Position numbers and translations under genes: made by a program. From assembly GCF_022865125.1 (NCBI RefSeq), contig NZ_CP094828.1, positions 2,294,001-2,358,000 on the forward strand: 64,000 nt of DNA, written 5' to 3'. This document shows, in pieces, positions 1 through 64,000 of the stretch. Under the pieces are notes generated by a model. It was not told where the DNA came from, made no database searches, and saw only the letters and a program-made list of their open reading frames with translations. The first letter of the stretch is position 1; every line of letters begins with the position of its first letter. This stretch comes from Acuticoccus sp. I52.16.1 (GTDB taxonomy: Bacteria; Pseudomonadota; Alphaproteobacteria; Rhizobiales; Amorphaceae).

Positions 1-1194
1 GATCTGGTCCCACTCGTAGACGTCGGGCATCCGAGTCAGGGTCTCGCCGTCGTACTTGAGAACGACCTGGCCGCGCATGGCGTCACGCCGATCCGGGCCG
101 AATTTGATGTGGGAGACCATGATGCCGGAGTCGAAGTCCACCTGCTCCAGCGCGTCGACGAACTTTTCGCGTGTCAGGTCGCGGCCGGCCAGTTCCAGTG
201 CCTTGACGACAGCCATCGCGGACGGGAAGCCGTAGGGCATCGTCAGGGTCGGCGTGTCTCGGTCCGGATTGTACTTGGCGAAGAGGTCGTAGAACGGCTT
301 CAACTCGGGGCCGCCGAGCGGGCCGGCGAGGGGGACGGTGTAGTAGAAGTTCTCCAGCGCACCGTTGTCGCCGACACTCTTGGCGAACACCTCCGGCGCG
401 GAAGAGACGCCCTGGATCGCCGAGACGATCGGAAGGTCGAGGCCGTATTCATACGCCTTCTGCACGACGAGGATGGTCGGCGCCGGGTAGGTCGCGAGCA
501 TGAGCACGTCCGGCTTGGCCGCGCGGACGTTGACGATCGGCACGGTGACGTCGGTGGCGTTGTTCGGCACCACCTCGTAGGCGACGAGCTCGGCTCCACC
601 CTTCTCGACGACTGCCTTGACGAACCGGTAGGCGGCGCGGCCCATGTCGTCGTCCGGGCCGATGAGCGCAAGGCGCTTGCCCTTCAGTTGCTCGGTGGAG
701 AAGCTCACCACCGCGGCCATCGTCGATCGCTGGGTGCCGGGGATCGAGCCGAACTGATAGCGCGTCGGCGGGAAGACGGCCGTGTCGCCCGAGGCGTTGA
801 TGAAGACGTGCGGCACCTTCTCGCGGTTGACGAGGTCCTGCAATGCGACGACCGCACCGGAACACGCCCCGCCGTTGAGGAGGAAGACGTTGTCGACCGC
901 GATCAGCTTGCGGGCGACGGCGTTCGACTCGGCCGGGACGCACTTGTCGTCCTCGATGACCGTGCGGATCTTGCGGCCGTGGATGCCGCCGCGCGCGTTG
1001 ACGTCCTCGTAGTAGGCACGGGCGGCGTTGAGCGGGTCGGCACCGTTGACCATGAGCGGACCGGACAGTGCGGAGAACATCCCGATCACGATCTCGTCGT
1101 CGGTGACGCCGGGCTCGGCCTGGGCCGGCCACGGCGCGACGGCCAGTGCGAGCGCCGCGCCGAACAGGAGCGTACGGATAGGCGTTTTAGACAT
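1..1194 (-). CDS. ABC transporter substrate-binding protein, branched-chain amino acid (LivK-like) type, 3' end beyond window
   Basis: This is a periplasmic ligand-binding protein that would deliver a small organic molecule to a LivHMGF-type ABC importer. The first 26 residues form a signal peptide (MSKTPIRTLLFGAALALAVA, then a PAQA-type cleavage site). The mature part starts with the family pattern GVTDDEIVIGMFSALSGP, followed by periplasmic-binding type-1 features such as a 'NARGGIHGRKI' segment. The frame stays open to base 1, giving 398 codons, so only a few C-terminal residues are likely missing. It lies 76 bp downstream of the DHDPS-family gene on the same strand and may share its transcript. 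The ligand cannot be read from the sequence, and no permease or ATPase gene is inside the window. The family call is firm and the substrate is open. Confidence 0.9.
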   Translation of the reverse strand, partial: MSKTPIRTLLFGAALALAVAPWPAQAEPGVTDDEIVIGMFSALSGPLMVNGADPLNAARAYYEDVNARGGIHGRKIRTVIEDDKCVPAESNAVARKLIAVDNVFLLNGGACSGAVVALQDLVNREKVPHVFINASGDTAVFPPTRYQFGSIPGTQRSTMAAVVSFSTEQLKGKRLALIGPDDDMGRAAYRFVKAVVEKGGAELVAYEVVPNNATDVTVPIVNVRAAKPDVLMLATYPAPTILVVQKAYEYGLDLPIVSAIQGVSSAPEVFAKSVGDNGALENFYYTVPLAGPLGGPELKPFYDLFAKYNPDRDTPTLTMPYGFPSAMAVVKALELAGRDLTREKFVDALEQVDFDSGIMVSHIKFGPDRRDAMRGQVVLKYDGETLTRMPDVYEWDQI

Positions 1195-1270
1195 GCGTTT
1201 CCCCTTTATGTTTTGGCTTTTTATGGTTGCGCGGGAGGCTGCGTGCCCTGACCCGCGCAGCCCTCCGAGA

Positions 1271-2269
1271 CTACTGCGCGGCGTGCAGGATCTGTTCGCT
1301 CGGCAGCAGGCCATTGGCCGCCAGCACGTTGCGTGCGTTCTCCTTTTCCGCCTCGGTCGGCATGGTCAGCGGCGGGCGGACGGGACCGGCGGCGAAGCCG
1401 TAGAGCGAGGTGATGTACTTCATCAGCGTCGCGTGATGCGTGCCCTTGGCGAGATACTTGCTGTGAAGCTCGTTCGCGACGCGCAGGATCTTGTCCAGCG
1501 ACTTGCGTGCGGCGTCCATGTCGTCGCTCTCGATCGCTGCCCAGAACTCGGCGCAGTTCGGCTTCTCGGCCGTCTGCATGTAGATCGGCCGGGACGAGCC
1601 GATGATGAATTTCGGCGTCACCTCCGGGAAGGCCGTCTTGCCGAAGAAGTAGTATTCCTCGAGCGGCGCGCTGACCTCGACGAGGTGGCCGGCCGTCTGC
1701 ATCATCGCCGAGAAGCGGTCGAGCGAGAACGACGCCTCTTTGACGGCGACGACGGTCTCGATCTCGGCGATCTTCGCCATCAGCTCGGGAGTGATGTAGA
1801 AGCCGAGCTCGGCGAAGGTCGCGGAGTAGGCGCACAGGCCGATGTCGAGGCTGTCGGCGACTTTCTTATAGTATCCGAGGATGCCGTCGTCGTTGCGCGG
1901 GCCGTAATACGGCGGCCACACCATGACGAGATCGGCGCCGCAGGACTGTGCATGCTTGGCGAGGTCGATCGTGTCCTTGTAGGAGGTGTGGGAGACGTTG
2001 ACGATGGTCGGAACGCGACCGTTGGCCTCCGTCAGCATCGTCTCGGTGACGCGTTTGCGCTCCTCGAGCGTCTGCGTCCAGAATTCCTGGTAGAGCGAGC
2101 CGATATAGAGCCCGTTGACACCCGGCAGGGCGAGGTAACGGTCGACGTTGGACCGGATCCCCTCGATGTCCAGTTCGAGATCCGGCTTCAGCGCGGTGGT
2201 GGTGGTTACCGAGTAGCCTCGGAGATTGTCTTTCACCCACTGCTTAGCTTCGGAGCGACTGTATTTCAT
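1271..2269 (-). CDS. dihydrodipicolinate synthase / N-acetylneuraminate lyase family aldolase
   Basis: This 332-residue TIM-barrel class I aldolase belongs to the DapA/NanA superfamily. The likely Schiff-base lysine is K177 in 'VVAVKEAS', and the catalytic tyrosine is probably Y148 in 'GLCAYSATFAELG'. The usual N-terminal 'GYSVTTTTAL' and 'GVNGLYIGSLYQEF' segments match the substrate-loop and GxxG regions. The length is slightly above the usual 290-310 residues. The start is supported by a strong GGAGGT ribosome site 5 bases upstream. Members like this usually cleave or hydrate a pyruvate-containing acid. The gene is divergent from the GntR regulator, shares its control region, and is followed on the same strand by an ABC binding protein, which suggests catabolism rather than lysine synthesis. 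Confidence 0.85.
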   Translation of the reverse strand: MKYSRSEAKQWVKDNLRGYSVTTTTALKPDLELDIEGIRSNVDRYLALPGVNGLYIGSLYQEFWTQTLEERKRVTETMLTEANGRVPTIVNVSHTSYKDTIDLAKHAQSCGADLVMVWPPYYGPRNDDGILGYYKKVADSLDIGLCAYSATFAELGFYITPELMAKIAEIETVVAVKEASFSLDRFSAMMQTAGHLVEVSAPLEEYYFFGKTAFPEVTPKFIIGSSRPIYMQTAEKPNCAEFWAAIESDDMDAARKSLDKILRVANELHSKYLAKGTHHATLMKYITSLYGFAAGPVRPPLTMPTEAEKENARNVLAANGLLPSEQILHAAQ

Positions 2270-2571
2270 AACTCACCTCCTTCGTATCGTTGATGATCCT
2301 GCACCGAGCTGCGGCCGGCCGAACGGCGGACGAGCGCCGGCCGACGCCGCGCGACTATCAAGAGATTTGAAGAATCCGGTGCGAATTCCGAGAACGGCGG
2401 CCGTTGCGGCTGCCTGCCATCCCTAAAGTCGTTTCTCTTTCTGCGTTGAGAGTCACGCTAACATGCGCGCCTTTAAGTACCAACATATTTTTCGCGCGCA
2501 GAATGAGAAGCTACGATTTCCGGCGGTGGTGCTAACGTGATAGCTGCCGCGGTGAAGATTTTGAGGACAAG
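2270..2571. promoter_or_regulatory. 302-bp divergent control region between aldolase and GntR genes
   Basis: This gap carries the promoters of the minus-strand aldolase gene and the plus-strand GntR regulator. Its right half contains an operator-like sequence at 2475-2490 (annotated separately). No coding sequence is convincing here, since the short open frames have shadow composition. Confidence 0.6.
2475..2490 (+). promoter_or_regulatory. candidate GntR operator, site A
   Basis: The sequence AAGTACCAACATATTT shares the core AAGTACCAACATA with site C (6395-6410) and its right half CCAACATATT with the perfect palindrome at 3324-3347. It lies about 80 bp upstream of the GntR start, in the region shared with the divergent aldolase gene, so autoregulation plus control of the aldolase is the simple reading. 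The left half-site is degenerate. Confidence 0.5.
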
Positions 2572-3288
2572 ATGCCAACTCCGCTGTGGAACCAGGTCGC
2601 GACGACGATCAAGGAACGGATCGAGCGCGGCGAGTACGAGGTCGGCAGCGTCCTGCCACGCGAAGTCGACCTCGCCAGCGAACTGGCGGTGAGCCGCAAC
2701 ACCGTGCGCGAAGCGTTCCGTCACCTCGCCGACGCCGGTATGCTCGACCGTCGGCGGCGGGCCGGGACGCGAGTGATGATGAAGCACTCGAAGTCGAAGG
2801 TGCGGCTGGACCTCGACCCGCAGGCCTCGCTGCTGCGGCTCAGCCAGCGCACCAAGCTCGTGGTGCAGCGCCGGGTCGAGGGTCCGCTGACGTCCGAACT
2901 CGACGCCGTCTGGTCCGACGCCGGCGACGAAGCGTGGCATCGCGTCGACTGCCTCCGCGTCTCCGAGGACGAGCAGCCCCTGTCGTGGACGCAGATCTAC
3001 CTCGCGCCGGATCTCGGCGAGCTTTCCCGGCTTGTCGGCGGGCGCTCCGGACAGCAGTTCCGTCTGATCGAGGAGCATCGCGGCGAGCAGATGACGCGCA
3101 CGAAAACCATGCTGCTTCCGATCAAAGTCAACGCGGCGCTCGCCCGGACCCTCGAAGTCCCGCACAACAGCCTCGCTCTCAAGGTGATGCACGGCATGAT
3201 CAACGAGGATGGAAACTGCCGCGAGATCGTCGTCAGCGTCTATCCCGTCGAGCGCTACGCGTTCGAGCTGGCCTTCAGCCTGGAATAA
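2572..3288 (+). CDS. GntR family (HutC subfamily) transcriptional regulator
   Basis: This 238-residue regulator has an N-terminal winged helix-turn-helix at about residues 1-72, with the characteristic 'GSVLPREVDLASELAVSRNTVREAFRHLADAGML'-like arrangement (LP.E..LA..L.VSR.TVR.A...L...G). A UTRA ligand-binding domain follows from about residue 90 to the end. The family usually represses nearby catabolic genes and lets go when a pathway metabolite binds the UTRA domain. The gene is divergent from the aldolase and followed by an SDR whose leader holds a perfect palindrome. Related sites occur in front of this gene and in front of the SMP-30/monooxygenase pair, so it probably controls the whole 1-10 kb block. 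The start has a GAGGA ribosome site. Confidence 0.9.
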   Translation: MPTPLWNQVATTIKERIERGEYEVGSVLPREVDLASELAVSRNTVREAFRHLADAGMLDRRRRAGTRVMMKHSKSKVRLDLDPQASLLRLSQRTKLVVQRRVEGPLTSELDAVWSDAGDEAWHRVDCLRVSEDEQPLSWTQIYLAPDLGELSRLVGGRSGQQFRLIEEHRGEQMTRTKTMLLPIKVNAALARTLEVPHNSLALKVMHGMINEDGNCREIVVSVYPVERYAFELAFSLE

Positions 3289-3323
3289 GTCGCCGCAACG
3301 GGCCGTTGATCGAAGCGTCGCAC

Positions 3324-3347
3324 GTCAATATGTTCCAACATATTGAC
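3324..3347 (+). promoter_or_regulatory. perfect 24-bp palindromic operator, site B
   Basis: The arms GTCAATATGTT and AACATATTGAC are exact reverse complements around a central CC. The site lies 39 bp upstream of the SDR start at 3386 and 36 bp after the GntR stop. The GT-N4-AC core (GTTCCAAC) is compatible with HutC-type GntR binding. Related degenerate copies occur at 2475 and 6395, so this looks like the high-affinity operator of the local regulator. Confidence 0.7.
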
Positions 3348-3385
3348 AGGGCCTTCAGAGGGCCCGTGCTGGAGAGGCGGCGTGC

Positions 3386-4189
3386 ATGAGCGAATGGACG
3401 GGTAAGGTCGCGTTGGTCACGGGCGGCGCGACCGGAATTGGTGCCGCGGTCGCGCGTCGCTTCGCGAAGGCCGGCGGCCAGGTCGTCATTGCCGACCTCG
3501 ACCCGGCGGCCGGGGGCCGCATCGTCGAGGAACTCGGTGGCGGCGAGCGGGCCGTGTTTGTGCGCACCGACGTCACCTCGGTGCAGGCCGTCGCCCAAGC
3601 CGTCGACACGGCGGTCTCGGCGTTCGGCGGGGTCGACCTCCTCCACAACAACGCCGGCATCATGCACCGGCACGAGCGGATCGAGGACGTGCCGCCGGCC
3701 TCGTTCAAAGCCGTCGTCGAAGTCAATCTCGTCGGCATGTTCCTGGCCGCGCAGGCCGTGGTCCCGGTGATGAAGGCGGCCGGCGGCGGCGTCATCGTCA
3801 ACATGTCCTCGCGCGGCGGCTCGCGCGGTCAACCGCACATCCTTTCGTACTCGGCGAGCAAGGCGGGCATCCTGGCGTTCACACGGGGCCTTGCCGAGCA
3901 ACTCTGGCCGCACGGGATCCGCGTCAACGCGCTCATCCCCAGCCTCGTCGATACGCAGATGGCGCAGGGCGGGCCGAATCTACGCGCCGCGACGTCCACC
4001 GGCAGCTACGTCTTTTCGCCGGACGAGATGGCAGAGGCCGTGCTCTCGCTCGCGGCGGTCGGCGATCCGCGCGGCGTCATTCACGAATACGCGGGCACGC
4101 CGGACGGGCCGCGGCGCTACGAGGTCGGGGAGTTGGAGCGCCGCGAGATCCCGATGCGGGCTGCCATCGACGCCGCCCATAGGTCATAG
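3386..4189 (+). CDS. short-chain dehydrogenase/reductase (SDR)
   Basis: This is a classical SDR of 267 residues that would oxidise or reduce an alcohol/ketone with NAD(P). The cofactor motif TGGATGIG is at 12-19, the NNAG motif at about 88-91, and the catalytic residues are S141/S142, Y155 and K159 (YSASK). D37 in 'IADLD' at the end of beta-2 suggests NAD(H) preference. The C-terminal tail after residue 215 is longer and more polar than usual. The gene directly follows the 24-bp palindrome and is followed after 9 bp by an EthD-like gene with a strong AGGAGGAA site, so the two are probably cotranscribed under GntR control. Confidence 0.88.
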   Translation: MSEWTGKVALVTGGATGIGAAVARRFAKAGGQVVIADLDPAAGGRIVEELGGGERAVFVRTDVTSVQAVAQAVDTAVSAFGGVDLLHNNAGIMHRHERIEDVPPASFKAVVEVNLVGMFLAAQAVVPVMKAAGGGVIVNMSSRGGSRGQPHILSYSASKAGILAFTRGLAEQLWPHGIRVNALIPSLVDTQMAQGGPNLRAATSTGSYVFSPDEMAEAVLSLAAVGDPRGVIHEYAGTPDGPRRYEVGELERREIPMRAAIDAAHRS

Positions 4190-4198
4190 GAGGAACCG

Positions 4199-4540
4199 AT
4201 GCCAAAATATTCGCTGGTCGTTTTGACGAACGCGGTCGCGGGGCGCGAGGAAGAGTTCAACGAATGGTACTCCGGTCAGCACCTCGCCGATGTGGTCGCG
4301 CTGCCGGGCGTGGTGTCGGCGCAGCGGTTTCACCTCGCGCCGCTGCAACGCGCCGCCACGCCGTCGCCCTATCGCTACCTCGCGATCTACGAGGTGGAGA
4401 CCGACGACCTCGCCGCCACCGTCGCGGCGCTCCGCGAGCGGGCGGGCACCGACTTGATGCCGCTGAGCGACGCGATGGCCGACGACCGGTACGCCTACTT
4501 CTTCGAGCCGATGGGCGAGGCGACGCGGGCGCCGGCCTGA
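4199..4540 (+). CDS. small EthD/ferredoxin-like fold (dimeric alpha-beta barrel) protein
   Basis: This 113-residue protein begins 'MPKYSLVVLTNAVAGREEEFNEWYSGQHLADVVALPGV', a pattern typical of EthD-like dimeric alpha-beta-barrel proteins (NEWY..HL.DV...PGV). Such proteins are found in catabolic operons and can act as lyases, isomerases or small oxygenases. The aromatic and histidine residues (W23, Y24, H28) are the usual pocket residues. It is preceded by AGGAGGAA and lies 9 bp after the SDR gene. A precise reaction cannot be assigned. Confidence 0.75.
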   Translation: MPKYSLVVLTNAVAGREEEFNEWYSGQHLADVVALPGVVSAQRFHLAPLQRAATPSPYRYLAIYEVETDDLAATVAALRERAGTDLMPLSDAMADDRYAYFFEPMGEATRAPA

Positions 4541-4595
4541 GCCGCTGCGGGCCCGCATATGCCGGCGCGGACCAGCCGAACAATACGCGTCGGGA

Positions 4596-5345
4596 TCAGA
4601 CCCGCGCACCGGCGTCGAAGCGGATCAGCGCCGCGTTGAAGAACCGGTTCTCCACCAGGTGCAGCACCAATGCCCCGAACTCGGCGGGGTCGCCGAGCCG
4701 GTTGGGAAACACCGTCCTGGCGACCAGCGAGGCTGTCCAATCGTCGGGCAGGGCATTGAACATGGCGGTGTCCATGAAGCCCGGTGCGATCGCGTTGACG
4801 CGGATACCGTGCGCGCCCAGCTCCCGCGCAACGGTCAGCGAGAGAGACGCGACGCCCCCCTTGCTCGCCGCGTAGGCGGCGCTGCTGCTGGCGTCGAGCG
4901 CGGCGATGGACGAGGTGTTGACGATGACGCCGCGCTCCCCGTCCGGCCCCGGCGCATTTTGCGCCATCCGCTCGGCGGTGCGCGCCATGACGATGAAGGT
5001 GCCGGTGAGGTTCACCTCGACCGTGCGCCGGAAGGCCTCGAAGCGATCCTGCGCCTGGGGCCCGAGCAGGGACCCGCTCGCCACGATTCCAGCGCAGTTG
5101 ACGCACACGTCGATACGTCCCCACCGCGCGACGGCATCGTCCACTGCGCGAGCGACGGCCGCGTCGTCGGTAATGTCGCAGGCGTAGTGGGCGATGTTGC
5201 CCTCGCCGCCCGCCGGTAACGCGCCCGGCCCGGCGAGATCCAGCACCGCGACATGGGCGCCGCGCTCCGCCAGCGCCTGCACCGCGCCGCGCCCCAGGCC
5301 GGACGCACCGCCCGAGACCACACAGACTTTTCCGTTCACATCCAT
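4596..5345 (-). CDS. SDR, 3-hydroxyacyl-CoA dehydrogenase type-2 (HSD10)-like
   Basis: This is an NAD(P)-dependent SDR of 249 residues. The glycine motif SGGASGLG is at 11-18, D36 ends beta-2 (NAD preference), the NCAG motif is at 83-86 and the catalytic Y158/K162 sit in YAASK. The segments 'GERGVIVNTSSIAAL' and 'FNALPDDWTASLVARTVFPNRLGDPAEFGALVLHLVEN' are characteristic of the HSD10/FadB2x group, which oxidises 3-hydroxyacyl-CoA. The start at 5345 follows the SMP-30 gene by 26 bp on the same strand, so the lactonase and this dehydrogenase are likely made from one transcript. Earlier in-frame starts would add a non-conserved, shadow-like extension. Confidence 0.88.
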   Translation of the reverse strand: MDVNGKVCVVSGGASGLGRGAVQALAERGAHVAVLDLAGPGALPAGGEGNIAHYACDITDDAAVARAVDDAVARWGRIDVCVNCAGIVASGSLLGPQAQDRFEAFRRTVEVNLTGTFIVMARTAERMAQNAPGPDGERGVIVNTSSIAALDASSSAAYAASKGGVASLSLTVARELGAHGIRVNAIAPGFMDTAMFNALPDDWTASLVARTVFPNRLGDPAEFGALVLHLVENRFFNAALIRFDAGARV

Positions 5346-5371
5346 TGTCGCCGATCCCCCCGTCCGCGCGT

Positions 5372-6289
5372 TCACCGGGAAAAATTCAGCGCCAGGCCGG
5401 CGCAGTGCCAGTCCAGCGCGACGAGGCGGCCGCTCTGGCCGAACGTGACGTAGGCGGTGCGCAAATCCGGCCCGCCCCAGCACAGGTTCGTCGTGTAGCG
5501 GTCCGGCAGCGGCAGATGGCGCACCCCGTCCCGCGAAACGACTGTGATGCCGCCGTTCATGAGCGTCGCGACGCAGACCGAGCCTTCGCTGTCGACAGCC
5601 AGCGAGTCGAGCAGTTGATAGTCCGGCAGGCCGGCGAGCAGCCGCCCGCCGTTGGGCGAGGGCCAGGGCAGCGGCGCCACCTCGCCGGGCGCCACGACGT
5701 CGAACTCCCAGAGACGGCCGGTCGGCGTCTCGGCCACGTACAGCTTGTCCTCCTCGCGCGAGAGGCCGACGCCGTTGGGGGTCATCAGCGGGAAGATCAC
5801 CTGGCGTATCGAGGATCCGTCAGGGTGCGCGTAGTACACGCCGCCGCGATCCATGTCGCGCGGGCGCGTCTTTCCCGAATCGGTGAACCAGAAGCCGCCG
5901 TGCCGGTCGAACACCAGGTCGTTCGGCCCGCGCAGCTCGCCGTGCTCAGTGCGGTCGTAGAGCCGGGTCACGGCGCCGGTCGCAAGATCGACGCGTTCGA
6001 TCCGGCCGCCGGAGTAGGCGGTGCCCTGTCCGGTCATCCGCAGGCCTTCGGCGTCTTCGTGCCAGGCGAAGCCGCCGCTGTTGCAGACGTAGCAGGCGCC
6101 GTCCGGTCCGATCGCCGCCCCGTTCGGGCTGCCGCCGAGGATCGCGACACGCTCGGCCGAGCCGTCCAGCCCGATCCGCGTCAACGCGCCGGCCTCCAGC
6201 TCGACGACCAGGAGCGTGCCGTCGGCGCACCAGACCGGCCCCTCCGGGAAGCGTAGACCCGAGGCGATCTCCCTAAATAGCGTTGCCAT
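5372..6289 (-). CDS. SMP-30/gluconolaconase/LRE-like beta-propeller lactonase
   Basis: This is a 305-residue six-bladed propeller hydrolase of the SMP-30/gluconolactonase family. Expected metal ligands are visible: the glutamate of 'FPEGPVW' near residue 16, the asparagine and aspartate of 'GPNDLVFD' near residue 122, and the segment 'LLDSLAVDSEGSVCVAT' with the last aspartate. The family opens lactones (or hydrolyses esters) with one divalent cation. It is divergent from a Baeyer-Villiger monooxygenase, whose products are lactones or esters, so ring opening of the monooxygenase product is the natural role. It leads an operon with the downstream HSD10-like SDR. An operator-like site lies about 105 bp upstream. 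Confidence 0.88.
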   Translation of the reverse strand: MATLFREIASGLRFPEGPVWCADGTLLVVELEAGALTRIGLDGSAERVAILGGSPNGAAIGPDGACYVCNSGGFAWHEDAEGLRMTGQGTAYSGGRIERVDLATGAVTRLYDRTEHGELRGPNDLVFDRHGGFWFTDSGKTRPRDMDRGGVYYAHPDGSSIRQVIFPLMTPNGVGLSREEDKLYVAETPTGRLWEFDVVAPGEVAPLPWPSPNGGRLLAGLPDYQLLDSLAVDSEGSVCVATLMNGGITVVSRDGVRHLPLPDRYTTNLCWGGPDLRTAYVTFGQSGRLVALDWHCAGLALNFSR

Positions 6290-6394
6290 TCGTCGTTTCT
6301 TTCCTGTTGGGCTCCCAGCCTCGTCAGGCGGTCGGTCGCTTTGCCGATCCGCCCCGCCAGAAAGCCGCTTGCCGGAGTGTCTCGATCAACATAT

Positions 6395-6410
6395 AAGTAC
6401 CAACATAATA
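6395..6410 (+). promoter_or_regulatory. candidate GntR operator, site C
   Basis: AAGTACCAACATAATA repeats the 13-base core of site A, and a further half-site CAACATA lies 14 bases upstream (6387-6393). The site is in the 215-bp region between the divergent SMP-30 and monooxygenase genes and could control both. Confidence 0.5.
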
Positions 6411-6504
6411 GCGTAACTCAGAACGTCGGCCAACGGCGTCGTCGCGCCTCTGTCTTCTTGGGCGCGACCCGTGGGGCGGAACAATCAGTGGGGAGCACGG
6501 TGCC

Positions 6505-8208
6505 ATGCGCCTTCAATCGGCGACCATCACTCCGTCAGGTGACAGCCATCGTCCGAAGGTGAGAGAGCCTTCTCGCGAGTACGACGCCGTCGTCATCGGC
6601 GCCGGCGTCGCCGGGATCTACCAGCTCTATCGCCTGCGTGAGCTCGGCATGAGGGTTCATGCCTTCGAGGCCGGCTCCGGCCCTGGCGGGGCGTGGTATT
6701 GGAACCGCTATCCCGGCGCCCGGTTCGATTCGGAAAGTTACTCCTACGCCTACTCGTTCTCGAAGGAGATCCTCGACGAGTGGAACTGGTCGGAGCACTT
6801 CGCCTCGCAGCCGGAAGTGCTGCGCTACTACGACTTCGTCGTCGACCGGCTCGACCTCCGGCCCTCGATCACCTTCAACAGTCTCGTCGTCAGCGCGCAG
6901 TATGACGAACACGCCAATCGCTGGCGGCTGACCCTGGATGACGGGAGCAGCGCCACGGCACAGTTTGTCGTCGCCGCGGTCGGCCCACTCACGGTGCCGA
7001 CGCTGCCGCGCATCGACGGCGTCGAAAGCTTCGCCGGCGAGGCATACCATACCGCGCGCTGGCCGCGGGAGCCCGTCACCTTCGCGGGCAAGCGCGTCGG
7101 CGTCATCGGCACCGGCGCCACCGGTGTGCAGACGATCCAGGAGGCCGCGAAGACGGCGCGCCACCTCACCGTCTTCCAGCGCACCGCGAACTACTGTGCG
7201 CCGCTGAACAACCGGCCGATCACCGAGGCCGAGCAGCCCGCGCTCAAGGCCACCTACGACGAGGTGTTCACGCGCTGCGCCACCAGCGGCAACTGGTTCA
7301 TCCACGACACCGATCCGCGCGGCGCCCTGTCGGTGAGCGACGAGGAACGGCTCGCCTTCTTCGAGAAGCTGTACGGCGAGCCCGGTCTCGGAATCTGGCA
7401 GGGCAACTTCCGTGACACGATGACGGACGCCGCCGCCAACCGCACGATCACCGAGTTCATCCACGCCAAGATCCGCGAGCGGGTCGAGGATCCCGTGACC
7501 GCCGAGAAGCTGATCCCGAAGGATCATGGCTTCGGCAACCGCCGCGTCCCTCTGGAGACGGGATACTACGAGGTGTTCAACCAGCCGAACGTCGACCTCG
7601 TCGATCTCAAGGCGACACCGATCGTGAGGATCACCCCGACCGGCGTTCAGACGACCGAGGGTTTGGTCGAACTCGACATGCTCGTCTACGCCACGGGGTT
7701 CGACGCCATTACCGGCAGCTTCGATCGGATCGACATCCGCGGCCTCGACGGCCGGACCTTGAAGGACACCTGGGCCGAGGGGCCCCGCGCCTACCTGGGC
7801 CTGCAGATCTCCGGCTTTCCCAACTTCTTCACGCCGGGCGGTCCGCTCTCGGCGCTCGGCAACATCCCGCGCGCCCTCGAGTACCACGTGAACTGGATCA
7901 CCGACGTCATCGTCCACATGCGCAAGCACGGGTTCAACGTCGTGGATGCACGCCCGGAGGCCGAGGCGGCGTGGACGGACCACGCCCGCGAGGTGGCGCA
8001 GATCCCCCTCAGCAGCAAGATCGACTCTTGGATGACGGGCGTGAACACCAACGTCGAGGGCAAGCAAGCGCGCAACGTCGTGATGTACCGCGGCGGCGCG
8101 GCGAACTTCCGGACCTGGTGCGAGAACAGTTCAGCCGGCGGTTACCCGGAATTGGCGTTCGGCTCGCACGCCGAGACGCAGGCGCACACCGCCGCGCTGC
8201 CGGGATGA
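6505..8208 (+). CDS. flavin-dependent Baeyer-Villiger monooxygenase (cyclohexanone/phenylacetone monooxygenase type)
   Basis: This 567-residue class B flavoprotein inserts oxygen next to a carbonyl using NADPH, FAD and O2. Two Rossmann motifs are present (GAGVAG at 32-37 for FAD, GTGATG at 202-207 for NADPH). The type I fingerprint FxGxxxHTxxWP is complete at 176-187 (F176, H182, W186, P187). The length is typical. '[16 protein letters not shown]' is the conserved flavin-side segment seen in cyclic-ketone monooxygenases. The neighbouring SMP-30 lactonase and downstream CoA-transferase and SDR genes fit a ketone -> lactone -> hydroxy acid -> acyl-CoA route. The actual ketone is unknown. The first 25 residues are a variable extension, so a later start is possible. 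Confidence 0.93.
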
Positions 8209-8305
8209 GCGCCGCGGACCGACCGGCGCGACCGACAGGCGGCGCCGGCTCCGCTCGGACGAGACCTCCACGCCCTCGCGATCATCGAGACGAAGGATCC
8301 GCGAC

Positions 8306-9031
8306 TTGAGACAGAAACTGCACAGCGACGCGGACTGCGCCCTCGACGGCCTGCTGCGCGACGGGATGACGGTGATGGCCGGGGGCTTCGGCCTGTGCGG
8401 CATCCCGGAACATCTGATCGCCGCGATCGGCCGCGCCGGCGTCAAAGACCTGACGGTGATCTCGAACAACTGCGGCGTCGACGACTTCGGCCTCGGCATC
8501 CTTCTGGCGGCGGGCCAGATCCGGAAGATGGTCAGCTCCTACGTCGGCGAAAACAAGATGTTCGAGCGAATGTACCTGGCCGGGGCGCTCGAGCTGGAAT
8601 TCAATCCGCAAGGCACGCTCGCCGAACGGATCCGGGCGGGCGGCGCGGGGATCCCGGCATTCTTCACGCGCACCGGCTACGGCACGATGGTCGCCGAGGG
8701 GAAGAAGGTCGAAGTCTTCGATGGCGTCCCTCACATCATGGAGACGGCGCTGACGGCGGACCTTGCCATCGTCAAGGCGTGGCGGGCGGACGCCGAGGGG
8801 AACCTCGTCTACCGAAAGACGGCGCAGAACTTCAACCCGATGATGGCGACCGCCGCGCGGACCACCGTCGCCGAAGTCGAAGCCGTCGTCCCCGCCGCCA
8901 CGCTCGACCCCGACCACGTCCACACGCCGGGCATCTACGTCGACCGCCTGATCGAGGGCCCCGGATACGAAAAGAGGATCGAGCGCATGACGACGCGGCA
9001 GCGCATCCCCGACGGCGTCGGAGCCGAATGA
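8306..9031 (+). CDS. 3-oxoacid CoA-transferase subunit A
   Basis: This is the alpha subunit (241 residues) of a heterodimeric family I CoA-transferase, which moves CoA from a donor such as succinyl-CoA to a carboxylic acid. The oxyanion motif '[15 protein letters not shown]' and the segment '[17 protein letters not shown]' are family hallmarks. It probably starts at a TTG with an AAGGA site. The stop overlaps the start of the B-subunit gene (ATGA), so the two are translationally coupled. Placed after the monooxygenase, it would activate the carboxylic acid released by lactone hydrolysis and SDR oxidation. Confidence 0.92.
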
Positions 9032-9687
9032 TGGCCTGGACGCGCGACGATATCGCCCGGCGAGCCGCCCGCGAAATTCGTGACGGCTTCTACGTCAACC
9101 TCGGCATCGGCATTCCGACGCTGGTCGCGAACCACCTCGCGCCGGACCTCACGGTGACGTTCCAGAGCGAGAACGGAATGCTCGGAATCGGCCCCTTCCC
9201 GCTCGAAGGCGAGGCCGACGCCGACATCATCAACGCCGGCAAGCAGACCGTCACCGAGACGCCGACGACGGCCTACATGTCGAGCGCCGACAGCTTCGCC
9301 ATGGTGCGTGGCGGGCATATGGACCTGTCGATCCTCGGGGCGATGCAGGTTTCCGCGACCGGCGATCTCGCCAACTGGATGGTGCCGGGCAAGATGGTGA
9401 AGGGCATGGGTGGGGCGATGGATCTCGTCGCCGGCGCACGCCGGGTCACGGTGCTGATGGAACACGTCGAGCGGAGCGGCGCGCCCAAGATCGTCGAGCG
9501 CTGCTCGCTGCCCCTGACGGGCGCGCAGGTGGTCGATCAGGTCATCACCGACCTCGGCGTGTTCGTGTTCGCCCAGCGCGGCGGCCCGCTGTCGCTGGTC
9601 GAGCTCGCCCCTGCGGTCACGCTCGACGAAGTCCGCGCCAAGACCGGGGCCCCGTTCCTGGAGCGCATCCGCGAGCCGACCGCATGA
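9028..9687 (+). CDS. 3-oxoacid CoA-transferase subunit B
   Basis: This is the beta subunit (219 residues) partnering the preceding gene. The catalytic glutamate that forms the CoA thioester is E48 in 'SENGMLGIG'. '[13 protein letters not shown]' and '[31 protein letters not shown]' are conserved. The start ATG at 9028 overlaps the A-subunit stop by four bases (a second ATG follows directly at 9031). Both subunits together give the standard scoAB/pcaIJ-type enzyme. The acceptor acid cannot be told from sequence. Confidence 0.93.
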
Positions 9688-9753
9688 CGGCGCACGCCTC
9701 GACCCGCGCCTCGGCCACCCGAACGCCTGCACCCCTGACCGAACGAGCCCGCC

Positions 9754-10509
9754 ATGTTCGAACTTGACGGCACCACCGTGCTCGTGACCGGCGCGTCGAG
9801 CGGGCTCGGCGCCCACTTCGCCCGCATGCTCGCCGGGCACGGCGCGTCCGTCGTCCTCGCCGCGCGCCGGGTCGACGCACTCGCCCTCGCCTGCGAGGAG
9901 ATCCGCCGCGCCGGCGGCCGCGCGGACGCGATCGCGCTCGACGTGACCGACGCGGCGTCGGTCTCCCAAGCCGTCGCACTGGTCCGCGAACGGCACGGGC
10001 GCATCCACGCCGCCATCAACAACGCCGGCGTCACCGTCACCAAATCGCTGCTCGATCACGATGCCGCGGACTGGGACCGGGTCCTCGATACCAATTTGCG
10101 CGGACCGTTCCTCGTCGGCCGGGCGGTGGCCGAGGCGATGCGCGAGGACGGCGGCGGCGCGATCGTCAACGTGGCCTCGATCCTCGGGCTGCGCGTCGCC
10201 GGCCAGGTCGCGAGCTACGCCACCTCCAAGGCCGGCCTCGTGCAACTCACCAAGGCGATGGCGCTGGAGTGGGCGCGCTACGGCGTCCGGGTCAACGCGC
10301 TGTGCCCCGGCTACATGTCGACCGATCTCAACCGCGACTTCTTCGACAGCGAGGCGGGCTCCGCGCTCGTCCGGCGCATCCCGCAGCGCCGCCTCGGGCA
10401 GATTGAGGAACTGGACGGCCCGCTGCTGCTCCTGTGCTCGGCGGCCGGGAGCTACATGACCGGCTCCGTCGTCGCCGTCGACGGCGGCCACCTCGTCTCC
10501 TCGCTCTGA
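9754..10509 (+). CDS. SDR family oxidoreductase
   Basis: This is a classical SDR of 251 residues: TGASSGLG at 12-19, NNAG at about 89-92, S142, Y155 and K159 (YATSK), and the C-terminal 'GSVVAVDGGHLV' that closes many FabG-like enzymes. 'AARRVD' after beta-2 (two arginines and no acidic residue) favours NADP(H). The gene follows the CoA-transferase by 66 bp on the same strand. A role in oxidising a hydroxy intermediate or a hydroxyacyl-CoA in the same pathway is plausible but not proved. Confidence 0.87.
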   Translation: MFELDGTTVLVTGASSGLGAHFARMLAGHGASVVLAARRVDALALACEEIRRAGGRADAIALDVTDAASVSQAVALVRERHGRIHAAINNAGVTVTKSLLDHDAADWDRVLDTNLRGPFLVGRAVAEAMREDGGGAIVNVASILGLRVAGQVASYATSKAGLVQLTKAMALEWARYGVRVNALCPGYMSTDLNRDFFDSEAGSALVRRIPQRRLGQIEELDGPLLLLCSAAGSYMTGSVVAVDGGHLVSSL

Positions 10510-10553
10510 GCTGGATCGGATCTCACTGCTCCGCCCACTCCACGAGCCGCGTC

Positions 10554-11762
10554 TTACAAACTGTTGCTGGTGAGAGGCAGACGCAGTCGCGCTCGCCCGT
10601 GCTCGGTCGCATTCACTCGCAAATTCATCGTGGTGTGGCGGCTCGCAACAGCGATGTCCTGATAGTAGGTCGCAATCGGGTTGTCGTCGTAAGCCCCACG
10701 AGCGCCGGCGAGATCCCAGACCGCCTGGGCGGCTTCGCGGACCAGTTTGCCGGCGTAGCTGCCGTTGCTTCGATAGTTCGAGCGCTCCAGCGGCGTAAGC
10801 TCCCGGCCGCTCGCGGCGAATGCCGCGATTTCCGCCGCGTCGGCTCTCAGCAACGCCTCGGCCGCCTGCAGCGCAGCGGATACCTCGCCGACCAGCATCT
10901 GCTCCGTCCCGTATGTCGCCGTTTCGAGATTGGTCATCAGGGAGCGGCGCTCGCGGGAATCCTCGAGGAACGTCTCGAACATGGCCTCCGCCATGCCGAT
11001 CAATGGTGAGGCCAGAAGAATGCCGAACGTCATATGGACGGGCAGCCGGTAGATCGCTGCCGTGTTCAAAGCCGCTCCTGGCGAGGGGCCTGTCTTCAAC
11101 GCGTCGATCGACAGGCTCATCGCGTCGGGCACGAAGTGGTCGTGCAGCGAGATGTCATGACTCCCCGAGCCCTGAAGTCCGATCGCGTGCCATGTGTCCT
11201 CGACATCGACCTCGGCGGTCGGGATCATGAAATAGCGCTCGTCCTCTCGGCCAGTGTCGCGCTTGACCGTCGTCGCCACGAGGCACCAGTCGGACCCGAT
11301 CACCCCGCTCACGAAGGGCCAACGACCGGTGACGCGGTAGCCGCCGTCCACCTTCTCGGCGCGGCCCAGCTTCGGAATGATGATGCCGGCGATCAGGGCG
11401 GTCGGATCCTGGCCCCAGATGGCCTCTTGTGCCGCTGCCGGCCAGCGCGCGAGCATGTAATTGTGCATGATATATTGGGCCAGGCACCAAGCCGTCGACG
11501 GGCAACCGCCGGCCGTCGGGATCAGCACGTCGATACAGGCACCGATAGGCGCCTGGGCTCCGCCGAAGCGACCGGGTTGAAAAAGGCGCTGCAAGCCAGA
11601 GCGGCGGATCACGTCCATCGTCTCCGGGATGATCGCCCGATTGGCGTAGGTCGCCGCGCGCTGGGTGCGCAACTGCGGAAGAAGATCCACGGCCCGCGCG
11701 ATCAGCAAATCTTCGTCCAGACCCGCAGCAGGCTGCCCCGGCCATTTGTGGATCACAGACAT
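10554..11762 (-). CDS. group D flavin-dependent monooxygenase, oxygenase component (HsaA/DszC/HpaB-like, acyl-CoA dehydrogenase fold)
   Basis: This 402-residue protein has the acyl-CoA dehydrogenase fold used by the oxygenase component of two-component flavin hydroxylases. Recognisable family segments are 'LFQPGRFGGAQAP', 'CPSTAWCLAQY', 'GYRVTGRWPFVSG', 'DTWHAIGLQGSGSHDI' and the C-terminal 'DDNPIATYYQDIAVASRHTTMN'. The catalytic glutamate of true acyl-CoA dehydrogenases is absent, as expected. It is paralogous to the gene at 12638, but no reductase gene lies beside it, so both may use the reductase at 13852. It follows the TetR gene on the same strand after 82 bp. The start at 11762 was chosen because upstream codons look non-coding. 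Confidence 0.82.
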   Translation of the reverse strand: MSVIHKWPGQPAAGLDEDLLIARAVDLLPQLRTQRAATYANRAIIPETMDVIRRSGLQRLFQPGRFGGAQAPIGACIDVLIPTAGGCPSTAWCLAQYIMHNYMLARWPAAAQEAIWGQDPTALIAGIIIPKLGRAEKVDGGYRVTGRWPFVSGVIGSDWCLVATTVKRDTGREDERYFMIPTAEVDVEDTWHAIGLQGSGSHDISLHDHFVPDAMSLSIDALKTGPSPGAALNTAAIYRLPVHMTFGILLASPLIGMAEAMFETFLEDSRERRSLMTNLETATYGTEQMLVGEVSAALQAAEALLRADAAEIAAFAASGRELTPLERSNYRSNGSYAGKLVREAAQAVWDLAGARGAYDDNPIATYYQDIAVASRHTTMNLRVNATEHGRARLRLPLTSNSL

Positions 11763-11844
11763 CGATAACGGCCCTTCATTCAATTTTCGGTCGGCAAGAG
11801 CCTCCACGCAATAAGTACGCCAGCGACCTGCAGGGCGGCTCCGA

Positions 11845-12483
11845 TCACAGGGCATCGGTCCCGAGGACGCGCACCGGCCGCGGCTCGAGCGTGGCGCCGA
11901 CCAGCCCACTCAGGGCCGAGGTCAGGGCCTCCCGACTGCGCTCGACCGGCATTTCGGACGCGGCGAGAACCGAGCCGATCAGTTGGCCGTAGATCAGCGC
12001 CGATGCCTCGAAGGCGACATCCTCGACCGGGCCAACGGGCCTCAACCCACCGCCGCGCACGCCGGCCTCGATCGCGCGTTGGACGAAGCCCGTGATTGCA
12101 CCGTGCAGTCGCTGCATCTCCGACAATATTCCTGCGTCGAACGGAGAGCGGCCGTACACGGCCATCCAGTAGCGTGGCGGGGGAAGCCCATACGCCTGAT
12201 GGTTGACGCAGAGGTCTACAAAGCCTTCCAGCCGCGCTGTGGCGGCGGACGTCTCCTCGATCGCGCTCAGATAGCCGATGACCTTCTGGTTCACGTCATT
12301 GATCGTGTCCGCGATGATCGACTGCTTCGCGCCGAAGTAGTGCGTGATGACGCCGGCGGAAACGCCCGAAACGTCGCTGATCTCGCGGATCGTGAGGTCT
12401 CGCCAGCCCTGAGCGCTCAAGATCACGACCACCGCGTCGATCACCTGACGGCGGCGGATGATCTCCATTCCGAGCTTTGGCAT
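11845..12483 (-). CDS. TetR/AcrR family transcriptional regulator (BetI-like)
   Basis: This 212-residue repressor has the N-terminal helix-turn-helix 'LTIREISDVSGVSAGVITHYFGAKQSIIADTI' at about residues 28-60, where 'G..THYF..K..L' is the recognition helix. The C-terminal ligand domain resembles BetI. It is divergent from the 12-gene run starting at 12638 and is followed by a paralogous oxygenase. A perfect 16-bp palindrome and a pair of 16-bp direct repeats lie in the shared 154-bp control region. It therefore probably represses both directions until a pathway compound binds. The start at 12483 (MPKLGMEII) gives the normal family length. Confidence 0.9.
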   Translation of the reverse strand: MPKLGMEIIRRRQVIDAVVVILSAQGWRDLTIREISDVSGVSAGVITHYFGAKQSIIADTINDVNQKVIGYLSAIEETSAATARLEGFVDLCVNHQAYGLPPPRYWMAVYGRSPFDAGILSEMQRLHGAITGFVQRAIEAGVRGGGLRPVGPVEDVAFEASALIYGQLIGSVLAASEMPVERSREALTSALSGLVGATLEPRPVRVLGTDAL

Positions 12484-12520
12484 GGGTGGGACCTTCGTTC
12501 CGTGTTCGCCGCCATGTGGC

Positions 12521-12557
12521 GCTGCACAAAAAATCACCCATGCTGCACAAAAGATCA
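12521..12557 (+). promoter_or_regulatory. two 16-bp direct repeats spaced by two helical turns
   Basis: GCTGCACAAAAAATCA (12521-12536) and GCTGCACAAAAGATCA (12542-12557) match at 15 of 16 positions. Their starts are 21 bp apart, which places them on the same face of the helix. They lie between the TetR start and the palindrome at 12579, so they look like tandem sites for a regulator. Confidence 0.5.
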
Positions 12558-12578
12558 AGTTGCCCCGGTTATGGGTCA

Positions 12579-12594
12579 CGTGTTCTAGAACACG
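12579..12594 (+). promoter_or_regulatory. perfect 16-bp palindrome, likely TetR operator
   Basis: CGTGTTCTAGAACACG is its own reverse complement. It lies 44 bp upstream of the TTG start of the operon at 12638 and 95 bp upstream of the TetR start. Size and placement fit a TetR-family operator controlling both divergent units. Confidence 0.6.
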
Positions 12595-12637
12595 CATTCC
12601 ATAAAGGCATCTCGATGCCCTCTTCCGGAGCCGACTC

Positions 12638-13852
12638 TTGAATAATGTCCTGCCCGCCGACACGGACGCTGGTCGATCCATCGCGTCCGAGGACGCGACC
12701 GACGCCGAGATCATCATCGCCCGTGCCAACGCCCTCACCGAGGTCGTAGGGGCCCATGCCGACGAGACCGAACGGCTTCGTCGTCCCGCCGACGCCAACT
12801 GCGCCGCCATCCGTCGGGCCGGGATCCATCGCATTTTTCAGCCCGCCCGTTTCGGTGGCGCCGAGGCGCCGTTTCGGACGGGGGTCGAGGTCTTGTCGGC
12901 GATCGGGCGCGGCTGCGGTTCGACCGCATGGGTGCTCGCTCAGAACATCACCCACAACATGATGGTCTCGCAGTGGCCCCAGGAAGCGCAGGAGACCGTT
13001 TGGGCAGACCCGACGGCGCTTCTATCCGGGATCCTGATTCCCGGAATCGGTAAGGCGACGGTCGTCGATGGCGGCTACCGGCTCTCCGGGCGCTGGCCCT
13101 TCGTCAGCGGCGTAGATGTCTGCGATTTCGCACTCTTCACCGCCTTTGTTCCAGATGGCGATCGCCTGATCGACCTGCATCTCATCCTGCCGCGCGAGCA
13201 GTTCGAGATCATCGACACCTGGCACGCCATCGGGCTCAAGGGCTCGGCCAGCAACGACGTGAGCATCGACGACGTTTTCGTGCCGCGGCACATGACCCTC
13301 GACGGCGAATTCCTGCGTGGGCGGGCGCCGCGATACGATGGAGAGCCGGTCGTCTTTCAGGCGCCGAACTACGCCATGTTCGGAAGCATGATCGGCTCGG
13401 CGCAGCTCGGCATCGCCGAAGGCGGCGTCGCGACCTACCTGGATCAGGCGGTCGGCCGGGTGGCACGCATGTCCACCAAGAAGGTCGCCGACTACAACAC
13501 CCACCATGTGAAGGTGGCTGAAGCGGTGACCTGCCTGAAGGCGGCGCGTCAGCTGATCTACGGAACCTGCGACCTCGCCACCGCGATCCTGGAGAGCGGC
13601 CGCCTGCCGACACTGGAGGAGCGTGCCCAGTTCCGTGCCGAGGCCGCGCTCGCCGGACAGCTCTCGGCCCGTGCCATGGCCGTGGTTTGGGACGCGGGCG
13701 GCGGCGGTGCGATCTACGACCGAAATCCGCTGTCACGCTACTACCGCGACATCAGTGCCGCGGCGCGCCACATCACCCAGAACTGGGATGCCAACCTCGG
13801 CACCTTCGGGCGCATGAAGCTCGGCCTGCCGATCGACAATCCGGCGCTGTGA
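12638..13852 (+). CDS. group D flavin-dependent monooxygenase, oxygenase component
   Basis: This 404-residue protein is the oxygenase half of a two-component FMNH2/FADH2-dependent monooxygenase with acyl-CoA dehydrogenase fold. Segments 'IFQPARFGGAEAPF', 'CGSTAWVLAQN', 'GYRLSGRWPFVSG', 'DTWHAIGLKGSASNDVSIDDVFVP' and 'YDRNPLSRYYRDISAAARHITQN' match the paralog at 10554. The best start is TTG at 12638 behind CGGAG. No ATG or GTG fits the conserved N-terminus. The stop overlaps the flavin reductase start (TGATG), which confirms the two-component arrangement. Relatives hydroxylate aromatics (HsaA, HpaB) or oxidise organosulfur compounds (DszC). The TauE-type exporter two genes downstream makes a sulfur substrate worth testing. 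Confidence 0.87.
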   Translation: MNNVLPADTDAGRSIASEDATDAEIIIARANALTEVVGAHADETERLRRPADANCAAIRRAGIHRIFQPARFGGAEAPFRTGVEVLSAIGRGCGSTAWVLAQNITHNMMVSQWPQEAQETVWADPTALLSGILIPGIGKATVVDGGYRLSGRWPFVSGVDVCDFALFTAFVPDGDRLIDLHLILPREQFEIIDTWHAIGLKGSASNDVSIDDVFVPRHMTLDGEFLRGRAPRYDGEPVVFQAPNYAMFGSMIGSAQLGIAEGGVATYLDQAVGRVARMSTKKVADYNTHHVKVAEAVTCLKAARQLIYGTCDLATAILESGRLPTLEERAQFRAEAALAGQLSARAMAVVWDAGGGGAIYDRNPLSRYYRDISAAARHITQNWDANLGTFGRMKLGLPIDNPAL

Positions 13853-14391
13853 TGGGGGCGGCTTACCTCCACATGGCCGATGAGACGAGCCCCCCGCAGC
13901 GCGACGCCTTCCTCGCGGCAATGCGCCGGGCGGCCTCACTCGTGAGCGTGGTCTCGACGGGGGCACCGCACGCCCGCCGCGCGCTCACGGTCGGCTCTTT
14001 CGCCTCCGTGTCGGCCGATCCTCCCCTCGTTTCCGTGTGTATCCGCGCGACGAGTCCGATGTGCGCGGCCCTCGAGGACCATACGCACTTCACGGTCCAC
14101 GTCCTCGGAGAGGACCACGCCCACGTTGCCGACACGTTCGCCGGCAGGCCACCGGAGGGAACGCCGTACGATTTCGACTGCGCAAGCTGGATCGACCGCG
14201 GCGACGGCCGCGAGCCGAGCCTGGAAGACGCGGCGATCGTGGTGGACTGTCTCAGGCTCGACGCGATCGCCCTCGGATCGCACCGGCTCTTCGTGGGGGA
14301 AGTGACCGACGTGGAGACCAGCGGGGCCATGCCGCTCCTCTATTTCGACCGCGACTATTGCGTCCCACTCGTCCGGACAGCCGGTCGATGA
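13852..14391 (+). CDS. flavin reductase (NADH:FMN/FAD oxidoreductase, HpaC/HsaB-like)
   Basis: This 179-residue split-barrel flavin reductase supplies reduced flavin to the oxygenase. 'RDAFLAAMRRAASLVSVVST', 'RALTVGSFASVSADPPLVSVCIRATSP' and 'FTVHVLGEDH' follow the flavin_reduct domain order. The TVGSFASVS..PPLV block binds the isoalloxazine ring. It overlaps the oxygenase stop by one base and overlaps the next gene's start (ATGA), so coupling is tight. The ATG at 13852 and another at 13873 are both possible. Confidence 0.9.
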   Translation: MGAAYLHMADETSPPQRDAFLAAMRRAASLVSVVSTGAPHARRALTVGSFASVSADPPLVSVCIRATSPMCAALEDHTHFTVHVLGEDHAHVADTFAGRPPEGTPYDFDCASWIDRGDGREPSLEDAAIVVDCLRLDAIALGSHRLFVGEVTDVETSGAMPLLYFDRDYCVPLVRTAGR

Positions 14392-15134
14392 CCTTCGATC
14401 CCACCCTGGTCGCCGCCGCATTCATCGCCGCGAGTTTCATCGGCCTGGCCAAAGGCGGATTGCATATCGCGTCGATGTTCGCGGTGCCGACGCTGTCGCT
14501 GGTGATGCCGCCGATCACCGCCGCGGCGACGTTGCTGCCGGTGCTGATGGCGAGCGACGTCGTCGGGCTTCTGTCCTACCGGCGTACCGTCGAGCGGCGC
14601 CTCGTGATCCTGCTGCTGCCGGCGGCGCTGGGTGGTGTCGCGCTCGGCTGGGCGACGGCGGCGATGGTTTCGACCGGCGCCGTCATGGTGGTCATCGGCC
14701 TAACCGGCGTCGTCTACTGCCTCGCCCGCTGGTTCGCCGTGCAATCGACCGGGGCCCGCCGCCCGTCGTCGCTCGCCGGGGTGTTCTGGGGGGCGCTGTC
14801 CGGCTTCACCAGCTTCGTGTCCCACGCCGGTGGCGCACCATGGCAGATCTACATGTCGCCGCAGCGCCTCGACCCGCCGACCTTCGCCGGGACGACGGTG
14901 GTGATCTTCTCAATCGTGAACGCCGTGAAAGTCGCCCCCTACGTGGCTCTCGGCGGATTTCAGACCCAGACGTTGCGCCTCTCGCTGGCGCTGATCCCCG
15001 TCGCTCTCGCAGCGGCATTCGCCGGCATCTGGCTGACCCGCACCGTCCCGGAGGCGGTCTTCTACCGCATCCTCGATGCGGCCCTGTTCCTCGTCTCGCT
15101 CAAGCTCATCCTCGACGGCGTGTTCGCCGGCTGA
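14388..15134 (+). CDS. sulfite exporter TauE/SafE family membrane protein
   Basis: This 248-residue inner-membrane protein has about eight hydrophobic segments. It carries the family pattern 'FIGLAKGGLHIASMFAVPTLSLVMPPITAAATLLPVLMASDVVGLLSYRR' in the first half and 'GALSGFTSFVSHAGGAPWQIYM' at the start of the second repeat. Members export sulfite, sulfoacetate or other small organic anions. It overlaps the reductase gene by four bases and precedes a TRAP binding protein by 16 bp. Its place in this operon suggests removal of an anion released by the monooxygenase, perhaps sulfite. Confidence 0.88.
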   Translation: MTFDPTLVAAAFIAASFIGLAKGGLHIASMFAVPTLSLVMPPITAAATLLPVLMASDVVGLLSYRRTVERRLVILLLPAALGGVALGWATAAMVSTGAVMVVIGLTGVVYCLARWFAVQSTGARRPSSLAGVFWGALSGFTSFVSHAGGAPWQIYMSPQRLDPPTFAGTTVVIFSIVNAVKVAPYVALGGFQTQTLRLSLALIPVALAAAFAGIWLTRTVPEAVFYRILDAALFLVSLKLILDGVFAG

Positions 15135-15150
15135 CCCAAGGACCTCGCCC

Positions 15151-16248
15151 ATGACGACCCCGAAAGCTCTCGCAAACGTTCTCCGCGCGACGGTGTTCTG
15201 CGCGCTCGCGGCACTGCCCTTCTCCATGCCGGTTGCGGCGCAGGAGGTCGCGATCGATTTCGCGTCCCACCTCGGTCCGAGCGGGCCGCAGATGCAGGTC
15301 TTCAAATGGTGGGCCGACGAAGTGAAGTCGCGCTCGGAAGGCCGCATCGAGGTGGTGAACTTCTTCTATTCCCAGTCGCTCGTGAAGGCGCCGGACCAAT
15401 TGGCCGCCGCCGGCGACGGGCGTGCGACGATCGTCTGGACCACGCCGTCCTACAACCCTTCCGACATGCCGCTCGCAACGATCACCGAGATCCCGTTCAT
15501 GACGGAGAACGTGGTCGCCTGGGGCCGGGCGCTCGAGGAGCTCTACGCCACGAATGCCGACGTGAAGGCGGAGTTCGACCAGCGCGGTGTGCAGCTTTTG
15601 TTTGCGCCGCCGGTCGGTGGCGCGTCGATCGGTGCCAAGATGCCGATCACCAAGCTGGAAGATCTCGAAGGCATGAAGATCCGCGCCTTCGGCTACCTCT
15701 CCCAGGCGCTCGCCGCAGCGGGAGCGAGCCCCACTGGGATGTCCGGCGCCGAGATCTACGAAGCGGTCAAGCGCGGCGTGCTCGATGCCTATTCCGGCGT
15801 GATCTTCGAGGTGCTCGGCGATCTGAAGCTCTACGAGGTCGGACCGCACCTCACGGGTGTCGGCATGGGGGCCTTTTCCCAGGGCGTCTTCCTGATGAAC
15901 AAGGACATTTACGACGGCCTGCCGGACGACCTGAAGGCGATCATCGGCGAGGTCAGCAAGGAAGCGAGCCTGCGCTCCGCGGCCGTGATGACCGAGGCCG
16001 AGACCGCCGTGTGCGACACCATTCTCGCGGCCGGCGGCACGGCCACTCTGCTGCCCGCCGCCGAGGTGGAGCGCTGGAAGGAGATGCTCGGCGACGACAT
16101 CCTGTCGAACTGGATCGCCGAACGTGAGGCGCGCGGCCTCCCGGCTCAGGCGGTCGCCGACCAATGGGCCGAACTCGTCGCCGAGTATGAGGCCGAAACC
16201 GACTACACGTCGGGTGTCGTTCAGTGCGCAGAGCGCAGCCCGTCCTGA
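15151..16248 (+). CDS. TRAP transporter substrate-binding protein DctP (system 1)
   Basis: This 365-residue periplasmic solute receptor starts with a signal peptide of about 30 residues ending in PVAAQ. 'FKWWADEVKSRSEGRIEV', 'LEDLEGMKIRAFGYLSQALAAAGASPTGMSGAEIYEAVKRGVLDAY' is the DctP core, with the conserved arginine (KIRAF) that usually salt-bridges a substrate carboxylate. It heads the first of two complete TRAP systems in this run. The ligand is unknown but is probably an organic acid. Confidence 0.92.
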   Translation: MTTPKALANVLRATVFCALAALPFSMPVAAQEVAIDFASHLGPSGPQMQVFKWWADEVKSRSEGRIEVVNFFYSQSLVKAPDQLAAAGDGRATIVWTTPSYNPSDMPLATITEIPFMTENVVAWGRALEELYATNADVKAEFDQRGVQLLFAPPVGGASIGAKMPITKLEDLEGMKIRAFGYLSQALAAAGASPTGMSGAEIYEAVKRGVLDAYSGVIFEVLGDLKLYEVGPHLTGVGMGAFSQGVFLMNKDIYDGLPDDLKAIIGEVSKEASLRSAAVMTEAETAVCDTILAAGGTATLLPAAEVERWKEMLGDDILSNWIAEREARGLPAQAVADQWAELVAEYEAETDYTSGVVQCAERSPS

Positions 16249-16277
16249 TCCCGACGATTTAGGGCACCAGATCCAAC

Positions 16278-16832
16278 GTGACCCAGCTTCCCGCTTCACC
16301 CACTGGCCCCACGCGTGAGCGTGACGTCACGCCGGTACGCCTCCTGTCCGCCGCGCTCACGATCCTGTCGACGCTGTGCGTCGTCGCCGTCGTCGGACTT
16401 GTCGTACTCGATGTGGCGGCGCGCAATCTCGCCGGTGCCTCCGTGCCCGGCGTCCTCGAGGTCACGGAGGTGACGCTCGTGGCCATCGTCTACCTCGGTC
16501 TGGCGATGGCGCAGCGCCGTCAGGAACATGTCAGCCTGTCGATGGTGGTCGACAGGCTGGGCGGCCGCTGGCAGCGCGGTGCCCACTTCATCGCGATCCT
16601 CGTCTGCCTCGGCGTCACGCTGTGGTTCGCCTGCGCGGCCTGGGACGCCGCCCTCACGGCCTTTGCGCGTGGGGAGTACCGGTTCGGCCTCGTCGCAGTG
16701 CCGATCTGGCCAGCACGGTTTGCGATTGCGATCGGGCTCACGGTCCTCATCCTGGAACTCCTGGTGGACCTGAAGCGCATTCTCAACGGTGCGCCGCTTC
16801 CCTCCAGCGACTTCACCGAGGGCGTGGCATGA
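16278..16832 (+). CDS. TRAP transporter small permease DctQ (system 1)
   Basis: This 184-residue membrane protein has four predicted helices, the usual DctQ layout. The typical second segment 'LEVTEVTLVAIVYLGLAMAQRRQEHVSLSMVVDRL' (E..E.....YLG.A.A.R...H) is present. A GTG at 16278 is the most likely start, 29 bp after dctP. The stop overlaps the DctM start (ATGA). Confidence 0.9.
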   Translation: MTQLPASPTGPTRERDVTPVRLLSAALTILSTLCVVAVVGLVVLDVAARNLAGASVPGVLEVTEVTLVAIVYLGLAMAQRRQEHVSLSMVVDRLGGRWQRGAHFIAILVCLGVTLWFACAAWDAALTAFARGEYRFGLVAVPIWPARFAIAIGLTVLILELLVDLKRILNGAPLPSSDFTEGVA

Positions 16833-18163
16833 TCCAGGCTCTCGGTCCGCTCGGTGTCGGCGGTGTCGCCCTCGCCGGTCTCGTCCTCCTTCTTGTCGTG
16901 CGTGTGCCGGTCGCGATCGCGCTGGCCGCGGTCGGCGGCGTGGGCCTCTGGGCCATTCGCAACGAGACGGTAGCCACCAAGACGCTGTCTGCCACCGCTT
17001 TCACGGCCACCAGCAGCATCGACCTGGTCGCGGTCCCGCTCTTCATCGCGATGGGGATGCTTGCGGTGAAGGCCGGGATCGCGACCGGTCTCTACGCGGC
17101 GGCGGCGCGCTGGCTCAGTCGGCTCCCCGCCGGGCTGGGCCTCGCTACGATTGTCGCCTGCGGCTTCTTCGCGGCCGTCACAGGGTCGAGCGTGGCGACC
17201 GCCGCGAGCATCGGACGGTTCGCGATCGCCGAGATGCGCCGCTACGGTTATGCCAACGACTTCTGCGCGGGGATCGTCGGCACCGCCGGGACGCTCGGGA
17301 TCCTGATCCCACCGTCCATCGTGCTCGTGCTCTACGGGATCGTCGCCGGCGAATCGATTGGCGCACTGCTGATCGCAGGCATCGTGCCGGGCCTCCTCTC
17401 GCTCGTGATGATGATGACGGCCGCGATGTTGCGCGTGGTCATCGATCCCGCCGTCGCGCCCCGCCGGGCAGCGGCCGATGTCGAGAGCGGCACCCTCGCG
17501 ACGGCGGTCAGCGGGGTGGGGAAGACGGGCGTCCTTTTCCTGGTGGCGGTCGGCAGCATCTATGCCGGCATCGCCACCCCGTCCGAAGCCGCGGCCCTCG
17601 GCGCCGTCGTCGCCTTCGTCTTCGCTCTGGCGGAGGCGCGGAAGGCCTGGGGGCCGGGTCTCGCCGGGATCGTGGAGGCGTTCAAGGAGACGGCCTCGCT
17701 GACCTCGATGACCTTCTTCATCGTCGTCGGGGCCTCGATCTTCACCGCCTTTCTCTCACTGGCGGGCGTGCCGCGAGTTCTGTCCGAGTTCGTGCTCGCC
17801 CTCGATGCTCCGGCGTGGCTGGTGATGGTCGCGATCCTCGCGATCTACCTGCCGCTCGGCATGTTCCTGGACGGGATCTCGATCCTATTGATCACCACGC
17901 CGCTGGTCTATCCACTCGTCACAAATCTCGGTTACGACGGCGTCTGGTTCGGCGTGATGCTCGTGAAGATGATCGAGATCGGCCTCATCACGCCCCCCGT
18001 CGGGATCAACGCGTTTGTCATCTCCGGGCGAGCGACCGGCGTGCGTGTCGAAGAGGCATTTCGCGGTCTCGCCTGGTTCATCCCGTTCGAACTCGCCACC
18101 GTTGCGATCCTGTTCGCCTTTCCGGATCTCGTGACCTTCCTGCCCAGGAGCATGGGCCAATGA
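16829..18163 (+). CDS. TRAP transporter large permease DctM (system 1)
   Basis: This 444-residue permease has about 12 membrane segments and carries out Na+-driven uptake with DctQ and DctP. Hallmarks are 'VPLFIAMGMLAVKAGIA', 'GFFAAVTGSSVATAASIGRFAIAEMRRYGY', 'GTLGILIPPSIVLVLYGI', 'YAGIATPSEAAALG' and the C-terminal 'GLITPPVGINAFVISGRA'. It starts four bases before the dctQ stop and overlaps the following M24 gene by four bases, so import and breakdown are made together. Confidence 0.94.
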   Translation: MIQALGPLGVGGVALAGLVLLLVVRVPVAIALAAVGGVGLWAIRNETVATKTLSATAFTATSSIDLVAVPLFIAMGMLAVKAGIATGLYAAAARWLSRLPAGLGLATIVACGFFAAVTGSSVATAASIGRFAIAEMRRYGYANDFCAGIVGTAGTLGILIPPSIVLVLYGIVAGESIGALLIAGIVPGLLSLVMMMTAAMLRVVIDPAVAPRRAAADVESGTLATAVSGVGKTGVLFLVAVGSIYAGIATPSEAAALGAVVAFVFALAEARKAWGPGLAGIVEAFKETASLTSMTFFIVVGASIFTAFLSLAGVPRVLSEFVLALDAPAWLVMVAILAIYLPLGMFLDGISILLITTPLVYPLVTNLGYDGVWFGVMLVKMIEIGLITPPVGINAFVISGRATGVRVEEAFRGLAWFIPFELATVAILFAFPDLVTFLPRSMGQ

Positions 18164-19356
18164 GCCTTCCCACGCGCCGCCCCGCCCTCGATCGCCCGAC
18201 ACTCGAGCGCCGCCTTGCCGCGATCCGCGAGCGTATGGCCGACGCCGAGATCGACTGTCTCGTCGTCGTCGGCCGCGGCAACATCGCCGAGTTCGGCGCC
18301 CAGCATTACCTCTCCGGCTACACCCCGGTACTGCGTAACGCGGCCACCATCGTCGCTCTGTCGGGCGAGCCGATCCTGGCCGTGACCACGCCGTCCGACA
18401 TCGCCCTCAGTGCGGGTCGGACCCCACTGCGCGACGTCCGGGTCGCAGCCTTCGGATCGGCACCCAACAGCCTCGCCGCATTGATCGCGGCCATGGCCGG
18501 GGAGGGGACCGTCGGTGTGGTCGGGCTGGAAGATGTCGTCCCCGCGGCAGAGTTCGCGCGCTGGGTGGCCGCCGCTCCGGCTGCCACCTTCGTCGACGGA
18601 GCCGATGTGCTGATGCCGATCAAGATGGTGAAGAGCGCCGACGACATCGTCGCGATGCAACACGCGGGACGGACTGCGGACGAGGCCTTCGAGGTCTTCA
18701 CGGCATCGCTCCGAGACGGCAAGACGCTCGCCGCCGCGGCCGGAGATGCCGAGGCGGCGCTGCGCGCCTCGGGCGCACACGAAATTCTCGTCTATGCCAG
18801 CCCGGGGCCGCATTTCCTGCATCGGCCCGACGGAGTGCCGCCGCGGGATGGTGATCTTCTCACGGTGTTCGTCGAGTTTTCCGATCCGGACGGATACTGG
18901 GTCGAACTTGCCCGACTGGTGACGGTCGGAACGCTCGGACCCGACCAGATCGCCGTCGCCGCGGCGGCTGTCGAAGCGATCGAAGTGGCCGGCGCCGCTC
19001 TGCGCCCTGGCCGCGCGGCCTCCGAGGCCTTCGCCGACATTGCGGCGGTACTGCGTCGCCACGGCGTCACCTCCGGCCTCTGGGCCGGTCACGGCGTCGG
19101 CATCGACCATGATCTCCCGGTCATCGGCGGGGATGACCCGACGCCGCTCGCCGCCGGTATGGTCGTCGCCCTCCACCCGCACATCGTCACGGCCGACGGC
19201 GGCGTAGGCGCCTGCCTCTGCGACACCTTCGTCATCGGTGAAGAGGGGACCACGCCGCTCTCCCGTCTGCCGCGAACGCCGGTCGCACTCGCCGTCCCTC
19301 CCGCCGCACCGACTGCCGGTGCTGCGCAAATTCCTTCCCCTGTCCGCCAGCCTTGA
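18160..19356 (+). CDS. M24 (creatinase/Xaa-Pro peptidase-like) family protein with altered metal site, copy 1
   Basis: This 398-residue protein has a creatinase N-terminal domain and a pita-bread M24 domain. The five usual metal ligands (D, D, H, E, E) are changed. The first aspartate block reads 'VFVEFSDPDGYWVELAR' (E and E), the histidine is kept in 'GHGVG', the usual EPG glutamate is a histidine in 'VVALHPHI', and the last one lies in 'LCDTF'. The same pattern occurs in the second M24 gene at 22267. This argues against an ordinary aminopeptidase P and for a small-molecule amidohydrolase-type role, as in creatinase or ectoine hydrolase. It directly follows and overlaps a TRAP transporter, which probably imports its substrate. 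Confidence 0.8.
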   Translation: MSLPTRRPALDRPTLERRLAAIRERMADAEIDCLVVVGRGNIAEFGAQHYLSGYTPVLRNAATIVALSGEPILAVTTPSDIALSAGRTPLRDVRVAAFGSAPNSLAALIAAMAGEGTVGVVGLEDVVPAAEFARWVAAAPAATFVDGADVLMPIKMVKSADDIVAMQHAGRTADEAFEVFTASLRDGKTLAAAAGDAEAALRASGAHEILVYASPGPHFLHRPDGVPPRDGDLLTVFVEFSDPDGYWVELARLVTVGTLGPDQIAVAAAAVEAIEVAGAALRPGRAASEAFADIAAVLRRHGVTSGLWAGHGVGIDHDLPVIGGDDPTPLAAGMVVALHPHIVTADGGVGACLCDTFVIGEEGTTPLSRLPRTPVALAVPPAAPTAGAAQIPSPVRQP

Positions 19357-19363
19357 GGACTCT

Positions 19364-20380
19364 ATGACACCCTTCTGGACCCGCCTCGCCGCCGCCGCGG
19401 CAATCGCTTCCCTTGCCGGGACCGCCGTCGCGCAGGAGTGCGCCGACACCCAGATCCGGCTGAGCTACGGCTCACCGATCGCCTCCGACTGGACCAAGTG
19501 GGTCGAGGCCTTCAAGGCCGAAGTCGAGGACAAGAGCGAAGGCCGGATCAGCATCCGTGCCTACTCGGACCGGCAGCTCTTTTCTGGCAGCCCGAAGGCC
19601 GAGATCGACGGTGTGCTCGACGGTATCGCCGATGCGACGTTGACGTCGACGCTTCTCGTCGCGCTGTTCCTCGACAACCGGTTCGATCTCATCAACATGC
19701 CGTTCCTGGTGCCGAGCCACGAGGTGGCCGCACGCGTCGTCGACGGAGAGATCGGCACGATCATGGAAGGCTGGGCGCGCGAGAAGGGGCTGGAGCCGAT
19801 CGGTTGGGGCGTCAACGGCTTCCGCCAGCTGACGAACAAGTCCAAAAAGGTGAAGACGCCGGCCGATATGAAAGGCATGAAGATCCGCGTTGCGGGATCG
19901 AAGCTTTTCATCCGGGCGGTCGGCCTCCTCGGCGCAGATCCGATCACGATGAGCTTCAGCGAACTCTATCCGGCCCTGCAACAAGGCGTTGTCGAGGGTC
20001 AAGAAAATCCGCTGTCTGAAATCGAAACGTCAAGCTTCTACAACGTTCAGGACTATGTCGCGATCTGGAACTACGTCTATGATCCGCTGATCCTGTTGAT
20101 GAACGAAGCCACTTTCGCCGGCATGTGTGAGGGCGATCAGCAGATCCTGCGCGATGCGGCCGTCGTCGCACGCGACACCCAGCGCGCCATCGCCGTCGAG
20201 GCCGACAAGACGATGCCGGAGCTTCTGCGGACCGAGCGAGGCATGACCGTGACGCCGTTCGAAGAGGTGGACTTCGAAGCATTCAGGGAGATCGTCTATC
20301 CGACGATCCGCAAGGAGTGGGCGCCGATCGTCGGGGAGGAGAACCTCGAGAAGCTCGAGGCCGCCGTTGCAGCCGAATAA
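19364..20380 (+). CDS. TRAP transporter substrate-binding protein DctP (system 2)
   Basis: This 338-residue receptor has a cleavable signal peptide (MTPFWTRLAAAAAIASLAGT, then AVAQE). 'FKAEVEDKSEGRISIRAYSDRQLF', 'MKGMKIRVAGSKLFIRAVGLLGADPITMSFSELYPALQQGVVEGQENPL' is the classical DctP core with the carboxylate-binding arginine in KIRV and the 'GVVEGQENP' motif. It begins 7 bp after the first M24 gene, with a GAGGA ribosome site. It differs clearly in sequence from system 1, so the two receptors likely bind different ligands. Confidence 0.93.
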   Translation: MTPFWTRLAAAAAIASLAGTAVAQECADTQIRLSYGSPIASDWTKWVEAFKAEVEDKSEGRISIRAYSDRQLFSGSPKAEIDGVLDGIADATLTSTLLVALFLDNRFDLINMPFLVPSHEVAARVVDGEIGTIMEGWAREKGLEPIGWGVNGFRQLTNKSKKVKTPADMKGMKIRVAGSKLFIRAVGLLGADPITMSFSELYPALQQGVVEGQENPLSEIETSSFYNVQDYVAIWNYVYDPLILLMNEATFAGMCEGDQQILRDAAVVARDTQRAIAVEADKTMPELLRTERGMTVTPFEEVDFEAFREIVYPTIRKEWAPIVGEENLEKLEAAVAAE

Positions 20381-20912
20381 GTCCTCGGTCGGCCCTTCAA
20401 ACGGGAGCGGTACGCCGCCGCTCCCGTCCACGATCGACGAGGGCGGCCGCGTGGATGACGGCGGATTTGCTCCGGAGGATTGGCTGCTCTTCGCGCTGCT
20501 GTCCGGAATCGTGGGGCTGTCTGCCGCTTCTGTCGTGGCGCGCTACGCCCTGCCGGGTGTCAACATCGCCTACCTCGACATCCTCTTGCCGGATCTCTTC
20601 GTGTGGCTCGCCCTCGTTGCAGCGGCCGCCGGCGTACGCCACGGCGCGCACCTCGGCCTGACGCTCTTGCACGATTGTGCTCCGCCCGTCTTCAAGCGAC
20701 TGCTCGACTGGTTCTACGTCCTCGCCGGCATCCTCTTCTTCGGCGTTGTGCTCTGGACCGGGTGGGAACTGACCGCTGCACAGATGCGTCGCGGCACGAT
20801 GTCGGCATTCGGTTACCCGGCGTGGATCGTCACGGCGGCGCTGCCGGTGGCTTCGGCGATCGCTCTGGCACGCTTCCTCGGCGTCATGCGTAAGCTCCTC
20901 AAAGCATCATGA
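20367..20912 (+). CDS. TRAP transporter small permease DctQ (system 2)
   Basis: This is a four-helix small permease of up to 181 residues. The start is uncertain. A TTG at 20367 with GAGG six bases upstream overlaps the dctP end. A GTG at 20451 would give a 153-residue protein without the polar 28-residue leader. 'VNIAYLDILLPDLFVWLALVAAAAGVRHGAHLGLTLLHDC' occupies the conserved second-helix region. The stop overlaps the DctM start (ATGA). Confidence 0.85.
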   Translation: MQPNKSSVGPSNGSGTPPLPSTIDEGGRVDDGGFAPEDWLLFALLSGIVGLSAASVVARYALPGVNIAYLDILLPDLFVWLALVAAAAGVRHGAHLGLTLLHDCAPPVFKRLLDWFYVLAGILFFGVVLWTGWELTAAQMRRGTMSAFGYPAWIVTAALPVASAIALARFLGVMRKLLKAS

Positions 20913-22255
20913 GCGTCGTCGCCGTTGCTCTCCTGGGCGGGTTCTTCGTGACCCTGGTCCTGGGGCTCCCGATCTACCTGGCCCTCGGTGCCACGTCGAT
21001 CGCCGCGATCATCCTGCTCGACCTCGAACCGCTGCGCGTGGTCGCGAGCACGGTTTCATCGAGCATCAACTCGTTCAGTCTCATCGCGATCCCAGTCTTC
21101 GTGCTGGCCGGCAACATCCTTGCGGACTCGCAGATCGGCAGCCGGCTCATCGAACTCGCCCTCGCGATCGTGGGGCGGCTTCGCGCCGGTCTTGCCTTCG
21201 TCACCGTCGGCGTCGGCCTCTTCTTCGCGGGCATCTCCGGCTCCGGCCCGGCGGATACGGCGGCGTTGGGGGCACCGCTGATTCCGGCGATGGAGAAACG
21301 CGGCTACAGTCGGGCCTTCGCCAGCGCTCTCGTTGCGGCGACGGGGGCACTCGGCCTCGTCTTCCCGCCATCGCTCGGTTTTATCATCTACGGCGTCGTC
21401 GCGCGTGTTTCGGTCAGCAAGCTGTTCGTGGCGGGCGTCCTGCCGGGGATCCTCCTGGCGTTGGCGCTCGCGGTCGTCGCCTACGTCAAGGCGCGCCGCA
21501 ACGGGTGGGATCAAGGCGACGCGCCGGCGGCCGGCGTCGATGGCGGGGATTCGGTTGCAACCGCGCCGAACGAACTTGCATGCGGCTATGTTCGCAACGT
21601 CGCCCGCGCCTTCGGCCGCGCCTTCTGGGGATTGCTCGCACCGGTGATCATACTCGGCGGCCTCTATGGTGGGGTTTTCACGCCGGGTGAAGTGGCGACC
21701 GCCGTCGTCATCTATGCGCTGTTCGTCGCTGTCGTCGTGTACCGCGACCTGTCGGTTCGGGACGTCGCACGGATCATAATTCGGTCGGCCCGCACCACGG
21801 GCGTGATCATGATCATCGTCGCCTCCGCCTCGGTGTTCTCCTTCCTCCTCAACACGCAAGGCATCGCGGCGGCCTTCGGCGGCATGCTGTCGACGCTGTC
21901 GGACAATCCGCTCCTCTTCCTTCTGGCGGTGAACGTCATCGTCCTTGTCGCCGGCTGCGTGATCGACGGGATCTCCATTACCTACATCTTCGCGCCGATC
22001 ATGCTGCCGATCGCGATACGCCTCGGGGTCGACCCGACACATTTCGGCGTGATCCTGCTCGTGAACATCGCGATCGGCCAGACGACGCCGCCGGTCGGTG
22101 TGAACCTCTTCGTCGCGTGCGCGGTCGGCAGGGTGTCGCTGGCGCAAATCTCGCGGCAAATGCCGGTGATCTTCGTCGCGCAGCTCGTCACGCTCGCACT
22201 CGTGACGCTGGTCCCCGGCCTATCGCTCTGGTTGCCGCGAATGTTCGGCCTTTAA
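20909..22255 (+). CDS. TRAP transporter large permease DctM (system 2)
   Basis: This 448-residue permease has the full set of DctM motifs: 'FSLIAIPVFVLAGNILADSQIGSRLI', 'GLFFAGISGSGPADTAALGAPLIPAMEKRGYSRAFASALVAATGALGLVFPPSLGFIIYGV', 'GVFTPGEVATAVVIYAL' and 'GQTTPPVGVNLFVACAV'. It overlaps dctQ by four bases and is followed after 11 bp by the second M24 gene. The order dctPQM-M24 is therefore repeated twice in succession. Confidence 0.94.
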   Translation: MSVVAVALLGGFFVTLVLGLPIYLALGATSIAAIILLDLEPLRVVASTVSSSINSFSLIAIPVFVLAGNILADSQIGSRLIELALAIVGRLRAGLAFVTVGVGLFFAGISGSGPADTAALGAPLIPAMEKRGYSRAFASALVAATGALGLVFPPSLGFIIYGVVARVSVSKLFVAGVLPGILLALALAVVAYVKARRNGWDQGDAPAAGVDGGDSVATAPNELACGYVRNVARAFGRAFWGLLAPVIILGGLYGGVFTPGEVATAVVIYALFVAVVVYRDLSVRDVARIIIRSARTTGVIMIIVASASVFSFLLNTQGIAAAFGGMLSTLSDNPLLFLLAVNVIVLVAGCVIDGISITYIFAPIMLPIAIRLGVDPTHFGVILLVNIAIGQTTPPVGVNLFVACAVGRVSLAQISRQMPVIFVAQLVTLALVTLVPGLSLWLPRMFGL

Positions 22256-22266
22256 AGGAATCCGCG

Positions 22267-23397
22267 ATGATGGATTATGCCAGCCACGCCGAGCGCGACC
22301 GCCGCTGGGCCGCGCTTCGGGTCGCGATGCGGGAGGATGGGCTCGACGCTCTCGTCGTGGCCGGATCGGACTTCCGCGGGCAGAAGGGTGGCCTGCGCTA
22401 CGTCACCGACATGCAGCCTTTCCACCGCTTCGGTTATGCGGTGCTGCCTGTGGAGGGGGACCCCGTCGCCGTCCTGCACCCCGTCCTCGCCTACGACACG
22501 CTGAGCGACTGGGTGAGCGACAAGCGGTTCTCTCCGACCCCGGGGTCGACGCTGGCTCAGGTCATCGCCGCATTTCCGCGTCATCACCGGGTCGGCCTCG
22601 TTGCGATGGATCAGGCCATGCGCGTCAGCGACCATGCCGCGTTGGTCGAAGCGCTGCCGATGACCCGGTTCGTCTCCGCGGACGCGATGTTCGAGCGGGT
22701 GCGCCGCTTCAAGAGCCCCGCCGAACTCGTCGGCGTTGCGGAGGCTGCCACCATCGCCGACGCCTGCTTTGCGCGACTTCTCGACATCGCGCGTCCGGGG
22801 CGAACCCATCTCGACGTTCACGCCGAAATGTTGCGGACGGCGACCGCGCTGGGCGCCGTCGAGACGCTTTTCCTGACGATGTACTCGGAGAAGGGGCCGG
22901 GTGGCGCCGTGCCGCGGATCACAGCGCCGGCCGCGCGTGAGATCGCACCGGACGCGCCCTTCTGCTTCTCTCTGGAGTTGACCGGCCCATCGGGACATTG
23001 GGTCGAGTTCTGCCGCATCGTCGGCTTTTCCGGCGCTTCGGCCGGCGAGATGGCCGAGCTTTGCGAGGCGAGCACGACAGCGGGCCTCAGGGCGCTCTGC
23101 CCCGGCACGGTCGGGCGCGAGGTGCAGCGCGCACTGGAGGAGGGGGTCGATCCCGCCTTCGAGGTGTGCCCTGCGTCCGGCCACGCCATCGGCCAGGACG
23201 TGATCGAGCAGCCGATGATCGTCCGGGGCGATCCGGGTGAGCAAACCTTCGAGCCGGGGATGGTCGTCGCGCTTCACCCGATGATTCATTCGAAGCTTGC
23301 CGGACCGCTCGGTTACGTCGCCGATACCTTCGTCATGGAAGCCGAGCGGCCACGGCAACTGTCCCGCTTCCCCCGCCAGGCCTTCATGGCCCTATGA
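22267..23397 (+). CDS. M24 (creatinase-like) family protein with altered metal site, copy 2
   Basis: This 376-residue protein is paralogous to the gene at 18160. The metal-site positions read 'FSLELTGPSGHWVEFCR' (E, E), 'SGHAIG' (H), 'VVALHPMI' (H in place of E) and 'VADTFVM' (D in place of E). The shared pattern shows that these are inherited, functional substitutions and not random loss. The N-terminal domain is creatinase-like ('LDALVVAGSDFRGQKGGLRYVTDM'). The ribosome site AAAGGA precedes the ATG at 22267 (another ATG follows at 22270). It probably hydrolyses a C-N bond in a compound brought in by TRAP system 2. The substrate is unknown. Confidence 0.8.
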   Translation: MMDYASHAERDRRWAALRVAMREDGLDALVVAGSDFRGQKGGLRYVTDMQPFHRFGYAVLPVEGDPVAVLHPVLAYDTLSDWVSDKRFSPTPGSTLAQVIAAFPRHHRVGLVAMDQAMRVSDHAALVEALPMTRFVSADAMFERVRRFKSPAELVGVAEAATIADACFARLLDIARPGRTHLDVHAEMLRTATALGAVETLFLTMYSEKGPGGAVPRITAPAAREIAPDAPFCFSLELTGPSGHWVEFCRIVGFSGASAGEMAELCEASTTAGLRALCPGTVGREVQRALEEGVDPAFEVCPASGHAIGQDVIEQPMIVRGDPGEQTFEPGMVVALHPMIHSKLAGPLGYVADTFVMEAERPRQLSRFPRQAFMAL

Positions 23398-23408
23398 GGA
23401 CCAAGTTC

Positions 23409-24158
23409 ATGAAACCACAGGACTGGACCGGCGCGACGGCGCTCGTGACCGGCGCGTCCAGCGGGATCGGCGCGGCCATAGTCCGGGCACTCGCGGGGAT
23501 CGGGCTAACGGTCGTCGGGGTCGGTCGCGACGGCGCAGCGCTCGATGCCCTCGGCGGCGAATGTGGGATGATTCCCATCGCCTGTGACATCAGGGACCGG
23601 GAGCGAATGGCCGCCGAACTGGCGCCCTATGCGGTCGACGTCCTCGTCAACAACGCGGGTGTGATCCCGTCCCACAGCAAGGTTCAGGATCAGCCCGTCC
23701 CGGACATCGACGCAATGATCGACGTCAATTTCCGCGCGGCGGTGCTCCTGACGCAGCATTGCCTCGCGGGTATGCTGGAACGCCGGCGTGGACACATCGC
23801 CTTCATCGGCTCCAGCGCGGGCTTTGTCCCGCACGGCCAACTCGCAGTGTATGGGGCTACGAAAGCCGGCGTGTCGCTCTTCGCCCAGGCGCTGCGATGC
23901 GATCTACTCGGCACGAACGTGCGTGTCACTGAGATCGCGCCGGGGCGCGTCGCGACCCGCCTCTATCGCGACGCGATGGACATGGAGGCGGCGCGCCGAA
24001 CCTTCTACGAGGCCTACGAGCCGCTTCTCCCGGACGACGTGGCCGCAACACTGGTCGCGGCGCTGACCATGCCGGCGCACGTCGACCTGTCTCGGATTGA
24101 CATTTTCCCGACGACGCAGGCGGTCGGTGGCTCTCAGATCGTCAGTCCGGATGTGTAG
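23409..24158 (+). CDS. SDR family oxidoreductase, last gene of the 12-gene run
   Basis: This classical SDR of 249 residues has TGASSGIG at 14-21, NNAG at 81-84, S135, Y148 and K152 (YGATK). 'VGVGRDGAALDAL' after beta-2 has an arginine and suggests NADP(H). The start ATG at 23409 has GAGGA eight bases upstream. An earlier ATG at 23394 overlaps the M24 stop (ATGA) and is also possible. It is the last gene in the collinear run and could oxidise an alcohol produced from the imported compound. Confidence 0.86.
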   Translation: MKPQDWTGATALVTGASSGIGAAIVRALAGIGLTVVGVGRDGAALDALGGECGMIPIACDIRDRERMAAELAPYAVDVLVNNAGVIPSHSKVQDQPVPDIDAMIDVNFRAAVLLTQHCLAGMLERRRGHIAFIGSSAGFVPHGQLAVYGATKAGVSLFAQALRCDLLGTNVRVTEIAPGRVATRLYRDAMDMEAARRTFYEAYEPLLPDDVAATLVAALTMPAHVDLSRIDIFPTTQAVGGSQIVSPDV

Positions 24159-24199
24159 ACTCGCGTGGAACGAGGGACCCCGTTAGAGGGGAGAGTCGG

Positions 24200-25117
24200 T
24201 TACGGTCCCGGACGCTGCGCGACGGCATGTGCTGCGCCGCCCGCGAACAGCTCGTCCGCGACACGGCGCACGATCTCCTCGACCGCGAGCACCGCAGGGA
24301 GCCGAGTTCCGCGCAGCCTCGCAATGGTGACCTCGCGCGCAAGGCCGGCGATCGGCGCCTGAACGAGGTGTGCGTCGAGCGCCTGGCGCCGGCTCGCAGC
24401 GACGATGGCCGCGACCTCGCCCGTGGCGAGCAGCGCGGGCAGCGCGGTCGGCGCATCGACCTCCACCCTCGGCGCCACGGAAAGACTGCGCGCGGCGGCG
24501 GCCCGCTCGACCAGACGGCGAAGACCATGCCGCGGGCTCGGGAGGGCGAGCGGCAGGGCGAGCGCGGCCTCGATCGTCACCGCGTGATCCGCCACCAACG
24601 TCTGCGAGCCGACGAGGACGAGGTCATCGCGCCAGAACGGCCCCGCGGCGTGGATCGGCAGAATCTCGTCGCGGTAGAGCGATGCGAGATCGAGCGTTCC
24701 CGACGCGAGGCCATCTGCCAGATCGCCGCTTTGCGCACCGACCAGCGTGAGGCCGACATCGGGAAACCGGGCCGCCACCTCGGCGACGGTCGGAGGCGCG
24801 ATCGAGGGTGCCAGGCTCGCGAGAAGCCCCAGCCGCACCCGGCCACGGATCGCGGAAGTCGGCACTTTGATCCCACGCTCGAGCGCACGCAGCGAGGCGA
24901 GCACCTGCTCGGCCCGACGCGACAGTTCGCGTCCCTTTTCGGTCGGATGCATTCCGCGGCCGTCGCGCTCGAAGAGGCGGCACCCGTACTCGGCCTCGAG
25001 CGCGGCGACGTCGGCGGTGAGAGCGGAGGGTACCGTGCCAAGAAGCCGGGCGGCCTTGGTCGCGCTGCCGGTTTCGGCGATGACGATGACGCTGCGCAGA
25101 TGACGGAAGGTCGGCAT
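24200..25117 (-). CDS. LysR family transcriptional regulator (1)
   Basis: This 305-residue LysR-type regulator has the N-terminal winged helix-turn-helix at about residues 1-62 ('FRHLRSVIVIAETGSATKAARLLGTVPSALTADVAALEAEYGCRLFER', with A..L...PSA.T..V..LE...G..LFER). A co-inducer domain follows from about residue 90. It converges on the SDR at the end of the 12-gene run with a gap of only 41 bp. The start at 25117 (MPTFRHL) matches the family N-terminus. Its target is not clear from position. The AT-richer stretch at 25118-25165 probably holds its promoter. Confidence 0.88.
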   Translation of the reverse strand: MPTFRHLRSVIVIAETGSATKAARLLGTVPSALTADVAALEAEYGCRLFERDGRGMHPTEKGRELSRRAEQVLASLRALERGIKVPTSAIRGRVRLGLLASLAPSIAPPTVAEVAARFPDVGLTLVGAQSGDLADGLASGTLDLASLYRDEILPIHAAGPFWRDDLVLVGSQTLVADHAVTIEAALALPLALPSPRHGLRRLVERAAAARSLSVAPRVEVDAPTALPALLATGEVAAIVAASRRQALDAHLVQAPIAGLAREVTIARLRGTRLPAVLAVEEIVRRVADELFAGGAAHAVAQRPGP

Positions 25118-25342
25118 CAAGCCAGCATAACAGACATTACAAATTCTGAAATCTGCTAGTACCCCACCGCGCGTTCCGGGCAGCACCTCTCTGACTTAGG
25201 GTCCGATGATCGAGCCAGGTGGAGGATCGACCTTATCTCCGGCAGCCGGAGGACGGGTCGGCAGAACGCTTCGCCAGCTCCGGGGGAAGCAATGAGCGTA
25301 CGGATGAGATTGCGCCGCGCGAGCGTCGCCGTCGTCGCCCTG

Positions 25343-26227
25343 TCACACGGACTGAGCGATCGCCTCCAGGGTGGCGGCGCGAACCGCCATCATCTCGCGG
25401 CTCGGCGGTCGCACGGCGAGGTGGGCGAGCGCCAGGGTGCGGGTGAGCCGCGGGCGCAGGATCGGCTGGACGACGAGCAGCCCGGCCGCGACCTCGGGCG
25501 CGACGGAGAAGGCCGGCAGGATCGAGTGCCCGAGCCCCGCCGCGACCAGCTTCTTGATCGCCGACACGCTGTCGAGTTCGACCGCCACCGCGAGCTTCAG
25601 CCCCAGCCGGGCGGTCTGCGCATCGAGGATGCGGCGCAGACCGCTGCTGGGGCCGGGCAGGATCAGCTTGATCCGCTGAACCGCCGCAAGGTCGGCGCCG
25701 TCGGCGACCGGTGCGTCGCGCGCGCTGACGAAGCAAAGGGGCTCCTCGACCAGCGGCTCGGATGCGAGCCCGCTCACGTCGGCGCCCGCGTAGATGATCG
25801 CGTAGTCGGCGGAGCGGCTCCGCACGAGATCGGCGGAAACCGGGCTCAGCGCCTCAATCACCCGCAGCTTCAACTCCGGGAAACGGGCGTCGACGATCGA
25901 CAGGATGCGCGGCAGCAGGGAATCGCCGACGCTCACGGGGAGCGCGAGACTGACCGTTCCGCTCGGCGCCGCCTCGTCCCGCAGCGCCTCGCCGATGGCG
26001 TCGAGGTCGGCGAGGATGAGCGCGGCTTCGAGGGCGAGGCGGTGTCCAGACGTCGTCGGCCGCACGCCGCGCCCCGTCCGCACGAGCAGAGGTTGCCCCA
26101 GCTCGTCCTCGAGCCGGCGGATCTGCCGGCTCACTGCCGGTTGCGAGAGACCGAGCGATTGGGCGGCGCGCGAGATGCTCGCGAGCTCTACGGTGCGGAC
26201 GAAGTAGCGCAGCCCGTCGACTTCCAA
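25343..26227 (-). CDS. LysR family transcriptional regulator (2), divergent from the RuBisCO-like operon
   Basis: This is a LysR regulator of about 294 residues. 'LRYFVRTVELASISRAAQSLGLSQPAVSRQIRRLEDELGQPLLVR' is a textbook LysR recognition helix region. The likely start is TTG at 26227, placed six bases after GGAGGG, which makes the N-terminus MEVDGLRYF. An in-frame ATG at 26284 would add an arginine-rich, non-conserved leader. Only 116 bp separates it from the divergent RuBisCO-like gene, so it is the obvious candidate activator of that operon. Confidence 0.87.
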   Translation of the reverse strand: MEVDGLRYFVRTVELASISRAAQSLGLSQPAVSRQIRRLEDELGQPLLVRTGRGVRPTTSGHRLALEAALILADLDAIGEALRDEAAPSGTVSLALPVSVGDSLLPRILSIVDARFPELKLRVIEALSPVSADLVRSRSADYAIIYAGADVSGLASEPLVEEPLCFVSARDAPVADGADLAAVQRIKLILPGPSSGLRRILDAQTARLGLKLAVAVELDSVSAIKKLVAAGLGHSILPAFSVAPEVAAGLLVVQPILRPRLTRTLALAHLAVRPPSREMMAVRAATLEAIAQSV

Positions 26228-26343
26228 GACATGCCCTCCCGCCGTGCGCCCTCGCGAGCATACCGCCGAGGGGCGGCGCGACAAGGTGCGCCCGCCGAAC
26301 GAATGCGCGAGCCCTCAGCCCGAGAAGCATCGAAGAGAACAGC

Positions 26344-27597
26344 ATGAGCGTCGAACGGATCGAAGCCGACTACCTCATCGAGACCGCCTACGAGCCTCAG
26401 GTCGCGGCAGAGACCATGGCCGGCGAGCAGTCGAGCGGCACGTTCCGCCCGGTGCCGGGCGAGACGGAGGAGCTGAAGGCGCGCGCCGCGGCCCGGGTCG
26501 AGCGGCTCGAGATCGTCGGTACCGCAGAGGCGCCGTCGCTTCCGACCGCCGGCGTCGCCGCCGACGCGAAGGTGACGCGGGCGCAGGTCACGCTGTCCTG
26601 GCCGATCGACAATCTCGGCCCGTCGCTGCCGAACCTGATGGCGACCGTCTCCGGCAATCTCTCCGAGTTGAAGCAGGTGTCGGGCCTGCGTGTGCTCGAC
26701 ATCCGCCTTCCGGACGTCTTCGCGGAGGCCTACCAGGGACCGCAGTTCGGCGTCGCGGGAACGCGGCGGCTCGCCGGGGTCGCCGAGGGGCCGTTGATCG
26801 GCACGATCGTCAAACCCAGCGTCGGCTTCAGCCCTGCCGAGACCGCGGCGCTGGTGAAGACGCTCGCCGAGGCCGGCATCGACTTCATCAAGGACGACGA
26901 GCTGCAATCCGACGGACCGTCCTGCCCGTTCGAGGCGCGTGTCGAGGCGGTGATGGCGGTGATCGACGAGGTCGCCGACCGCACCGGCAAGAAGTTGATG
27001 TACGCGTTCAACCTGACAGGCGAGCTCGACCAGATGCGCCGCCGCCACGACCTCGTCATGCGGCTCGGCGGAACCTGCGTGATGGCGAGCCTCAACTCTG
27101 TCGGACTCGTCGGCTTCGTCGAGCTGCGCCGGCACGCGGCTTTGCCGATCCACGCCCATCGCAACGGCTGGGGCTACCTCTCGCGCCATCCGCTGCTCGG
27201 CTGGTCGTACCTCGCCTGGCAGAAGTTCTGGCGCCTCGCGGGAGCCGACCACATGCACGTCAACGGCCTGCGCAACAAGTTCTCGGAGCCGGACGAAAGC
27301 GTCATCGCTTCCGCGAAGGAGTGCCTCACGCCGATGTTCGAGGCCAAGCCGTGCACCGTGATGCCGGTGTTCTCGTCGGGGCAGACGGCCTTGCAGGCAC
27401 CGGACACCTTCGCGGCGATCGGAACCGACGACCTCATGTATCTCGCCGGCGGCGGAATCATGGCTCATCCCGGCGGTCCGGCCGACGGTCTCGCCAGCCT
27501 GCGGCAGGGGTGGGAGGCCGCCATGGCCGGCATCCCTCTGGACGTATACGCCAGAGACCACGGGCCGCTGGCGGAAGCGATGAAGACGTACGCATGA
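26344..27597 (+). CDS. RuBisCO-like protein (form IV), probable 3-oxo-isoapionate-4-phosphate transcarboxylase/hydrolase (OiaX-like)
   Basis: This is a 417-residue member of the RuBisCO large-subunit superfamily. The active-site lysine K157 is in 'GTIVKPSVGFSP'. The carbamylated-lysine/metal triad is kept as K183, D185 and E186 in 'DFIKDDEL'. 'HAHRNGWG' and 'GADHMHVNG' hold the usual histidines, and 'GGGIMAHPGG' is the phosphate loop. The second lysine of KPK is a serine and other substrate contacts differ, so it is not a CO2-fixing enzyme. It overlaps a DUF1537-type sugar-acid kinase by four bases. That pairing is known from apiose/apionate degradation, where the kinase makes 3-oxo-isoapionate 4-phosphate and the RuBisCO-like protein cleaves it to glycolate and 3-phosphoglycerate. 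Function by analogy only. Confidence 0.85.
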   Translation: MSVERIEADYLIETAYEPQVAAETMAGEQSSGTFRPVPGETEELKARAAARVERLEIVGTAEAPSLPTAGVAADAKVTRAQVTLSWPIDNLGPSLPNLMATVSGNLSELKQVSGLRVLDIRLPDVFAEAYQGPQFGVAGTRRLAGVAEGPLIGTIVKPSVGFSPAETAALVKTLAEAGIDFIKDDELQSDGPSCPFEARVEAVMAVIDEVADRTGKKLMYAFNLTGELDQMRRRHDLVMRLGGTCVMASLNSVGLVGFVELRRHAALPIHAHRNGWGYLSRHPLLGWSYLAWQKFWRLAGADHMHVNGLRNKFSEPDESVIASAKECLTPMFEAKPCTVMPVFSSGQTALQAPDTFAAIGTDDLMYLAGGGIMAHPGGPADGLASLRQGWEAAMAGIPLDVYARDHGPLAEAMKTYA

Positions 27598-28961
27598 GTC
27601 CTCTGCCCACCGATCGGCCGTTGCTCGCCTGGTACGGCGACGATTTCACCGGCGCTTCCGGCGTGCTCGAGGCGATGACCTTCGGCGGCGTCGGCGCGGT
27701 GCTGTTCCTGGGGCTCCCCACAGCCGACCAGCTCGCCCGCTTCGCCGGCTATGGCGCGGTCGGTATCGCCGGCATCGCCCGCTCCCAGAGCCCGGCTTGG
27801 ATGGATCGCGAGCTGCCGCCGGTGTTCCGCTTCCTGGAGGGGCTCGGCGCGGCGATCACCCAATACAAAGTGTGCTCGACGTTCGATTCCTCGCCGACCG
27901 TGGGCTCGATCGGGCACGCCTACGACCTCGCCGCCCCGATCCTGGCTGGGCGCTGGACGCCGATGCTCGTCGCCGCGCCCGGCAACAGCCGCTTCCAGGT
28001 GTTCGGCAACCTGTTCGCTTCGGTCGGCGCGACCGGCTATCGCATCGACCGCCACCCGACGATGAGCCGCCACCCGGTGACGCCGATGACCGAGGCCGAC
28101 CTCGGTCGCCACCTCGCGCGCCAGACGGACGCCGAGATCGGTCTCGTCGACATCGTCGCGATGCGGCGCGGCACGGCCGGCGAGGCGCTGGCAAGGGAGC
28201 TGGAGCGCGGCGCCAGGATTGTCTCGCTCGACGTAATCGATCCGGAGACATTGGCCGAAGCCGGGCGCCTGGTTTGGGAGACCCGTGGCCAACGGCTGTT
28301 CGCGATCGCCTCGCAGGGGCTGAACTATGCGCTCCTCGCCCACTGGTACGCTGCCGGGCTGCTCGCCGAGCCGGCCGCGCCGCCGGTGATGCCGCGCGCC
28401 GCGCGGATCGCGTGCGTCTCCGGCTCCTGCTCACCGGTGACGGCCGATCAGATCGCCTGGGCCGAGACGAACGGGTTCCGTGCCATCCGGCTCGACGTCG
28501 CGCCCGCGGCGGTCGGGGGCCGGCCGTGGCAGGCCGCGCTCGCGGCGGCGGCCGACAGCGCGGCCGCGGCGGCGTCCGAGGGCGCCGACCCGCTAGTGTT
28601 CACCGCGCGCGGCCCGGACGATGGCGCGGTCGCCGCCCTGAACGCGGCGATCGCGGTCGCCGGCGCCGACACCGGTGCGGTGAACGCGTTGATCGGCCAG
28701 GGACTCGGCCGTCTGCTCGCCGACGTGCTCGCCCGCACCGGGGCGCGGCGCGGCATCATCGCCGGCGGCGACACCTCGAGCCACGCCACCACGGAGCTCG
28801 GCGTCTACGCGCTGACCGCGCTGGCGCCGACCGATACGCCAGGCGCCGCACTGTTCCGCGCCCACGCCGACGCGCCTGAAGCGGACGGCCTCGAGGTCGC
28901 CCTGAAGGGCGGTCAGATGGGCAGCCCAGACTACTTCGGGCGCATGCGGGGTGGTGCCTAG
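27594..28961 (+). CDS. four-carbon acid sugar kinase family (DUF1537), probable 3-oxo-isoapionate kinase (OiaK-like)
   Basis: This 455-residue two-domain kinase phosphorylates sugar acids with ATP. The N-terminal substrate domain starts 'LLAWYGDDFTGASGVLEAMTFGGV', with the conserved DDFTGA. The C-terminal nucleotide domain has 'RIACVSGSCSPVTADQI', 'GIIAGGDTSSHATTELGV' and 'VALKGGQMGSPDYF', matching the family GGETSG and KSGNFG loops. The ATGA overlap with the RuBisCO-like gene shows translational coupling, and kinase then transcarboxylase is the expected biochemical order. Other DUF1537 kinases act on threonate or erythronate. The RuBisCO-like partner is what points to 3-oxo-isoapionate. Confidence 0.87.
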   Translation: MSPLPTDRPLLAWYGDDFTGASGVLEAMTFGGVGAVLFLGLPTADQLARFAGYGAVGIAGIARSQSPAWMDRELPPVFRFLEGLGAAITQYKVCSTFDSSPTVGSIGHAYDLAAPILAGRWTPMLVAAPGNSRFQVFGNLFASVGATGYRIDRHPTMSRHPVTPMTEADLGRHLARQTDAEIGLVDIVAMRRGTAGEALARELERGARIVSLDVIDPETLAEAGRLVWETRGQRLFAIASQGLNYALLAHWYAAGLLAEPAAPPVMPRAARIACVSGSCSPVTADQIAWAETNGFRAIRLDVAPAAVGGRPWQAALAAAADSAAAAASEGADPLVFTARGPDDGAVAALNAAIAVAGADTGAVNALIGQGLGRLLADVLARTGARRGIIAGGDTSSHATTELGVYALTALAPTDTPGAALFRAHADAPEADGLEVALKGGQMGSPDYFGRMRGGA

Positions 28962-29033
28962 GCCCACCCCACGACGAACCGCCGGGCGCTCGCCGGCGCG
29001 CAACCAGAAAACACCTCAGGGAGGACGGACGAA

Positions 29034-29993
29034 ATGAAACACCTGATCTTGGCGGCACTCGCCGCCGGCCTCATGTCCACCGCGGCGCACGCCCAGGACG
29101 TCGCGATCGCGGTCCACGTCGACCCTTCGAACGTGATGTACAAGCTGGCTGAGAAGATGGCCGCCGGTATTGAGGAGAAGTCGGGCGGCGCGATGTCCAC
29201 GGCGGTGCTCGGCGCCGAGGTGGGAGGCGAACGCGACCAGCTCGAGGCCGGCTCGAGCGGCGAGTACCAGATCGTTCTCGGCGGCTCGGTGCCGATGTCG
29301 CTCTACGCACCGAAATATGCCGCGTCCGACATGCCGTTCGTCTGGTCTTCCTCGGACGAGGCGCGCCAGGTCTATGAAGGCGACATGGGCGCTGCCGTGC
29401 AGAAGGCGTTCGAGGAGAACGCCAACCTGCATCTCCTCGGCCTGTCGCTGCGCAACCCACGCGTCCTGACGTCGAATTCCGCGGTCAACGGGCCGGAGGA
29501 CGTGAAGGGCGTGCGGATGCGCGTGCCGGAGGTGAAGACCTGGATCGACGTGTGGTCGGGGATCGGCGCGCTGCCGAGCCCGATCGCCTGGCCCGAGGTC
29601 TACACCTCGCTGCAGACCGGCGTCATCGACATGGAGGAGAATCCGGTCGAGATCATCTATTCGGCAAAGCTGTTCGAGGTGCAGAGCCACGTCGCGAAGA
29701 CGAACCACGTCTATTCGTTCTTCCACTGGCTGGCCAACAACGAGTGGTACCAGGGCCTGTCGGACGACGACCGTGCCATCGTCGACGCCGCCGCCGAAGA
29801 AGCGATCGCCTGGGGCGACGTCCAGGTCACGCAGAGCGCTGACGAGCTCTACGCGAAGCTGGAGGAGGCAGGGATGGAGGTGACTGAGCCCGATCTCGCC
29901 GCCTTTCGCGCGCTCGCCAAGCCGGCGGTGGAGAACGCAGCGGCGAATTTCGCCCCGGAGGTCCGCGACTACGTCCTCTCCAAGCTGAACTGA
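29034..29993 (+). CDS. TRAP transporter substrate-binding protein DctP (system 3)
   Basis: This 319-residue receptor has a signal peptide (MKHLILAALAAGLMSTAAHA, cleavage before QDVAIA). 'PEDVKGVRMRVPEVKTWIDVWSGIGALPSPIAWPEVYTSLQTGVIDMEENPVE' is the DctP core, with the carboxylate-binding arginine in MRVPE. Family members near sugar-acid kinases often bind aldonates or uronates. It follows the kinase gene by 72 bp and is followed by a strong hairpin before the permease genes. Confidence 0.93.
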   Translation: MKHLILAALAAGLMSTAAHAQDVAIAVHVDPSNVMYKLAEKMAAGIEEKSGGAMSTAVLGAEVGGERDQLEAGSSGEYQIVLGGSVPMSLYAPKYAASDMPFVWSSSDEARQVYEGDMGAAVQKAFEENANLHLLGLSLRNPRVLTSNSAVNGPEDVKGVRMRVPEVKTWIDVWSGIGALPSPIAWPEVYTSLQTGVIDMEENPVEIIYSAKLFEVQSHVAKTNHVYSFFHWLANNEWYQGLSDDDRAIVDAAAEEAIAWGDVQVTQSADELYAKLEEAGMEVTEPDLAAFRALAKPAVENAAANFAPEVRDYVLSKLN

Positions 29994-30013
29994 TCCGGGC
30001 CAGCGCGAACATC

Positions 30014-30038
30014 GGGGCCGGCCTCGGCCGGCCCCTTT
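30014..30038 (+). terminator. hairpin between dctP and dctQ, likely attenuator
   Basis: A perfect 10-bp inverted repeat (GGGGCCGGCC, two-base loop, GGCCGGCCCC) is followed by TTT. Placed right after the binding-protein gene, it would reduce expression of the two membrane genes relative to the abundant periplasmic receptor, or protect the dctP 3' end. Confidence 0.6.
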
Positions 30039-30091
30039 CGCCGTCACCTCGCGACCCGCCACCGCGGGCGGGCTCGCCGCATCGGGGTCAT

Positions 30092-30562
30092 ATGCAAGCC
30101 TTCTGGAAAACCATCGAAATCCTCACCGTCGCGACGTTTCTCGGCGCTCTCTTCGTGATGTTCCTGCAGGTCGCGGCGCGTTATGCGATCGGCACCGCCG
30201 TACCGTGGACGGACGAGACGTCGCGCTGCCTGTTCATCGCCTCGATCTTCATCGGCGCGGCGTTGTGCCAGCGCCGGTCCGAGCACACCCGCATCACGGT
30301 GCTGCTCGATCACCTCTCGCCGTCGGCGCGGCGCGCATGCGAATTCGCCGCGAACGTCTTGTCCGCGATCATCGCCGCGGCGCTCGCCTACGGCGCGCTC
30401 GACCAGGTGCTCAATGGCCGCAACCAGATGCTGGCGACGCTGCCGATCTCGTTTTCCTGGCTCTACGCCATCCAGGGCCTCAGCCTCTCGCTGATGCTCC
30501 TTCTCCTGCTGCGCAGCCTGTGGACCGGCATCGGGCCCAACCGGGGACGCCACGCCGAATGA
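30092..30562 (+). CDS. TRAP transporter small permease DctQ (system 3)
   Basis: This 156-residue four-helix protein carries the conserved 'QVAARYAIGTAVPWTDETSRCLFIASIFIGAALCQRRSEHTRITVLLDHL' block (RY....W.DE.SR....W..F.GA......H). It ends in an ATGA overlap with DctM. The gene is separated from dctP by the hairpin at 30014 but has the same orientation and composition. Confidence 0.92.
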   Translation: MQAFWKTIEILTVATFLGALFVMFLQVAARYAIGTAVPWTDETSRCLFIASIFIGAALCQRRSEHTRITVLLDHLSPSARRACEFAANVLSAIIAAALAYGALDQVLNGRNQMLATLPISFSWLYAIQGLSLSLMLLLLLRSLWTGIGPNRGRHAE

Positions 30563-31848
30563 TCATCTTCGCCGCCCTGTTCGGGACGCTGCTCGTCCTC
30601 CTGTTTCTCGGCGTCTCGGTCGGCCTCTCGCTGATCGGCGCGTCGCTCGCGGTCCTCGCCTACGCCCGCGGGCTCGGCGAGATCCCGTTCGAGATGCTCG
30701 CCCAGCGCACGCTCTACGGCGTCAACAGCTTCACCCTTCTCGCGATCCCGGCCTTCCTCCTCATCGGCCGGCTGATGAACGACTCGGGGATCGCCGATCG
30801 CGTCTTCAACATCGCGCGGGCCATCGTCGGTCCGGTGCGCGGCGGCCTCGGCCACGTCAACGTGCTCTCCAGCATGCTCTTCGCCGGGATGTCGGGATCG
30901 GCGGTGGCCGACGCGGGCGGTCTCGGTCCCGTGCAGATGAAGGCGATGGAGAAGGACGGTTACGTCCGCGGCTTCGCCGCCGCCGTCACGGTCAGCTCGT
31001 CGACCATCGGCCCGATCATCCCGCCGAGCATCGCCGCGGTGATCTACGGCGCCATCGCCAACGTCTCGATCGCGGCGGTGTTCATCGGTTCGATCCTGCC
31101 GGGGATCCTGATGGGGGTCAGCCTGATGGTGCTCGTCGCGATCATCTCGCACCGGCGCAAATATCCGGTCGGGCCGCGGGTCGATCTGCGCACCTTCGCC
31201 ACCGCGATCGGCCGCGGGATCCTGCCGATCCTGACACCGGTGATCATCATCGCCGGCATCCTGTCGGGCCTGTTCACGCCGACCGAGGCGTCGGCGGTGG
31301 CGCTCGTTTACTGCATGGCGGTGGCCTTCCTCGTCTACCGGACGATCACGCTGCGGCAGTTCTGGGTGATCTGCCTCGAGACGGCGAAGGATACCGCGAC
31401 ACTCCTCCTCATCATCGCCGGATCGGCGCTCTACGCCTGGGTGTTGGCCCGCTATCAGGTGAACACGCAGATCGTCGACTTCCTGTCGAACAACATCGGC
31501 AACAAGTATCTGCTGCTCATCCTCCTCAACGTGTTCCTGCTCGTCGTCGGCTGCTTCATCGACGCGGTGCCCGCGCTGTTCATGCTGACGCCGCTGCTTG
31601 TGCCGCTCATCGCCAAGTTCGGCATCGACCCCGTCCATTTCGGCGTGGTGATGATCATCAACCTGATGATCGGCCTGATCACGCCGCCGGTCGGCACGGT
31701 GCTTTTCACGGTGCAGAAGGTCGCCGACATCCCGTTCGGCGTGCTCGTCAAAGAGGTGGCGCCATTCTACATCCCGCTCTTCGTCGTCCTCCTCCTCGTG
31801 ACCTTCGTGCCGTGGCTGGTCCTCGGCCTGCCGGGACTTCTGCTTTGA
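30559..31848 (+). CDS. TRAP transporter large permease DctM (system 3)
   Basis: This 429-residue permease has all DctM hallmarks: 'SFTLLAIPAFLLIGRLMNDSGIADRVF', 'SSMLFAGMSGSAVADAGGLGPVQMKAMEKDGY', 'STIGPIIPPSIAAVIYGAI', 'SGLFTPTEASAVALVYCM' and 'GLITPPVGTVLFTVQKVA'. Together with the two preceding genes it forms a complete importer for the substrate of the kinase/RuBisCO-like pathway. Confidence 0.95.
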   Translation: MIIFAALFGTLLVLLFLGVSVGLSLIGASLAVLAYARGLGEIPFEMLAQRTLYGVNSFTLLAIPAFLLIGRLMNDSGIADRVFNIARAIVGPVRGGLGHVNVLSSMLFAGMSGSAVADAGGLGPVQMKAMEKDGYVRGFAAAVTVSSSTIGPIIPPSIAAVIYGAIANVSIAAVFIGSILPGILMGVSLMVLVAIISHRRKYPVGPRVDLRTFATAIGRGILPILTPVIIIAGILSGLFTPTEASAVALVYCMAVAFLVYRTITLRQFWVICLETAKDTATLLLIIAGSALYAWVLARYQVNTQIVDFLSNNIGNKYLLLILLNVFLLVVGCFIDAVPALFMLTPLLVPLIAKFGIDPVHFGVVMIINLMIGLITPPVGTVLFTVQKVADIPFGVLVKEVAPFYIPLFVVLLLVTFVPWLVLGLPGLLL

Positions 31849-31870
31849 CCATCCAGAAACGGATCAAACC

Positions 31871-32821
31871 ATGACTACGCTCGTCTTCGGTGCCCTCGGT
31901 CATGTCGGATCGTGGGTGGCCCACGACCTCGTGGCGCGCGGCGACGACGTCGCGATCTTCGACGCCGGCGCCGGCCGGTTCGACAGTCTCGGGATCGACT
32001 ATCTCGAGCCCTACCGCGACCGCTTCGCCCTCGAGGAGGTCGACGTCCTCGACACCCACACCCTGTTCGAGCGCATGCGCGCCTATGACGGCCGGATCGA
32101 CGCCGTGATCTTCGGCGTCGCGGTGATCGCCGGGCCGAACTTCGCGCGCCGGCCGTTCCGCCACATCGAGATCAATACGATGGGGATGCTCAACGTCATC
32201 GAGGCATGCCGCATCCTCGGCGTGCCGAAGTTCATCAACCTCTCCTCGGGCGCAGTCTACGGCAATCATCCGGGCGGCCAGACCGAAGAGACGCCGTACA
32301 TGGCGACCGATCTCTACTGCGCCACGAAGATCGCCAACGAAGTGCTGGCGCTCCAATACGGCGCGACCTACGGGATCGACGTGCGCAACGCGCGCCTTTT
32401 TGCCGTCTACGGGCCCGGCAAGCTGCCGTCGCGCATGCACGTCCTCTACCAGGCGCTGTTCGGGCCGCTCGAGGGGATCGACGGCGTGTCGACGCCGGCC
32501 GGCGGCGACCAGATGATGGACTGGACCCATGTGCGCGACACCGCGGCCGGGATCGTCCGTGTCCTCGACACCCCCGGCATCGCGGGTCAGTCCTTCAACA
32601 TCTCCAACGGCAACGCAGTGACGCATCGTGACATCGTCGCGGCGGTGCAGGACGTCGTCGGCCGCGACACCCGCGTCACGATGGGGCCGGGCAAGTTCCT
32701 CGACCGCGGCGCGCCGCTTGACATTTCGCGCGCCCGCGAGACGCTCGGCTTCACGCCGAAATTCGCCGATATCCGCGACGGCGTCATCGACTACAAGGAC
32801 TGGCTCGACCGCGCTCGCTGA
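31871..32821 (+). CDS. NAD-dependent epimerase/dehydratase family protein (extended SDR)
   Basis: This 316-residue extended SDR has a slightly degenerate nucleotide motif 'VFGALGHVGSWVAHDL' and the active site 'NLSSGAVYGNHPGG' (S124/S125 region) with 'YCATKIANE' (YxxxK). The family epimerises, dehydrates or oxidises sugars and sugar acids using bound or free NAD. It ends the RuBisCO-like/kinase/TRAP operon after a 22-bp gap. It may carry out the oxidation or isomerisation that feeds the kinase. In described apionate routes that step is done by an unrelated oxidoisomerase, so this gene set may act on a different sugar acid. Confidence 0.85.
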   Translation: MTTLVFGALGHVGSWVAHDLVARGDDVAIFDAGAGRFDSLGIDYLEPYRDRFALEEVDVLDTHTLFERMRAYDGRIDAVIFGVAVIAGPNFARRPFRHIEINTMGMLNVIEACRILGVPKFINLSSGAVYGNHPGGQTEETPYMATDLYCATKIANEVLALQYGATYGIDVRNARLFAVYGPGKLPSRMHVLYQALFGPLEGIDGVSTPAGGDQMMDWTHVRDTAAGIVRVLDTPGIAGQSFNISNGNAVTHRDIVAAVQDVVGRDTRVTMGPGKFLDRGAPLDISRARETLGFTPKFADIRDGVIDYKDWLDRAR

Positions 32822-32906
32822 GCGCGGCTGGCGTGGCGCGGCGCTGCTCCTGCGGTTGCGGCCGGGGCGCCTTGGCTGGCCTCACCGGCCTGGATCCGCC
32901 TGTCGA

Positions 32907-33710
32907 CTACACCGCCTCGGCCAGCCGATAGCGAGGCGCCGGACGGTCGTGCGACAGGTTCGGCTCCAGCGCAGCCCGGGCCGCGAGAAAGGCGTTCCAG
33001 TCTGCAAGATCGGGGAGGGAGGGGATCGTCACCGTCTCGCCCGCCTCGAAGCCGGCGAGCGCGGCCTCGACGAGGAGGCCGGGGGCCATCTTCATCACGT
33101 CGGGAACGGCGGACACGTCGGCCCCGGCGCGGTCGAACAGCTCGGTCTTCGTGAAGCCCGGCAGGACGGCCTGCAGGCGGACCCCGCTCCCCGCCACTTC
33201 GCCCTGCAGCGCCTCGGTCAGCGCCAGCACGTACGCCTTACCGGCGACGTAGACCGCGTGGAACCGCTGCGGCGCCATCACCACCGCCGAAGAGATGTTC
33301 GTGATGCCGCCCCGCCCGCGCGCGGCGAAGGCCGCGGCCGCGGCCAGCGTCAGCTCCTGCAGGGCGACGACGTTGACCGCCATCAGCGGCGCGTACCTGC
33401 GCGTCTCGCCCCCGAGTACGGGCCCGGCGACCCACAGGCCGGCGCAGTTGACCACACGGTCGAGCCGCGGGTCCGAGCTGATCCGCCCCGCGACACGGGC
33501 GACATCGCCGGCATCGGTGAGGTCCGCGCGGCAGACCTCGACGGCGACGGCGTGGTCGTCCCGCAGTCCGGCTGCCAGGGCGTCGAGCCGCTCGGCGTCG
33601 CGCGAAACGATGACGAGGTCGTGCCCCCGTCGCGCGAGTTCCTGGGCGAACGCCTTGCCGATGCCGGATGATGCGCCCGTCACGAGCGCGGTGCCTGTGT
33701 TCGTGGTCAT
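32907..33710 (-). CDS. SDR family oxidoreductase
   Basis: This 267-residue SDR has TGASSGIG at 11-18, NCAG at 88-91, catalytic S140/S141, Y154 and K158 ('YVAGKAY'). 'SRDAERLDALAAGL' after beta-2 is typical of the NADP-preferring YqjQ/DltE-like group that often annotates as 'SDR family NAD(P)-dependent, unknown substrate'. It converges on the epimerase gene and is divergent from the AhpD-like gene at 33852. A short perfect palindrome (33726-33740) lies immediately upstream. Confidence 0.86.
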   Translation of the reverse strand: MTTNTGTALVTGASSGIGKAFAQELARRGHDLVIVSRDAERLDALAAGLRDDHAVAVEVCRADLTDAGDVARVAGRISSDPRLDRVVNCAGLWVAGPVLGGETRRYAPLMAVNVVALQELTLAAAAAFAARGRGGITNISSAVVMAPQRFHAVYVAGKAYVLALTEALQGEVAGSGVRLQAVLPGFTKTELFDRAGADVSAVPDVMKMAPGLLVEAALAGFEAGETVTIPSLPDLADWNAFLAARAALEPNLSHDRPAPRYRLAEAV

Positions 33711-33725
33711 GGTCGCTCCTTGAGG

Positions 33726-33740
33726 CCCGGACCGTCCGGG
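33726..33740 (+). promoter_or_regulatory. 7-1-7 palindrome upstream of the SDR start
   Basis: CCCGGAC, one base, GTCCGGG lies 16 bp upstream of the minus-strand SDR start, within the 141-bp divergent region shared with the AhpD-like gene. Size and place suit an operator for an unidentified regulator. Confidence 0.35.
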
Positions 33741-33851
33741 AAAACCATGACCGGACGCTACACGGCCTGGGAGGCTGCGATTACTATATCTATGGATGGA
33801 TCATCACGCCGCGGATCTTCGTCTATCCATCGGGCAGAAGGAGATCCCGTC

Positions 33852-34202
33852 ATGATGCTTGATTGGAATACTTACCGTGACGAACTCAAGGCCGGCGTTG
33901 GTGCCTTGGGTCGGCTGAGCCCGGAGACCGTTCGGGGCTATGTCGGCCTATCCTCCGCCGGCGCGAAGAAGGACGTCCTCGGCGCCAAGACGCGCGAGCT
34001 GATCGCTCTGGCGGTCGCCGTCGCCCAGCGCTGTGACGGTTGCATTACGATCCACACCGAGCAGGCGCTGAAAAACGGCGCGAGCGAGGACGAGATCGCC
34101 GAGGCGCTCGGGGTCGCGGTCGCGCTCGGTGCCGGCGCCTCGCTCGTCTACTCGACGCGCGTGATGGACGCCGTCGCCGCCTACCACACGATCGAGGCAT
34201 GA
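33852..34202 (+). CDS. carboxymuconolactone decarboxylase / AhpD-like family protein
   Basis: This 116-residue all-helical protein has the redox or proton-relay motif CDGCITIH near residues 57-64. It would belong to the YurZ/AhpD-type small CMD proteins, which act as alkylhydroperoxidases or decarboxylases. A strong AAGGAG site precedes ATG 33852 (another ATG is at 33855). Its stop overlaps the start of the next, frameshifted, binding-protein gene (ATGA), which shows that the pair was built as a coupled unit. Confidence 0.85.
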   Translation: MMLDWNTYRDELKAGVGALGRLSPETVRGYVGLSSAGAKKDVLGAKTRELIALAVAVAQRCDGCITIHTEQALKNGASEDEIAEALGVAVALGAGASLVYSTRVMDAVAAYHTIEA

Positions 34203-34931
34203 GCGGCCGGCCGATCCGCGTCGGCCACATCGACCTTTCCTTCCACGACGCGTCGTCCCGCGCGGTCGAGGCCATCCTTGTGGAGGTGGGTCATGCGGTC
34301 GAACGCTCCGCCGCGCCGCACGAGGAGATGTTCGCCCGGCTCGGACGCGGCGAGGTGGACGTTCTCGTCTCGGCCTGGCTGCCGGCGAGTCACGGCGCCT
34401 ATCTCGCCCCTTTCGAGGCGGACGTGCGCAAGCTCGGCATTCTCTACGAGCCCTACTGCTTCTGGGGCGCGCCGCACTACGTGCCGGACGCGATCGAGCG
34501 TCGCCGACCTCGTCGGTCCTATGGCGCTCCGGCGGATGGAGCGGCTCATCCAGGGGATCAATCCCGGCGCCGGCATCAGTCGTTTTTCGAAGGCGATCCT
34601 ATCCGCCTACGAACTCGATGCGGTCGGTTACCACTTCGAAACAGGCACCGAGGCGGACTGCTTCGGCCGCTACGAGCGGGCGGTCGCCGAGCGTCGCTGG
34701 GTGGTGGTCCCCTTGTGGCACCCACAGTGGCTGAACCACCGCTACCGGATCCGCGAACTCGAGGAGCCGCGCGGCCTCCTCGGCGGCAACGATGCGGCAA
34801 CGCTCATCGTTCGCAAGGACGCCGAGGCGCTGATCGGAGAGGCGACCCTTTCCCGCCTGTCCCACCTGACCCTCGGCAACGGACACGTCAGCGCGCTCGA
34901 CGACGCGCTCCGACGAGCGCGACCCTCATGA
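34199..34931 (+). pseudogene. glycine betaine-type ABC substrate-binding domain protein, frameshifted
   Basis: The first part reads 'MSGRPIRVGHIDLSFHDASSRAVEAILVEVGHAVER' up to 'YCFWGAPHYVPDAIE'. The second part continues one frame later with 'SVADLVGPMALRRMERLIQGINPGAGIS' and 'AVGYHFETGTEADCFGRYERAV', ending in 'GNGHVSALDDALRRA'. Together they make one OpuAC-like domain of about 240 residues. The break is a net +1 shift near 34497-34505. No signal peptide is present, which is a known oddity of this single-domain group. It is either a young pseudogene or an assembly error, since both halves keep good coding quality. Confidence 0.75.
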
Positions 34932-34953
34932 CGCGGCGCCGGGCCCACAGGCG

Positions 34954-34980
34954 CCTCGCTCGGGGCCGCACCGAGCGAGG
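34954..34980. terminator. hairpin between convergent genes
   Basis: CCTCGCTCGG and CCGAGCGAGG form a perfect 10-bp stem with a seven-base loop between the ends of the binding-protein gene and the quinone oxidoreductase gene. There is no U-run, so it may act as a bidirectional block or aid Rho-dependent termination. Confidence 0.5.
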
Positions 34981-35010
34981 CCGCAGGCGTCGCCGGCGCG
35001 GGGGTGCGCC

Positions 35011-36027
35011 TCAGTCCCACCCCTCCAGTACGATCTTGCCCTTCGCGCGGTGGCTCTCCAGCAGAGCGTGGGCGCGCTTCAGGTTGGCCGCGTTGATCGC
35101 GCCGTAGCTCTCGCCGAGCGTCGTCTTCAGCGTGCCGTCGTCGATCAGGCGGGAGACCTCGTTCAGGAGCTCGCCCTGCTTCTCGATGTCGGCGGTGCCG
35201 AACATCGAGCGGGTGAACATGAACTCCCAGTGCGTCGACACGCTCTTCCGCTTGAAGGGCGAGACGTCGAGCGTCTCCGGGTCGTCGATCAGCGCGAACC
35301 GGCCCTGCGGGGCGATCAGCTTGGCCACCTCGGGGAGGTGCTCGTCGGTGTGGGTCGTGGAGAACACGAAGGCGGGCGCGCCGATGCCGAGCGCCTCGAC
35401 CTGCGCGGCCAGCGGCTGCGTATGGTCGATGACGTGGGTGGCGCCGAGGCCCTTCGCCCATGCCGTCGTCTCGCCGCGCGAGGCGGTGGTGACGACGGTG
35501 AGATCGGTCAGCTTCGCGGCGAGCTGCGTCGCCATGGAGCCGACACCGCCCGCCCCGCCGATGATCAGGATCGCGCGCGCCGCGCCGGGCACCGGCCGGC
35601 GCACGTCGAGCCGGTCGAACAGCGCCTCCCAGGCGGTGATGGTCGTGAGCGGCAGGGCGGCCGCTTCGGGGGCCGAAAGGCTCGCCGGCTTCGTGCCGAC
35701 GATGCGTTCGTCGACGAGATGATACTCGGCGTTCGTGCCCGGGCGGCCGATCGCCCCGGCGTAGAACACCAGGTCTCCGGGGGCGTAGAGGGTCGCCTCG
35801 CGGCCGACGGCCTCGACCACGCCGACCGCATCCCAGCCGAGCACCCTCCAATCGCCCGCAGCGGGCGCGGCCTGCATGCGAACCTTCGTGTCCACCGGGT
35901 TCACCGAAACGGCCTGCACGGCGACGAGCAGGTCGCGGCCCACCGGCGTCGGCCGGGGGAGCGTGATGTCCTGGAGGGAGCGGTCGTCCTCGATCGGCAG
36001 GGACGTCTGATAGCCGACAGCGCGCAT
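35011..36027 (-). CDS. zinc-independent medium-chain alcohol dehydrogenase / NADPH:quinone oxidoreductase
   Basis: This 338-residue MDR-superfamily enzyme reduces quinones or activated alkenes. 'AVSVNPVDTKVRMQAAPAAGDWRVLGWDAVGVVEAVG' is the N-terminal GroES-like part with no zinc-ligand cysteines. 'ILIIGGAGGVGSMATQLAAKL' is the NAD(P) Rossmann motif (GGAGGVGS) near residue 155. The family is called ZADH/YhfP-like. The start at 36027 has GGAG at a proper distance. An upstream ATG at 36039 is also in frame. It is divergent from an HxlR regulator, a very common pair in which HxlR senses electrophiles and switches on the reductase. Confidence 0.9.
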   Translation of the reverse strand: MRAVGYQTSLPIEDDRSLQDITLPRPTPVGRDLLVAVQAVSVNPVDTKVRMQAAPAAGDWRVLGWDAVGVVEAVGREATLYAPGDLVFYAGAIGRPGTNAEYHLVDERIVGTKPASLSAPEAAALPLTTITAWEALFDRLDVRRPVPGAARAILIIGGAGGVGSMATQLAAKLTDLTVVTTASRGETTAWAKGLGATHVIDHTQPLAAQVEALGIGAPAFVFSTTHTDEHLPEVAKLIAPQGRFALIDDPETLDVSPFKRKSVSTHWEFMFTRSMFGTADIEKQGELLNEVSRLIDDGTLKTTLGESYGAINAANLKRAHALLESHRAKGKIVLEGWD

Positions 36028-36057
36028 AAGGGTCTCCATTGCGGATTGCTGCCAGCC

Positions 36058-36074
36058 GAAGTGACGATTACTTC
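36058..36074 (+). promoter_or_regulatory. candidate HxlR operator
   Basis: GAAGT and ACTTC form an inverted repeat with a seven-base spacer, located in the 101-bp gap between the divergent oxidoreductase and HxlR genes. The arms are short, so this is only a suggestion. Confidence 0.3.
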
Positions 36075-36128
36075 TCAATTCACCAAGAACGCACATTTCT
36101 AACCCATAGTGTCGAAAAGGATACCGGG

Positions 36129-36509
36129 ATGGCGAAGGCTCGGCACGAGCGGTTCGATTGCTCGCCTGGATGCGCCGTCGAGGCGGCGCTGCAATTCATC
36201 GACGGGAAGTGGAAGGGGGTGATCCTCTACCACCTCCTCGCCGGGACGATGCGGTTCAACGAGATCCGCAGGGCGATCCCCAGCGTCACTCAGCGCATGC
36301 TGACGAACCAGCTTCGCGAGCTGGAAGCGGACGAGCTGATCACCCGCACCGTCTATGCCGAGGTCCCGCCGAAGGTGGAGTACGGCCTCACCGAACGCGG
36401 CCGGACGCTCGAGCCGGTCCTGTCGGCGCTGAGAGCCTGGGGTGTCGATCATTCCGGCGTAGCCCTGAGCACGGACGAGACCGGTGCGAGCACCGCGAAG
36501 GTCGCGTGA
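36129..36509 (+). CDS. HxlR family transcriptional regulator
   Basis: This 126-residue winged-helix regulator has the family signature: 'C..E.AL..I.GKWK..IL..L..G..RFNE..R.IP..T.RMLT.QLRELE.D.LI.R..Y.E.PP.VEY.LTE.G..L' can be followed through residues 10-100. A conserved cysteine (C11 or C15, in 'FDCSPGCAVEAAL') is the usual thiol sensor of quinones or aldehydes. It is divergent from the quinone oxidoreductase and is probably its regulator. The start ATG 36129 gives the standard N-terminus. Confidence 0.92.
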   Translation: MAKARHERFDCSPGCAVEAALQFIDGKWKGVILYHLLAGTMRFNEIRRAIPSVTQRMLTNQLRELEADELITRTVYAEVPPKVEYGLTERGRTLEPVLSALRAWGVDHSGVALSTDETGASTAKVA

Positions 36510-36752
36510 CCGCGTAAGCGGAGCCGCGCGGACGCAAGGCACGCGGGCGGGGTCGGTGTGCGTGATCATCGGTATGTCCGGGCTGCGGATACGGGAAGCT
36601 TAGTCGACCCCTGCCTGCGGGCCGAAGGTCGTTTGCACCGCGTTTCCGGACATCGGCTGTCCGCAATATCGATCTGATTTATACTTGGAGATAAGAAGTC
36701 GAAGCCGGGAAAATCGGCTTTACTCGCGACATCGCCAACGGACGAGGTTGCC

Positions 36753-37697
36753 ATGATTACCGTGGGTCTCATCGCCGTCCCCCCGATGCAGCTCATGTCG
36801 CTCGCCGCGATGACCGTCCTGCAAACGGCCAACTCCCTGGCCGACGACCCGGCCTATCGCATCGAGCTGGTGTCCGAGGCCGGCGGGCTCGTCGTGACCT
36901 CGGTCGGCTTCGGGGTCGACACGAGGCCCATCGGAGACGCTCGCTTCGACACCGTACTGGTCAGCGCGTTCGCCGGCACGCAGGCCCCCTCGCCCTCTCT
37001 GGCCGCGTCCGTCGGGCGGCTGGCCGCCGATGCGCGGCGGGTGGGGTCCTTCTGCACCGGAGCGTTCGTACTCGCCGAAGCGGGGCTCCTCGACGGGCGT
37101 CGCGCGACGACGCACTGGCGCCAACTCTCCAGGCTGGAGCGGGCCTTTCCCCGTGTCCGCCTGTTGCGAGATCGGCTCTACGTCAACGACGGGAAGTTTT
37201 GGACCGCCGCCGGGATGACCGCCGGGATCGACATGATGCTCGCCTTCGTCGAGGCCGATCTCGGCGAGGAGGCGGCGCGGGCGATCGCCGAGCGCATGAT
37301 CATGGAGCGGCGGCGGCCGGGCGGCGGAATGCAGGTGTCCAGCCTCCTGACGCTCAACCCCAAGACGGATCGGATCGAAGCCGTTCTGACCTTCGCCAAG
37401 AAGAACCTCAAAACGCGGCTGACCGTGTCGCAGCTTGCCGACGTCGCGCATCTGTCGCCCCGCCAGTTCAGCCGGTCCTTTCACGCAGCGACCGGCCAGT
37501 CCCCCGCCAAGGTGGTCGAGCGGCTGCGGGTGGAGGCGGCGCATGCGATGATCGTCGCCTCGCGTCACTCGCTCGACACCATCGCCGCCGAGACCGGCTT
37601 TGCCGATCGCGAGCGCATGCGCCGGGCGTTCCTGCGCGTCCACGGCCGACCCCCACAGGATCTCAGGCGCACCGCACGCGAACTCGCAGCCGCCTGA
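36753..37697 (+). CDS. GlxA family (AraC-type with DJ-1/PfpI domain) transcriptional regulator
   Basis: This 314-residue regulator has an N-terminal DJ-1/PfpI-like domain at about 1-190, including the nucleophile elbow 'VGSFCTGAFVLAEAGLLDGRRATTHW'. A C-terminal AraC DNA-binding domain follows at about 215-310 ('LTVSQLADVAHLSPRQFSRSFHAATGQSPAKVVERLRVEAAHAMI' and 'SLDTIAAETGFADRERMRRAFLRVHGRPPQDLRR'). GlxA proteins usually activate neighbouring catabolic genes. Here the downstream molybdo-hydroxylase / nitrile hydratase-like operon starts 88 bp after its stop on the same strand. Confidence 0.92.
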   Translation: MITVGLIAVPPMQLMSLAAMTVLQTANSLADDPAYRIELVSEAGGLVVTSVGFGVDTRPIGDARFDTVLVSAFAGTQAPSPSLAASVGRLAADARRVGSFCTGAFVLAEAGLLDGRRATTHWRQLSRLERAFPRVRLLRDRLYVNDGKFWTAAGMTAGIDMMLAFVEADLGEEAARAIAERMIMERRRPGGGMQVSSLLTLNPKTDRIEAVLTFAKKNLKTRLTVSQLADVAHLSPRQFSRSFHAATGQSPAKVVERLRVEAAHAMIVASRHSLDTIAAETGFADRERMRRAFLRVHGRPPQDLRRTARELAAA

Positions 37698-37785
37698 CCC
37701 CCACCCCACGACATCGACCGGCCCCCGGACCGGCGCCGCGCGCGCCGAGGGGAGCCCTCTGCCCAACCATTGGAGGCAATCCGCC

Positions 37786-38235
37786 ATGTTCACCCTGACC
37801 ATCAACGGCGAGGCGCGCGACGTCGACGCCGACGAGGGCACGCCGCTCCTCTTCGTCCTGCGCGACACGCTCGGGATGACCGGAACCAAGTATGGCTGCG
37901 GCATCGCCCAGTGCGGCGCCTGCACGGTGCTCCTGGACGGGTCGGCGATGCGCTCTTGCCAGCTCCCGGTGGAGAGTGTCGGCACGTCGGAGGTCACGAC
38001 GATCGAGGCCGTCGAGGCGGACGACGTCGGCAAGCGCGTCGTCGCGGCGTGGATCGAGGGGCAGGTGCCCCAGTGCGGCTACTGCCAGTCCGGGCAGGTG
38101 ATGGCCGCGACCGCGTTGCTGAAAGAGACGCCCGAGCCCGGCGACGACGACATCCTCTACGGCATGTCCAACATCTGCCGCTGCGGGACCTACAACGCCA
38201 TCGCCGCCGCCGTGCGGCAGGCCGCCAAGGCGTGA
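37786..38235 (+). CDS. (2Fe-2S)-binding small subunit of an aldehyde/isoquinoline oxidoreductase-type molybdo-hydroxylase
   Basis: This 149-residue electron-transfer subunit binds two [2Fe-2S] clusters. The plant-type cluster cysteines are C38, C43, C46 and C58 ('YGCGIAQCGAC'). The C-terminal helical cluster uses C97, C100, C131 and C133 ('QCGYCQSGQ', 'ICRCGTY'). It passes electrons from the molybdenum site of the next gene to a cytochrome. A good TGGAGG site precedes the ATG. It lacks a signal peptide, so if the complex is periplasmic it must be carried along with the Tat-signalled large subunit. Confidence 0.94.
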   Translation: MFTLTINGEARDVDADEGTPLLFVLRDTLGMTGTKYGCGIAQCGACTVLLDGSAMRSCQLPVESVGTSEVTTIEAVEADDVGKRVVAAWIEGQVPQCGYCQSGQVMAATALLKETPEPGDDDILYGMSNICRCGTYNAIAAAVRQAAKA

Positions 38236-38243
38236 GGGGCGCC

Positions 38244-40466
38244 ATGATCCTCGCCCCCGCGTCCGCCCTCGAACTTGCGACTGGCGGCCTCTCCCGCCGC
38301 GCCTTCATTCTCCGCTCCGGCGCCTTCGTGCTCGGCGCAGCGCTCCCCACCCGTGTCCTCGCCGACGTGGCAGGCGCAGGTGAGGGCGCGGCCGCCATCG
38401 CCCCGGCGCCCGGCACCCGCGTCGCCGCCTTCATCGAAATCGGCGCCGACAATTCGGTGCGCTTCCTGTCTCCGTTCGTGGAGGGCGGGCAGGGCATCGC
38501 CACCGGCATGGCCCAGACGGTGGGCGAGGAGCTCGACGTCGACCCCGCCCGCATCGCCGTGGAGTGCGCCCCGCCCGGGCCCGACTACATGGTGGTGAAC
38601 GGCATGCGCCTCACCGGCGGCAGCTTCTCCACCCGTTCGTCGTTCCCGATCGTGCGCCGCCTCGGGGCCACCGCGCGCGACATGCTGGTGCGCGCCGCCG
38701 CCGCCCGGCTCGAGGTCGACGCGGGCAGCCTCACCACGCACGACGGTACGGTCGTCCACGCCCCGTCCGGCCGCACGCTCAGCTACGGCGTCCTCGCCGA
38801 AGAGGCATTGGCGTTGACCCCGCGCGAGGACGTGGCCCTGCGCGATCCGGCGACCTTCCGCTGGATCGGCAAGCCGGTCGGCCGGATCGACGTCGCCGAC
38901 AAGTCGCGCGGCCTGGCGAAGTACACGATCGACCTCGCCGTGGACGGCATGCTGTTCGCCGCCGTCGTTCACGCCCCGCACTATCGGACAGAGCCGAAAT
39001 CCCTCGCCAAAGAGGCGGACGTGAAGGCGATGCCCGGCGTCCACTCGGTCCATACGCTGCCCGGCGCGGTGGCGGTGACGGCGGACTCGTGGTGGCGTGC
39101 CCGCAAGGCGGTCGAGGCGCTCGACGTCACCTGGACCGCTCCCGAGCCGACCGGCATCGCCACCGTCGCGGCGGACTTTTCCTCGGACGGAATGCTCGCC
39201 GCGTTGCGGGGATCCACCGAGGAAGGCGTCTCCGTGGAGGCGGAGGGCGACACCGACGCCGCCTTTGCCGCCGCGGCGACGACCATCGAAGCCGAGTACC
39301 ACGCGCCGTACCTCAACCACGCTCAGCTCGAGCCGCCGTCCGCCATCGCCCGTTTCAACGAGGACGGCACGCTGGAGGTGTGGCTTCCCAACCAGATGCC
39401 CGAGGCGTTCCAGAAGCTGTGTGCGGACGCGGGCGGGGTCGAGCCGGACAAGGTGCGCATTCACTCGCCCATCCTCGGCGGCTTCTTCGGCCGGCATTTC
39501 ACCTACGGGACCGGCAATCCATTCCCGCAGGCGATCGCGCTCGCGAAGGCGACGGGCCGGCCGGTCAAACTCGTCTGGTCGCGGGAGGAGGAGTTCAGGA
39601 TGGACGCCATGCGCCCGCTCTCCTTCACTCGGCTGAAGGCCGCGATCGGCGCGGACGGCATGCCCACGGCGATCACCACCCGCACGGTCGGCGAAGGACC
39701 GCTGGGGCGCTACTTCGGTCTTACCCCCGACTCGTCGGCGGTGGAGGGCATTACCGAGAAGTCCTACGCCGTCCCGAACCGTTCGATGGAATACGTGAAG
39801 CTTCCGCATCCGGTGAACATCGCCTTCTGGCGCTCCGTCGGCCACTCCATGAACGACTTCTTCTACGAGGGCTTTCTCGACGAAATCGCCGAGGCGGGCG
39901 GCAGAGACCCGTTCGAATTGCGCAAGGCGTTGCTGGCGCACTCCCCCCGTCACCTGACGTTGCTGGACGAGGTCGCGAACATCTCCGGCGGCTGGAAGCG
40001 CGGGCCCTACGAGGTGGACGGCAACCGGCGCGCGCGCGGTCTCGCCATGGCCTCGCCGTTCGGCTCGGAGACCGCGACCATCGCCGAGGTGTCGCTCGAG
40101 GACGGCAGCGTGAAGGTCCACCACGTCTGGGTCGCGTTCGATCCGGGGAGCGTGGTGAACCCCGCCATCGTCAAGGCGCAGGTCGAATCGGCCGTCGCGC
40201 TGGGCCTCTCGGAGACGCTCGTCGAGCAGGCGGTCTACGAGAACGGCCTCCGGCGCGACGCCAACTACGACACGTATCAGGTGCTGCGGCGCGAGATGAT
40301 GCCGCAGGTCACCGTCTCCATCGTCGAGAGCGGCGCGCCGATGGGCGGCGTCGGCGAGCCTGGGCTGCCCGGCGTACCGGGCGCGGTGGTCAACGCCGTC
40401 GCGGCGCTGACCGGCGTCCGGGCGCGCAGCCTGCCGCTCGCCAACACGCAGCTTTCGGGCGCATAA
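38244..40466 (+). CDS. molybdopterin-binding large subunit, isoquinoline 1-oxidoreductase beta / CoxL-like family
   Basis: This 740-residue xanthine-oxidase-family protein hydroxylates an aldehyde or N-heterocycle carbon with water. A twin-arginine-type leader 'LSRRAFILRSGAFVLGAALP' lies at residues 16-35, which suggests export of the folded cofactor-loaded complex. Mo-pterin segments include 'EGGQGIATGMAQTVGEELDVD', 'GGFFGRHFTYGTGNPFPQAIALAKATGRPVKLVWSREEEF' and the C-terminal 'GGVGEPGLPGVPGAVVNA', which holds the catalytic glutamate. The overall layout and absence of an FAD subunit match the IorB-type two-subunit enzymes that use cytochrome c. A cytochrome c gene follows 12 bp later. Confidence 0.92.
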   Translation: MILAPASALELATGGLSRRAFILRSGAFVLGAALPTRVLADVAGAGEGAAAIAPAPGTRVAAFIEIGADNSVRFLSPFVEGGQGIATGMAQTVGEELDVDPARIAVECAPPGPDYMVVNGMRLTGGSFSTRSSFPIVRRLGATARDMLVRAAAARLEVDAGSLTTHDGTVVHAPSGRTLSYGVLAEEALALTPREDVALRDPATFRWIGKPVGRIDVADKSRGLAKYTIDLAVDGMLFAAVVHAPHYRTEPKSLAKEADVKAMPGVHSVHTLPGAVAVTADSWWRARKAVEALDVTWTAPEPTGIATVAADFSSDGMLAALRGSTEEGVSVEAEGDTDAAFAAAATTIEAEYHAPYLNHAQLEPPSAIARFNEDGTLEVWLPNQMPEAFQKLCADAGGVEPDKVRIHSPILGGFFGRHFTYGTGNPFPQAIALAKATGRPVKLVWSREEEFRMDAMRPLSFTRLKAAIGADGMPTAITTRTVGEGPLGRYFGLTPDSSAVEGITEKSYAVPNRSMEYVKLPHPVNIAFWRSVGHSMNDFFYEGFLDEIAEAGGRDPFELRKALLAHSPRHLTLLDEVANISGGWKRGPYEVDGNRRARGLAMASPFGSETATIAEVSLEDGSVKVHHVWVAFDPGSVVNPAIVKAQVESAVALGLSETLVEQAVYENGLRRDANYDTYQVLRREMMPQVTVSIVESGAPMGGVGEPGLPGVPGAVVNAVAALTGVRARSLPLANTQLSGA

Positions 40467-40478
40467 GGGAACAGACTC

Positions 40479-40919
40479 ATGACGAATGAACGGAACGGCG
40501 CGCGGCGGCGGTCGCGCGAAGGATGGCGTGCGGCCGTGTGTCTGGCTCCGGTCTTGGCGACGGTCCTCTCGGCCGGGGCGGCACATGCCGACGGCGATCC
40601 TGCCGCGGGCAAGCGCGTCTTCGCTCGCTGCCAGAGCTGCCACCAGGTCGGCGAGAAGGCCCGCAACCTCGTCGGCCCGGAGCTGAACGGCGTCATCGGC
40701 CGCACCAGCGGGACGGTCGCCGGTTATGCCTATTCGCCGGCCCTCAAGGATGCGGCGATCACATGGGACCATGACACGATCGCAGCGTTCGTGGCGAAAC
40801 CACAGGCCGTCGCGAAGGGCACGCGGATGCCGCCGGCCCCGCCGCTGAAGCCGGCCGACGTCGACAACCTCATCGCCTACCTCGCGACGTTCGCCGCCGA
40901 CGGCGGCGCGGCGCAGTGA
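40479..40919 (+). CDS. class I cytochrome c, periplasmic electron acceptor
   Basis: This 146-residue protein has a signal peptide (hydrophobic 17-36, cleavage after AHA) and one heme site CQSCH at 51-55. 'AGKRVFARCQSCHQVGEKARNLVGPELNGVIGRTSGTVAGYAYSPALK' and the distal methionine in 'GTRMPPAP' are typical of cytochrome c-550/c2. It is probably the acceptor for electrons from the [2Fe-2S] subunit encoded just upstream. Confidence 0.94.
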   Translation: MTNERNGARRRSREGWRAAVCLAPVLATVLSAGAAHADGDPAAGKRVFARCQSCHQVGEKARNLVGPELNGVIGRTSGTVAGYAYSPALKDAAITWDHDTIAAFVAKPQAVAKGTRMPPAPPLKPADVDNLIAYLATFAADGGAAQ

Positions 40920-40933
40920 CAGGAGAACCCGTC

Positions 40934-41887
40934 ATGCACCACCATCTCACGCGGCGCGGCTTCTGCCTGTGCTGCACGGCCGCCGCCGTCGCCGGCCGCG
41001 GCTGGCTTTCCCCGGCTGAGGCGTGGGCCGAAGCGGCGAGCATCGTCGATAGGATGCGCGCCGCCGCCGCGGACGCCGAGATCACCGTCCATCGCCTCCG
41101 CGGCAACGTGGCGGTGCTGGAAGGCTCCGGCGGGAACATCGCGGTGCTTACCGGGGCGGACGGCAAGGTCTTTGTCGACGCGGGCATTACCGCCACGCGG
41201 CCGCGCATTCAGGCGGCGGCGGACGGGCTCGGGCCGGAGCCCATCACCCACCTCGTCAACACCCATTGGCACTTCGATCATGCCGACGGCAACGAGTGGC
41301 TCGCCGGAGAGGGCGCGGCGATCCTCGCCCACGCCAACACGGCGAAACACCTCGCCTCGGCCCAGCGGGTGGAGGACTGGAACTTCGACTTCCCGCCCGC
41401 CCCGCCGGCCGCGATCCCTTCGGAAACCTTCACCGGCGACACCTCCCGCGCCCTGAACGGCACCATCCTGGCGCTGACGTCCTACGCCCCGGCGCACACC
41501 GACAGCGACATCGCCGTGCGCTTCGTGGAGCCGGACATCCTCCACACCGGCGACACCTACTGGAACGGCATCTACCCGTTCATCGACTATTCCACCGGCG
41601 GCAGCATCGACGGAATGATCGCCGCCGCCGATGCCAACCTCGCCACCACGAGCGAGGCGACCATCGTCATCCCCGGCCACGGCAACCCGGTGTCGAACCG
41701 CGCCGAGCTCGCCGTCTTCCGCGAGATGCTGGTCGCCACCCGCGAGGCTGTCGCGGCGCTGAAGGCCGAGGGCCGCTCTCTCGCCGAGACCATCGCGGCG
41801 CGGCCGACCGCCCCCTTCGACGCGAAGTGGGGCCAGTTCGTCATCACCCCCGACTTCTTCACGCGCCTTGTCTTCGAGGGCGTCTGA
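40934..41887 (+). CDS. Tat-exported metallo-beta-lactamase-fold hydrolase
   Basis: This 317-residue MBL-fold protein has the zinc motif HxHxDH at 111-116 ('NTHWHFDHADGN'), later ligands in 'APAHTDSDI' and 'HTGDTYWNG', and the final histidine in 'IPGHGNPV'. The N-terminus 'LTRRGFCLCCTAAAVA' is a twin-arginine-like leader, so it probably works in the periplasm like the molybdo-enzyme. The ATG at 40934 has GGAGAA upstream. A GTG at 40916 is less likely. A role in hydrolysing an ester, thioester or lactone of the same pathway is possible, and the substrate is unknown. Confidence 0.88.
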   Translation: MHHHLTRRGFCLCCTAAAVAGRGWLSPAEAWAEAASIVDRMRAAAADAEITVHRLRGNVAVLEGSGGNIAVLTGADGKVFVDAGITATRPRIQAAADGLGPEPITHLVNTHWHFDHADGNEWLAGEGAAILAHANTAKHLASAQRVEDWNFDFPPAPPAAIPSETFTGDTSRALNGTILALTSYAPAHTDSDIAVRFVEPDILHTGDTYWNGIYPFIDYSTGGSIDGMIAAADANLATTSEATIVIPGHGNPVSNRAELAVFREMLVATREAVAALKAEGRSLAETIAARPTAPFDAKWGQFVITPDFFTRLVFEGV

Positions 41888-41905
41888 GCCATGGAGGAAC
41901 CCGCC

Positions 41906-42247
41906 ATGTCCGTCACTTCAGCCGCCGGGACGTTCGAGGGCGTCGTCTGGGCGCTGAATGAAGCCCCGGCGTTCGCGCCAGGCGAGGCGGTGCGCATCCT
42001 GACGCGCACGCCCATCGGCCACTACCGCGTGCCGACGTACCTGCGCGGCAAGTCCGGCACTGTCGAATCGGTGATCGAGCCGGCCGGGCTCGACAACGAG
42101 CAGGAGGGGTTCGGCCGCAACGCCGGATCCAAGCGCCACTACTACCGCATCGCCATCCCGCTTACCGAGATCTGGCCCGACTATGTCGGCTCGCCGCGCG
42201 ACGGGCTCCGGATCGAAATCTTCGAGACATGGTTGGAAAGGATCTGA
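41906..42247 (+). CDS. nitrile hydratase beta-subunit C-terminal-type (SH3-like) subunit
   Basis: This 113-residue protein matches only the C-terminal SH3-like half of nitrile hydratase beta: 'FAPGEAVRILTRTPIGHYRVPTYLRGKSGTVESV' and 'HYYRIAIPLTEIWPDYVGSPRDGLRIEIFETWLE' follow 'G..VRV.......H.R.P.Y.RGK.G.....' and 'Y.V.F...ELWG.....D......W..YLE'. The N-terminal half is a separate gene at 42897. Such splitting is known for thiocyanate hydrolase and for the toyocamycin nitrile hydratase. The start at 41906 is set by GGAGGAA. It begins 18 bp after the MBL gene and ends two bases before the alpha gene. Confidence 0.85.
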   Translation: MSVTSAAGTFEGVVWALNEAPAFAPGEAVRILTRTPIGHYRVPTYLRGKSGTVESVIEPAGLDNEQEGFGRNAGSKRHYYRIAIPLTEIWPDYVGSPRDGLRIEIFETWLERI

Positions 42248-42249
42248 GG

Positions 42250-42900
42250 ATGTCCGCCCACGAACATACCCACGAGCACGAACACGATCATCCGCACGCC
42301 GAGATTACCGCCGAGGCGGCCGGATACTACGAGATCATGGAAACCGCCGTGCGCGAGCTCCTGGCCGAGAAGGGGCTGATCGGCCCGGCCGAGATCCGCC
42401 GGCAGATCGAGGTGCTGGATTCCCGCACCCCCGCGCTCGGCGCCAAGGTGGTGGCGCGGGCCTGGGTCGATCCCGGCTTCCGCGCGCGGCTCATCGCCGA
42501 CGGTCGGGCCGGGTGCGAGGAGCTCGGCATCTCCTTCTACGACGACACGCAGCTCATCGTGCTGGAGAACACGCAAGAGGTCCACAACCTCATCGTCTGC
42601 ACCCTGTGTTCCTGCTATCCGCGCCCGGTGCTGGGCCTGCCGCCGGACTGGTACAAGGAAAAGCCCTACCGCGCCCGTGCCGTGATCGAGCCACGCGCCG
42701 TGCTCGCCGAGTTCGGCACCACCATACCGGACGATGTGGAGATCCGCGTGTCGGATTCCACCGCCATGGTCCGCTACCTCGTCCTGCCCCGCCGGCCGGA
42801 CGGCACCGAGGGGTGGAGCGAAGAGGCGCTCGCCGCTCTCGTCACCCGTGACGCGATGATCGGCGTCGTTCCCGCCACCCTCCCGGAGACTGTGCAATGA
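42250..42900 (+). CDS. nitrile hydratase alpha / thiocyanate hydrolase gamma-type subunit, cobalt type
   Basis: This 216-residue catalytic subunit hydrates a nitrile (or thiocyanate) at a low-spin metal held by a cysteine claw. The claw is C117-T-L-C120-S-C122 in 'VCTLCSCYPRPVLGLPPDWYK'. The threonine after the first cysteine is the cobalt-type signature (iron enzymes have serine). 'KVVARAWVDPGFRARLIADG' and 'EPRAVLAEFG' are conserved. The N-terminus is unusual, with seven histidines within residues 4-16 ('HEHTHEHEHDHPH'), which could hold cobalt. It lies between the two halves of the beta subunit and overlaps the next gene by four bases. Confidence 0.93.
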   Translation: MSAHEHTHEHEHDHPHAEITAEAAGYYEIMETAVRELLAEKGLIGPAEIRRQIEVLDSRTPALGAKVVARAWVDPGFRARLIADGRAGCEELGISFYDDTQLIVLENTQEVHNLIVCTLCSCYPRPVLGLPPDWYKEKPYRARAVIEPRAVLAEFGTTIPDDVEIRVSDSTAMVRYLVLPRRPDGTEGWSEEALAALVTRDAMIGVVPATLPETVQ

Positions 42901-43235
42901 CCGATAGCGCTCATCTTATCGCCAAGCTCCCCAACGACATCGGCGGCGCCGAGGCCGGGCCGATCGTCATGGCGGAGCACACGCTGCTGCCATGGGAGAA
43001 GCGCTGCCACGCGCTCGCCGACGTGCTCGACTTCAAGAAGATCATCAACACCGAGGAGAAACGCCGCGGCGTCGAGGCCCTCGGCGCGACGGTGATCGGC
43101 AACCTCTCCTACTACGAGCGCTGGATCGTCGCCTTCGGCAACATCCTGTTCCAGAAGGGCATCCTTACGCCGGAGGAACTCGCCCGCAAGATGGACGAGG
43201 TGGAGGCGCGGCACGCTCGCGCGGGCGGGGCGTGA
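42897..43235 (+). CDS. nitrile hydratase beta-subunit N-terminal-type subunit
   Basis: This 112-residue protein matches the N-terminal helical half of nitrile hydratase beta: 'LPNDIGGAEAGPIVMAEH' corresponds to the 'DVGGM.GFGPV' start, and 'LSYYERWIVAFGNILFQKGILTPEELARKMDEVEARH' is the hallmark SYYERW...L...G.LT..EL block. Paired with the SH3-like product of 41906 it would rebuild a full beta subunit. The ATGA overlap with the alpha gene shows tight coupling. The nitrile hydratase activator (P14K) has a similar block, but here the SH3-like half is supplied separately, so a structural subunit is the better reading. Confidence 0.85.
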   Translation: MTDSAHLIAKLPNDIGGAEAGPIVMAEHTLLPWEKRCHALADVLDFKKIINTEEKRRGVEALGATVIGNLSYYERWIVAFGNILFQKGILTPEELARKMDEVEARHARAGGA

Positions 43236-43260
43236 CACCGGCCTGCTTCTTCGAGGATGA

Positions 43261-43491
43261 CCCCCGCCTCGCACTCTCTGGCGCCGCGCGGAGGGCGAGG
43301 CTATCGGCACGGCGCGCCCGCCGGCGGCGGCCGTCCGGGGCGGCCTCGCCGCCGAGCGGAGCAGGGCGGACCCGACGCTGGGGGCGCTGCTCTTCGCGGC
43401 GTCCATCTCCGGCGTCGAAGCGCTCGGCGGATGCGTCGCGCTCGGCATCCTGGCGTTCGTGGGCATTCGCGACGCGGAAATGCGGCCATGA
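43261..43491 (+). CDS. small hydrophobic ORF overlapping the DUF302 gene (unassigned)
   Basis: The frame is open from 43261 to the TGA at 43489-43491, which overlaps the DUF302 ATG in the usual ATGA manner. The C-terminal part reads 'RADPTLGALLFAASISGVEALGGCVALGILAFVGIRDAEMRP', with a plausible membrane helix. No ATG or GTG start is visible in this frame before the hydrophobic part. An ATG at 43257 lies in another frame, so a frameshift or a rare start would be needed. It may be a decayed gene. The family was not recognised. Confidence 0.35.
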   Translation, partial: PPPRTLWRRAEGEAIGTARPPAAAVRGGLAAERSRADPTLGALLFAASISGVEALGGCVALGILAFVGIRDAEMRP

Positions 43492-43904
43492 CGCTCATGG
43501 TGCGCGCGAGCGCGTTTGGCCCGCAGGAGACCCTTCTGCGACTTCTCGCGGCGATCGAGGCGCGCGGGATGACCGTGTTCGCCCGCTTCGACCATGCGGC
43601 AGCGGCTCGCGCTGTGGGGCTGTCCCTTCGCCCGACCGAGGTGGTGGTGTTCGGCGATCCACGCGCCGGAACGCCGCTGATGCAGGCGTCACCAACCCTG
43701 GCCCTGGAGCTTCCGCTGCGCGTTCTCGTTGTCGAGCGGGACGACGGGACGACGGCGCTCGTTGCCGAGGAGCCTGCCCTCGCTGCGGCCCGGTACGACG
43801 CGCCGGCGACCGTCGCCCCCATGACGGTGCGGATGCACGCGGTGCTCGAGGCCGTCATGGCGGACGCGGCTGCCGGCGCAGCCCTCGGTGGCGATCAAAA
43901 GTAA
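43488..43904 (+). CDS. DUF302 domain-containing protein
   Basis: This 138-residue protein matches DUF302: 'TLLRLLAAIEARGMTVFARFDHAAAARAVGLSLRPTEVVVFGDPRAGTPLMQASPTLALELPLRVLVVERDDGTTALVAEEP' follows the family order (Vf..iDH...A...G..L.pt.ll.FGnP..GT.LM...p....dLPlk.lv.ed..G). The biochemical role of DUF302 is not established. Some members bind heme or small ligands. It lies at the end of the nitrile hydratase-like operon and overlaps a small ORF. Confidence 0.88.
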   Translation: MTLMVRASAFGPQETLLRLLAAIEARGMTVFARFDHAAAARAVGLSLRPTEVVVFGDPRAGTPLMQASPTLALELPLRVLVVERDDGTTALVAEEPALAAARYDAPATVAPMTVRMHAVLEAVMADAAAGAALGGDQK

Positions 43905-43960
43905 AATCGAGATTTTGTTCTTGGGTCGCGATCACAAAGCTTTTCGAGATGATTGCGAGA

Positions 43961-44107
43961 ATGGACACGCTTCCGCATTCCGGGTCCCCGCAGGCCGATC
44001 ACGCGACGACGATCCGTTGCGTCACTGCCCGCGCCGTTTCCGTCCCGCTGCGGCGGTCGGTGATCGCCGACATTGGACGGTTCGACGAATCGCCCCTGGT
44101 CGTCGTC
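43961..44107 (+). pseudogene. enolase-superfamily (mandelate racemase/muconate-lactonizing enzyme type) N-terminal fragment
   Basis: About 50 codons remain. 'IRCVTARAVSVPLRRSVIADIGRFDESPLVVVD' matches the start of mandelate racemase-type enzymes (R.RAV.VPL..P..T..G.....PLV.VD). The reading frame runs straight into the end of the IS3 element at about 44108. The catalytic barrel domain is missing, and the sequence on the far side of the IS (46424 onward) does not continue it. The fragment is therefore the stump of a gene lost when the IS arrived or by a later deletion. Confidence 0.65.
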
Positions 44108-44866
44108 GATCCTGCCCCGAAAAGTGGACGGGGTTATGCCGCCATTCGCTCGGCCTCGGCTGGTGATCGATAGCCGAGCGCGGAGTGAAGGCGGTGGGTA
44201 TTATAGAAGCCTTCGATGTACCCGGACAGATCACGACGAGCAGCATCACGTGTCGGGTAGATCTGGTGGTGGACGCGCTCGACTTTGAGCGTGTGGAAGA
44301 AGCTCTCCATCGGCGCGTGGTCGAGGCCGTTGCCCCTGCGGCTAATGGACGGGGCTATACCCGCTGCGGCAAGGACCTGGCGGTAGGCCTCGGCAGCGTA
44401 TTGGACACCGCGGTCGCTGTGATGAATGAGGCCGGCCGGCGGGCGTTGCCGTTCGATCGCCATCCTGAGCGCGTCGATGGCGATGTCCGCGTGCAGTGTC
44501 TGGCGCATTGCCCAGCCGACCACCTTGCGGGTCGCCATGTCGATGATGGCGGCGAGGAAGAGCCAGCCTTCGCCCGTCGGGACATAGGTCAGATCGGCGA
44601 GCCACACCTGGTTCGGCCGAGCCGCCACGAAGCGCCGTCCGACCCGGCTCGGTGCGATTGGGAAGGCATGTCGGCTGTCCGTGGTGTGCACCCGGCGGGG
44701 CGAGGCAGCCCTTCCTCTGAGCCCGGCCCGCCGCATGAGCCGTGCGACGCGATGGCGCCCGACCCCGCGTCCCCTAGAGCGGTTCGCGCTCGGAATGAAT
44801 CGCTGTGGGATTCCCGAATCAGCGGAAGTCTGATTCAGCATCATGGCTGGCGATGGGGGGCCAGTC

Positions 44867-45816
44867 ATGATGCCCAAGCTGCTCTCTGAGGATCTTCGCC
44901 TTCGCGTGGTTCGCGCCATCGACGATGGAATGTCCCGCCGGCAGGCCGCGGCGCGGTTCGAGGTCGCCCCGTCCACGGCGATCCGATGGTACGAGGCTTG
45001 GCAACGCACCGGCTCATGCCGCGCCAAGCGCCAGGGCGGCGACCGCTGGTCCCACGTCACCGAAGCCCACGCCGAGCGCATCCTCGCGATCCTGGACGGC
45101 ACCGGCGACATCACCCTGGTCGAGCTGAAGGCAAGGCTCGGTGAGAGCGGCGGCACGGTCTCCATCTCGGCGCTGTCGCGCTTCTTCCGTCGCCACGGGA
45201 TCACGCGCAAAAAAAGACCGGCCACGCGGCCGAGCAGGACCGCGCGGATGTCCTTGCCCGGCGGCACGCCTGGTTCGACGGGCAGGACGAGCTCGACGCC
45301 GAGCGCCTGATCTTCATCGACGAGACCTGGGCCAACACGAAGATGGCCCGCACCCACGGCCGCTGCGCCCGGGGGACAAGGCTGCGCATGCCGCTGCCGT
45401 TCGGCCATTGGAAGACGACCACGCTGGTCGCCGGGCTCTCGCTGTCCGGGATCGTCGCGCCTATGGTGCTCGACCGGGCGATCAACGGCGTATGGTTCGA
45501 GACCTACGTGGAGCAGGTTCTCGCACCATGCCTGTCGCCGGGCGACGTCGTCGTGATGGACAACCTCGGCAGTCACAAGGGTTGGCGCGTTCGCGACCTG
45601 ATCGAGAGCGCCGGGGCGAGGCTCGTGTTCCTCCCGCCCTACAGCCCCGACTTCAACCCGATCGAGATGGCCTTCGCCAAGATCAAGGCGCTCCTTCGAA
45701 AGGCGGCGGAGCGAACCGTCGATGACCTGTGGGACCGCATCGGCGCGGTCCTCGACCTCGTCACGCCAGACGAAGCCCGAGCCTACTTCCGAGCCGCCGG
45801 CTATGACCCGGACTGA
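44867..45816 (+). CDS. IS630-family transposase, made by -1 ribosomal frameshifting
   Basis: The first frame (44867-45310 when read alone) encodes the helix-turn-helix half 'LSEDLRLRVVRAIDDGMSRRQAAARFEVAPSTAIRWYEAW'. The second frame, continuous from about 45211 to 45816, encodes the DDE catalytic half with D in 'LIFIDETWANTK', D in 'VVMDNLGSHKG' and E in 'YSPDFNPIEMAF'. Seven A followed by G at 45209-45216 lets the ribosome slip back one base, giving RKK-TGHAAEQDR. The start could also be 44843. Both halves are free of stops, so the enzyme is probably functional. Confidence 0.9.
45209..45216 (+). other. slippery recoding site AAAAAAAG
   Basis: Seven adenines and a guanine sit exactly where the helix-turn-helix frame must pass to the catalytic frame of the IS630 transposase. 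Slippage from AAA-AGA to AAA-AAG gives the -1 shift. This A-rich heptamer type is the usual programmed frameshift signal of insertion sequences. Confidence 0.75.
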
Positions 45817-46026
45817 GCGCGAAGTGCTCTAGAGCGGAGCACGGCGTGAACGCGCGGCGCGCCATAAATGCCGGCGCTTGCCTCGTGGACAACCCGGATG
45901 CGCTGCAGCAAGACCCTGTTCTCACCGGCGCGCCGGCTCTCCGGCCGACCCCTCCAGGCATAGTACCCACTCGATGAGAGCCCCAGCACGCGGCACATCA
46001 TCCGAACCGGCCACACGCCGCGATGC

Positions 46027-46359
46027 TCATCCACGAACCCGAACGTCACCGGGAGTTCCGAAGATGCGCGCGGCTTCTTTTAGGATGTCGCGCTCCATCC
46101 GGGCCTTCTGAAGCTCCCGTTTCAACCGGGCATTCTCCGATGCGAGATCGGCCAGGGACGGCGCCGCCGCCTGCGTTGGGCGGCGCCGCTGCGGCGCCGT
46201 CCCTTCCGCGCCGTACTTGGATATCCAACGCCGAAGCACCGTCTCGTGCAGCCCGAGCTCCTCGGCCACGCGCACGATCGGCTGGCCGCTCGTCGCGACA
46301 CGAAGGGCCACCTCTCGCTTGAACGCCTCCGGAAAGACCCGCCGTCGCCTCTCGCTCAT
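46027..46359 (-). CDS. IS3-family transposase OrfA
   Basis: This 110-residue protein has a helix-turn-helix ('FPEAFKREVALRVATSGQPIVRVAEELGLHETVLRRWISKY') and a C-terminal leucine-zipper-like segment ('LADLASENARLKRELQKARMERDILKEAARIF'). This is the standard OrfA of IS3 elements that is fused to OrfB by -1 frameshifting. It is intact, but its partner orfB is interrupted, so the element cannot move by itself. Confidence 0.9.
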   Translation of the reverse strand: MSERRRRVFPEAFKREVALRVATSGQPIVRVAEELGLHETVLRRWISKYGAEGTAPQRRRPTQAAAPSLADLASENARLKRELQKARMERDILKEAARIFGTPGDVRVRG

Positions 46360-46547
46360 CCTTGGACACTCCGTCTTTGGCTCGAAAGCCTATCATCGGT
46401 GTCCACTCGAACGGGGTAGGATCATCATGGCCTAAACCTATTCCCACGCACAGTACGACCTATTCCGCAACCCAATCGAGGATCTATAGAGCTTTCGGTA
46501 GCGTCCCCGACGTCGCGCACGAAGCGGCGATGATCTGGAGACGAAAC

Positions 46548-47462
46548 ATGAGCCTGGATACGATACGAAACGTCCGGGGCGAGCCGGAGGAGCTGGTGCC
46601 GTCCCGCTACGCGCTGCGGATCGGCGACATCGACGTGCTGGTCGTCAGCGACGGTGTGCTGCCGCTCCCGACGAAGATGCTGGCCCACAACGCGGATCCT
46701 GCCGTCCGCGGCGCTTGGCTCGACGATATGTTCCTGCCGCCGGACGCCTTCGACTGGTCGCTGAACGTCGTCATGGTGCGCAGCGGCGGGCAGACCATCC
46801 TGGTCGACGCCGGGCTGGGGCTGGACCCCGATCTCAACCTGCCGCGCGCCGGGCAGACGATCAGGCGGCTGGAGTCCGCCGGGATCGATCTCGGTTCGGT
46901 GACGGACGTGGTGCTGACCCACATGCACATGGACCATGTCGGCGGGCTGCTGGTCGACGGGGTCAAGCAGCGACTGCGTCCGGATCTCAAAATACACGTG
47001 GCGGCCGCCGAGGTGAAGTTCTGGGAGGCGCCCGACTTCACCCGGGTCTCGATGCCGCCTGGGTTCCCGGACGCGCTTCGTGCGACCGCGAAGCGATTCG
47101 CCGGCGAATACCGCAATCAGCTGAACCTGTTCGACGACGAGCATGTGGTGGCGCCGGGTGTGGTCGTCCGCCGCACCGGCGGTCACACTCCGGGCCATAG
47201 CGTGGTTCGCATGGCGTCCGGGGGCGACGGGCTGACGTTTGCCGGCGACGCCGTGTTCGCGGTCGGGTTCGAGCATCCCGACTGGCACAACGGCTTCGAG
47301 CACGACCCGGAGGAGGCGGTCCGCGTCCGGCGCCGTCTGCTCATGGAGCTGGCGGCGAGCGGCGAGCAGCTGGTGGCGACACATCTGCCGTTCCCGTCCG
47401 TCGGACGGGTGGCGGTCGCCGGCGACGCGTTCCGCTGGGTCCCTGCGTTCTGGGACTACTGA
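46548..47462 (+). CDS. MBL-fold metallo-hydrolase (lactonase / AHL-lactonase-like)
   Basis: This 304-residue cytoplasmic MBL protein has the zinc motif at H125-H127-D129-H130 ('LTHMHMDHVGG'), a later 'TGGHTPGHSV' histidine and aspartate in 'LTFAGDAVF'. The signature '...VVMVRSGGQTILVDAGLGLD' and overall layout resemble the AttM/AiiB and N-acyl-homoserine lactone hydrolase-like group. The start at 46548 (MSLDTIRNV) is favoured. Upstream in-frame codons reach back into the IS end and look non-coding. It is the first gene after the IS cluster. Its substrate is unknown. Confidence 0.87.
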   Translation: MSLDTIRNVRGEPEELVPSRYALRIGDIDVLVVSDGVLPLPTKMLAHNADPAVRGAWLDDMFLPPDAFDWSLNVVMVRSGGQTILVDAGLGLDPDLNLPRAGQTIRRLESAGIDLGSVTDVVLTHMHMDHVGGLLVDGVKQRLRPDLKIHVAAAEVKFWEAPDFTRVSMPPGFPDALRATAKRFAGEYRNQLNLFDDEHVVAPGVVVRRTGGHTPGHSVVRMASGGDGLTFAGDAVFAVGFEHPDWHNGFEHDPEEAVRVRRRLLMELAASGEQLVATHLPFPSVGRVAVAGDAFRWVPAFWDY

Positions 47463-47610
47463 TCGGTCAGGTCAGGGCGGGGCGTCCACTCGAATTCCGT
47501 CGAGGAATATCCTGGCGGCCGCCTTCTCCAGGCACCCTCTTGCGCGGTACGATGCGTTACCACACGTGCCAAATCTCGGTAACGATCAGTACCACTCATT
47601 GAGATCTGAG

Positions 47611-48495
47611 ATGCGACGACATCTGAAACGCTTTCTCCTTGTCGCACTCGCTGGCCTGGTCGCACGATCGTCGGGGCTCGAGTGGTGCCGGGGCTCGGCC
47701 ACGGCCGCTTCGAAGTCGCCACCGACAATGCCTATGTGCGCGCTGACGTGACCTCCATCGCGCCGCGGGTCAACGGCTACATCGTCTCGACGAACGTTAC
47801 GGACAACGCGACGATAGAGGTCGGAGACGTGCTGTTCCGGATCGATGATCGGGACTAACGCGCTCGCCTGGCTTCGGCCGATGCCGCCGTGGCTTCGGCC
47901 GAAGCGGCGCTCGTGAACCTCGATGCCGAAACAGAGCTTCAGCGCGCGGTGATCGCCCAGAGCGAGGCGTAACCGAGATCGACGGAGGCCGCCCGGACCT
48001 TTGCGCACGGAAGTCTCGGACGCTGCCGCTCGCTGGTCGGCAAGAGCACGATAAACCAGGCTCAGCTCGAGGAGGCCGGAGCCGCCGGCGCCCAGGCCGA
48101 TGCCGCCGCGGCCGCGCTGCGCGCTCAGCGCCGGAAGCTGGACGTTCTGGCCGCACGACGTCAGGCGGCGCAGGCAGTGCTTTCGCAAGCCGAGGCTGCC
48201 CGTGACCTCGCCCAGATCGATCTCGAATACACGATGGTGAAGGCGCCCCGGTGCGTGTCCCCGTCGACGGGTTCGGGCACGACGAGATTCGTGGTGTCGT
48301 CGACAGCCTCGCGCCGGGGAGCGGCGCGGCGTTCAGCTTGATCCCCGCAGATAACGCGACAGGCAATTTCGTGCGTGTCGTCCAGCGCGTGCCGGTCACG
48401 ATCCGGTTGACGCACGTCCGGCCACCCGCCCGCCTCGTGCCGGGCCTCTCGGCGCGTGTGGCGATCCGCACCGGTTATCCATGCGACGCCGGACG
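47611..48495 (+). pseudogene. HlyD/EmrA-type membrane fusion protein, decayed
   Basis: The recognisable body begins out of frame with the ATG: 'GRFEVATDNAYVRADVTSIAPRVNGYIVSTNVTDNATIEVGDVLFRIDDRD', then a stop (47856-47858), a coiled-coil region rich in alanine with a second stop (47970-47972), 'INQAQLEEAGAAGAQADAAAAALRAQRRKLD' and 'DLAQIDLEYTMVKAP'. After a deletion and shift near 48245 comes 'RGVVDSLAPGSGAAFSLIPADNATGNFVRVVQRVPVTIRL'. These are the biotinyl-lipoyl, hairpin and barrel parts of an EmrA-like efflux adaptor. At least two stops and two frameshifts make it non-functional. No EmrB partner follows. Confidence 0.85.
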
Positions 48496-48643
48496 AGTTT
48501 GCACGGCGACTCGGTATGGCGTGCCATACGACGATACCGGCCATCCCGATGAGGGCGGAGAGGACGAGCGGTGTCGCACCGCCCTCGAATGGAATGTCCG
48601 TGGGACCCATCGCCGAGCTTGTGCGTCGGAGGCGAGCGGCGGG

Positions 48644-49081
48644 TCAGCGATAGCCGACGCCGGCAATATAATCGGTCAGCAGACGTTCCTGGATCGCGTC
48701 CTCGTCGATCAGGGCCTGCATGGCGTCTCGTGCGTCGAGGATGCCGATCGGTCGCAGAGCTTCGTCCAGGACGGGAACGTTCTGGACTCCGCGCAGCACC
48801 ATCGTCTGCAAGGCGGCAGCGATATCGTCATGCGCCGAACATGAGACGAACGGCTGGGTCATGAGCGCTGCGACGGTGGTGTCGTGTGGTCTGCCGTCGG
48901 CCAGATGGCGCACGAGGTCCGACTTCGAGAGAACGCCGGCCGCATGGCCGGTGGTGCGGCAAATCACGGCGAGCCCGGCACCGGGGCGCATGAGGGCACG
49001 CGCCGCGACATGCGCAGGAGCACCGACATCCATCGTGACGAGTCGGGCGAGCGTCTTCGATTCGAGTTGCGAAACGCGCAT
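48644..49081 (-). CDS. CBS domain-pair protein
   Basis: This 145-residue protein consists of two tandem CBS motifs: 'LVTMDVGAPAHVAARALMRPGAGLAVICRTTGHAAGVLSKSDLVRHLADG' and 'LMTQPFVSCSAHDDIAAALQTMVLRGVQNVPVLDEALRPIGILDARDAMQALI'. Stand-alone CBS pairs sense adenine nucleotides and modulate partner proteins. The start at 49081 (MRVSQLE) has GGAGAA upstream. The gene stands alone between the HlyD remnant and an AhpD-like gene on the same strand. Confidence 0.9.
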   Translation of the reverse strand: MRVSQLESKTLARLVTMDVGAPAHVAARALMRPGAGLAVICRTTGHAAGVLSKSDLVRHLADGRPHDTTVAALMTQPFVSCSAHDDIAAALQTMVLRGVQNVPVLDEALRPIGILDARDAMQALIDEDAIQERLLTDYIAGVGYR

Positions 49082-49162
49082 GTCGTTCTCCGGAAGGATT
49101 GGTGTGGTGCTGCGCTGTGGCCGAGCGACGCTGCCGGAGCAGCGCCGCATCGGCCGATGCGC

Positions 49163-49690
49163 TCAGTTGAGGCCGGCCCTCGTCAGGCCGTACGTCTTGT
49201 CCAGGGCGCCGGGCACCGGTCGGAAACCGACATTGAGACGGTTCCACGCGTTGATGGCGACGATGACGAAGGTGAGATCGGCGATCTCCTTCTCCGATAA
49301 CTGGCTCCGGACGCGCTCGTAGACCGCGTCCGGGACGCCGCCATCGGAGATCCGGGTGAGCACCTCCGTCCAGGCGAGGCAAGCGCGCTCGCGTGGGGTG
49401 AAGAGGTGCGATTCGCGCCACCCGGCGACGTGGTGCAGGCGCAGCTCCCGCTCGCCGTGGATTTTCGCCATCTTCACATGCATGTCGATGCAGAAGGTGC
49501 AGCCGTTCATCTGCGAGGCGCGGATCTCGACGAGGTCGCGGATCGGCTGTTCGATCGCGCTGTCGGCGACCGCGACGTTGAGCTCCGTCAGCTTCTTCAG
49601 AAGCTGCGGCGCCAGGGCGGCGTAGTCGAGGCGTTGGGCGGGGCCGGTCGGTGCGGTCTCGTCCACTTTGGTATTCGCGTGCGTGTCCAT
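49163..49690 (-). CDS. carboxymuconolactone decarboxylase family / alkylhydroperoxidase AhpD-like protein
   Basis: This 175-residue protein of the CMD/AhpD group has the redox motif 'NGCTFCIDMHVKMAKIHGE' (CxxC-x3-H) and the following 'W..S.LFTPRERACLAWTE' block. Such proteins reduce peroxides or serve as disulfide reductases. The start at 49690 (MDTHANTK) was chosen over longer arginine-rich frames. It lies 22 bp downstream of a cupin gene on the same strand, so the pair may form a small stress operon. Confidence 0.9.
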   Translation of the reverse strand: MDTHANTKVDETAPTGPAQRLDYAALAPQLLKKLTELNVAVADSAIEQPIRDLVEIRASQMNGCTFCIDMHVKMAKIHGERELRLHHVAGWRESHLFTPRERACLAWTEVLTRISDGGVPDAVYERVRSQLSEKEIADLTFVIVAINAWNRLNVGFRPVPGALDKTYGLTRAGLN

Positions 49691-49712
49691 AGGATTGCCT
49701 TTGCTTGGGGGA

Positions 49713-50120
49713 TCAGTCTTCGTAGGTGGCGAGTTCGGTTTCGTCCGTGTCGAGGACGAAGACCGCGAGAAGGCGGGCCGGCTCCGTCGCGCTCGCATTC
49801 TCGCTGACGGAGTGATGGTCACCTGGGAACTCCGACCAGCTCTCGCCGGCCCCGTAGACCCTGACCGGCCCACCGTTGACCGCGCTGCGGATCGCGCCCT
49901 CGAGCACGGTGGCGTAGATGAAGGCGGAATTCGGATGCGTGTGGGCGGGCGAGGTTCCGCCCGGCGCGTAGTCGACGAGGACGCCTCTGATGCTCATCCC
50001 CGGCACGTTGGGGAGCGGCTGATCGTAGACGAGCGTGACGGCGGCGCTTTCGGGATCGTGCGCCGCCGCGGGCAGCGGGAAAAGCAGGACGCCGGCGCCG
50101 ACGATGAAGGTCTTGATCAT
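49713..50120 (-). CDS. exported cupin-domain protein
   Basis: This 135-residue protein has a signal peptide (MIKTFIVGAGVLLFPLPAAA, then HDPE). The single cupin domain 'VDYAPGGTSPAHTHPNSAFIYATVLEGAIRSAVNGGPVRVYGAGESWSEFPGDHHSVSENAS' contains the metal-binding HxH, E and later H pattern. Small secreted cupins of this type are often annotated as quercetinase-like or auxin-binding-like and have no fixed function. It sits between the NmrA-like gene (21 bp upstream) and the AhpD-like gene. Confidence 0.88.
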   Translation of the reverse strand: MIKTFIVGAGVLLFPLPAAAHDPESAAVTLVYDQPLPNVPGMSIRGVLVDYAPGGTSPAHTHPNSAFIYATVLEGAIRSAVNGGPVRVYGAGESWSEFPGDHHSVSENASATEPARLLAVFVLDTDETELATYED

Positions 50121-50141
50121 GGCTGGTCTCCCGGTTGGCGG

Positions 50142-50939
50142 TCAGGCCGGCTGCTGCGCGGCGGTGCGCCGCGTGATTTGCGGCCGGGACGTCTTCGCCA
50201 GTCCGGCCAGCCAGTCGGCGAAGTTCGTGACGCCGATGCGCGCGTCCGGCCCCGGCACGAGCGAACCGTCGTTCAGCACCACGCCGAAATACGGGGCGTC
50301 GGCGTCGGCCACGACACGGCGCGGATCTTCGATCGCGGCGAGATACGCAGCGACGGCTTCGCTGAGCGAAAGACGGTCCGGCCCGGCGATCTCGACGATG
50401 CCGCCCAGAGGTGCCGCGAGCGCGAAATCCGCCACCGCGTCGGCGACGTCGTCGGCCGCGATCGGCTGAACGGCGGCGGGCGAGACGCGGAAGGTCCCGT
50501 CAACGTTGCCGGCCTTGGCAATCGCGCCCATGAACTCGAAGAACTGCGTCGAGTGGACGATCGTGTAGGGGATGGGCGAGGCGCGGATCAGCTCCTCCTG
50601 CGCGAGCTTGCCGCGGAAGTAGCCGCTCCCCTGCAGTCGCTCGGTCCCCACGACGGAGAGCGCGATGTGATGGGTGACGCCGGCGGCGGCTTCGGCGGCG
50701 AGGAGGTTACGCCCGGCCGTCCGGAAGAAGTCCATCACGGCCCGGTCTTCGAAGGAGGGCGAGTTGGCGAGGTCGATCACCACGGACGCGCCCTCGAGCG
50801 CGTCGGCGAGGCCTTCGCCGGTGACGGTATCGACTCCCCTGTCGGGCGAGGCGACGAGCACCTCGTGCCCCTTGCGGCGCAGGCGCTCCACGGTCCTGGA
50901 CCCGATGAGGCCCGTGCCGCCGATGACGACGATCTTCAT
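50142..50939 (-). CDS. NmrA-like NAD(P)-binding / SDR atypical family protein
   Basis: This 265-residue atypical SDR has the N-terminal motif 'IVVIGGTGLIGSRTVERLRRKGHEVLVASPDRGVDTVTGEGL' (GGTGxIG) and 'LSVVGTERLQGSGYFRGKLAQEELIRASPIPYTIVHSTQFFEF' (Y...K). This places it with the NmrA/QOR2-type NAD(P)H-sensing or reductase proteins. The start at 50939 is clear. It heads a minus-strand group with the cupin and AhpD-like genes and is separated from the response-regulator operon by 267 bp, which should contain its promoter. Confidence 0.9.
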   Translation of the reverse strand: MKIVVIGGTGLIGSRTVERLRRKGHEVLVASPDRGVDTVTGEGLADALEGASVVIDLANSPSFEDRAVMDFFRTAGRNLLAAEAAAGVTHHIALSVVGTERLQGSGYFRGKLAQEELIRASPIPYTIVHSTQFFEFMGAIAKAGNVDGTFRVSPAAVQPIAADDVADAVADFALAAPLGGIVEIAGPDRLSLSEAVAAYLAAIEDPRRVVADADAPYFGVVLNDGSLVPGPDARIGVTNFADWLAGLAKTSRPQITRRTAAQQPA

Positions 50940-51206
50940 GGAATTGTCCCTCGGTTTTTTGCGAGCATTCAGCCGCCGGAGTGGTCCGGCTGACGCCCCG
51001 ATCGAGGCGTTCGGCTGCGTTCGAGAATGCTGTGGTTCCGGGGGGCGAACCATCGGACGGACGGCGTGCCGGACCTCGCCGAAAGTACAGGGTCGCTGTG
51101 TTGCTCGGCCGACCTCGGCACGCGCGTCGCATGCCGCGCCGGCAGGACAGAGGCGTTATGCCGAGCGCTGCTGCGGGCTGTTGGGGCGCGGGGCGGGCTG
51201 CCGGGT

Positions 51207-51890
51207 TTAGCGCGGCTCTAAGTCACGCAGGTCGGGCGGGAGCGTCTCCCACAGGCGGATCAAAGCGGCGAGGGACGGGACCTCCATCTTCCGCATCGCG
51301 TTGCCACGATGCAGCTTGACCGTGACCTCGCTGATGCCGAGATCGAACGCGATCTGCTTGTTCAGGCGCCCACGTGCGACCTCTCGCAGAACCTGGCGCT
51401 CGCGCCGCGTCAGGGTTTCGATGCGGCTGACATGGCATTGTACCACCGCTGCCTCCGCGCGGCGTGCCGTGTCGATGGCGATCGCGGCCAGCACGGCGTC
51501 GAGCAACGCCTGATCGCGCACCGGCTTCGTGAGAAAGTCGACGGCGCCGCACTTCATCGCCTGCACCGTCATCGGGATATCGCCGTGCCCGGTCAGGAAG
51601 ATGACGGGCTTGCGGTCGCCGCTCTCCGCGAGCCGGTTCTGCAGGTCGAGCCCGCTGGTGCCCGGCATCCGAACGTCGAGGATCAGACAGCCCGGAACAT
51701 CGCGAACCCCGGCGTCGAAGAGCTCCTGGGTCGAGCCGAACGCGATGGTCTGAAAGCCCGCCGACAGGATCAGTTCGGTGATGCCCTCGCGGACAGCCGG
51801 ATCGTCGTCGACGATGAAGACGCAAGGCGCCTCGCTGGACCGTGCCAGTGAGGCGGGCCGCCGGTCATGGATCGTTCGTTCGCGCTCCAT
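51207..51890 (-). CDS. FixJ-family response regulator (receiver + LuxR-type HTH), copy 2
   Basis: This 227-residue transcription factor has a receiver domain ('VFIVDDDPAVREGITELILSAGFQTIAFGS', phospho-aspartate in 'CLILDVRMPGTSGL', lysine in 'FLTKPV') and a C-terminal LuxR helix-turn-helix ('LTRRERQVLREVARGRLNKQIAFDLGISEVTVKLHRGNAMRKM'). It is the last gene of the kinase-regulator operon, following the single receiver gene by two bases. It is paralogous to the regulator at 52267, so one kinase may feed two DNA-binding outputs. Confidence 0.93.
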   Translation of the reverse strand: MERERTIHDRRPASLARSSEAPCVFIVDDDPAVREGITELILSAGFQTIAFGSTQELFDAGVRDVPGCLILDVRMPGTSGLDLQNRLAESGDRKPVIFLTGHGDIPMTVQAMKCGAVDFLTKPVRDQALLDAVLAAIAIDTARRAEAAVVQCHVSRIETLTRRERQVLREVARGRLNKQIAFDLGISEVTVKLHRGNAMRKMEVPSLAALIRLWETLPPDLRDLEPR

Positions 51891-51892
51891 CG

Positions 51893-52270
51893 TCACCCTC
51901 CGTTTGTCTCTCGTCGCAAGGCATTGTCGATCGCGGCAAGCAGTTCGTCGCCGTCGAATGGCTTGCGGAAGAAGCCGGCCGTCCCGTGGGCCCGGCTCTG
52001 GTCGGCGATCTCGTGGCGGCCGGTGATGAGGAAGACGGGCAGGTCCGGGCGCGCCGCTCGCACGTGGTCGCGAAGATCGAAACCGTCCATGTTCGGCATA
52101 CCGATGTCCGTGATGAGGAGGTCGAGGTTGGCGAGCCCGCCGTCTAGCAGCGCGGCCGCCGACGTGTAGCTCCGGGCGGCATATCCGGCCGACTCCAGCA
52201 GCTCCTCGACCGATTCTCGCAGGCGTGGGTCGTCGTCGACGATCGCCACTACGGGCCGTAGCGCGTTCAC
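51893..52270 (-). CDS. single-domain response regulator (receiver only)
   Basis: This 125-residue receiver is without an output domain: acidic pocket 'AIVDDDPRLRESVEELL', phospho-aspartate in 'LLITDIGMPNMDGFDL', threonine in 'LITGRHE' and lysine in 'FFRKPFDG'. Receivers of this kind act as phosphate shuttles or sinks for a neighbouring kinase. It overlaps the FixJ gene before it by four bases and almost touches the one after it. Confidence 0.93.
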   Translation of the reverse strand: MNALRPVVAIVDDDPRLRESVEELLESAGYAARSYTSAAALLDGGLANLDLLITDIGMPNMDGFDLRDHVRAARPDLPVFLITGRHEIADQSRAHGTAGFFRKPFDGDELLAAIDNALRRETNGG

Positions 52271-52905
52271 GACGTCCCTCCGTGCCGGCGTGAATGGGTG
52301 ACCGGAATGTTGAGCCGCTCCGCAATGCGGACGAGATCGGCCAGGGACGCGGCCGCCAACTTACTCATGACGTTCCTTCTATGGATCTGAAGCGTGACCT
52401 CGCTGATGCCGAGCTCGGCGGCCGCCTGCTTGTTGAGGAGGCCGCTGACCACGAGCGGGAGCACTTCGCGCTCGCGAGGGGTCAGCGCCTCGTAGCGCAG
52501 GCGCAGCGTGTCGCGCTCGGCGCGGGCGGCGCGGCGCGTTCGGTCGAGCGCGACGGCGGTCTCGACGGCGGTGATGAGGTCGGCGTCCCTGAACGGCTTG
52601 GTCAGGAAGTCGACAGCGCCATCCTTGATCGCCCTCACAGAGGACGGGATGTCGCCGTGGCCGGTTATGAAGACCACCGGCGGATGTTCGCCGGCTGCGA
52701 TCCGCCGCTGTAGCTCGAGGCCGTTGATGTCGGGAAGCTCCACGTCGAGGATTAGGCAGGCCGGCAGGTCGGGCTTTTCTGCGGCGACATAGGCGCCTGC
52801 CGAGGCGAAAGCGATCGCCCGCATCCCGTGCGAGGCGAACAGCTCGTCGAGTGCCTCGCGGATGCGGGAGTCGTCGTCGACGACGTAGACGACATGCTCG
52901 GTCAT
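52267..52905 (-). CDS. FixJ-family response regulator (receiver + LuxR-type HTH), copy 1
   Basis: This 212-residue regulator has a receiver ('VYVVDDDSRIREALDELFASHGMRAIAFASAG', aspartate in 'CLILDVELPDINGLEL', 'VVFITGHGDIPSSVRAIKDGAVDFLTKPFRD') and the LuxR-type helix-turn-helix 'LTPREREVLPLVVSGLLNKQAAAELGISEVTLQIHRRNVMSKL'. It overlaps the sensor kinase gene by four bases, so it is its most direct partner. FixJ/StyR/TodT-like pairs control aromatic catabolism, oxygen or redox genes. Confidence 0.94.
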   Translation of the reverse strand: MTEHVVYVVDDDSRIREALDELFASHGMRAIAFASAGAYVAAEKPDLPACLILDVELPDINGLELQRRIAAGEHPPVVFITGHGDIPSSVRAIKDGAVDFLTKPFRDADLITAVETAVALDRTRRAARAERDTLRLRYEALTPREREVLPLVVSGLLNKQAAAELGISEVTLQIHRRNVMSKLAAASLADLVRIAERLNIPVTHSRRHGGTS

Positions 52906-55900
52906 GCCGCGACTTTCGTCACCGCCGGCAGCGTGAAGACGAAGGTCGCGCCGCGGGCATCGTTCGCCTCAGCCCACAACCGGCCGCCGTGCGCCTCGAC
53001 GATCGAGCGGCAGATGGCGAGGCCCATCCCCATGCCCTTCGCCTTCGTGGTGAAGAAGGGCTCGAAGATCTTCTCGGGCGCCTCGATGCCCGGACCGCCG
53101 TCGGCGACCTCGACCCGGACCGCGTCCTCGCACGGGCGCGCGGTGATCCGGACCTCGCGCTGGTGCGGGACAGTTTCCAGCGCGTCCATTCCGTTGCGGA
53201 TGAGATTGACGAGCACCTGCTGGATCTGGACGCGGTCCACCATGGTCGGCGGAATGGCTTCGGCCTCGACACGCAAGCGGATACGCCGCCGCATCGCCTC
53301 CTCCGCCATCAGATCACGGGCTTCGGCGATGACGTCGGCGAGATTGGTGCTCGTCCGGGTCTCGATGGATTGGCGGAAGAGGGCGCGGATGCGGCCGACG
53401 ACGTCCGCCGCCGCGTTGGCGTCGCGGGTGATGCGCTCGGCGGTGATCTTGGCGCGGTCGAGGTTCGGCGGCGTCGCCGACAGCCAGCGGTGACAGGCTT
53501 GGCTGTTCGCCACCACCGCGGCGAGCGGCTGATTCACCTCGTGCGCGATGGAGGCGGACAGCTCCGCGAGGCTCGCCGCCTGGCTCGCCCGCGCGAGCCG
53601 CTCCTGCGCGAGCCGCAGCGCCTGCTGTGCCTGCACTTCCCCCTCGATGTCGAGGCAGATCAGGTTCCACTGGACGATGGCACCCGCCTTGTCGCGCATC
53701 GGCGCGGCGCGGGTTTCGACCCAGCGATATTCGCCGTCGGCCCGGCGCAGGCGGTGCTTGCGCAGGTAAGGCTCGCCGGTGCCGAGCGAATGGGCGTAAT
53801 CCGCCCTGACCGCGGGCAGGTCGTCCGGATGGATCGCCGCATCGAGCGTGCCGTCGAGTCGGGTCTTGCCGGATCCGTCGAGCGCGTCGACGCCGAAGCC
53901 GAGATAGGCCCGCAGCTGCTCGCTGCGGTAGACCGGCTCGCCCGCAGGGTCGGCGCAGACAATCATGGCCGGTAGCGTCTCGACGAGCTGCCAGAGGAAG
54001 CGCTCACGCTCGCGCAGCGCCTCCTGCGCCTGCATCTCCTCCTCGATATCGATCGAGGCGATGTACCATTGCACGATCGCCCCCTCGGCATCGCGCAGCG
54101 CCTGCGCGCGGGCCTCGATCCAGCGATAGACGCCATCGCTGCACAGCCGGCGGAAGCGGTTCACGAACGCCTCGCCGGCCGCGAACCCCGCGCACGCGCG
54201 GGCGAACATGATCGGGAAATCGTCCGGGTGCGCGACCTCGCGCGCCAGCGCGGCGAAGTCCACGATGTCCTCCGGCGGTGCGCCCACGGTGTCGAGATAT
54301 CGCTGGCTCGCGTAGGTCAGCCGCTGCGCCGGATCGAAGCTCAGAACGTTTACGGGGATCGCGTCGATCATCAGCTCGAGCTGCTGCTTGCTGCGCCGCA
54401 GCGCCGCCTCGGTGAGAACCTGATCGTCGATGTCGTGGCACAGGCCGTACCACTGCACGATGCAGCCGTTCTCGTCGCGAAGCGCTTCGGCGCTCGCCGA
54501 CATCCAGCGATAAACGCCATCGGCGCGACGCATGCGCCACTTCATGACGAGGCCCTCGCCCGTGGCCAGCGAGTGCTCGAACGCACGCGCCACGCTGGCG
54601 GCGTCGTCGGGATGGATGATGGAGGCGATGATGGCGGCGAGCCGGGTCCGCCCGGGCTGATCGGCGCCGGAAACATCGAGGTTCAGGAAATCGACGAGCC
54701 GCCGGTTGAAGAATACCGGCACGCCCTCCGGCGTGATGCGCCACAGGTAGCTCGGCACCATGTCGACGAGCTGCGACAGCTCGCGTTCCCGGTCCCGCAA
54801 CGACGCTTCCACGCGCTTGATCTCGGTCAGGTCGAGGATGTAGGCGACGCCTTGCCGGGACTGGCCTTCGAAGCAGGCGGCGCCGATCAGCACGGGCACC
54901 CGGCTGCCGTCCTTCCTGAAGTACTCCTTCTCGCGCGGCTGCATCCTGCCGGTGGTGAGGAGCTCCTCGGCTTCCTGGCGGGCATGGACGTCCTGCCAGT
55001 CGGGAGGCGTCATGGCGAACCAGTCGAGTCCCGCCTCCACCTCCGCCCGGTCGTACTGGACCATGCGCAGAAATGCGTCATTGGCGTCGATCAGCGTTCC
55101 GTCGAGGTCCCAAATCACGATGCCGATGACGTCCGAATCGACAAGCCGCCGGATCCTCGCCTCGCGTGCGCGCACCTCCTCCTGCGCCCGTACGAGGTCG
55201 TCGATGTCGACGTTGGCCCCGTACCAGCGGATGATCCGCCCGCTTTCGTCGCGCAGTGGATTGGCGCGCCCTTCCATCCAGCGCCACGTCCCGTCGTGAC
55301 GCAGGTTGCGGAAGTGGAGCTCGAATGGTTCGCCGGTGGTAAAAGACCGGGTGAGCGCAGCGTGCAGCCGTTCGCGGTCGTCCGGGTGGACGATGGTGGC
55401 GATCGCCTTCGGCAGCCCTTCGTCGAAGTCGCCGAGCGCGAGGCCGAGGAAATCGACCATCGCCCGGTTGACGTAGTCGGGCTCGCCGGCCGGCGTGGTG
55501 CACCAGATCTGCACCGGCACGGTGTCGATGAGCTGCTGCAGCTGCCGCTGGTGGCTCCGGAGCGCCTCGTCCGCGCGCATCTGGTCGTCGACGTCGACGC
55601 AGAGGCCGTACCAGCCGGAAATCGCGCCGTCGTCGCGCCGAAGCGGTTCCGCGCGGCTCGACATCCAGCGGTATACGCCATCGGCGCGGCGGAGGCGGTA
55701 GTTGAGGGAAAAGCTCTCGCCGATGGCAAGTGACATCCCGAGCGCGCTGCGGAATCTCGCCCGGTCGTCCGGATGCACCCGGTCCGCCAAAGCTTCGAGC
55801 CGACTGACCCCGGTTGACGCCATGCCGTCGACATCGAAGCCAAGGAAGTCGGCCATGCGCCGGTTGAAGAAGATCGTCTCGCCGTCCGGGGTGAGCCGCC

Positions 55901-56660
55901 ACAGATGGCTCGGCACCATGTCGACGAGCTGCGACAGCTCCCGCTCGCGCTCGATGAGCGTGGCCTCGGCGCGCTTCTCGTCGTCGATGTCCATCGTGGT
56001 GCCGTGCCAGGCGACGATGCGACCCTCGTCGTCGCGCTGCGCCAGCCCGGCATTGCGGAACCAGCGGTAGACGCCGTCGTGGCGCCGGATGCGGTGCTCC
56101 GTGTCATAGGGCGAGCCGGTCGCGAGACAGTGGCGCCAGGCGTCGGCGATTCGGGTGTAGTCTTCGGGGTGCACCACAGCGCGCCAGCTGAACCCGTCCA
56201 CGTCCGGCGGCTGTGCCAACGCCTCGGCCGAAAAACCGACATAGTCGAGCGTATTCGGACTGACGTAGGTGAAGCGGCCGGTCGGATCGGCCGACCATGC
56301 ATAGGCGGGCATCGCCTCGATGATCCTGCGGGCGAGCACCGCACGCATGTCGGGAGTCCGCGCGGCGAGCGCGATGGCCGTCGCGCCGATGGAGAACGCA
56401 ACCGCGCAGAGCGCGGCCCAGTCGAGCGCGGGTTCACGATTGCCGCCGAGCGCAAGTCCGGCCATCGCCGCCAGCAGGACCGCCACAACCGCAAGGGCGC
56501 CGTTGACGAGACTGGCCGTCACCTCGCGCATGTAGAGGAAGGCGGCCGAGAACGGTGCGAGCAGGCCCAGCATCGTTCCGGTCGCCTGCCATGCGGCAAT
56601 TGCGACGAGGATGGATAGCAGCGCCAGTGTCTCGCGCCGATGGGGGATCACAGCTCTCAT
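52902..56660 (-). CDS. membrane sensor histidine kinase with seven PAS domains
   Basis: This is a 1252-residue kinase. Residues 11-100 hold about four short membrane helices. Seven PAS/PAC units follow (about 110-235, 240-365, 370-495, 500-620, 625-750, 755-880 and 885-1005), several with the near-identical start 'ERELSQLVDMVPSxLWRxTP'. The fourth is different in type ('DVIGIVIWDLDGTLIDANDAFLRM'). The HisKA phospho-histidine is H1040 in 'SIAHEVNQPLAA', the FixL-like class. The ATPase domain has N-box 'VLVNLIRNGMDALE', 'DGGPGIEAPEKIFEPFFTTKAKGMGMGLAICRSIVEAHGG'. The start at 56660 (MRAVIPHRR) precedes the first helix. It begins the operon with three response regulators. The signal is unknown and no heme-binding PAS histidine was identified with certainty. 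Confidence 0.93.
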   Translation of the reverse strand: MRAVIPHRRETLALLSILVAIAAWQATGTMLGLLAPFSAAFLYMREVTASLVNGALAVVAVLLAAMAGLALGGNREPALDWAALCAVAFSIGATAIALAARTPDMRAVLARRIIEAMPAYAWSADPTGRFTYVSPNTLDYVGFSAEALAQPPDVDGFSWRAVVHPEDYTRIADAWRHCLATGSPYDTEHRIRRHDGVYRWFRNAGLAQRDDEGRIVAWHGTTMDIDDEKRAEATLIERERELSQLVDMVPSHLWRLTPDGETIFFNRRMADFLGFDVDGMASTGVSRLEALADRVHPDDRARFRSALGMSLAIGESFSLNYRLRRADGVYRWMSSRAEPLRRDDGAISGWYGLCVDVDDQMRADEALRSHQRQLQQLIDTVPVQIWCTTPAGEPDYVNRAMVDFLGLALGDFDEGLPKAIATIVHPDDRERLHAALTRSFTTGEPFELHFRNLRHDGTWRWMEGRANPLRDESGRIIRWYGANVDIDDLVRAQEEVRAREARIRRLVDSDVIGIVIWDLDGTLIDANDAFLRMVQYDRAEVEAGLDWFAMTPPDWQDVHARQEAEELLTTGRMQPREKEYFRKDGSRVPVLIGAACFEGQSRQGVAYILDLTEIKRVEASLRDRERELSQLVDMVPSYLWRITPEGVPVFFNRRLVDFLNLDVSGADQPGRTRLAAIIASIIHPDDAASVARAFEHSLATGEGLVMKWRMRRADGVYRWMSASAEALRDENGCIVQWYGLCHDIDDQVLTEAALRRSKQQLELMIDAIPVNVLSFDPAQRLTYASQRYLDTVGAPPEDIVDFAALAREVAHPDDFPIMFARACAGFAAGEAFVNRFRRLCSDGVYRWIEARAQALRDAEGAIVQWYIASIDIEEEMQAQEALRERERFLWQLVETLPAMIVCADPAGEPVYRSEQLRAYLGFGVDALDGSGKTRLDGTLDAAIHPDDLPAVRADYAHSLGTGEPYLRKHRLRRADGEYRWVETRAAPMRDKAGAIVQWNLICLDIEGEVQAQQALRLAQERLARASQAASLAELSASIAHEVNQPLAAVVANSQACHRWLSATPPNLDRAKITAERITRDANAAADVVGRIRALFRQSIETRTSTNLADVIAEARDLMAEEAMRRRIRLRVEAEAIPPTMVDRVQIQQVLVNLIRNGMDALETVPHQREVRITARPCEDAVRVEVADGGPGIEAPEKIFEPFFTTKAKGMGMGLAICRSIVEAHGGRLWAEANDARGATFVFTLPAVTKVAA

Positions 56661-57094
56661 GCGCGGCTGCTCCTGCCGGAAACCGATTTGATACGGGCGC
56701 CGATTCGCTCGCGGGCGGGCCCGAAGCGGGGCTTGCGGCCTCGCCGACACTCTAGCGGCGACCATACGCGGCCGCACCTCATGGAAATCCATGCATCGGC
56801 CGCAGCGTCCTCCGAGGTCGACGCGATTTGGACCGCCCACTGCGCGGTTGGGGTGCGGGTTTATCGATCACGGTCTTCGGGTCCCGCCGGACCGCCGGAA
56901 TGGCGAAGGCCATGGCTGCGTCTCATCCGACGTGTCGTTTCGCTTGGCGGATCCAATACCTCGGGACAGGTTGATGGGACGGGATATCCCGCCGAAATAT
57001 TGCGCCGCAGAACGAATAATACAGCAGAAGCATCCCGCTGATCTTGTATTGATTCCGTCAGTGCCAATCAGCTCAGACGCAAGGGCAGATTCGT
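56661..57094. other. intergenic region upstream of the kinase and SDR genes
   Basis: This stretch of about 430 bp lies between the divergent kinase operon and the SDR at 57159. I see no convincing coding sequence in it. The right part (from about 57000) becomes clearly less GC-rich and probably contains the SDR promoter. Confidence 0.5.
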
Positions 57095-57118
57095 ACCAAA
57101 TTTTGCTTAAAAATTGGT
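57095..57118 (+). promoter_or_regulatory. near-perfect AT-rich inverted repeat upstream of SDR
   Basis: ACCAAATTTT, four bases, AAAAATTGGT: the 10-base arms match at nine positions. It lies 40 bp upstream of the SDR start at 57159 in an otherwise GC-rich region. Position and symmetry suit an operator of a regulator encoded elsewhere. Confidence 0.45.
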
Positions 57119-57158
57119 GAGAAACACTAGAGATTCTGTAATGGAAGGAGCAGTATCC

Positions 57159-57908
57159 GTGGAGTTCAAGAATAAGGTTGCCATTGTTACCGGCGGCAGC
57201 TCGGGGATCGGCCGGGCCACTGCTCTTCAACTCGCCGCCCTCGGGGCGCGGGTTCTCGTCACCGGGCGTCGGCCCGAGCCGCTCGAGCGCGTCCGCGCCG
57301 AGCATCCCGAAATCGCCGTCTGCGCCGCCGACGTCGCCCGGCCTGCCGATGTTGAGAAGACCGTCCAGTCGGCGGTCTCCCGGTGGGGGCGCGTGGACGT
57401 TCTCGTCAACAACGCCGGTGCGGGTGCAATCCTGCCGCTCTCCGAAGCCACCACGGACCGGATCGCGGACATCCTCTCCGTCAACGTCGTCGGGCCGAGC
57501 CTCATGGTACGAGCAGCACTGCCGCATCTTTCGGCCGTCGGTGGATCTGTCGTCAACGTCTCCAGCACCTTCGGCCACAAGGCGGCGGCGGCGCTCTCGC
57601 ACTACGCCGCCAGCAAGGCGGCGCTGGAGCACCTGACCCGCTGCTGGGCCTTGGAGCTGGCCCCGCTCAAGGTCCGAGTCAACGCCGTCGCCGCCGGTCC
57701 GACGGACTCCGGCGCTCTGACGGGGATGATGGGCCTCTCCGAGGACCAGGCCGCCGCGATCGAGGCGGACGAGCGCGAAGTCATACCGCTCAAGCGGCGC
57801 GGCCAGCCGAACGATGTCGCGCGTTGGATCGTCCACCTCGCCCATCCGGCCGCCGACTGGGTCACCGGGCAGGTCGTCTCGGTGGACGGCGGCCTGAGCC
57901 TCTCCTGA
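57159..57908 (+). CDS. SDR family oxidoreductase (FabG-like)
   Basis: This 249-residue classical SDR has TGGSSGIG at 11-18, NNAG at 84-87, S135, Y149 and K153 (YAASK), and the C-terminal '[15 protein letters not shown]'. '[12 protein letters not shown]' after beta-2 favours NADP(H). The start is most likely GTG at 57159 because GGAAGGAG lies at the right distance. The ATG at 57141 would overlap that site. It is followed 29 bp later by the broken alpha/beta-hydrolase gene, with which it was probably cotranscribed. Confidence 0.88.
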
Positions 57909-57937
57909 CACCACCATTCCTCGACAAGGAGACCAAC

Positions 57938-58645
57938 GTGACGAACAAAGACGACGACGCGCGCGCTGCGCCGTCCACGTCGGAGCGGACGCTCGCATTG
58001 ACCCGGAGGGATGCGCTGACGGCAGCCACCTCGGCCGGCTTGCTCGCGGTGCTTCCCGCCTCCGCGGCGGGACAGCCGCAAGACAGCACCACATCCAATT
58101 TCGCCAGGAACAGCGACATGAGCTTCGTAACCACGCGCGACGGCGTGCAGATCTTCTACAAGGATGGGGGCCGCGCGACGCGCCCCCCATCGTCTTCCAC
58201 CACGGCTGGCCGCTCAGCGCCGACGAGTGGGACAACCAGATGCTCTTCTTCCTCAGCAAGGGCTTTCGCGTCGTCGCGCACGACCGGCGTGGCCATGGCC
58301 GCTCGACGCAAGTCGCAGGTGGCCACGACATGGACCGCTACGCAGCGGACGCTGCCGCCGTGGTCGAACACCTCGACCTTCGGAACGCGGTCCACATTGG
58401 CCATTCGACCGGCGGGGGCGAAGCGACACGTTATGTCGCCCGGTACGGACAGCTGTCCGGCCGTGCGGCGAAACTCGTCCTCATCGCTGCCGTACCGCCC
58501 CTCATGGTGAAGACCGAGGCAAATCCGGGTGGCACGCCGATCGAGGTGTTCGACGCATCCCGCACTGCGCTCGCCGCCAACCGTGCCCGGTTCTATCTCG
58601 AGTTCGCGAGCGGCCCGTTCTACGGGTTCAACCGCGCCGGGACCC
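57938..58645 (+). pseudogene. alpha/beta hydrolase (non-heme chloroperoxidase/esterase-like) with leader, frameshifted and truncated
   Basis: An N-terminal leader with '[24 protein letters not shown]' (Tat-like) precedes '[17 protein letters not shown]'. The frame then shifts. Family alignment expects [21 protein letters not shown], and restoring one missing T after position 58174 gives exactly that. The second frame continues '[30 protein letters not shown]' and the nucleophile region '[19 protein letters not shown]' (serine in GHSTGG). The gene is cut at 58645 by the IS3 element, so the last third with the catalytic aspartate and histidine is missing. Confidence 0.85.
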
Positions 58646-58684
58646 TGAACTGCACCGGGAATTCCGGAGGCCAGTTTGTCTTAG

Positions 58685-59590
58685 CTACGCGGCCATGGGC
58701 GTTAGTTCCAGCGCTGCGTGGTAGTGAGCTTCGGCCTCGGCAGGCGAGATGTTTCCGATCGGCTCGAGAAGGCGGCGGTTGTTGTACCAATCGACCCATT
58801 CGAGGGTCGCGTACTCGACGGCCTCGAAGCTGCGCCATGGGCCGCGCCGGTGGATGACCTCTGCCTTGAAGAGGCCGTTGATGGTCTCCGCCAGCGCGTT
58901 GTCGTAGCTGTCGCCGACGCTACCGACCGAGGGCTCGATGCCTGCCTCGGCCAGGCGCTCGGTGTAGCGGATCGCCAGGTACTGCGACCCCCTGTCGGAA
59001 TGATGCACCAGGCCTTTTCCCCTTACCGGCCGACGCTGGTGAACGGCCTGCTCCAGGGCATCGAGGACGAAGCCGGTATGGGCGGTCCGACTGACCCGCC
59101 AGCCGACGATGCGGCGGGCGTATGCGTCGATGACGAAGGCGACGTGGACGAAGCCCTGCCACGTCGCCACGTAGGTGAAGTCGCTCACCCAGAGCATGTT
59201 CGGAGCCGGCACCCGGAACTGGCGATTGACGCGGTCGAGCGGGCATGGCGCGGCCTTGTCGGGAATCGACGTTCGCACCCGTTTACCCCGAACAATGCCT
59301 TCGATCCCCATCTCCTTCATCAGCCTGGCGACGGTGCAGCGCGCGACTTGGAAGCCTTCTCGACGCATCTGCCGCCAGACCTTGCGCACCCCGTAGACCT
59401 GAAAGTTGGCGTCGAACACGCGCCGGATCTCGGGCCGCAGTTCGGCATCGCGGCGCGCCCGCGGTGAGCGGCGCGTCGGATCGGCCCGCTTCATCACATG
59501 ATCATGGTAGGTGGACGGGGCGATCGGCAGAGCCTTGCAGATCGGCTCGACCCCGTGCTCGGCCCGGTGATCGTCGATGAACGCGATCAT
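58685..59590 (-). CDS. IS3-family transposase OrfB
   Basis: This 301-residue integrase-type transposase has a helical N-terminal part ('[31 protein letters not shown]') and an rve domain. Its DDE residues are D in '[11 protein letters not shown]', D in 'HHSDRGSQY' and E in '[14 protein letters not shown]'. The C-terminal '[27 protein letters not shown]' is typical. The start overlaps the orfA stop (ATGA). No stop or frameshift is visible, so it may be active. Confidence 0.93.
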
Positions 59591-59913
59591 GTCTTCGACC
59601 GGCGGTCGAGCTCCGCCTGCGCGAAATACGCCGATGCTTTGCGCAGGATCTCGTTGGCCTGGCGCAACTCGCGGTTCTCCCGCTCCAGCGCCTTCATCCT
59701 CTCGGCCATGTCGCTCGGCACACCCGCGCGCCTGCCGTTGTCAACCTCGACCTTTTTCACCCACTCGTTCAACGTCTGTGCAGCGCAGCCGACCTTCGAG
59801 GAGATCGACAGGATCGCCGCCCAGCGGGACACGTGCTGGTGTTCATTGTCCAACACCATCCGAACCGCGCGCTCGCGTACTTCCGGTGAATATTTGTTCG
59901 TCGTCCTGCTCAT
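59587..59913 (-). CDS. IS3-family transposase OrfA
   Basis: This 108-residue protein has a helix-turn-helix ('[53 protein letters not shown]') and a C-terminal coiled coil ('[35 protein letters not shown]'). It overlaps orfB by four bases and normally binds the terminal repeats as part of an OrfAB fusion. Confidence 0.93.
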
Positions 59914-60086
59914 CGGGCTCCATCCTACTCAGGAGTTGGAGCCTCCGGCAGACCCGGCGCGGGTCAGATTGAACCGGACCACGGTCGCAACAGATGACGG
60001 ATCTGGCGCCGAACATGCCGTCTGGAACATTGATGTCGGAACCCTCTTAACGCGGCGGATCTCTTCTGCTAGTCGGGTGCTCTCCC

Positions 60087-60176
60087 GGAGGGGTGGCCGA
60101 GTGGTCGAAGGCGCACGCCTGGAAAGTGTGTAGGCGGGAAACCGTCTCGAGGGTTCGAATCCCTCTCCCTCCGCCA
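60087..60176 (+). tRNA. tRNA-Ser, anticodon GGA
   Basis: The 90-base sequence folds as a class II (long variable arm) tRNA. The acceptor strands GGAGGGG and TCCCTCC pair, the D-arm begins GGCCGAGTGG, the anticodon GGA is at 60121-60123 within CTGGAAA, a serine-type variable arm follows, and the T-loop reads GGGTTCGAATCCC. The CCA end is encoded (60174-60176). It decodes UCC and UCU. The 3' part of tRNA-Ser genes is a frequent integration site for islands, and transposon-broken genes lie on its left and a nuclease-helicase on its right. Confidence 0.96.
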
Positions 60177-60202
60177 TCAGCCCTCGCGAAAGTGTTCTCC
60201 CG

Positions 60203-60223
60203 ATCCGGCTGCGGCCGGATTTT
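60203..60223 (+). terminator. Rho-independent terminator of the tRNA gene
   Basis: ATCCGGC, loop TGCG, GCCGGAT followed by TTT forms a 7-bp stem with a short T-run 27 bp after the tRNA 3' end. Confidence 0.75.
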
Positions 60224-60679
60224 CTCGTTGTTTTCGAGGGTTATGCGGTTGGGGCTGAGCACCGGCCCGGACGCCAGGCGGACCGAAGACGGTCTCTCAG
60301 GGCCGACATTCTCCAGACCTGATGACTGCGCCGATTGGTGAATTGTTCGCAAGTCATTCAAACTTAGGGTATTTCGACGCCGGTAGGCTGAACGCTTCGA
60401 CGTCAGTGGCAGCCGATCCAATGGACCAGAAATCGAACATTTGCAAAGAAATGAGACCGGCCTCAGATCAAAACGGTTCAAGCCCGAAGGTGTCGTTCGC
60501 CGCGTTCGCCGGGAGCGACCACGCTACCGAACGTCACGGTAAGTGATCCCAGTCGACCCTGACGGGGCGGAGCGGCGGAAAGTTGCGGCCGCGCTTTCTC
60601 CTGATGGAGAACCTTTATGTTCATAGTCCCTTGTCGCAGAGAGTCAAAGTGGGATTTTAAGTTGTTGTCGGCCTACCAT
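60224..60679. other. 456-bp region without a convincing gene
   Basis: Base composition is lower in GC than the surrounding catabolic genes. Short open frames here lack ribosome sites and recognisable motifs. No copy of the tRNA 3' end (an attachment-site repeat) is visible in it. Confidence 0.5.
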
Positions 60680-63600
60680 CTAGTTGCGAACCCTGAACGA
60701 GCCGCTTTTCCGGACAACACTATGTCCCTCCATGAACGGGATATCGCAGTCGGTGCGATCGTCGAGAAATGTCTCGGCGAAGTACTTCAGAAGTCGCGAA
60801 TCTCGCATTACCTCTAAATCGCCGGGTAGATGATTTATTACCTCTTGGCTTGCCAAAACTACGAGCTTGGCGCGTGGCCGTGAGGCCATGACATTGAACC
60901 GATTGAGCGACAGGAGGAACTCATCCTCGTCGGCGATCGCATCGGGATCGCCCAGAGCGTAGCTGGCGATGATCACGTCACGCTGCTGTCCTTGGAAGCG
61001 TTCCACGGTGTTCACCGCGTCGCGGATGAGCCTGCCATCGTCGCCGAGCGGTTCAAATAGGGCTTGCAGCTTGGACACTATCAGCGCCTTGTGTGCGCGG
61101 TGCGGCGTCACCACGCCAACGGCGTCCGTCCAAAAGCTGCTCAGATTATGTAGCCCCGCACTGCTCGCCTGCGGGTCTCCATGGAGACCGGTGCCTAGGT
61201 GGCCCCGAAGCATCCAGAGCAGCGCCGCCACAGCTTGGGCCTCAAAGTCGTTCCACTGACTGCTGCGTCCTTCCGGATAGATGAAGGCAGAAATGGGCTG
61301 GCTAGGCTCCAGCAGCCGGGCATACTCGGTGCCGAACGCGAGATTCCGAGGCCAGTTCGCCGGTACCGCCGCAGGGAGAGGTGTCTCCAGCCGCATGCGC
61401 AGATCCGGGAAGTGGGCGGTAAGACCAGCCGGATAGCCAGCGAAGCGCCCGAGGCCGACGATCGTGCTGTTCGAACGGTAGTTTTCCAGCAGATCCTTCG
61501 AGGTCACTCCCCGATGGTCCGCGACAAAGTCATAGACGGATCCAACGAGCTTCTCGAGGCCGAGCGGCGCCTGCACCGCGTGAATGGGCGGCAACTGCTT
61601 GGGATCCCCGACGACGATCGTTGAGCCGCCTTCGGCGAGCGGCGCCAGGGCAAGTACGGCGTTGGCCATGTCCATCTGGGACGCCTCGTCGATCAGGACC
61701 ACGTCGAAGAGAGGAGGCGCGAAGTTGCCCTTTAGGCCGGCGAATTTGGTTACCTGCTGCGGCGGCGCCGATACGATCGCGGACGTCGTCCCGGCGGTCA
61801 ACAGATCGTGCAGGTCGCGGATGCCAGGCGCATCCTTATCGTTGAGGAGGTTGACGCCCGCCGGCATGCCCGGAGCATCCTCCTTCGAGCCGGAACGCAG
61901 ACGGGCCAACCGCACTTTGCCGGTCGTCGCCTCTCCGAGCGAAGCGATCTGTCGGAAGGTGCGCAGCACAATGTTGTCGGCCGCGTCGTAGGTATTGCTC
62001 GTCACCAGGATCCGGATCGCCTTTCCGGCGGCGTGAGCTTCCAGCAGCAGCCCGAGCAGAATGGCCCGTAGCGTCTGCGACTTACCTGTCCCAGGCGGAC
62101 CCCAGATGAGGGCGAGGCGCTTCTCCATCGCTTCCCGCCATGCGTCCCACTGGCTGTCGTTGAGCTCGGTGCCGAGCGCCTCTAGCGTCGTCCGAGTCGC
62201 GGCGGCATTCCTGCCAGTGAGAGCAAGCGCCGTCTTTTGTGTATCCCAGAGCACGTCCGCCACGGGCACATGGGCGGTAGCGGTCTTGGGAGCCGACTTC
62301 CCGATGACGTTGGCTGTCGGGGTGCCGGCGCTAATCGCCAGGGGCGGGTTGCCGATGGCCTTAAGCGCGATCTCGAGCCTTCCCGTCAGGAAGTCTTGCA
62401 CCTGGCGGTCGAGGACGACGTCGCGGCTCAGGTCAAGCGTGAATTCGATCCGTCGCAGATAGGCATCGACCTCGGGCCTGAAATATACTGCGACAAGCCT
62501 GGCGTCGCGGTCGATGGCGAGCAGCTGCGTCGCCGTCAGTGTTCCTGGGGATCGGAATTCGTTGATCCAGCTTGGTAGATCCGGAGCAAGCGGCACGCCG
62601 CCAGTGAAGTCGCTGAGCCGCCGAGAATAGAAGTCTGGCACTGAATCCGGGGAAAGTGCGCAGAGGAAGTCCCCTTCCTCGAACTTGGCTTCGCGTGATC
62701 CTTCCGCAAGCGTGTAAATCCGTAACCCAGGACGCAGCGTGACTCCAAGCGTCCGCGCGGCACTCGCCAAGTCAACTCCCGTGAGCTCCGCCTCAAGCCG
62801 CGCGGCGAGGTATTTCGCCTCTCGCTCGTGGACGGGCATGGCCAAAGATATGCCGTGCTCTAAGCCCACGACTTGCGCGTTGAGCCGAGCGAAGGCGTAC
62901 CAGATCTGCCCGTCAGCACTCACGCTGCGCAGCATCGCCGGCGGTTTGATGTCCGTGATCTTGGGAGCGCGGCTGCGTAGTTGGCCCTTAAGGTCGAGGC
63001 GAAGTCGCCACAAGATGGAATGAAGCGCGTGCAGCTTCATCGTTACCGTCGAACGCAGTTGGGTGACCTGCTGACTCCATGGACGAGGCTGACCCATACG
63101 GGTCCAGATCTCGTGCGCCCGCTCCGAGGGTACCTGATCAGATAGCGGATCCTCGAAGATCACCGGCACACGGAACTCAAACGGTGTCGCGCCCTGCTTT
63201 GGTGGAGGTGCATAGGCCCGTGCCAGTCCAAGCAGCGAGTAATAATGGGGGATGGGCGCCGCTACGAGCGCCTGGACCGCGTTGCGGACAATGGTGATCG
63301 GCGCGCTAACCGAGCGCAGCTTGGCATTTTCGATAATCTCTTCGGGCGGAAACAGCCATGCAAGCTTCTTCAGGCTGCCGTCGGCAAGAATGTGATGGAG
63401 GTTGCGACCAATTACGCGCAGAATGTGGTCGTAGGTGACGCTGTCCCAAATGTAGATTTGTACCGTTGCGTCCGCCTTGTCTTTGGTCGCGTCGGAGAGC
63501 GCCTTCTCAACATAGGCAAGGAAGCTCAGGAGTTCTCGGCTCTCGCTCTGGACGCTGCGGTTGTCATTTACAAAGACCTGCGCGTCGATCTTCTCCCGCT

Positions 63601-64000
63601 GTCCACTCGCATTCGAGTAGCCGCCGACGCCAAAGGCGAGCGTCAGGCCGCTCCCGATGTCGAAGTCGGCCGAAAGATAGAGGTTGAGGTCAGCCCAGTT
63701 CGGGATGACGGCCGACGTGCCCGAACCCGCGGGAATGTCGCTGCTGCCGGTCGCCAGCGACTGCGCACGTCCCGCAACTACCGTCCGTGTGGCGCGCAGC
63801 TTAGGATGGCAGTCAAAGGCCAAGTCGTCGGACTTCAATGGTGCCAGCGAGGCGGTAGTATTGATCTTGCGGTCGCCAAGCGCGCGCCGAGCGCCGCGAG
63901 GCAGGAAGGCGATAGAGCTGAGATGCCCCTGCGCCTTCGCCATTGGCATGCAATGATCCGGATGCTCAGGGGTGCTCGCGCTCCACGCATAGCCTAGGTA
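60680..64000 (-). CDS. UPF1-like SF1 helicase with RNase H-like nuclease region (TM0106/RecB-like nuclease-helicase type), 5' end beyond window
   Basis: At least 1089 residues are present from an internal Met at 63949, and the frame is open to base 64000, so the gene very likely starts outside. Near the edge, 'PDHCMPMAKAQGHLSSIAFL' and 'INTTASLAPL' resemble the linker after a RecB-like nuclease domain. 'DLNLYLSADFDIGSGLTLAFGV' is an RNase H-like motif I. The C-terminal half has Walker A 'GPPGTGKSQT' (about residue 615), Walker B 'VLIDEASQMD', motif III 'VVGDPKQLPPI', motif V 'NTVERFQGQQRDVII' and motif VI 'LNRFNVMASRPR'. It probably unwinds and cuts nucleic acid, in defence or repair. Codon and base use are less GC-biased than elsewhere in the window. 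Confidence 0.85.
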   Translation of the reverse strand, partial: YLGYAWSASTPEHPDHCMPMAKAQGHLSSIAFLPRGARRALGDRKINTTASLAPLKSDDLAFDCHPKLRATRTVVAGRAQSLATGSSDIPAGSGTSAVIPNWADLNLYLSADFDIGSGLTLAFGVGGYSNASGQREKIDAQVFVNDNRSVQSESRELLSFLAYVEKALSDATKDKADATVQIYIWDSVTYDHILRVIGRNLHHILADGSLKKLAWLFPPEEIIENAKLRSVSAPITIVRNAVQALVAAPIPHYYSLLGLARAYAPPPKQGATPFEFRVPVIFEDPLSDQVPSERAHEIWTRMGQPRPWSQQVTQLRSTVTMKLHALHSILWRLRLDLKGQLRSRAPKITDIKPPAMLRSVSADGQIWYAFARLNAQVVGLEHGISLAMPVHEREAKYLAARLEAELTGVDLASAARTLGVTLRPGLRIYTLAEGSREAKFEEGDFLCALSPDSVPDFYSRRLSDFTGGVPLAPDLPSWINEFRSPGTLTATQLLAIDRDARLVAVYFRPEVDAYLRRIEFTLDLSRDVVLDRQVQDFLTGRLEIALKAIGNPPLAISAGTPTANVIGKSAPKTATAHVPVADVLWDTQKTALALTGRNAAATRTTLEALGTELNDSQWDAWREAMEKRLALIWGPPGTGKSQTLRAILLGLLLEAHAAGKAIRILVTSNTYDAADNIVLRTFRQIASLGEATTGKVRLARLRSGSKEDAPGMPAGVNLLNDKDAPGIRDLHDLLTAGTTSAIVSAPPQQVTKFAGLKGNFAPPLFDVVLIDEASQMDMANAVLALAPLAEGGSTIVVGDPKQLPPIHAVQAPLGLEKLVGSVYDFVADHRGVTSKDLLENYRSNSTIVGLGRFAGYPAGLTAHFPDLRMRLETPLPAAVPANWPRNLAFGTEYARLLEPSQPISAFIYPEGRSSQWNDFEAQAVAALLWMLRGHLGTGLHGDPQASSAGLHNLSSFWTDAVGVVTPHRAHKALIVSKLQALFEPLGDDGRLIRDAVNTVERFQGQQRDVIIASYALGDPDAIADEDEFLLSLNRFNVMASRPRAKLVVLASQEVINHLPGDLEVMRDSRLLKYFAETFLDDRTDCDIPFMEGHSVVRKSGSFRVRN

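Follow-up and report, generated by a model that had tools for sequence, protein, structure and literature searches.

In a 64,000-nucleotide stretch of the Acuticoccus sp. I52.16.1 genome, hereafter the window, a flavin monooxygenase is encoded ahead of two TRAP transporters and two M24 proteins. This arrangement raises the question of whether the genes serve one catabolic pathway and, if so, what kind of compound they act on. The preliminary description read the locus as an organosulfur route. The part of that interpretation in which a tight run joins two complete TRAP importers to a two-component flavin monooxygenase stands; the organosulfur route itself is not supported.

Layout and composition of the run

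The order and strand proposed for the twelve genes of 12638-24158, all on the plus strand, were confirmed by their families: Acyl-CoA_dh_2 oxygenase, Flavin_Reduct, TauE, DctP, DctQ, DctM, M24, DctP, DctQ, DctM, M24 and SDR (Table 1). With the starts chosen here, the 11 successive junctions measure -1, -4, +16, +29, -4, -4, +7, -14, -4, +11 and -4 bases, and the claim of tight packing holds, the extremes being an overlap of 14 bases and a gap of 29. The ox1 and flavin reductase genes overlap by 1 base, and the two widest gaps, of 16 and 29 bases, lie on either side of the first receptor gene (P1). No promoter-like site was found inside the run, the only one in 10300-25600 falling at 11200, and the 6 terminator-like sites are no excess over chance (6.6 in shuffles, sd 2.6). 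Upstream of ox1 and divergent from it lie ox2 and the TetR gene; both belong to the conserved unit described below, and the run as first delimited left them out.

Table 1. Features of the run and its flanks, by position in the window
Feature	Position	Strand	Evidence
ox2, group D (acyl-CoA-dehydrogenase-type) flavin monooxygenase, ox1 paralogue	10554..11762	-	PF08028 70.5 bits
TetR-family regulator, BetI-like	11845..12483	-	PF00440, PF13977; BetI 76.5 bits (cut-off 201.3)
tetR-ox1 divergent intergenic region, proposed control region	12484..12637		14-bp perfect dyad 12580-12593
ox1, group D flavin monooxygenase oxygenase component, TTG start	12638..13852	+	PF08028 81.8 bits
Flavin reductase	13852..14391	+	PF01613 115.6 bits; HpaC/RutF models 65-99 bits, below cut-offs
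TauE/SafE-family membrane protein	14388..15134	+	PF01925 94 bits
DctP1, TRAP receptor	15151..16248	+	PF03480 139.8 bits; PDB relatives 7nr2, 7nsw 118, 113 bits
DctQ1	16278..16832	+	PF04290 75.5 bits
DctM1	16829..18163	+	PF06808 258.5 bits
M24a, creatinase/prolidase fold, without canonical metal-ligand set	18160..19356	+	PF00557 74.4 bits; ligand columns
DctP2, TRAP receptor	19364..20380	+	PF03480 221.7 bits; PDB relative 4p8b 174.7 bits
DctQ2	20367..20912	+	PF04290 66.6 bits
DctM2	20909..22255	+	PF06808 356.7 bits
M24b, same unusual M24 type as M24a	22267..23397	+	PF00557 64.3 bits; ligand columns
Short-chain dehydrogenase/reductase (SDR)	23394..24158	+	PF00106 147.4 bits
LysR-type regulator, last gene of low-GC3 block	24200..25186	-	PF00126, PF03466; GC3 0.790

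The dctPQM-M24 module is duplicated with diverged receptors, as had been proposed, and the duplication is old; identity is 29% between M24a and M24b, 30% between the two DctM proteins, and 24%, over only 154 residues, between P1 and P2. Random placement was evaluated with the 9 M24 genes of the genome and 59 DctM places, kept from 68 matches once second fragments, a weak match and a match on another contig had been removed. In 10.7% of trials, at least two M24 genes landed 3 kb or less from a DctM. A TRAP system beside an M24 gene is, by itself, within chance for this genome, and the short overlaps and repeated order are stronger evidence than this proximity.

The 15 genes from ox2 to the LysR-type regulator (10554-25186) form one compositional block, with a mean GC3 of 0.830 versus 0.882 (0 of 400 permutations); exceptions are some genes outside the block at 0.819-0.844 and TauE inside it at 0.896. 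At E 1e-60, ox1 was found in none of 7 genus-mates. The block and this absence together suggest that the island was probably acquired, and low GC3 can arise from causes besides transfer. Relatives of a RuBisCO-like gene, at 26344 in the window, occur in 7 of the 8 genus genomes, the own genome included. In five genus-mates the surroundings of this gene, covered mostly upstream, contain no other window gene adjoining it, and in G004 weak matches to window genes lie about 7 kb away; no empty site came to light in these surroundings.

The oxygenase pair and its relatives

Judged by model scores and solved relatives, ox1 and ox2 side with aromatic hydroxylases and not with DszC. A PF08028 oxygenase stands beside a separate PF01613 reductase, both above cut-off, as in group D two-component monooxygenases. 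On the HsaA model (NF045629, cut-off 450) ox1 scored 232.7 bits and ox2 220.6, and on that of p-hydroxyphenylacetate hydroxylase C2 (NF045920, cut-off 650) 184.5 and 187.9, all below cut-off. Scores on the DszC model (NF043015, cut-off 850) were 29.7 and 43 bits, and ox1 reached 36.5 on SfnB (cut-off 430.9) and 40.8 on 3-sulfinopropanoyl-CoA desulfinase (cut-off 600). The best solved relatives of ox1 are HsaA, an unnamed hydroxylase (2or0), Rv3094c, XiaF (143.9 bits) and C2-HpaH, with DszC far lower. On these scores and relatives, the DszC-type oxidation put forward earlier, and with it the organosulfur reading, was dropped. As to the sulfur-anion step, the TauE/SafE protein is a family match only, by Pfam and by none of the NCBIfam models, and Pfam named no other sulfur gene among the 15 block genes.

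Alignment to 2jbr showed that the positions of C2-HpaH His120 and His396 (numbers from chain numbering), which presumably have roles in C2, are kept in ox2, while His106 and His378 of ox1 are invariant across ox1, ox2 and L040. One such C2-HpaH histidine is described as highly conserved and above the flavin in an excerpt of PMC5481743, which also puts indole-acetate monooxygenases in the same family.

The ox1/ox2 pair is present in 8 of 11 related loci, which is not an unbiased rate because two short peptide patterns were used to scan for the loci. Among more distant oxygenase relatives, the pair occurred in none of the 18 places inspected, several on short contigs (22 lie outside the own genome; the four lowest-scoring were left out). 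The eight pair loci were surveyed at E 1e-8 over about 10 kb on either side, or 2.3 kb downstream in L051, the sole Actinomycetota locus, whose host is less sure because its contig is metagenome-derived. In the tree, the ox1s and the ox2s each form a clade of their own, and the five closest loci branch identically in both; the two clades are not fully parallel, the window ox1 being sister to five loci and the window ox2 to L053. Homologues of TetR (37-49%) and of the reductase each occur in 7 of 8 loci, L048 being without a TetR match and L052 without a reductase match. TauE has a homologue in L053 only (48%, after the reductase), where the order differs: ox1 and ox2 are convergent, and the reductase and TauE genes are divergent from tetR. 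A sugar-type ABC importer adjoins the pair in 7 loci, an amidase is found in 5, and in 4 the reductase is followed by an M24 gene of canonical type, no close relative of M24a/b; an RraA-like aldolase lies near the pair in some relatives, and a TauD-family gene in L051.

Homologues of the TRAP, M24 or SDR genes of the run were found in none of the eight pair loci at E 1e-8, and the transport and M24 parts therefore lack a conserved link to the oxygenases. The preliminary description had named the lack of a conserved neighbourhood as evidence against its reading, and for the whole run these loci contain none. The conserved unit is ox2-tetR-ox1-reductase, not the twelve genes, and the retention of two paralogous oxygenases beside one reductase suggests a two-step or two-site oxidation.

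The control of this unit is less clearly marked. Five relatives carry an AACGTAyGTT-type dyad at a similar place (one base off in L049); the tetR-ox1 region of the window is without that sequence, L051 and L052 show no dyad, and the dyad of the window is within chance, having been equalled in 46 of 300 shuffles. These patterns hint weakly at a putative operator in the tetR-ox1 region.

TRAP receptors and M24 proteins

Both transporters are complete PQM sets of the TRAP class, to which TeaABC also belongs, with all Pfam matches above cut-off. Alignment to solved DctP sequences indicates that P1 retains the carboxylate-binding Arg and has Ser-Asp where 7nr2 and 7nsw, which we take to be TarP-type structures, and 7nrr and 5iga carry Gly-Arg, and where 4n6d carries Gly-Val. 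An aromatic ligand for P1 is a guess, because Ser-Asp replaces Gly-Arg. The predicted structure of P1 (mean pLDDT 42) was set aside.

Neither M24a nor M24b has the canonical ligands Asp, Asp, His, Glu, Glu. The His is kept, the second Asp is replaced by Glu, the first Glu by His and the second Glu by Cys or Ala, and the first Asp column reads Phe/Ser or Glu, depending on gap placement; the Glu, His and Cys could bind metal another way. Six of the nine M24 proteins of the genome, M24a/b among them, deviate from the canonical ligands, and an ALHP plus WVE pattern is common to M24a/b and absent from the other seven. The Glu-type change at the second Asp occurs at the same position in creatinase-like L015 of the same genome, which has Glu where M24a/b have His. 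A model of M24a (mean pLDDT 70.7, weaker in the N-terminal part) matched 4ege at Z 29.1 (rmsd 4.3, 346 residues), consistent with the M24 pita-bread fold, and gave the same Z of 29.1 with EutD (rmsd 5.0, 348 residues), a score that other M24 folds equalled. Ectoine hydrolase was rejected as an identity for M24a/b, at 25-30 bits against cut-offs of 613 (TIGR02993) and 575 (NF038259). The DMSP lyase DddP model had no match among the M24a/b rows at E 0.001, an absence only. The C-N bond hydrolysis earlier assigned to these proteins is doubtful because both are without the canonical metal-ligand set and score so low on the ectoine hydrolase models.

At 1e-40, M24a alone had no match in the 396 further genomes searched within the order. 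A profile of M24a and M24b matched none of 296 others in the order at 1e-40, 14 of 288 others in the class at 1e-25 and, at 1e-33, none of 397 others sampled across the phylum, the rows listed there being of the same order. Thirteen of the 14 class genomes were inspected as 14 stretches, a fragment in G050 being left out. One stretch (L119, 28% to M24a) has a comparable EF/VEL/IHP pattern, with ABC-transporter and FAD-enzyme genes nearby; in L125, TRAP genes lie near an M24 protein keeping 4 of 5 ligands. A TRAP-M24 unit conserved elsewhere was not upheld by these searches of order, class and phylum. On plasmids, every match to M24a or M24b stayed under 60% identity. Inspection covered two hits of M24b and one of the relatives' M24; on a Leisingera plasmid a TRAP-QM-M24-P set adjoins galactarate genes.

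A candidate catabolic island and its counterparts

The reading we prefer, about as apt to be right as wrong, is a TetR-controlled, acquired, substrate-inducible catabolic island (~10.55-25.2 kb) combining TRAP import with two flavin monooxygenases on one reductase, its use most likely being the breakdown of a ring-shaped compound. A TetR repressor would act between two transcripts that diverge, tetR-ox2 running leftwards and ox1-reductase-TauE-(TRAP-M24)x2-SDR running rightwards. Organic acids, one perhaps aromatic, would enter through the two TRAP systems, and the single flavin reductase would supply reduced flavin to both group D oxygenases, which would hydroxylate the ring either at two different positions or in two consecutive steps. 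By analogy with other non-peptidase M24 enzymes, M24a/b may act on the imported compound or its oxidised product through a rewired or metal-independent site, and the SDR would deal with an alcohol or ketone.

A doubtful but possible alternative is that the run is composite, the conserved oxygenase module (ox2-tetR-ox1-reductase, with TauE) sharing a transcript, and no pathway, with an unrelated TRAP-M24-SDR module that scavenges carboxylic acids. The absence of the TRAP-M24 part from all eight pair loci, the importers that vary from locus to locus, the wide gaps around P1 and the Leisingera set beside galactarate genes would all fit, whereas the single compositional block of 15 genes argues against it. 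So does the M24 gene after the reductase in four pair loci, because of which an M24 partner of the oxygenases may be non-random.

Somewhat less probable, and unlikely in our view, is an undescribed pathway module in which an anciently diverged, obligate ox1/ox2 pair with one reductase and one TetR moved between distant bacteria with interchangeable importers, joined here by a pair of M24 enzymes forming a new subtype (metal-site Glu to His, ALHP/WVE) that would cleave the oxidised TRAP-imported substrate through a rewired or metal-free site. The open-access literature, outside which most subscription journals lie, yielded no account of these genes together; as evidence that none exists, this is weak.

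We consider it improbable that ox1/ox2 oxygenate a nitrogen-containing ring whose lactam or amide is then opened by an amidase or canonical M24 protein (in the relatives) or by M24a/b. The amidase and M24 genes of the pair loci, the relatedness of ox1 to the indole hydroxylase XiaF, the family placement of indole-acetate monooxygenases (PMC5481743, in excerpt) and DoeA, an M24 protein able to open a ring (PMC3187862, in excerpt), point that way; the 15 block genes include no amidase, and TRAP substrates are described as carboxylates as a rule (PMC3610893, in excerpt).

An organosulfur route of DszC-like oxidation, sulfur anion export by TauE/SafE and C-N hydrolysis by M24 is very improbable: beyond the TauE/SafE-family gene in the run and one pair locus and the TauD-family gene of L051, it draws on matches of ox1 to sulfur-enzyme models at 30-41 bits, expected within one superfamily and far under both the cut-offs and the HsaA score, and no TauE was seen in 7 of 8 pair loci.

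In place of a guess about sulfur, the locus now offers something that can be tested, an oxygenase pair retained across distant hosts whose importers and hydrolases vary, and the M24 pair would extend the non-peptidase chemistries of the M24 fold. Among known systems, DszC shares a superfamily with ox1 but lies far from it by model score. The indole-type group D oxygenases XiaF and IacA are also among them, the comparison here covering XiaF, which is distant. DoeA/EutD with TeaABC in Halomonas (PMC3187862, in excerpt) offers a precedent, one bacterium having both a ring hydrolase of M24 fold and an importer dedicated to the substrate of that enzyme; M24a/b differ in their low ectoine hydrolase scores. 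P1 resembles the receptor of TarPQM, the aromatic-acid TRAP of Rhodopseudomonas palustris (PMC3610893, in excerpt), as a DctP with the carboxylate-binding Arg but differs in its Ser-Asp, aromatic-acid binding being suggested by sequence proximity only. HsaAB and HpaH C2/C1, like ox1 and its reductase, pair an acyl-CoA-dehydrogenase-type oxygenase with a separate flavin reductase, and the two C2 histidine positions are kept; the model scores of ox1 set it apart from both, and here a single reductase and a single TetR gene accompany two paralogous oxygenases.

The oxygenase core and its conservation

The unit worth attention in the window, which spans positions 2294001-2358000 of one contig of a 5.53 Mb genome and has a GC content of 0.61-0.71 in 2-kb steps, is an ox2-tetR-ox1-reductase core inside a 15-gene block. 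The preliminary description had proposed a plus-strand run of 12 genes, and all 12 were found by Pfam match in the order given: Acyl-CoA_dh_2 (ox1), Flavin_Reduct, TauE, DctP, DctQ, DctM, Peptidase_M24, DctP, DctQ, DctM, Peptidase_M24 and adh_short. With the starts chosen, the 11 junctions lie between an overlap of 14 bases and a gap of 29, and five of them are 4-base overlaps; a promoter scan found no promoter-like sites inside the run, and terminator-like sites showed no excess over the shuffle level. Divergently upstream of ox1, and beyond the run as first described, lie a tetR-family gene and ox2, an oxygenase of the same kind with 39% identity to ox1.

Features of the window, in window positions
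Feature	Position	Strand	Remarks
Baeyer-Villiger-type flavin monooxygenase, 3-oxoacid CoA-transferase A and B, SDR	6505-10509	+	Directly before ox2; normal composition (GC3 0.89-0.93); best model of the monooxygenase PtlE (233 of 1100 bits), partial match (47%) in one of seven genus-mates
ox2	10554-11762	-	
tetR	11845-12483	-	
Direct repeats, tetR-ox1 gap	12521-12557		Two 16-bp copies, GCTGCACAAAAAATCA and GCTGCACAAAAGATCA, spaced 21 bp
ox1	12638-13852	+	
Twelve-gene run	12638-24158	+	
LysR gene	24200-25186		
RuBisCO-like protein	26344-27597		Closest to OiaX, at 462 bits against a cut-off of 700; own genome matched three times; in 7/8 genus genomes, own included
Molybdopterin-cofactor-binding protein	37770-40466		
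Nitrile hydratase alpha chain	42229-42900		Matches PF02979 at 271.5 bits; sits in a group of small genes downstream of the preceding entry
First of two rve-type transposase genes	in 44134-45576		
Histidine kinase and two adjoining LuxR-type response regulators	51207-56840		The kinase, 1312 aa long, has several PAS domains, PAS_3 matching in six stretches
Second rve-type transposase gene	in 58685-63949		Followed by tRNA-Ser (60087) and a helicase-like gene, in the lowest-GC 2-kb steps (0.61-0.62); region possibly a mobile-element boundary

An alignment built from ox1, ox2 and a relative, used to scan the genome_contigs collection, picked out 11 loci, eight of which (L047-L053 and L055) hold ox1-like and ox2-like genes together. 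Of these eight pair loci, seven have a TetR match; a reductase match, counted separately, is likewise present in seven. By title, three are from Bradyrhizobium and two from Rhizobiales, the others being from Paraburkholderia graminis, Ochrobactrum and, in an assembly of metagenome type, a Solirubrobacterales bacterium. For remoter relatives of the oxygenases, 18 of 22 places were covered, and the pair was absent from all 18 stretches. In a tree of 40 oxygenases, the nine ox1 rows form one clade (support 93/96, just short of the star that the tool awards), and their nine ox2 counterparts form another (94/86, or 100/99 with the further locus L054 added). The five closest loci branch identically in both clades, and the window's placement differs between them, being sister to those five in the ox1 clade and to L053 in the ox2 clade. 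ox1 and ox2 are thus old paralogues kept together.

Neighbouring genes, composition and putative control region

Neighbour families were read on representatives of L049-L053, the other loci being assigned by clustering. An ABC importer with a XylF-like receptor and an amidase occupy the ox2 side in five of the eight pair loci. In four, the ox1 side carries an RraA-like aldolase together with an M24 protein, and in two of these four a zinc alcohol dehydrogenase stands between the two genes. The neighbours are, in L052, a 2OG-Fe(II) oxygenase and a different ABC importer of sugar type, in L053 an RbsB-like importer and TauE, and in L051 a TauD-type dioxygenase. The TRAP, M24 and SDR genes of the run had no match in any of the eight (E 1e-8; about 10 kb each side, 2.3 kb downstream in L051); the importer beside the oxygenase pair therefore varies with the host, and the conserved neighbourhood of all 12 genes for which the preliminary description had suggested a search was not encountered there. 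Attachment of TRAP and M24 genes to the oxygenase core is genome-specific. TRAP genes are highly abundant in this genome (59 DctM places retained), so that TRAP-M24 proximity judged by position alone is unremarkable in it: two of its nine M24 genes lie within 3 kb of a DctM, and 10.7% of random placements do no worse.

Third-position GC was listed for 36 window genes, a list that omits genes at about 40.5-50.1 kb and some small ones. Values of 0.87-0.93 in eight genes upstream of ox2 give way to a mean of 0.830 over the 15 genes from ox2 to LysR and return to 0.89-0.90 in three genes past LysR. The best segment of 6-20 genes, its location unspecified beforehand, is exactly ox2-LysR, matched by none of 400 permutations; block against rest gives p = 8e-5, in a test done after the block had been seen. 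Counter to a single block, TauE within it stands at 0.896 and four genes farther away reach 0.819-0.844. At E 1e-60, ox1 matched in none of the seven genus-mates and, with 32-43% identity, in 5 of 149 further relatives. The low third-position GC and the distribution of ox1 fit a block acquired as a unit, and the 15 genes probably were acquired.

Five relatives have in common a dyad of the AACGTAyGTT type, placed a few tens of bases 5' of ox1 and one base off in L049; no dyad precedes ox1 in L051 and L052. For the best dyad of each relative, 5 to 87 of 300 dinucleotide shuffles do as well; that of the window, GTGTTCTAGAACAC, differs from the relatives' type and is reached in 46 of 300. A TetR operator in this region is a reasonable guess.

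Oxygenase chemistry, receptors and M24 proteins

The organosulfur route proposed in the preliminary description finds no support, ox1 and ox2 scoring 30-43 bits on the DszC model versus 185-233 on the HsaA and C2-HpaH models. His120 and His396 of C2-HpaH (2jbr) align with His in ox2, and both are invariant when ox1, ox2 and a relative are aligned. One source describes a His of XiaF, highly conserved with C2-HpaH, as located above the flavin, and the relatives named in its section 6 are oxygenases of indole-forming, indole-acetate, naphthoate, hydroxyphenylacetate, nitrotoluene, phenol and dibenzothiophene type (PMC5481743). Given the HsaA/C2-HpaH-side scores, the conserved His and these relatives, ring hydroxylation is the likeliest chemistry of both enzymes. 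Neither reaches an equivalog cut-off, and identification as HsaA or HpaH was therefore rejected.

The closest solved chains to the first receptor, DctP1, are 7nr2 (118 bits) and 7nsw (113 bits), which we take to be aromatic-acid receptors of TarP type. TarP is described as binding coumarate, caffeate, ferulate and cinnamate with nanomolar affinity, and a conserved Arg is the proposed carboxylate binder (PMC3610893). DctP1 has an Arg at the carboxylate-binding position but lacks the Gly-Arg that four of five aligned solved chains have. For DctP2 the closest chains are 4p8b and 4nq8; SiaP chains rank lower.

Hydrolysis of a C-N bond was part of the route suggested for the run; since its two creatinase/prolidase-fold proteins, M24a and M24b (29% identity), do not keep the canonical set of metal ligands, such hydrolysis of the canonical metal type is unlikely. 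Within the Asp-Asp-His-Glu-Glu set, His is retained, the second Asp is Glu, the first Glu is His, the second Glu is Cys or Ala, and the first Asp column aligns, depending on gaps, with Phe/Ser or Glu. All five ligands are retained in the M24 proteins of pair-locus relatives, and six of the nine in this genome (L009-L017), M24a and M24b included, depart from the set in several ways. ALHP and WVE stretches are common to M24a and M24b and missing from the other seven; L119, a distant protein, shows a similar pattern. The M24a model (mean pLDDT 70.7) shows the usual M24 fold, with tied matches to prolidase, ectoine hydrolase and creatinase (Z 28-29). Our best guess is a site that is rewired or metal-independent; loss of catalysis is possible. 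On a Leisingera thetidis plasmid (L102, 6258-10248), TRAP small and large subunits, an M24 protein and a receptor stand in a row adjoining galactarate genes, that M24 having Lys aligned at one metal-site Glu.

The system is of an already known kind, a group D two-component monooxygenase with an importer, of which the arrangement here is a variant.
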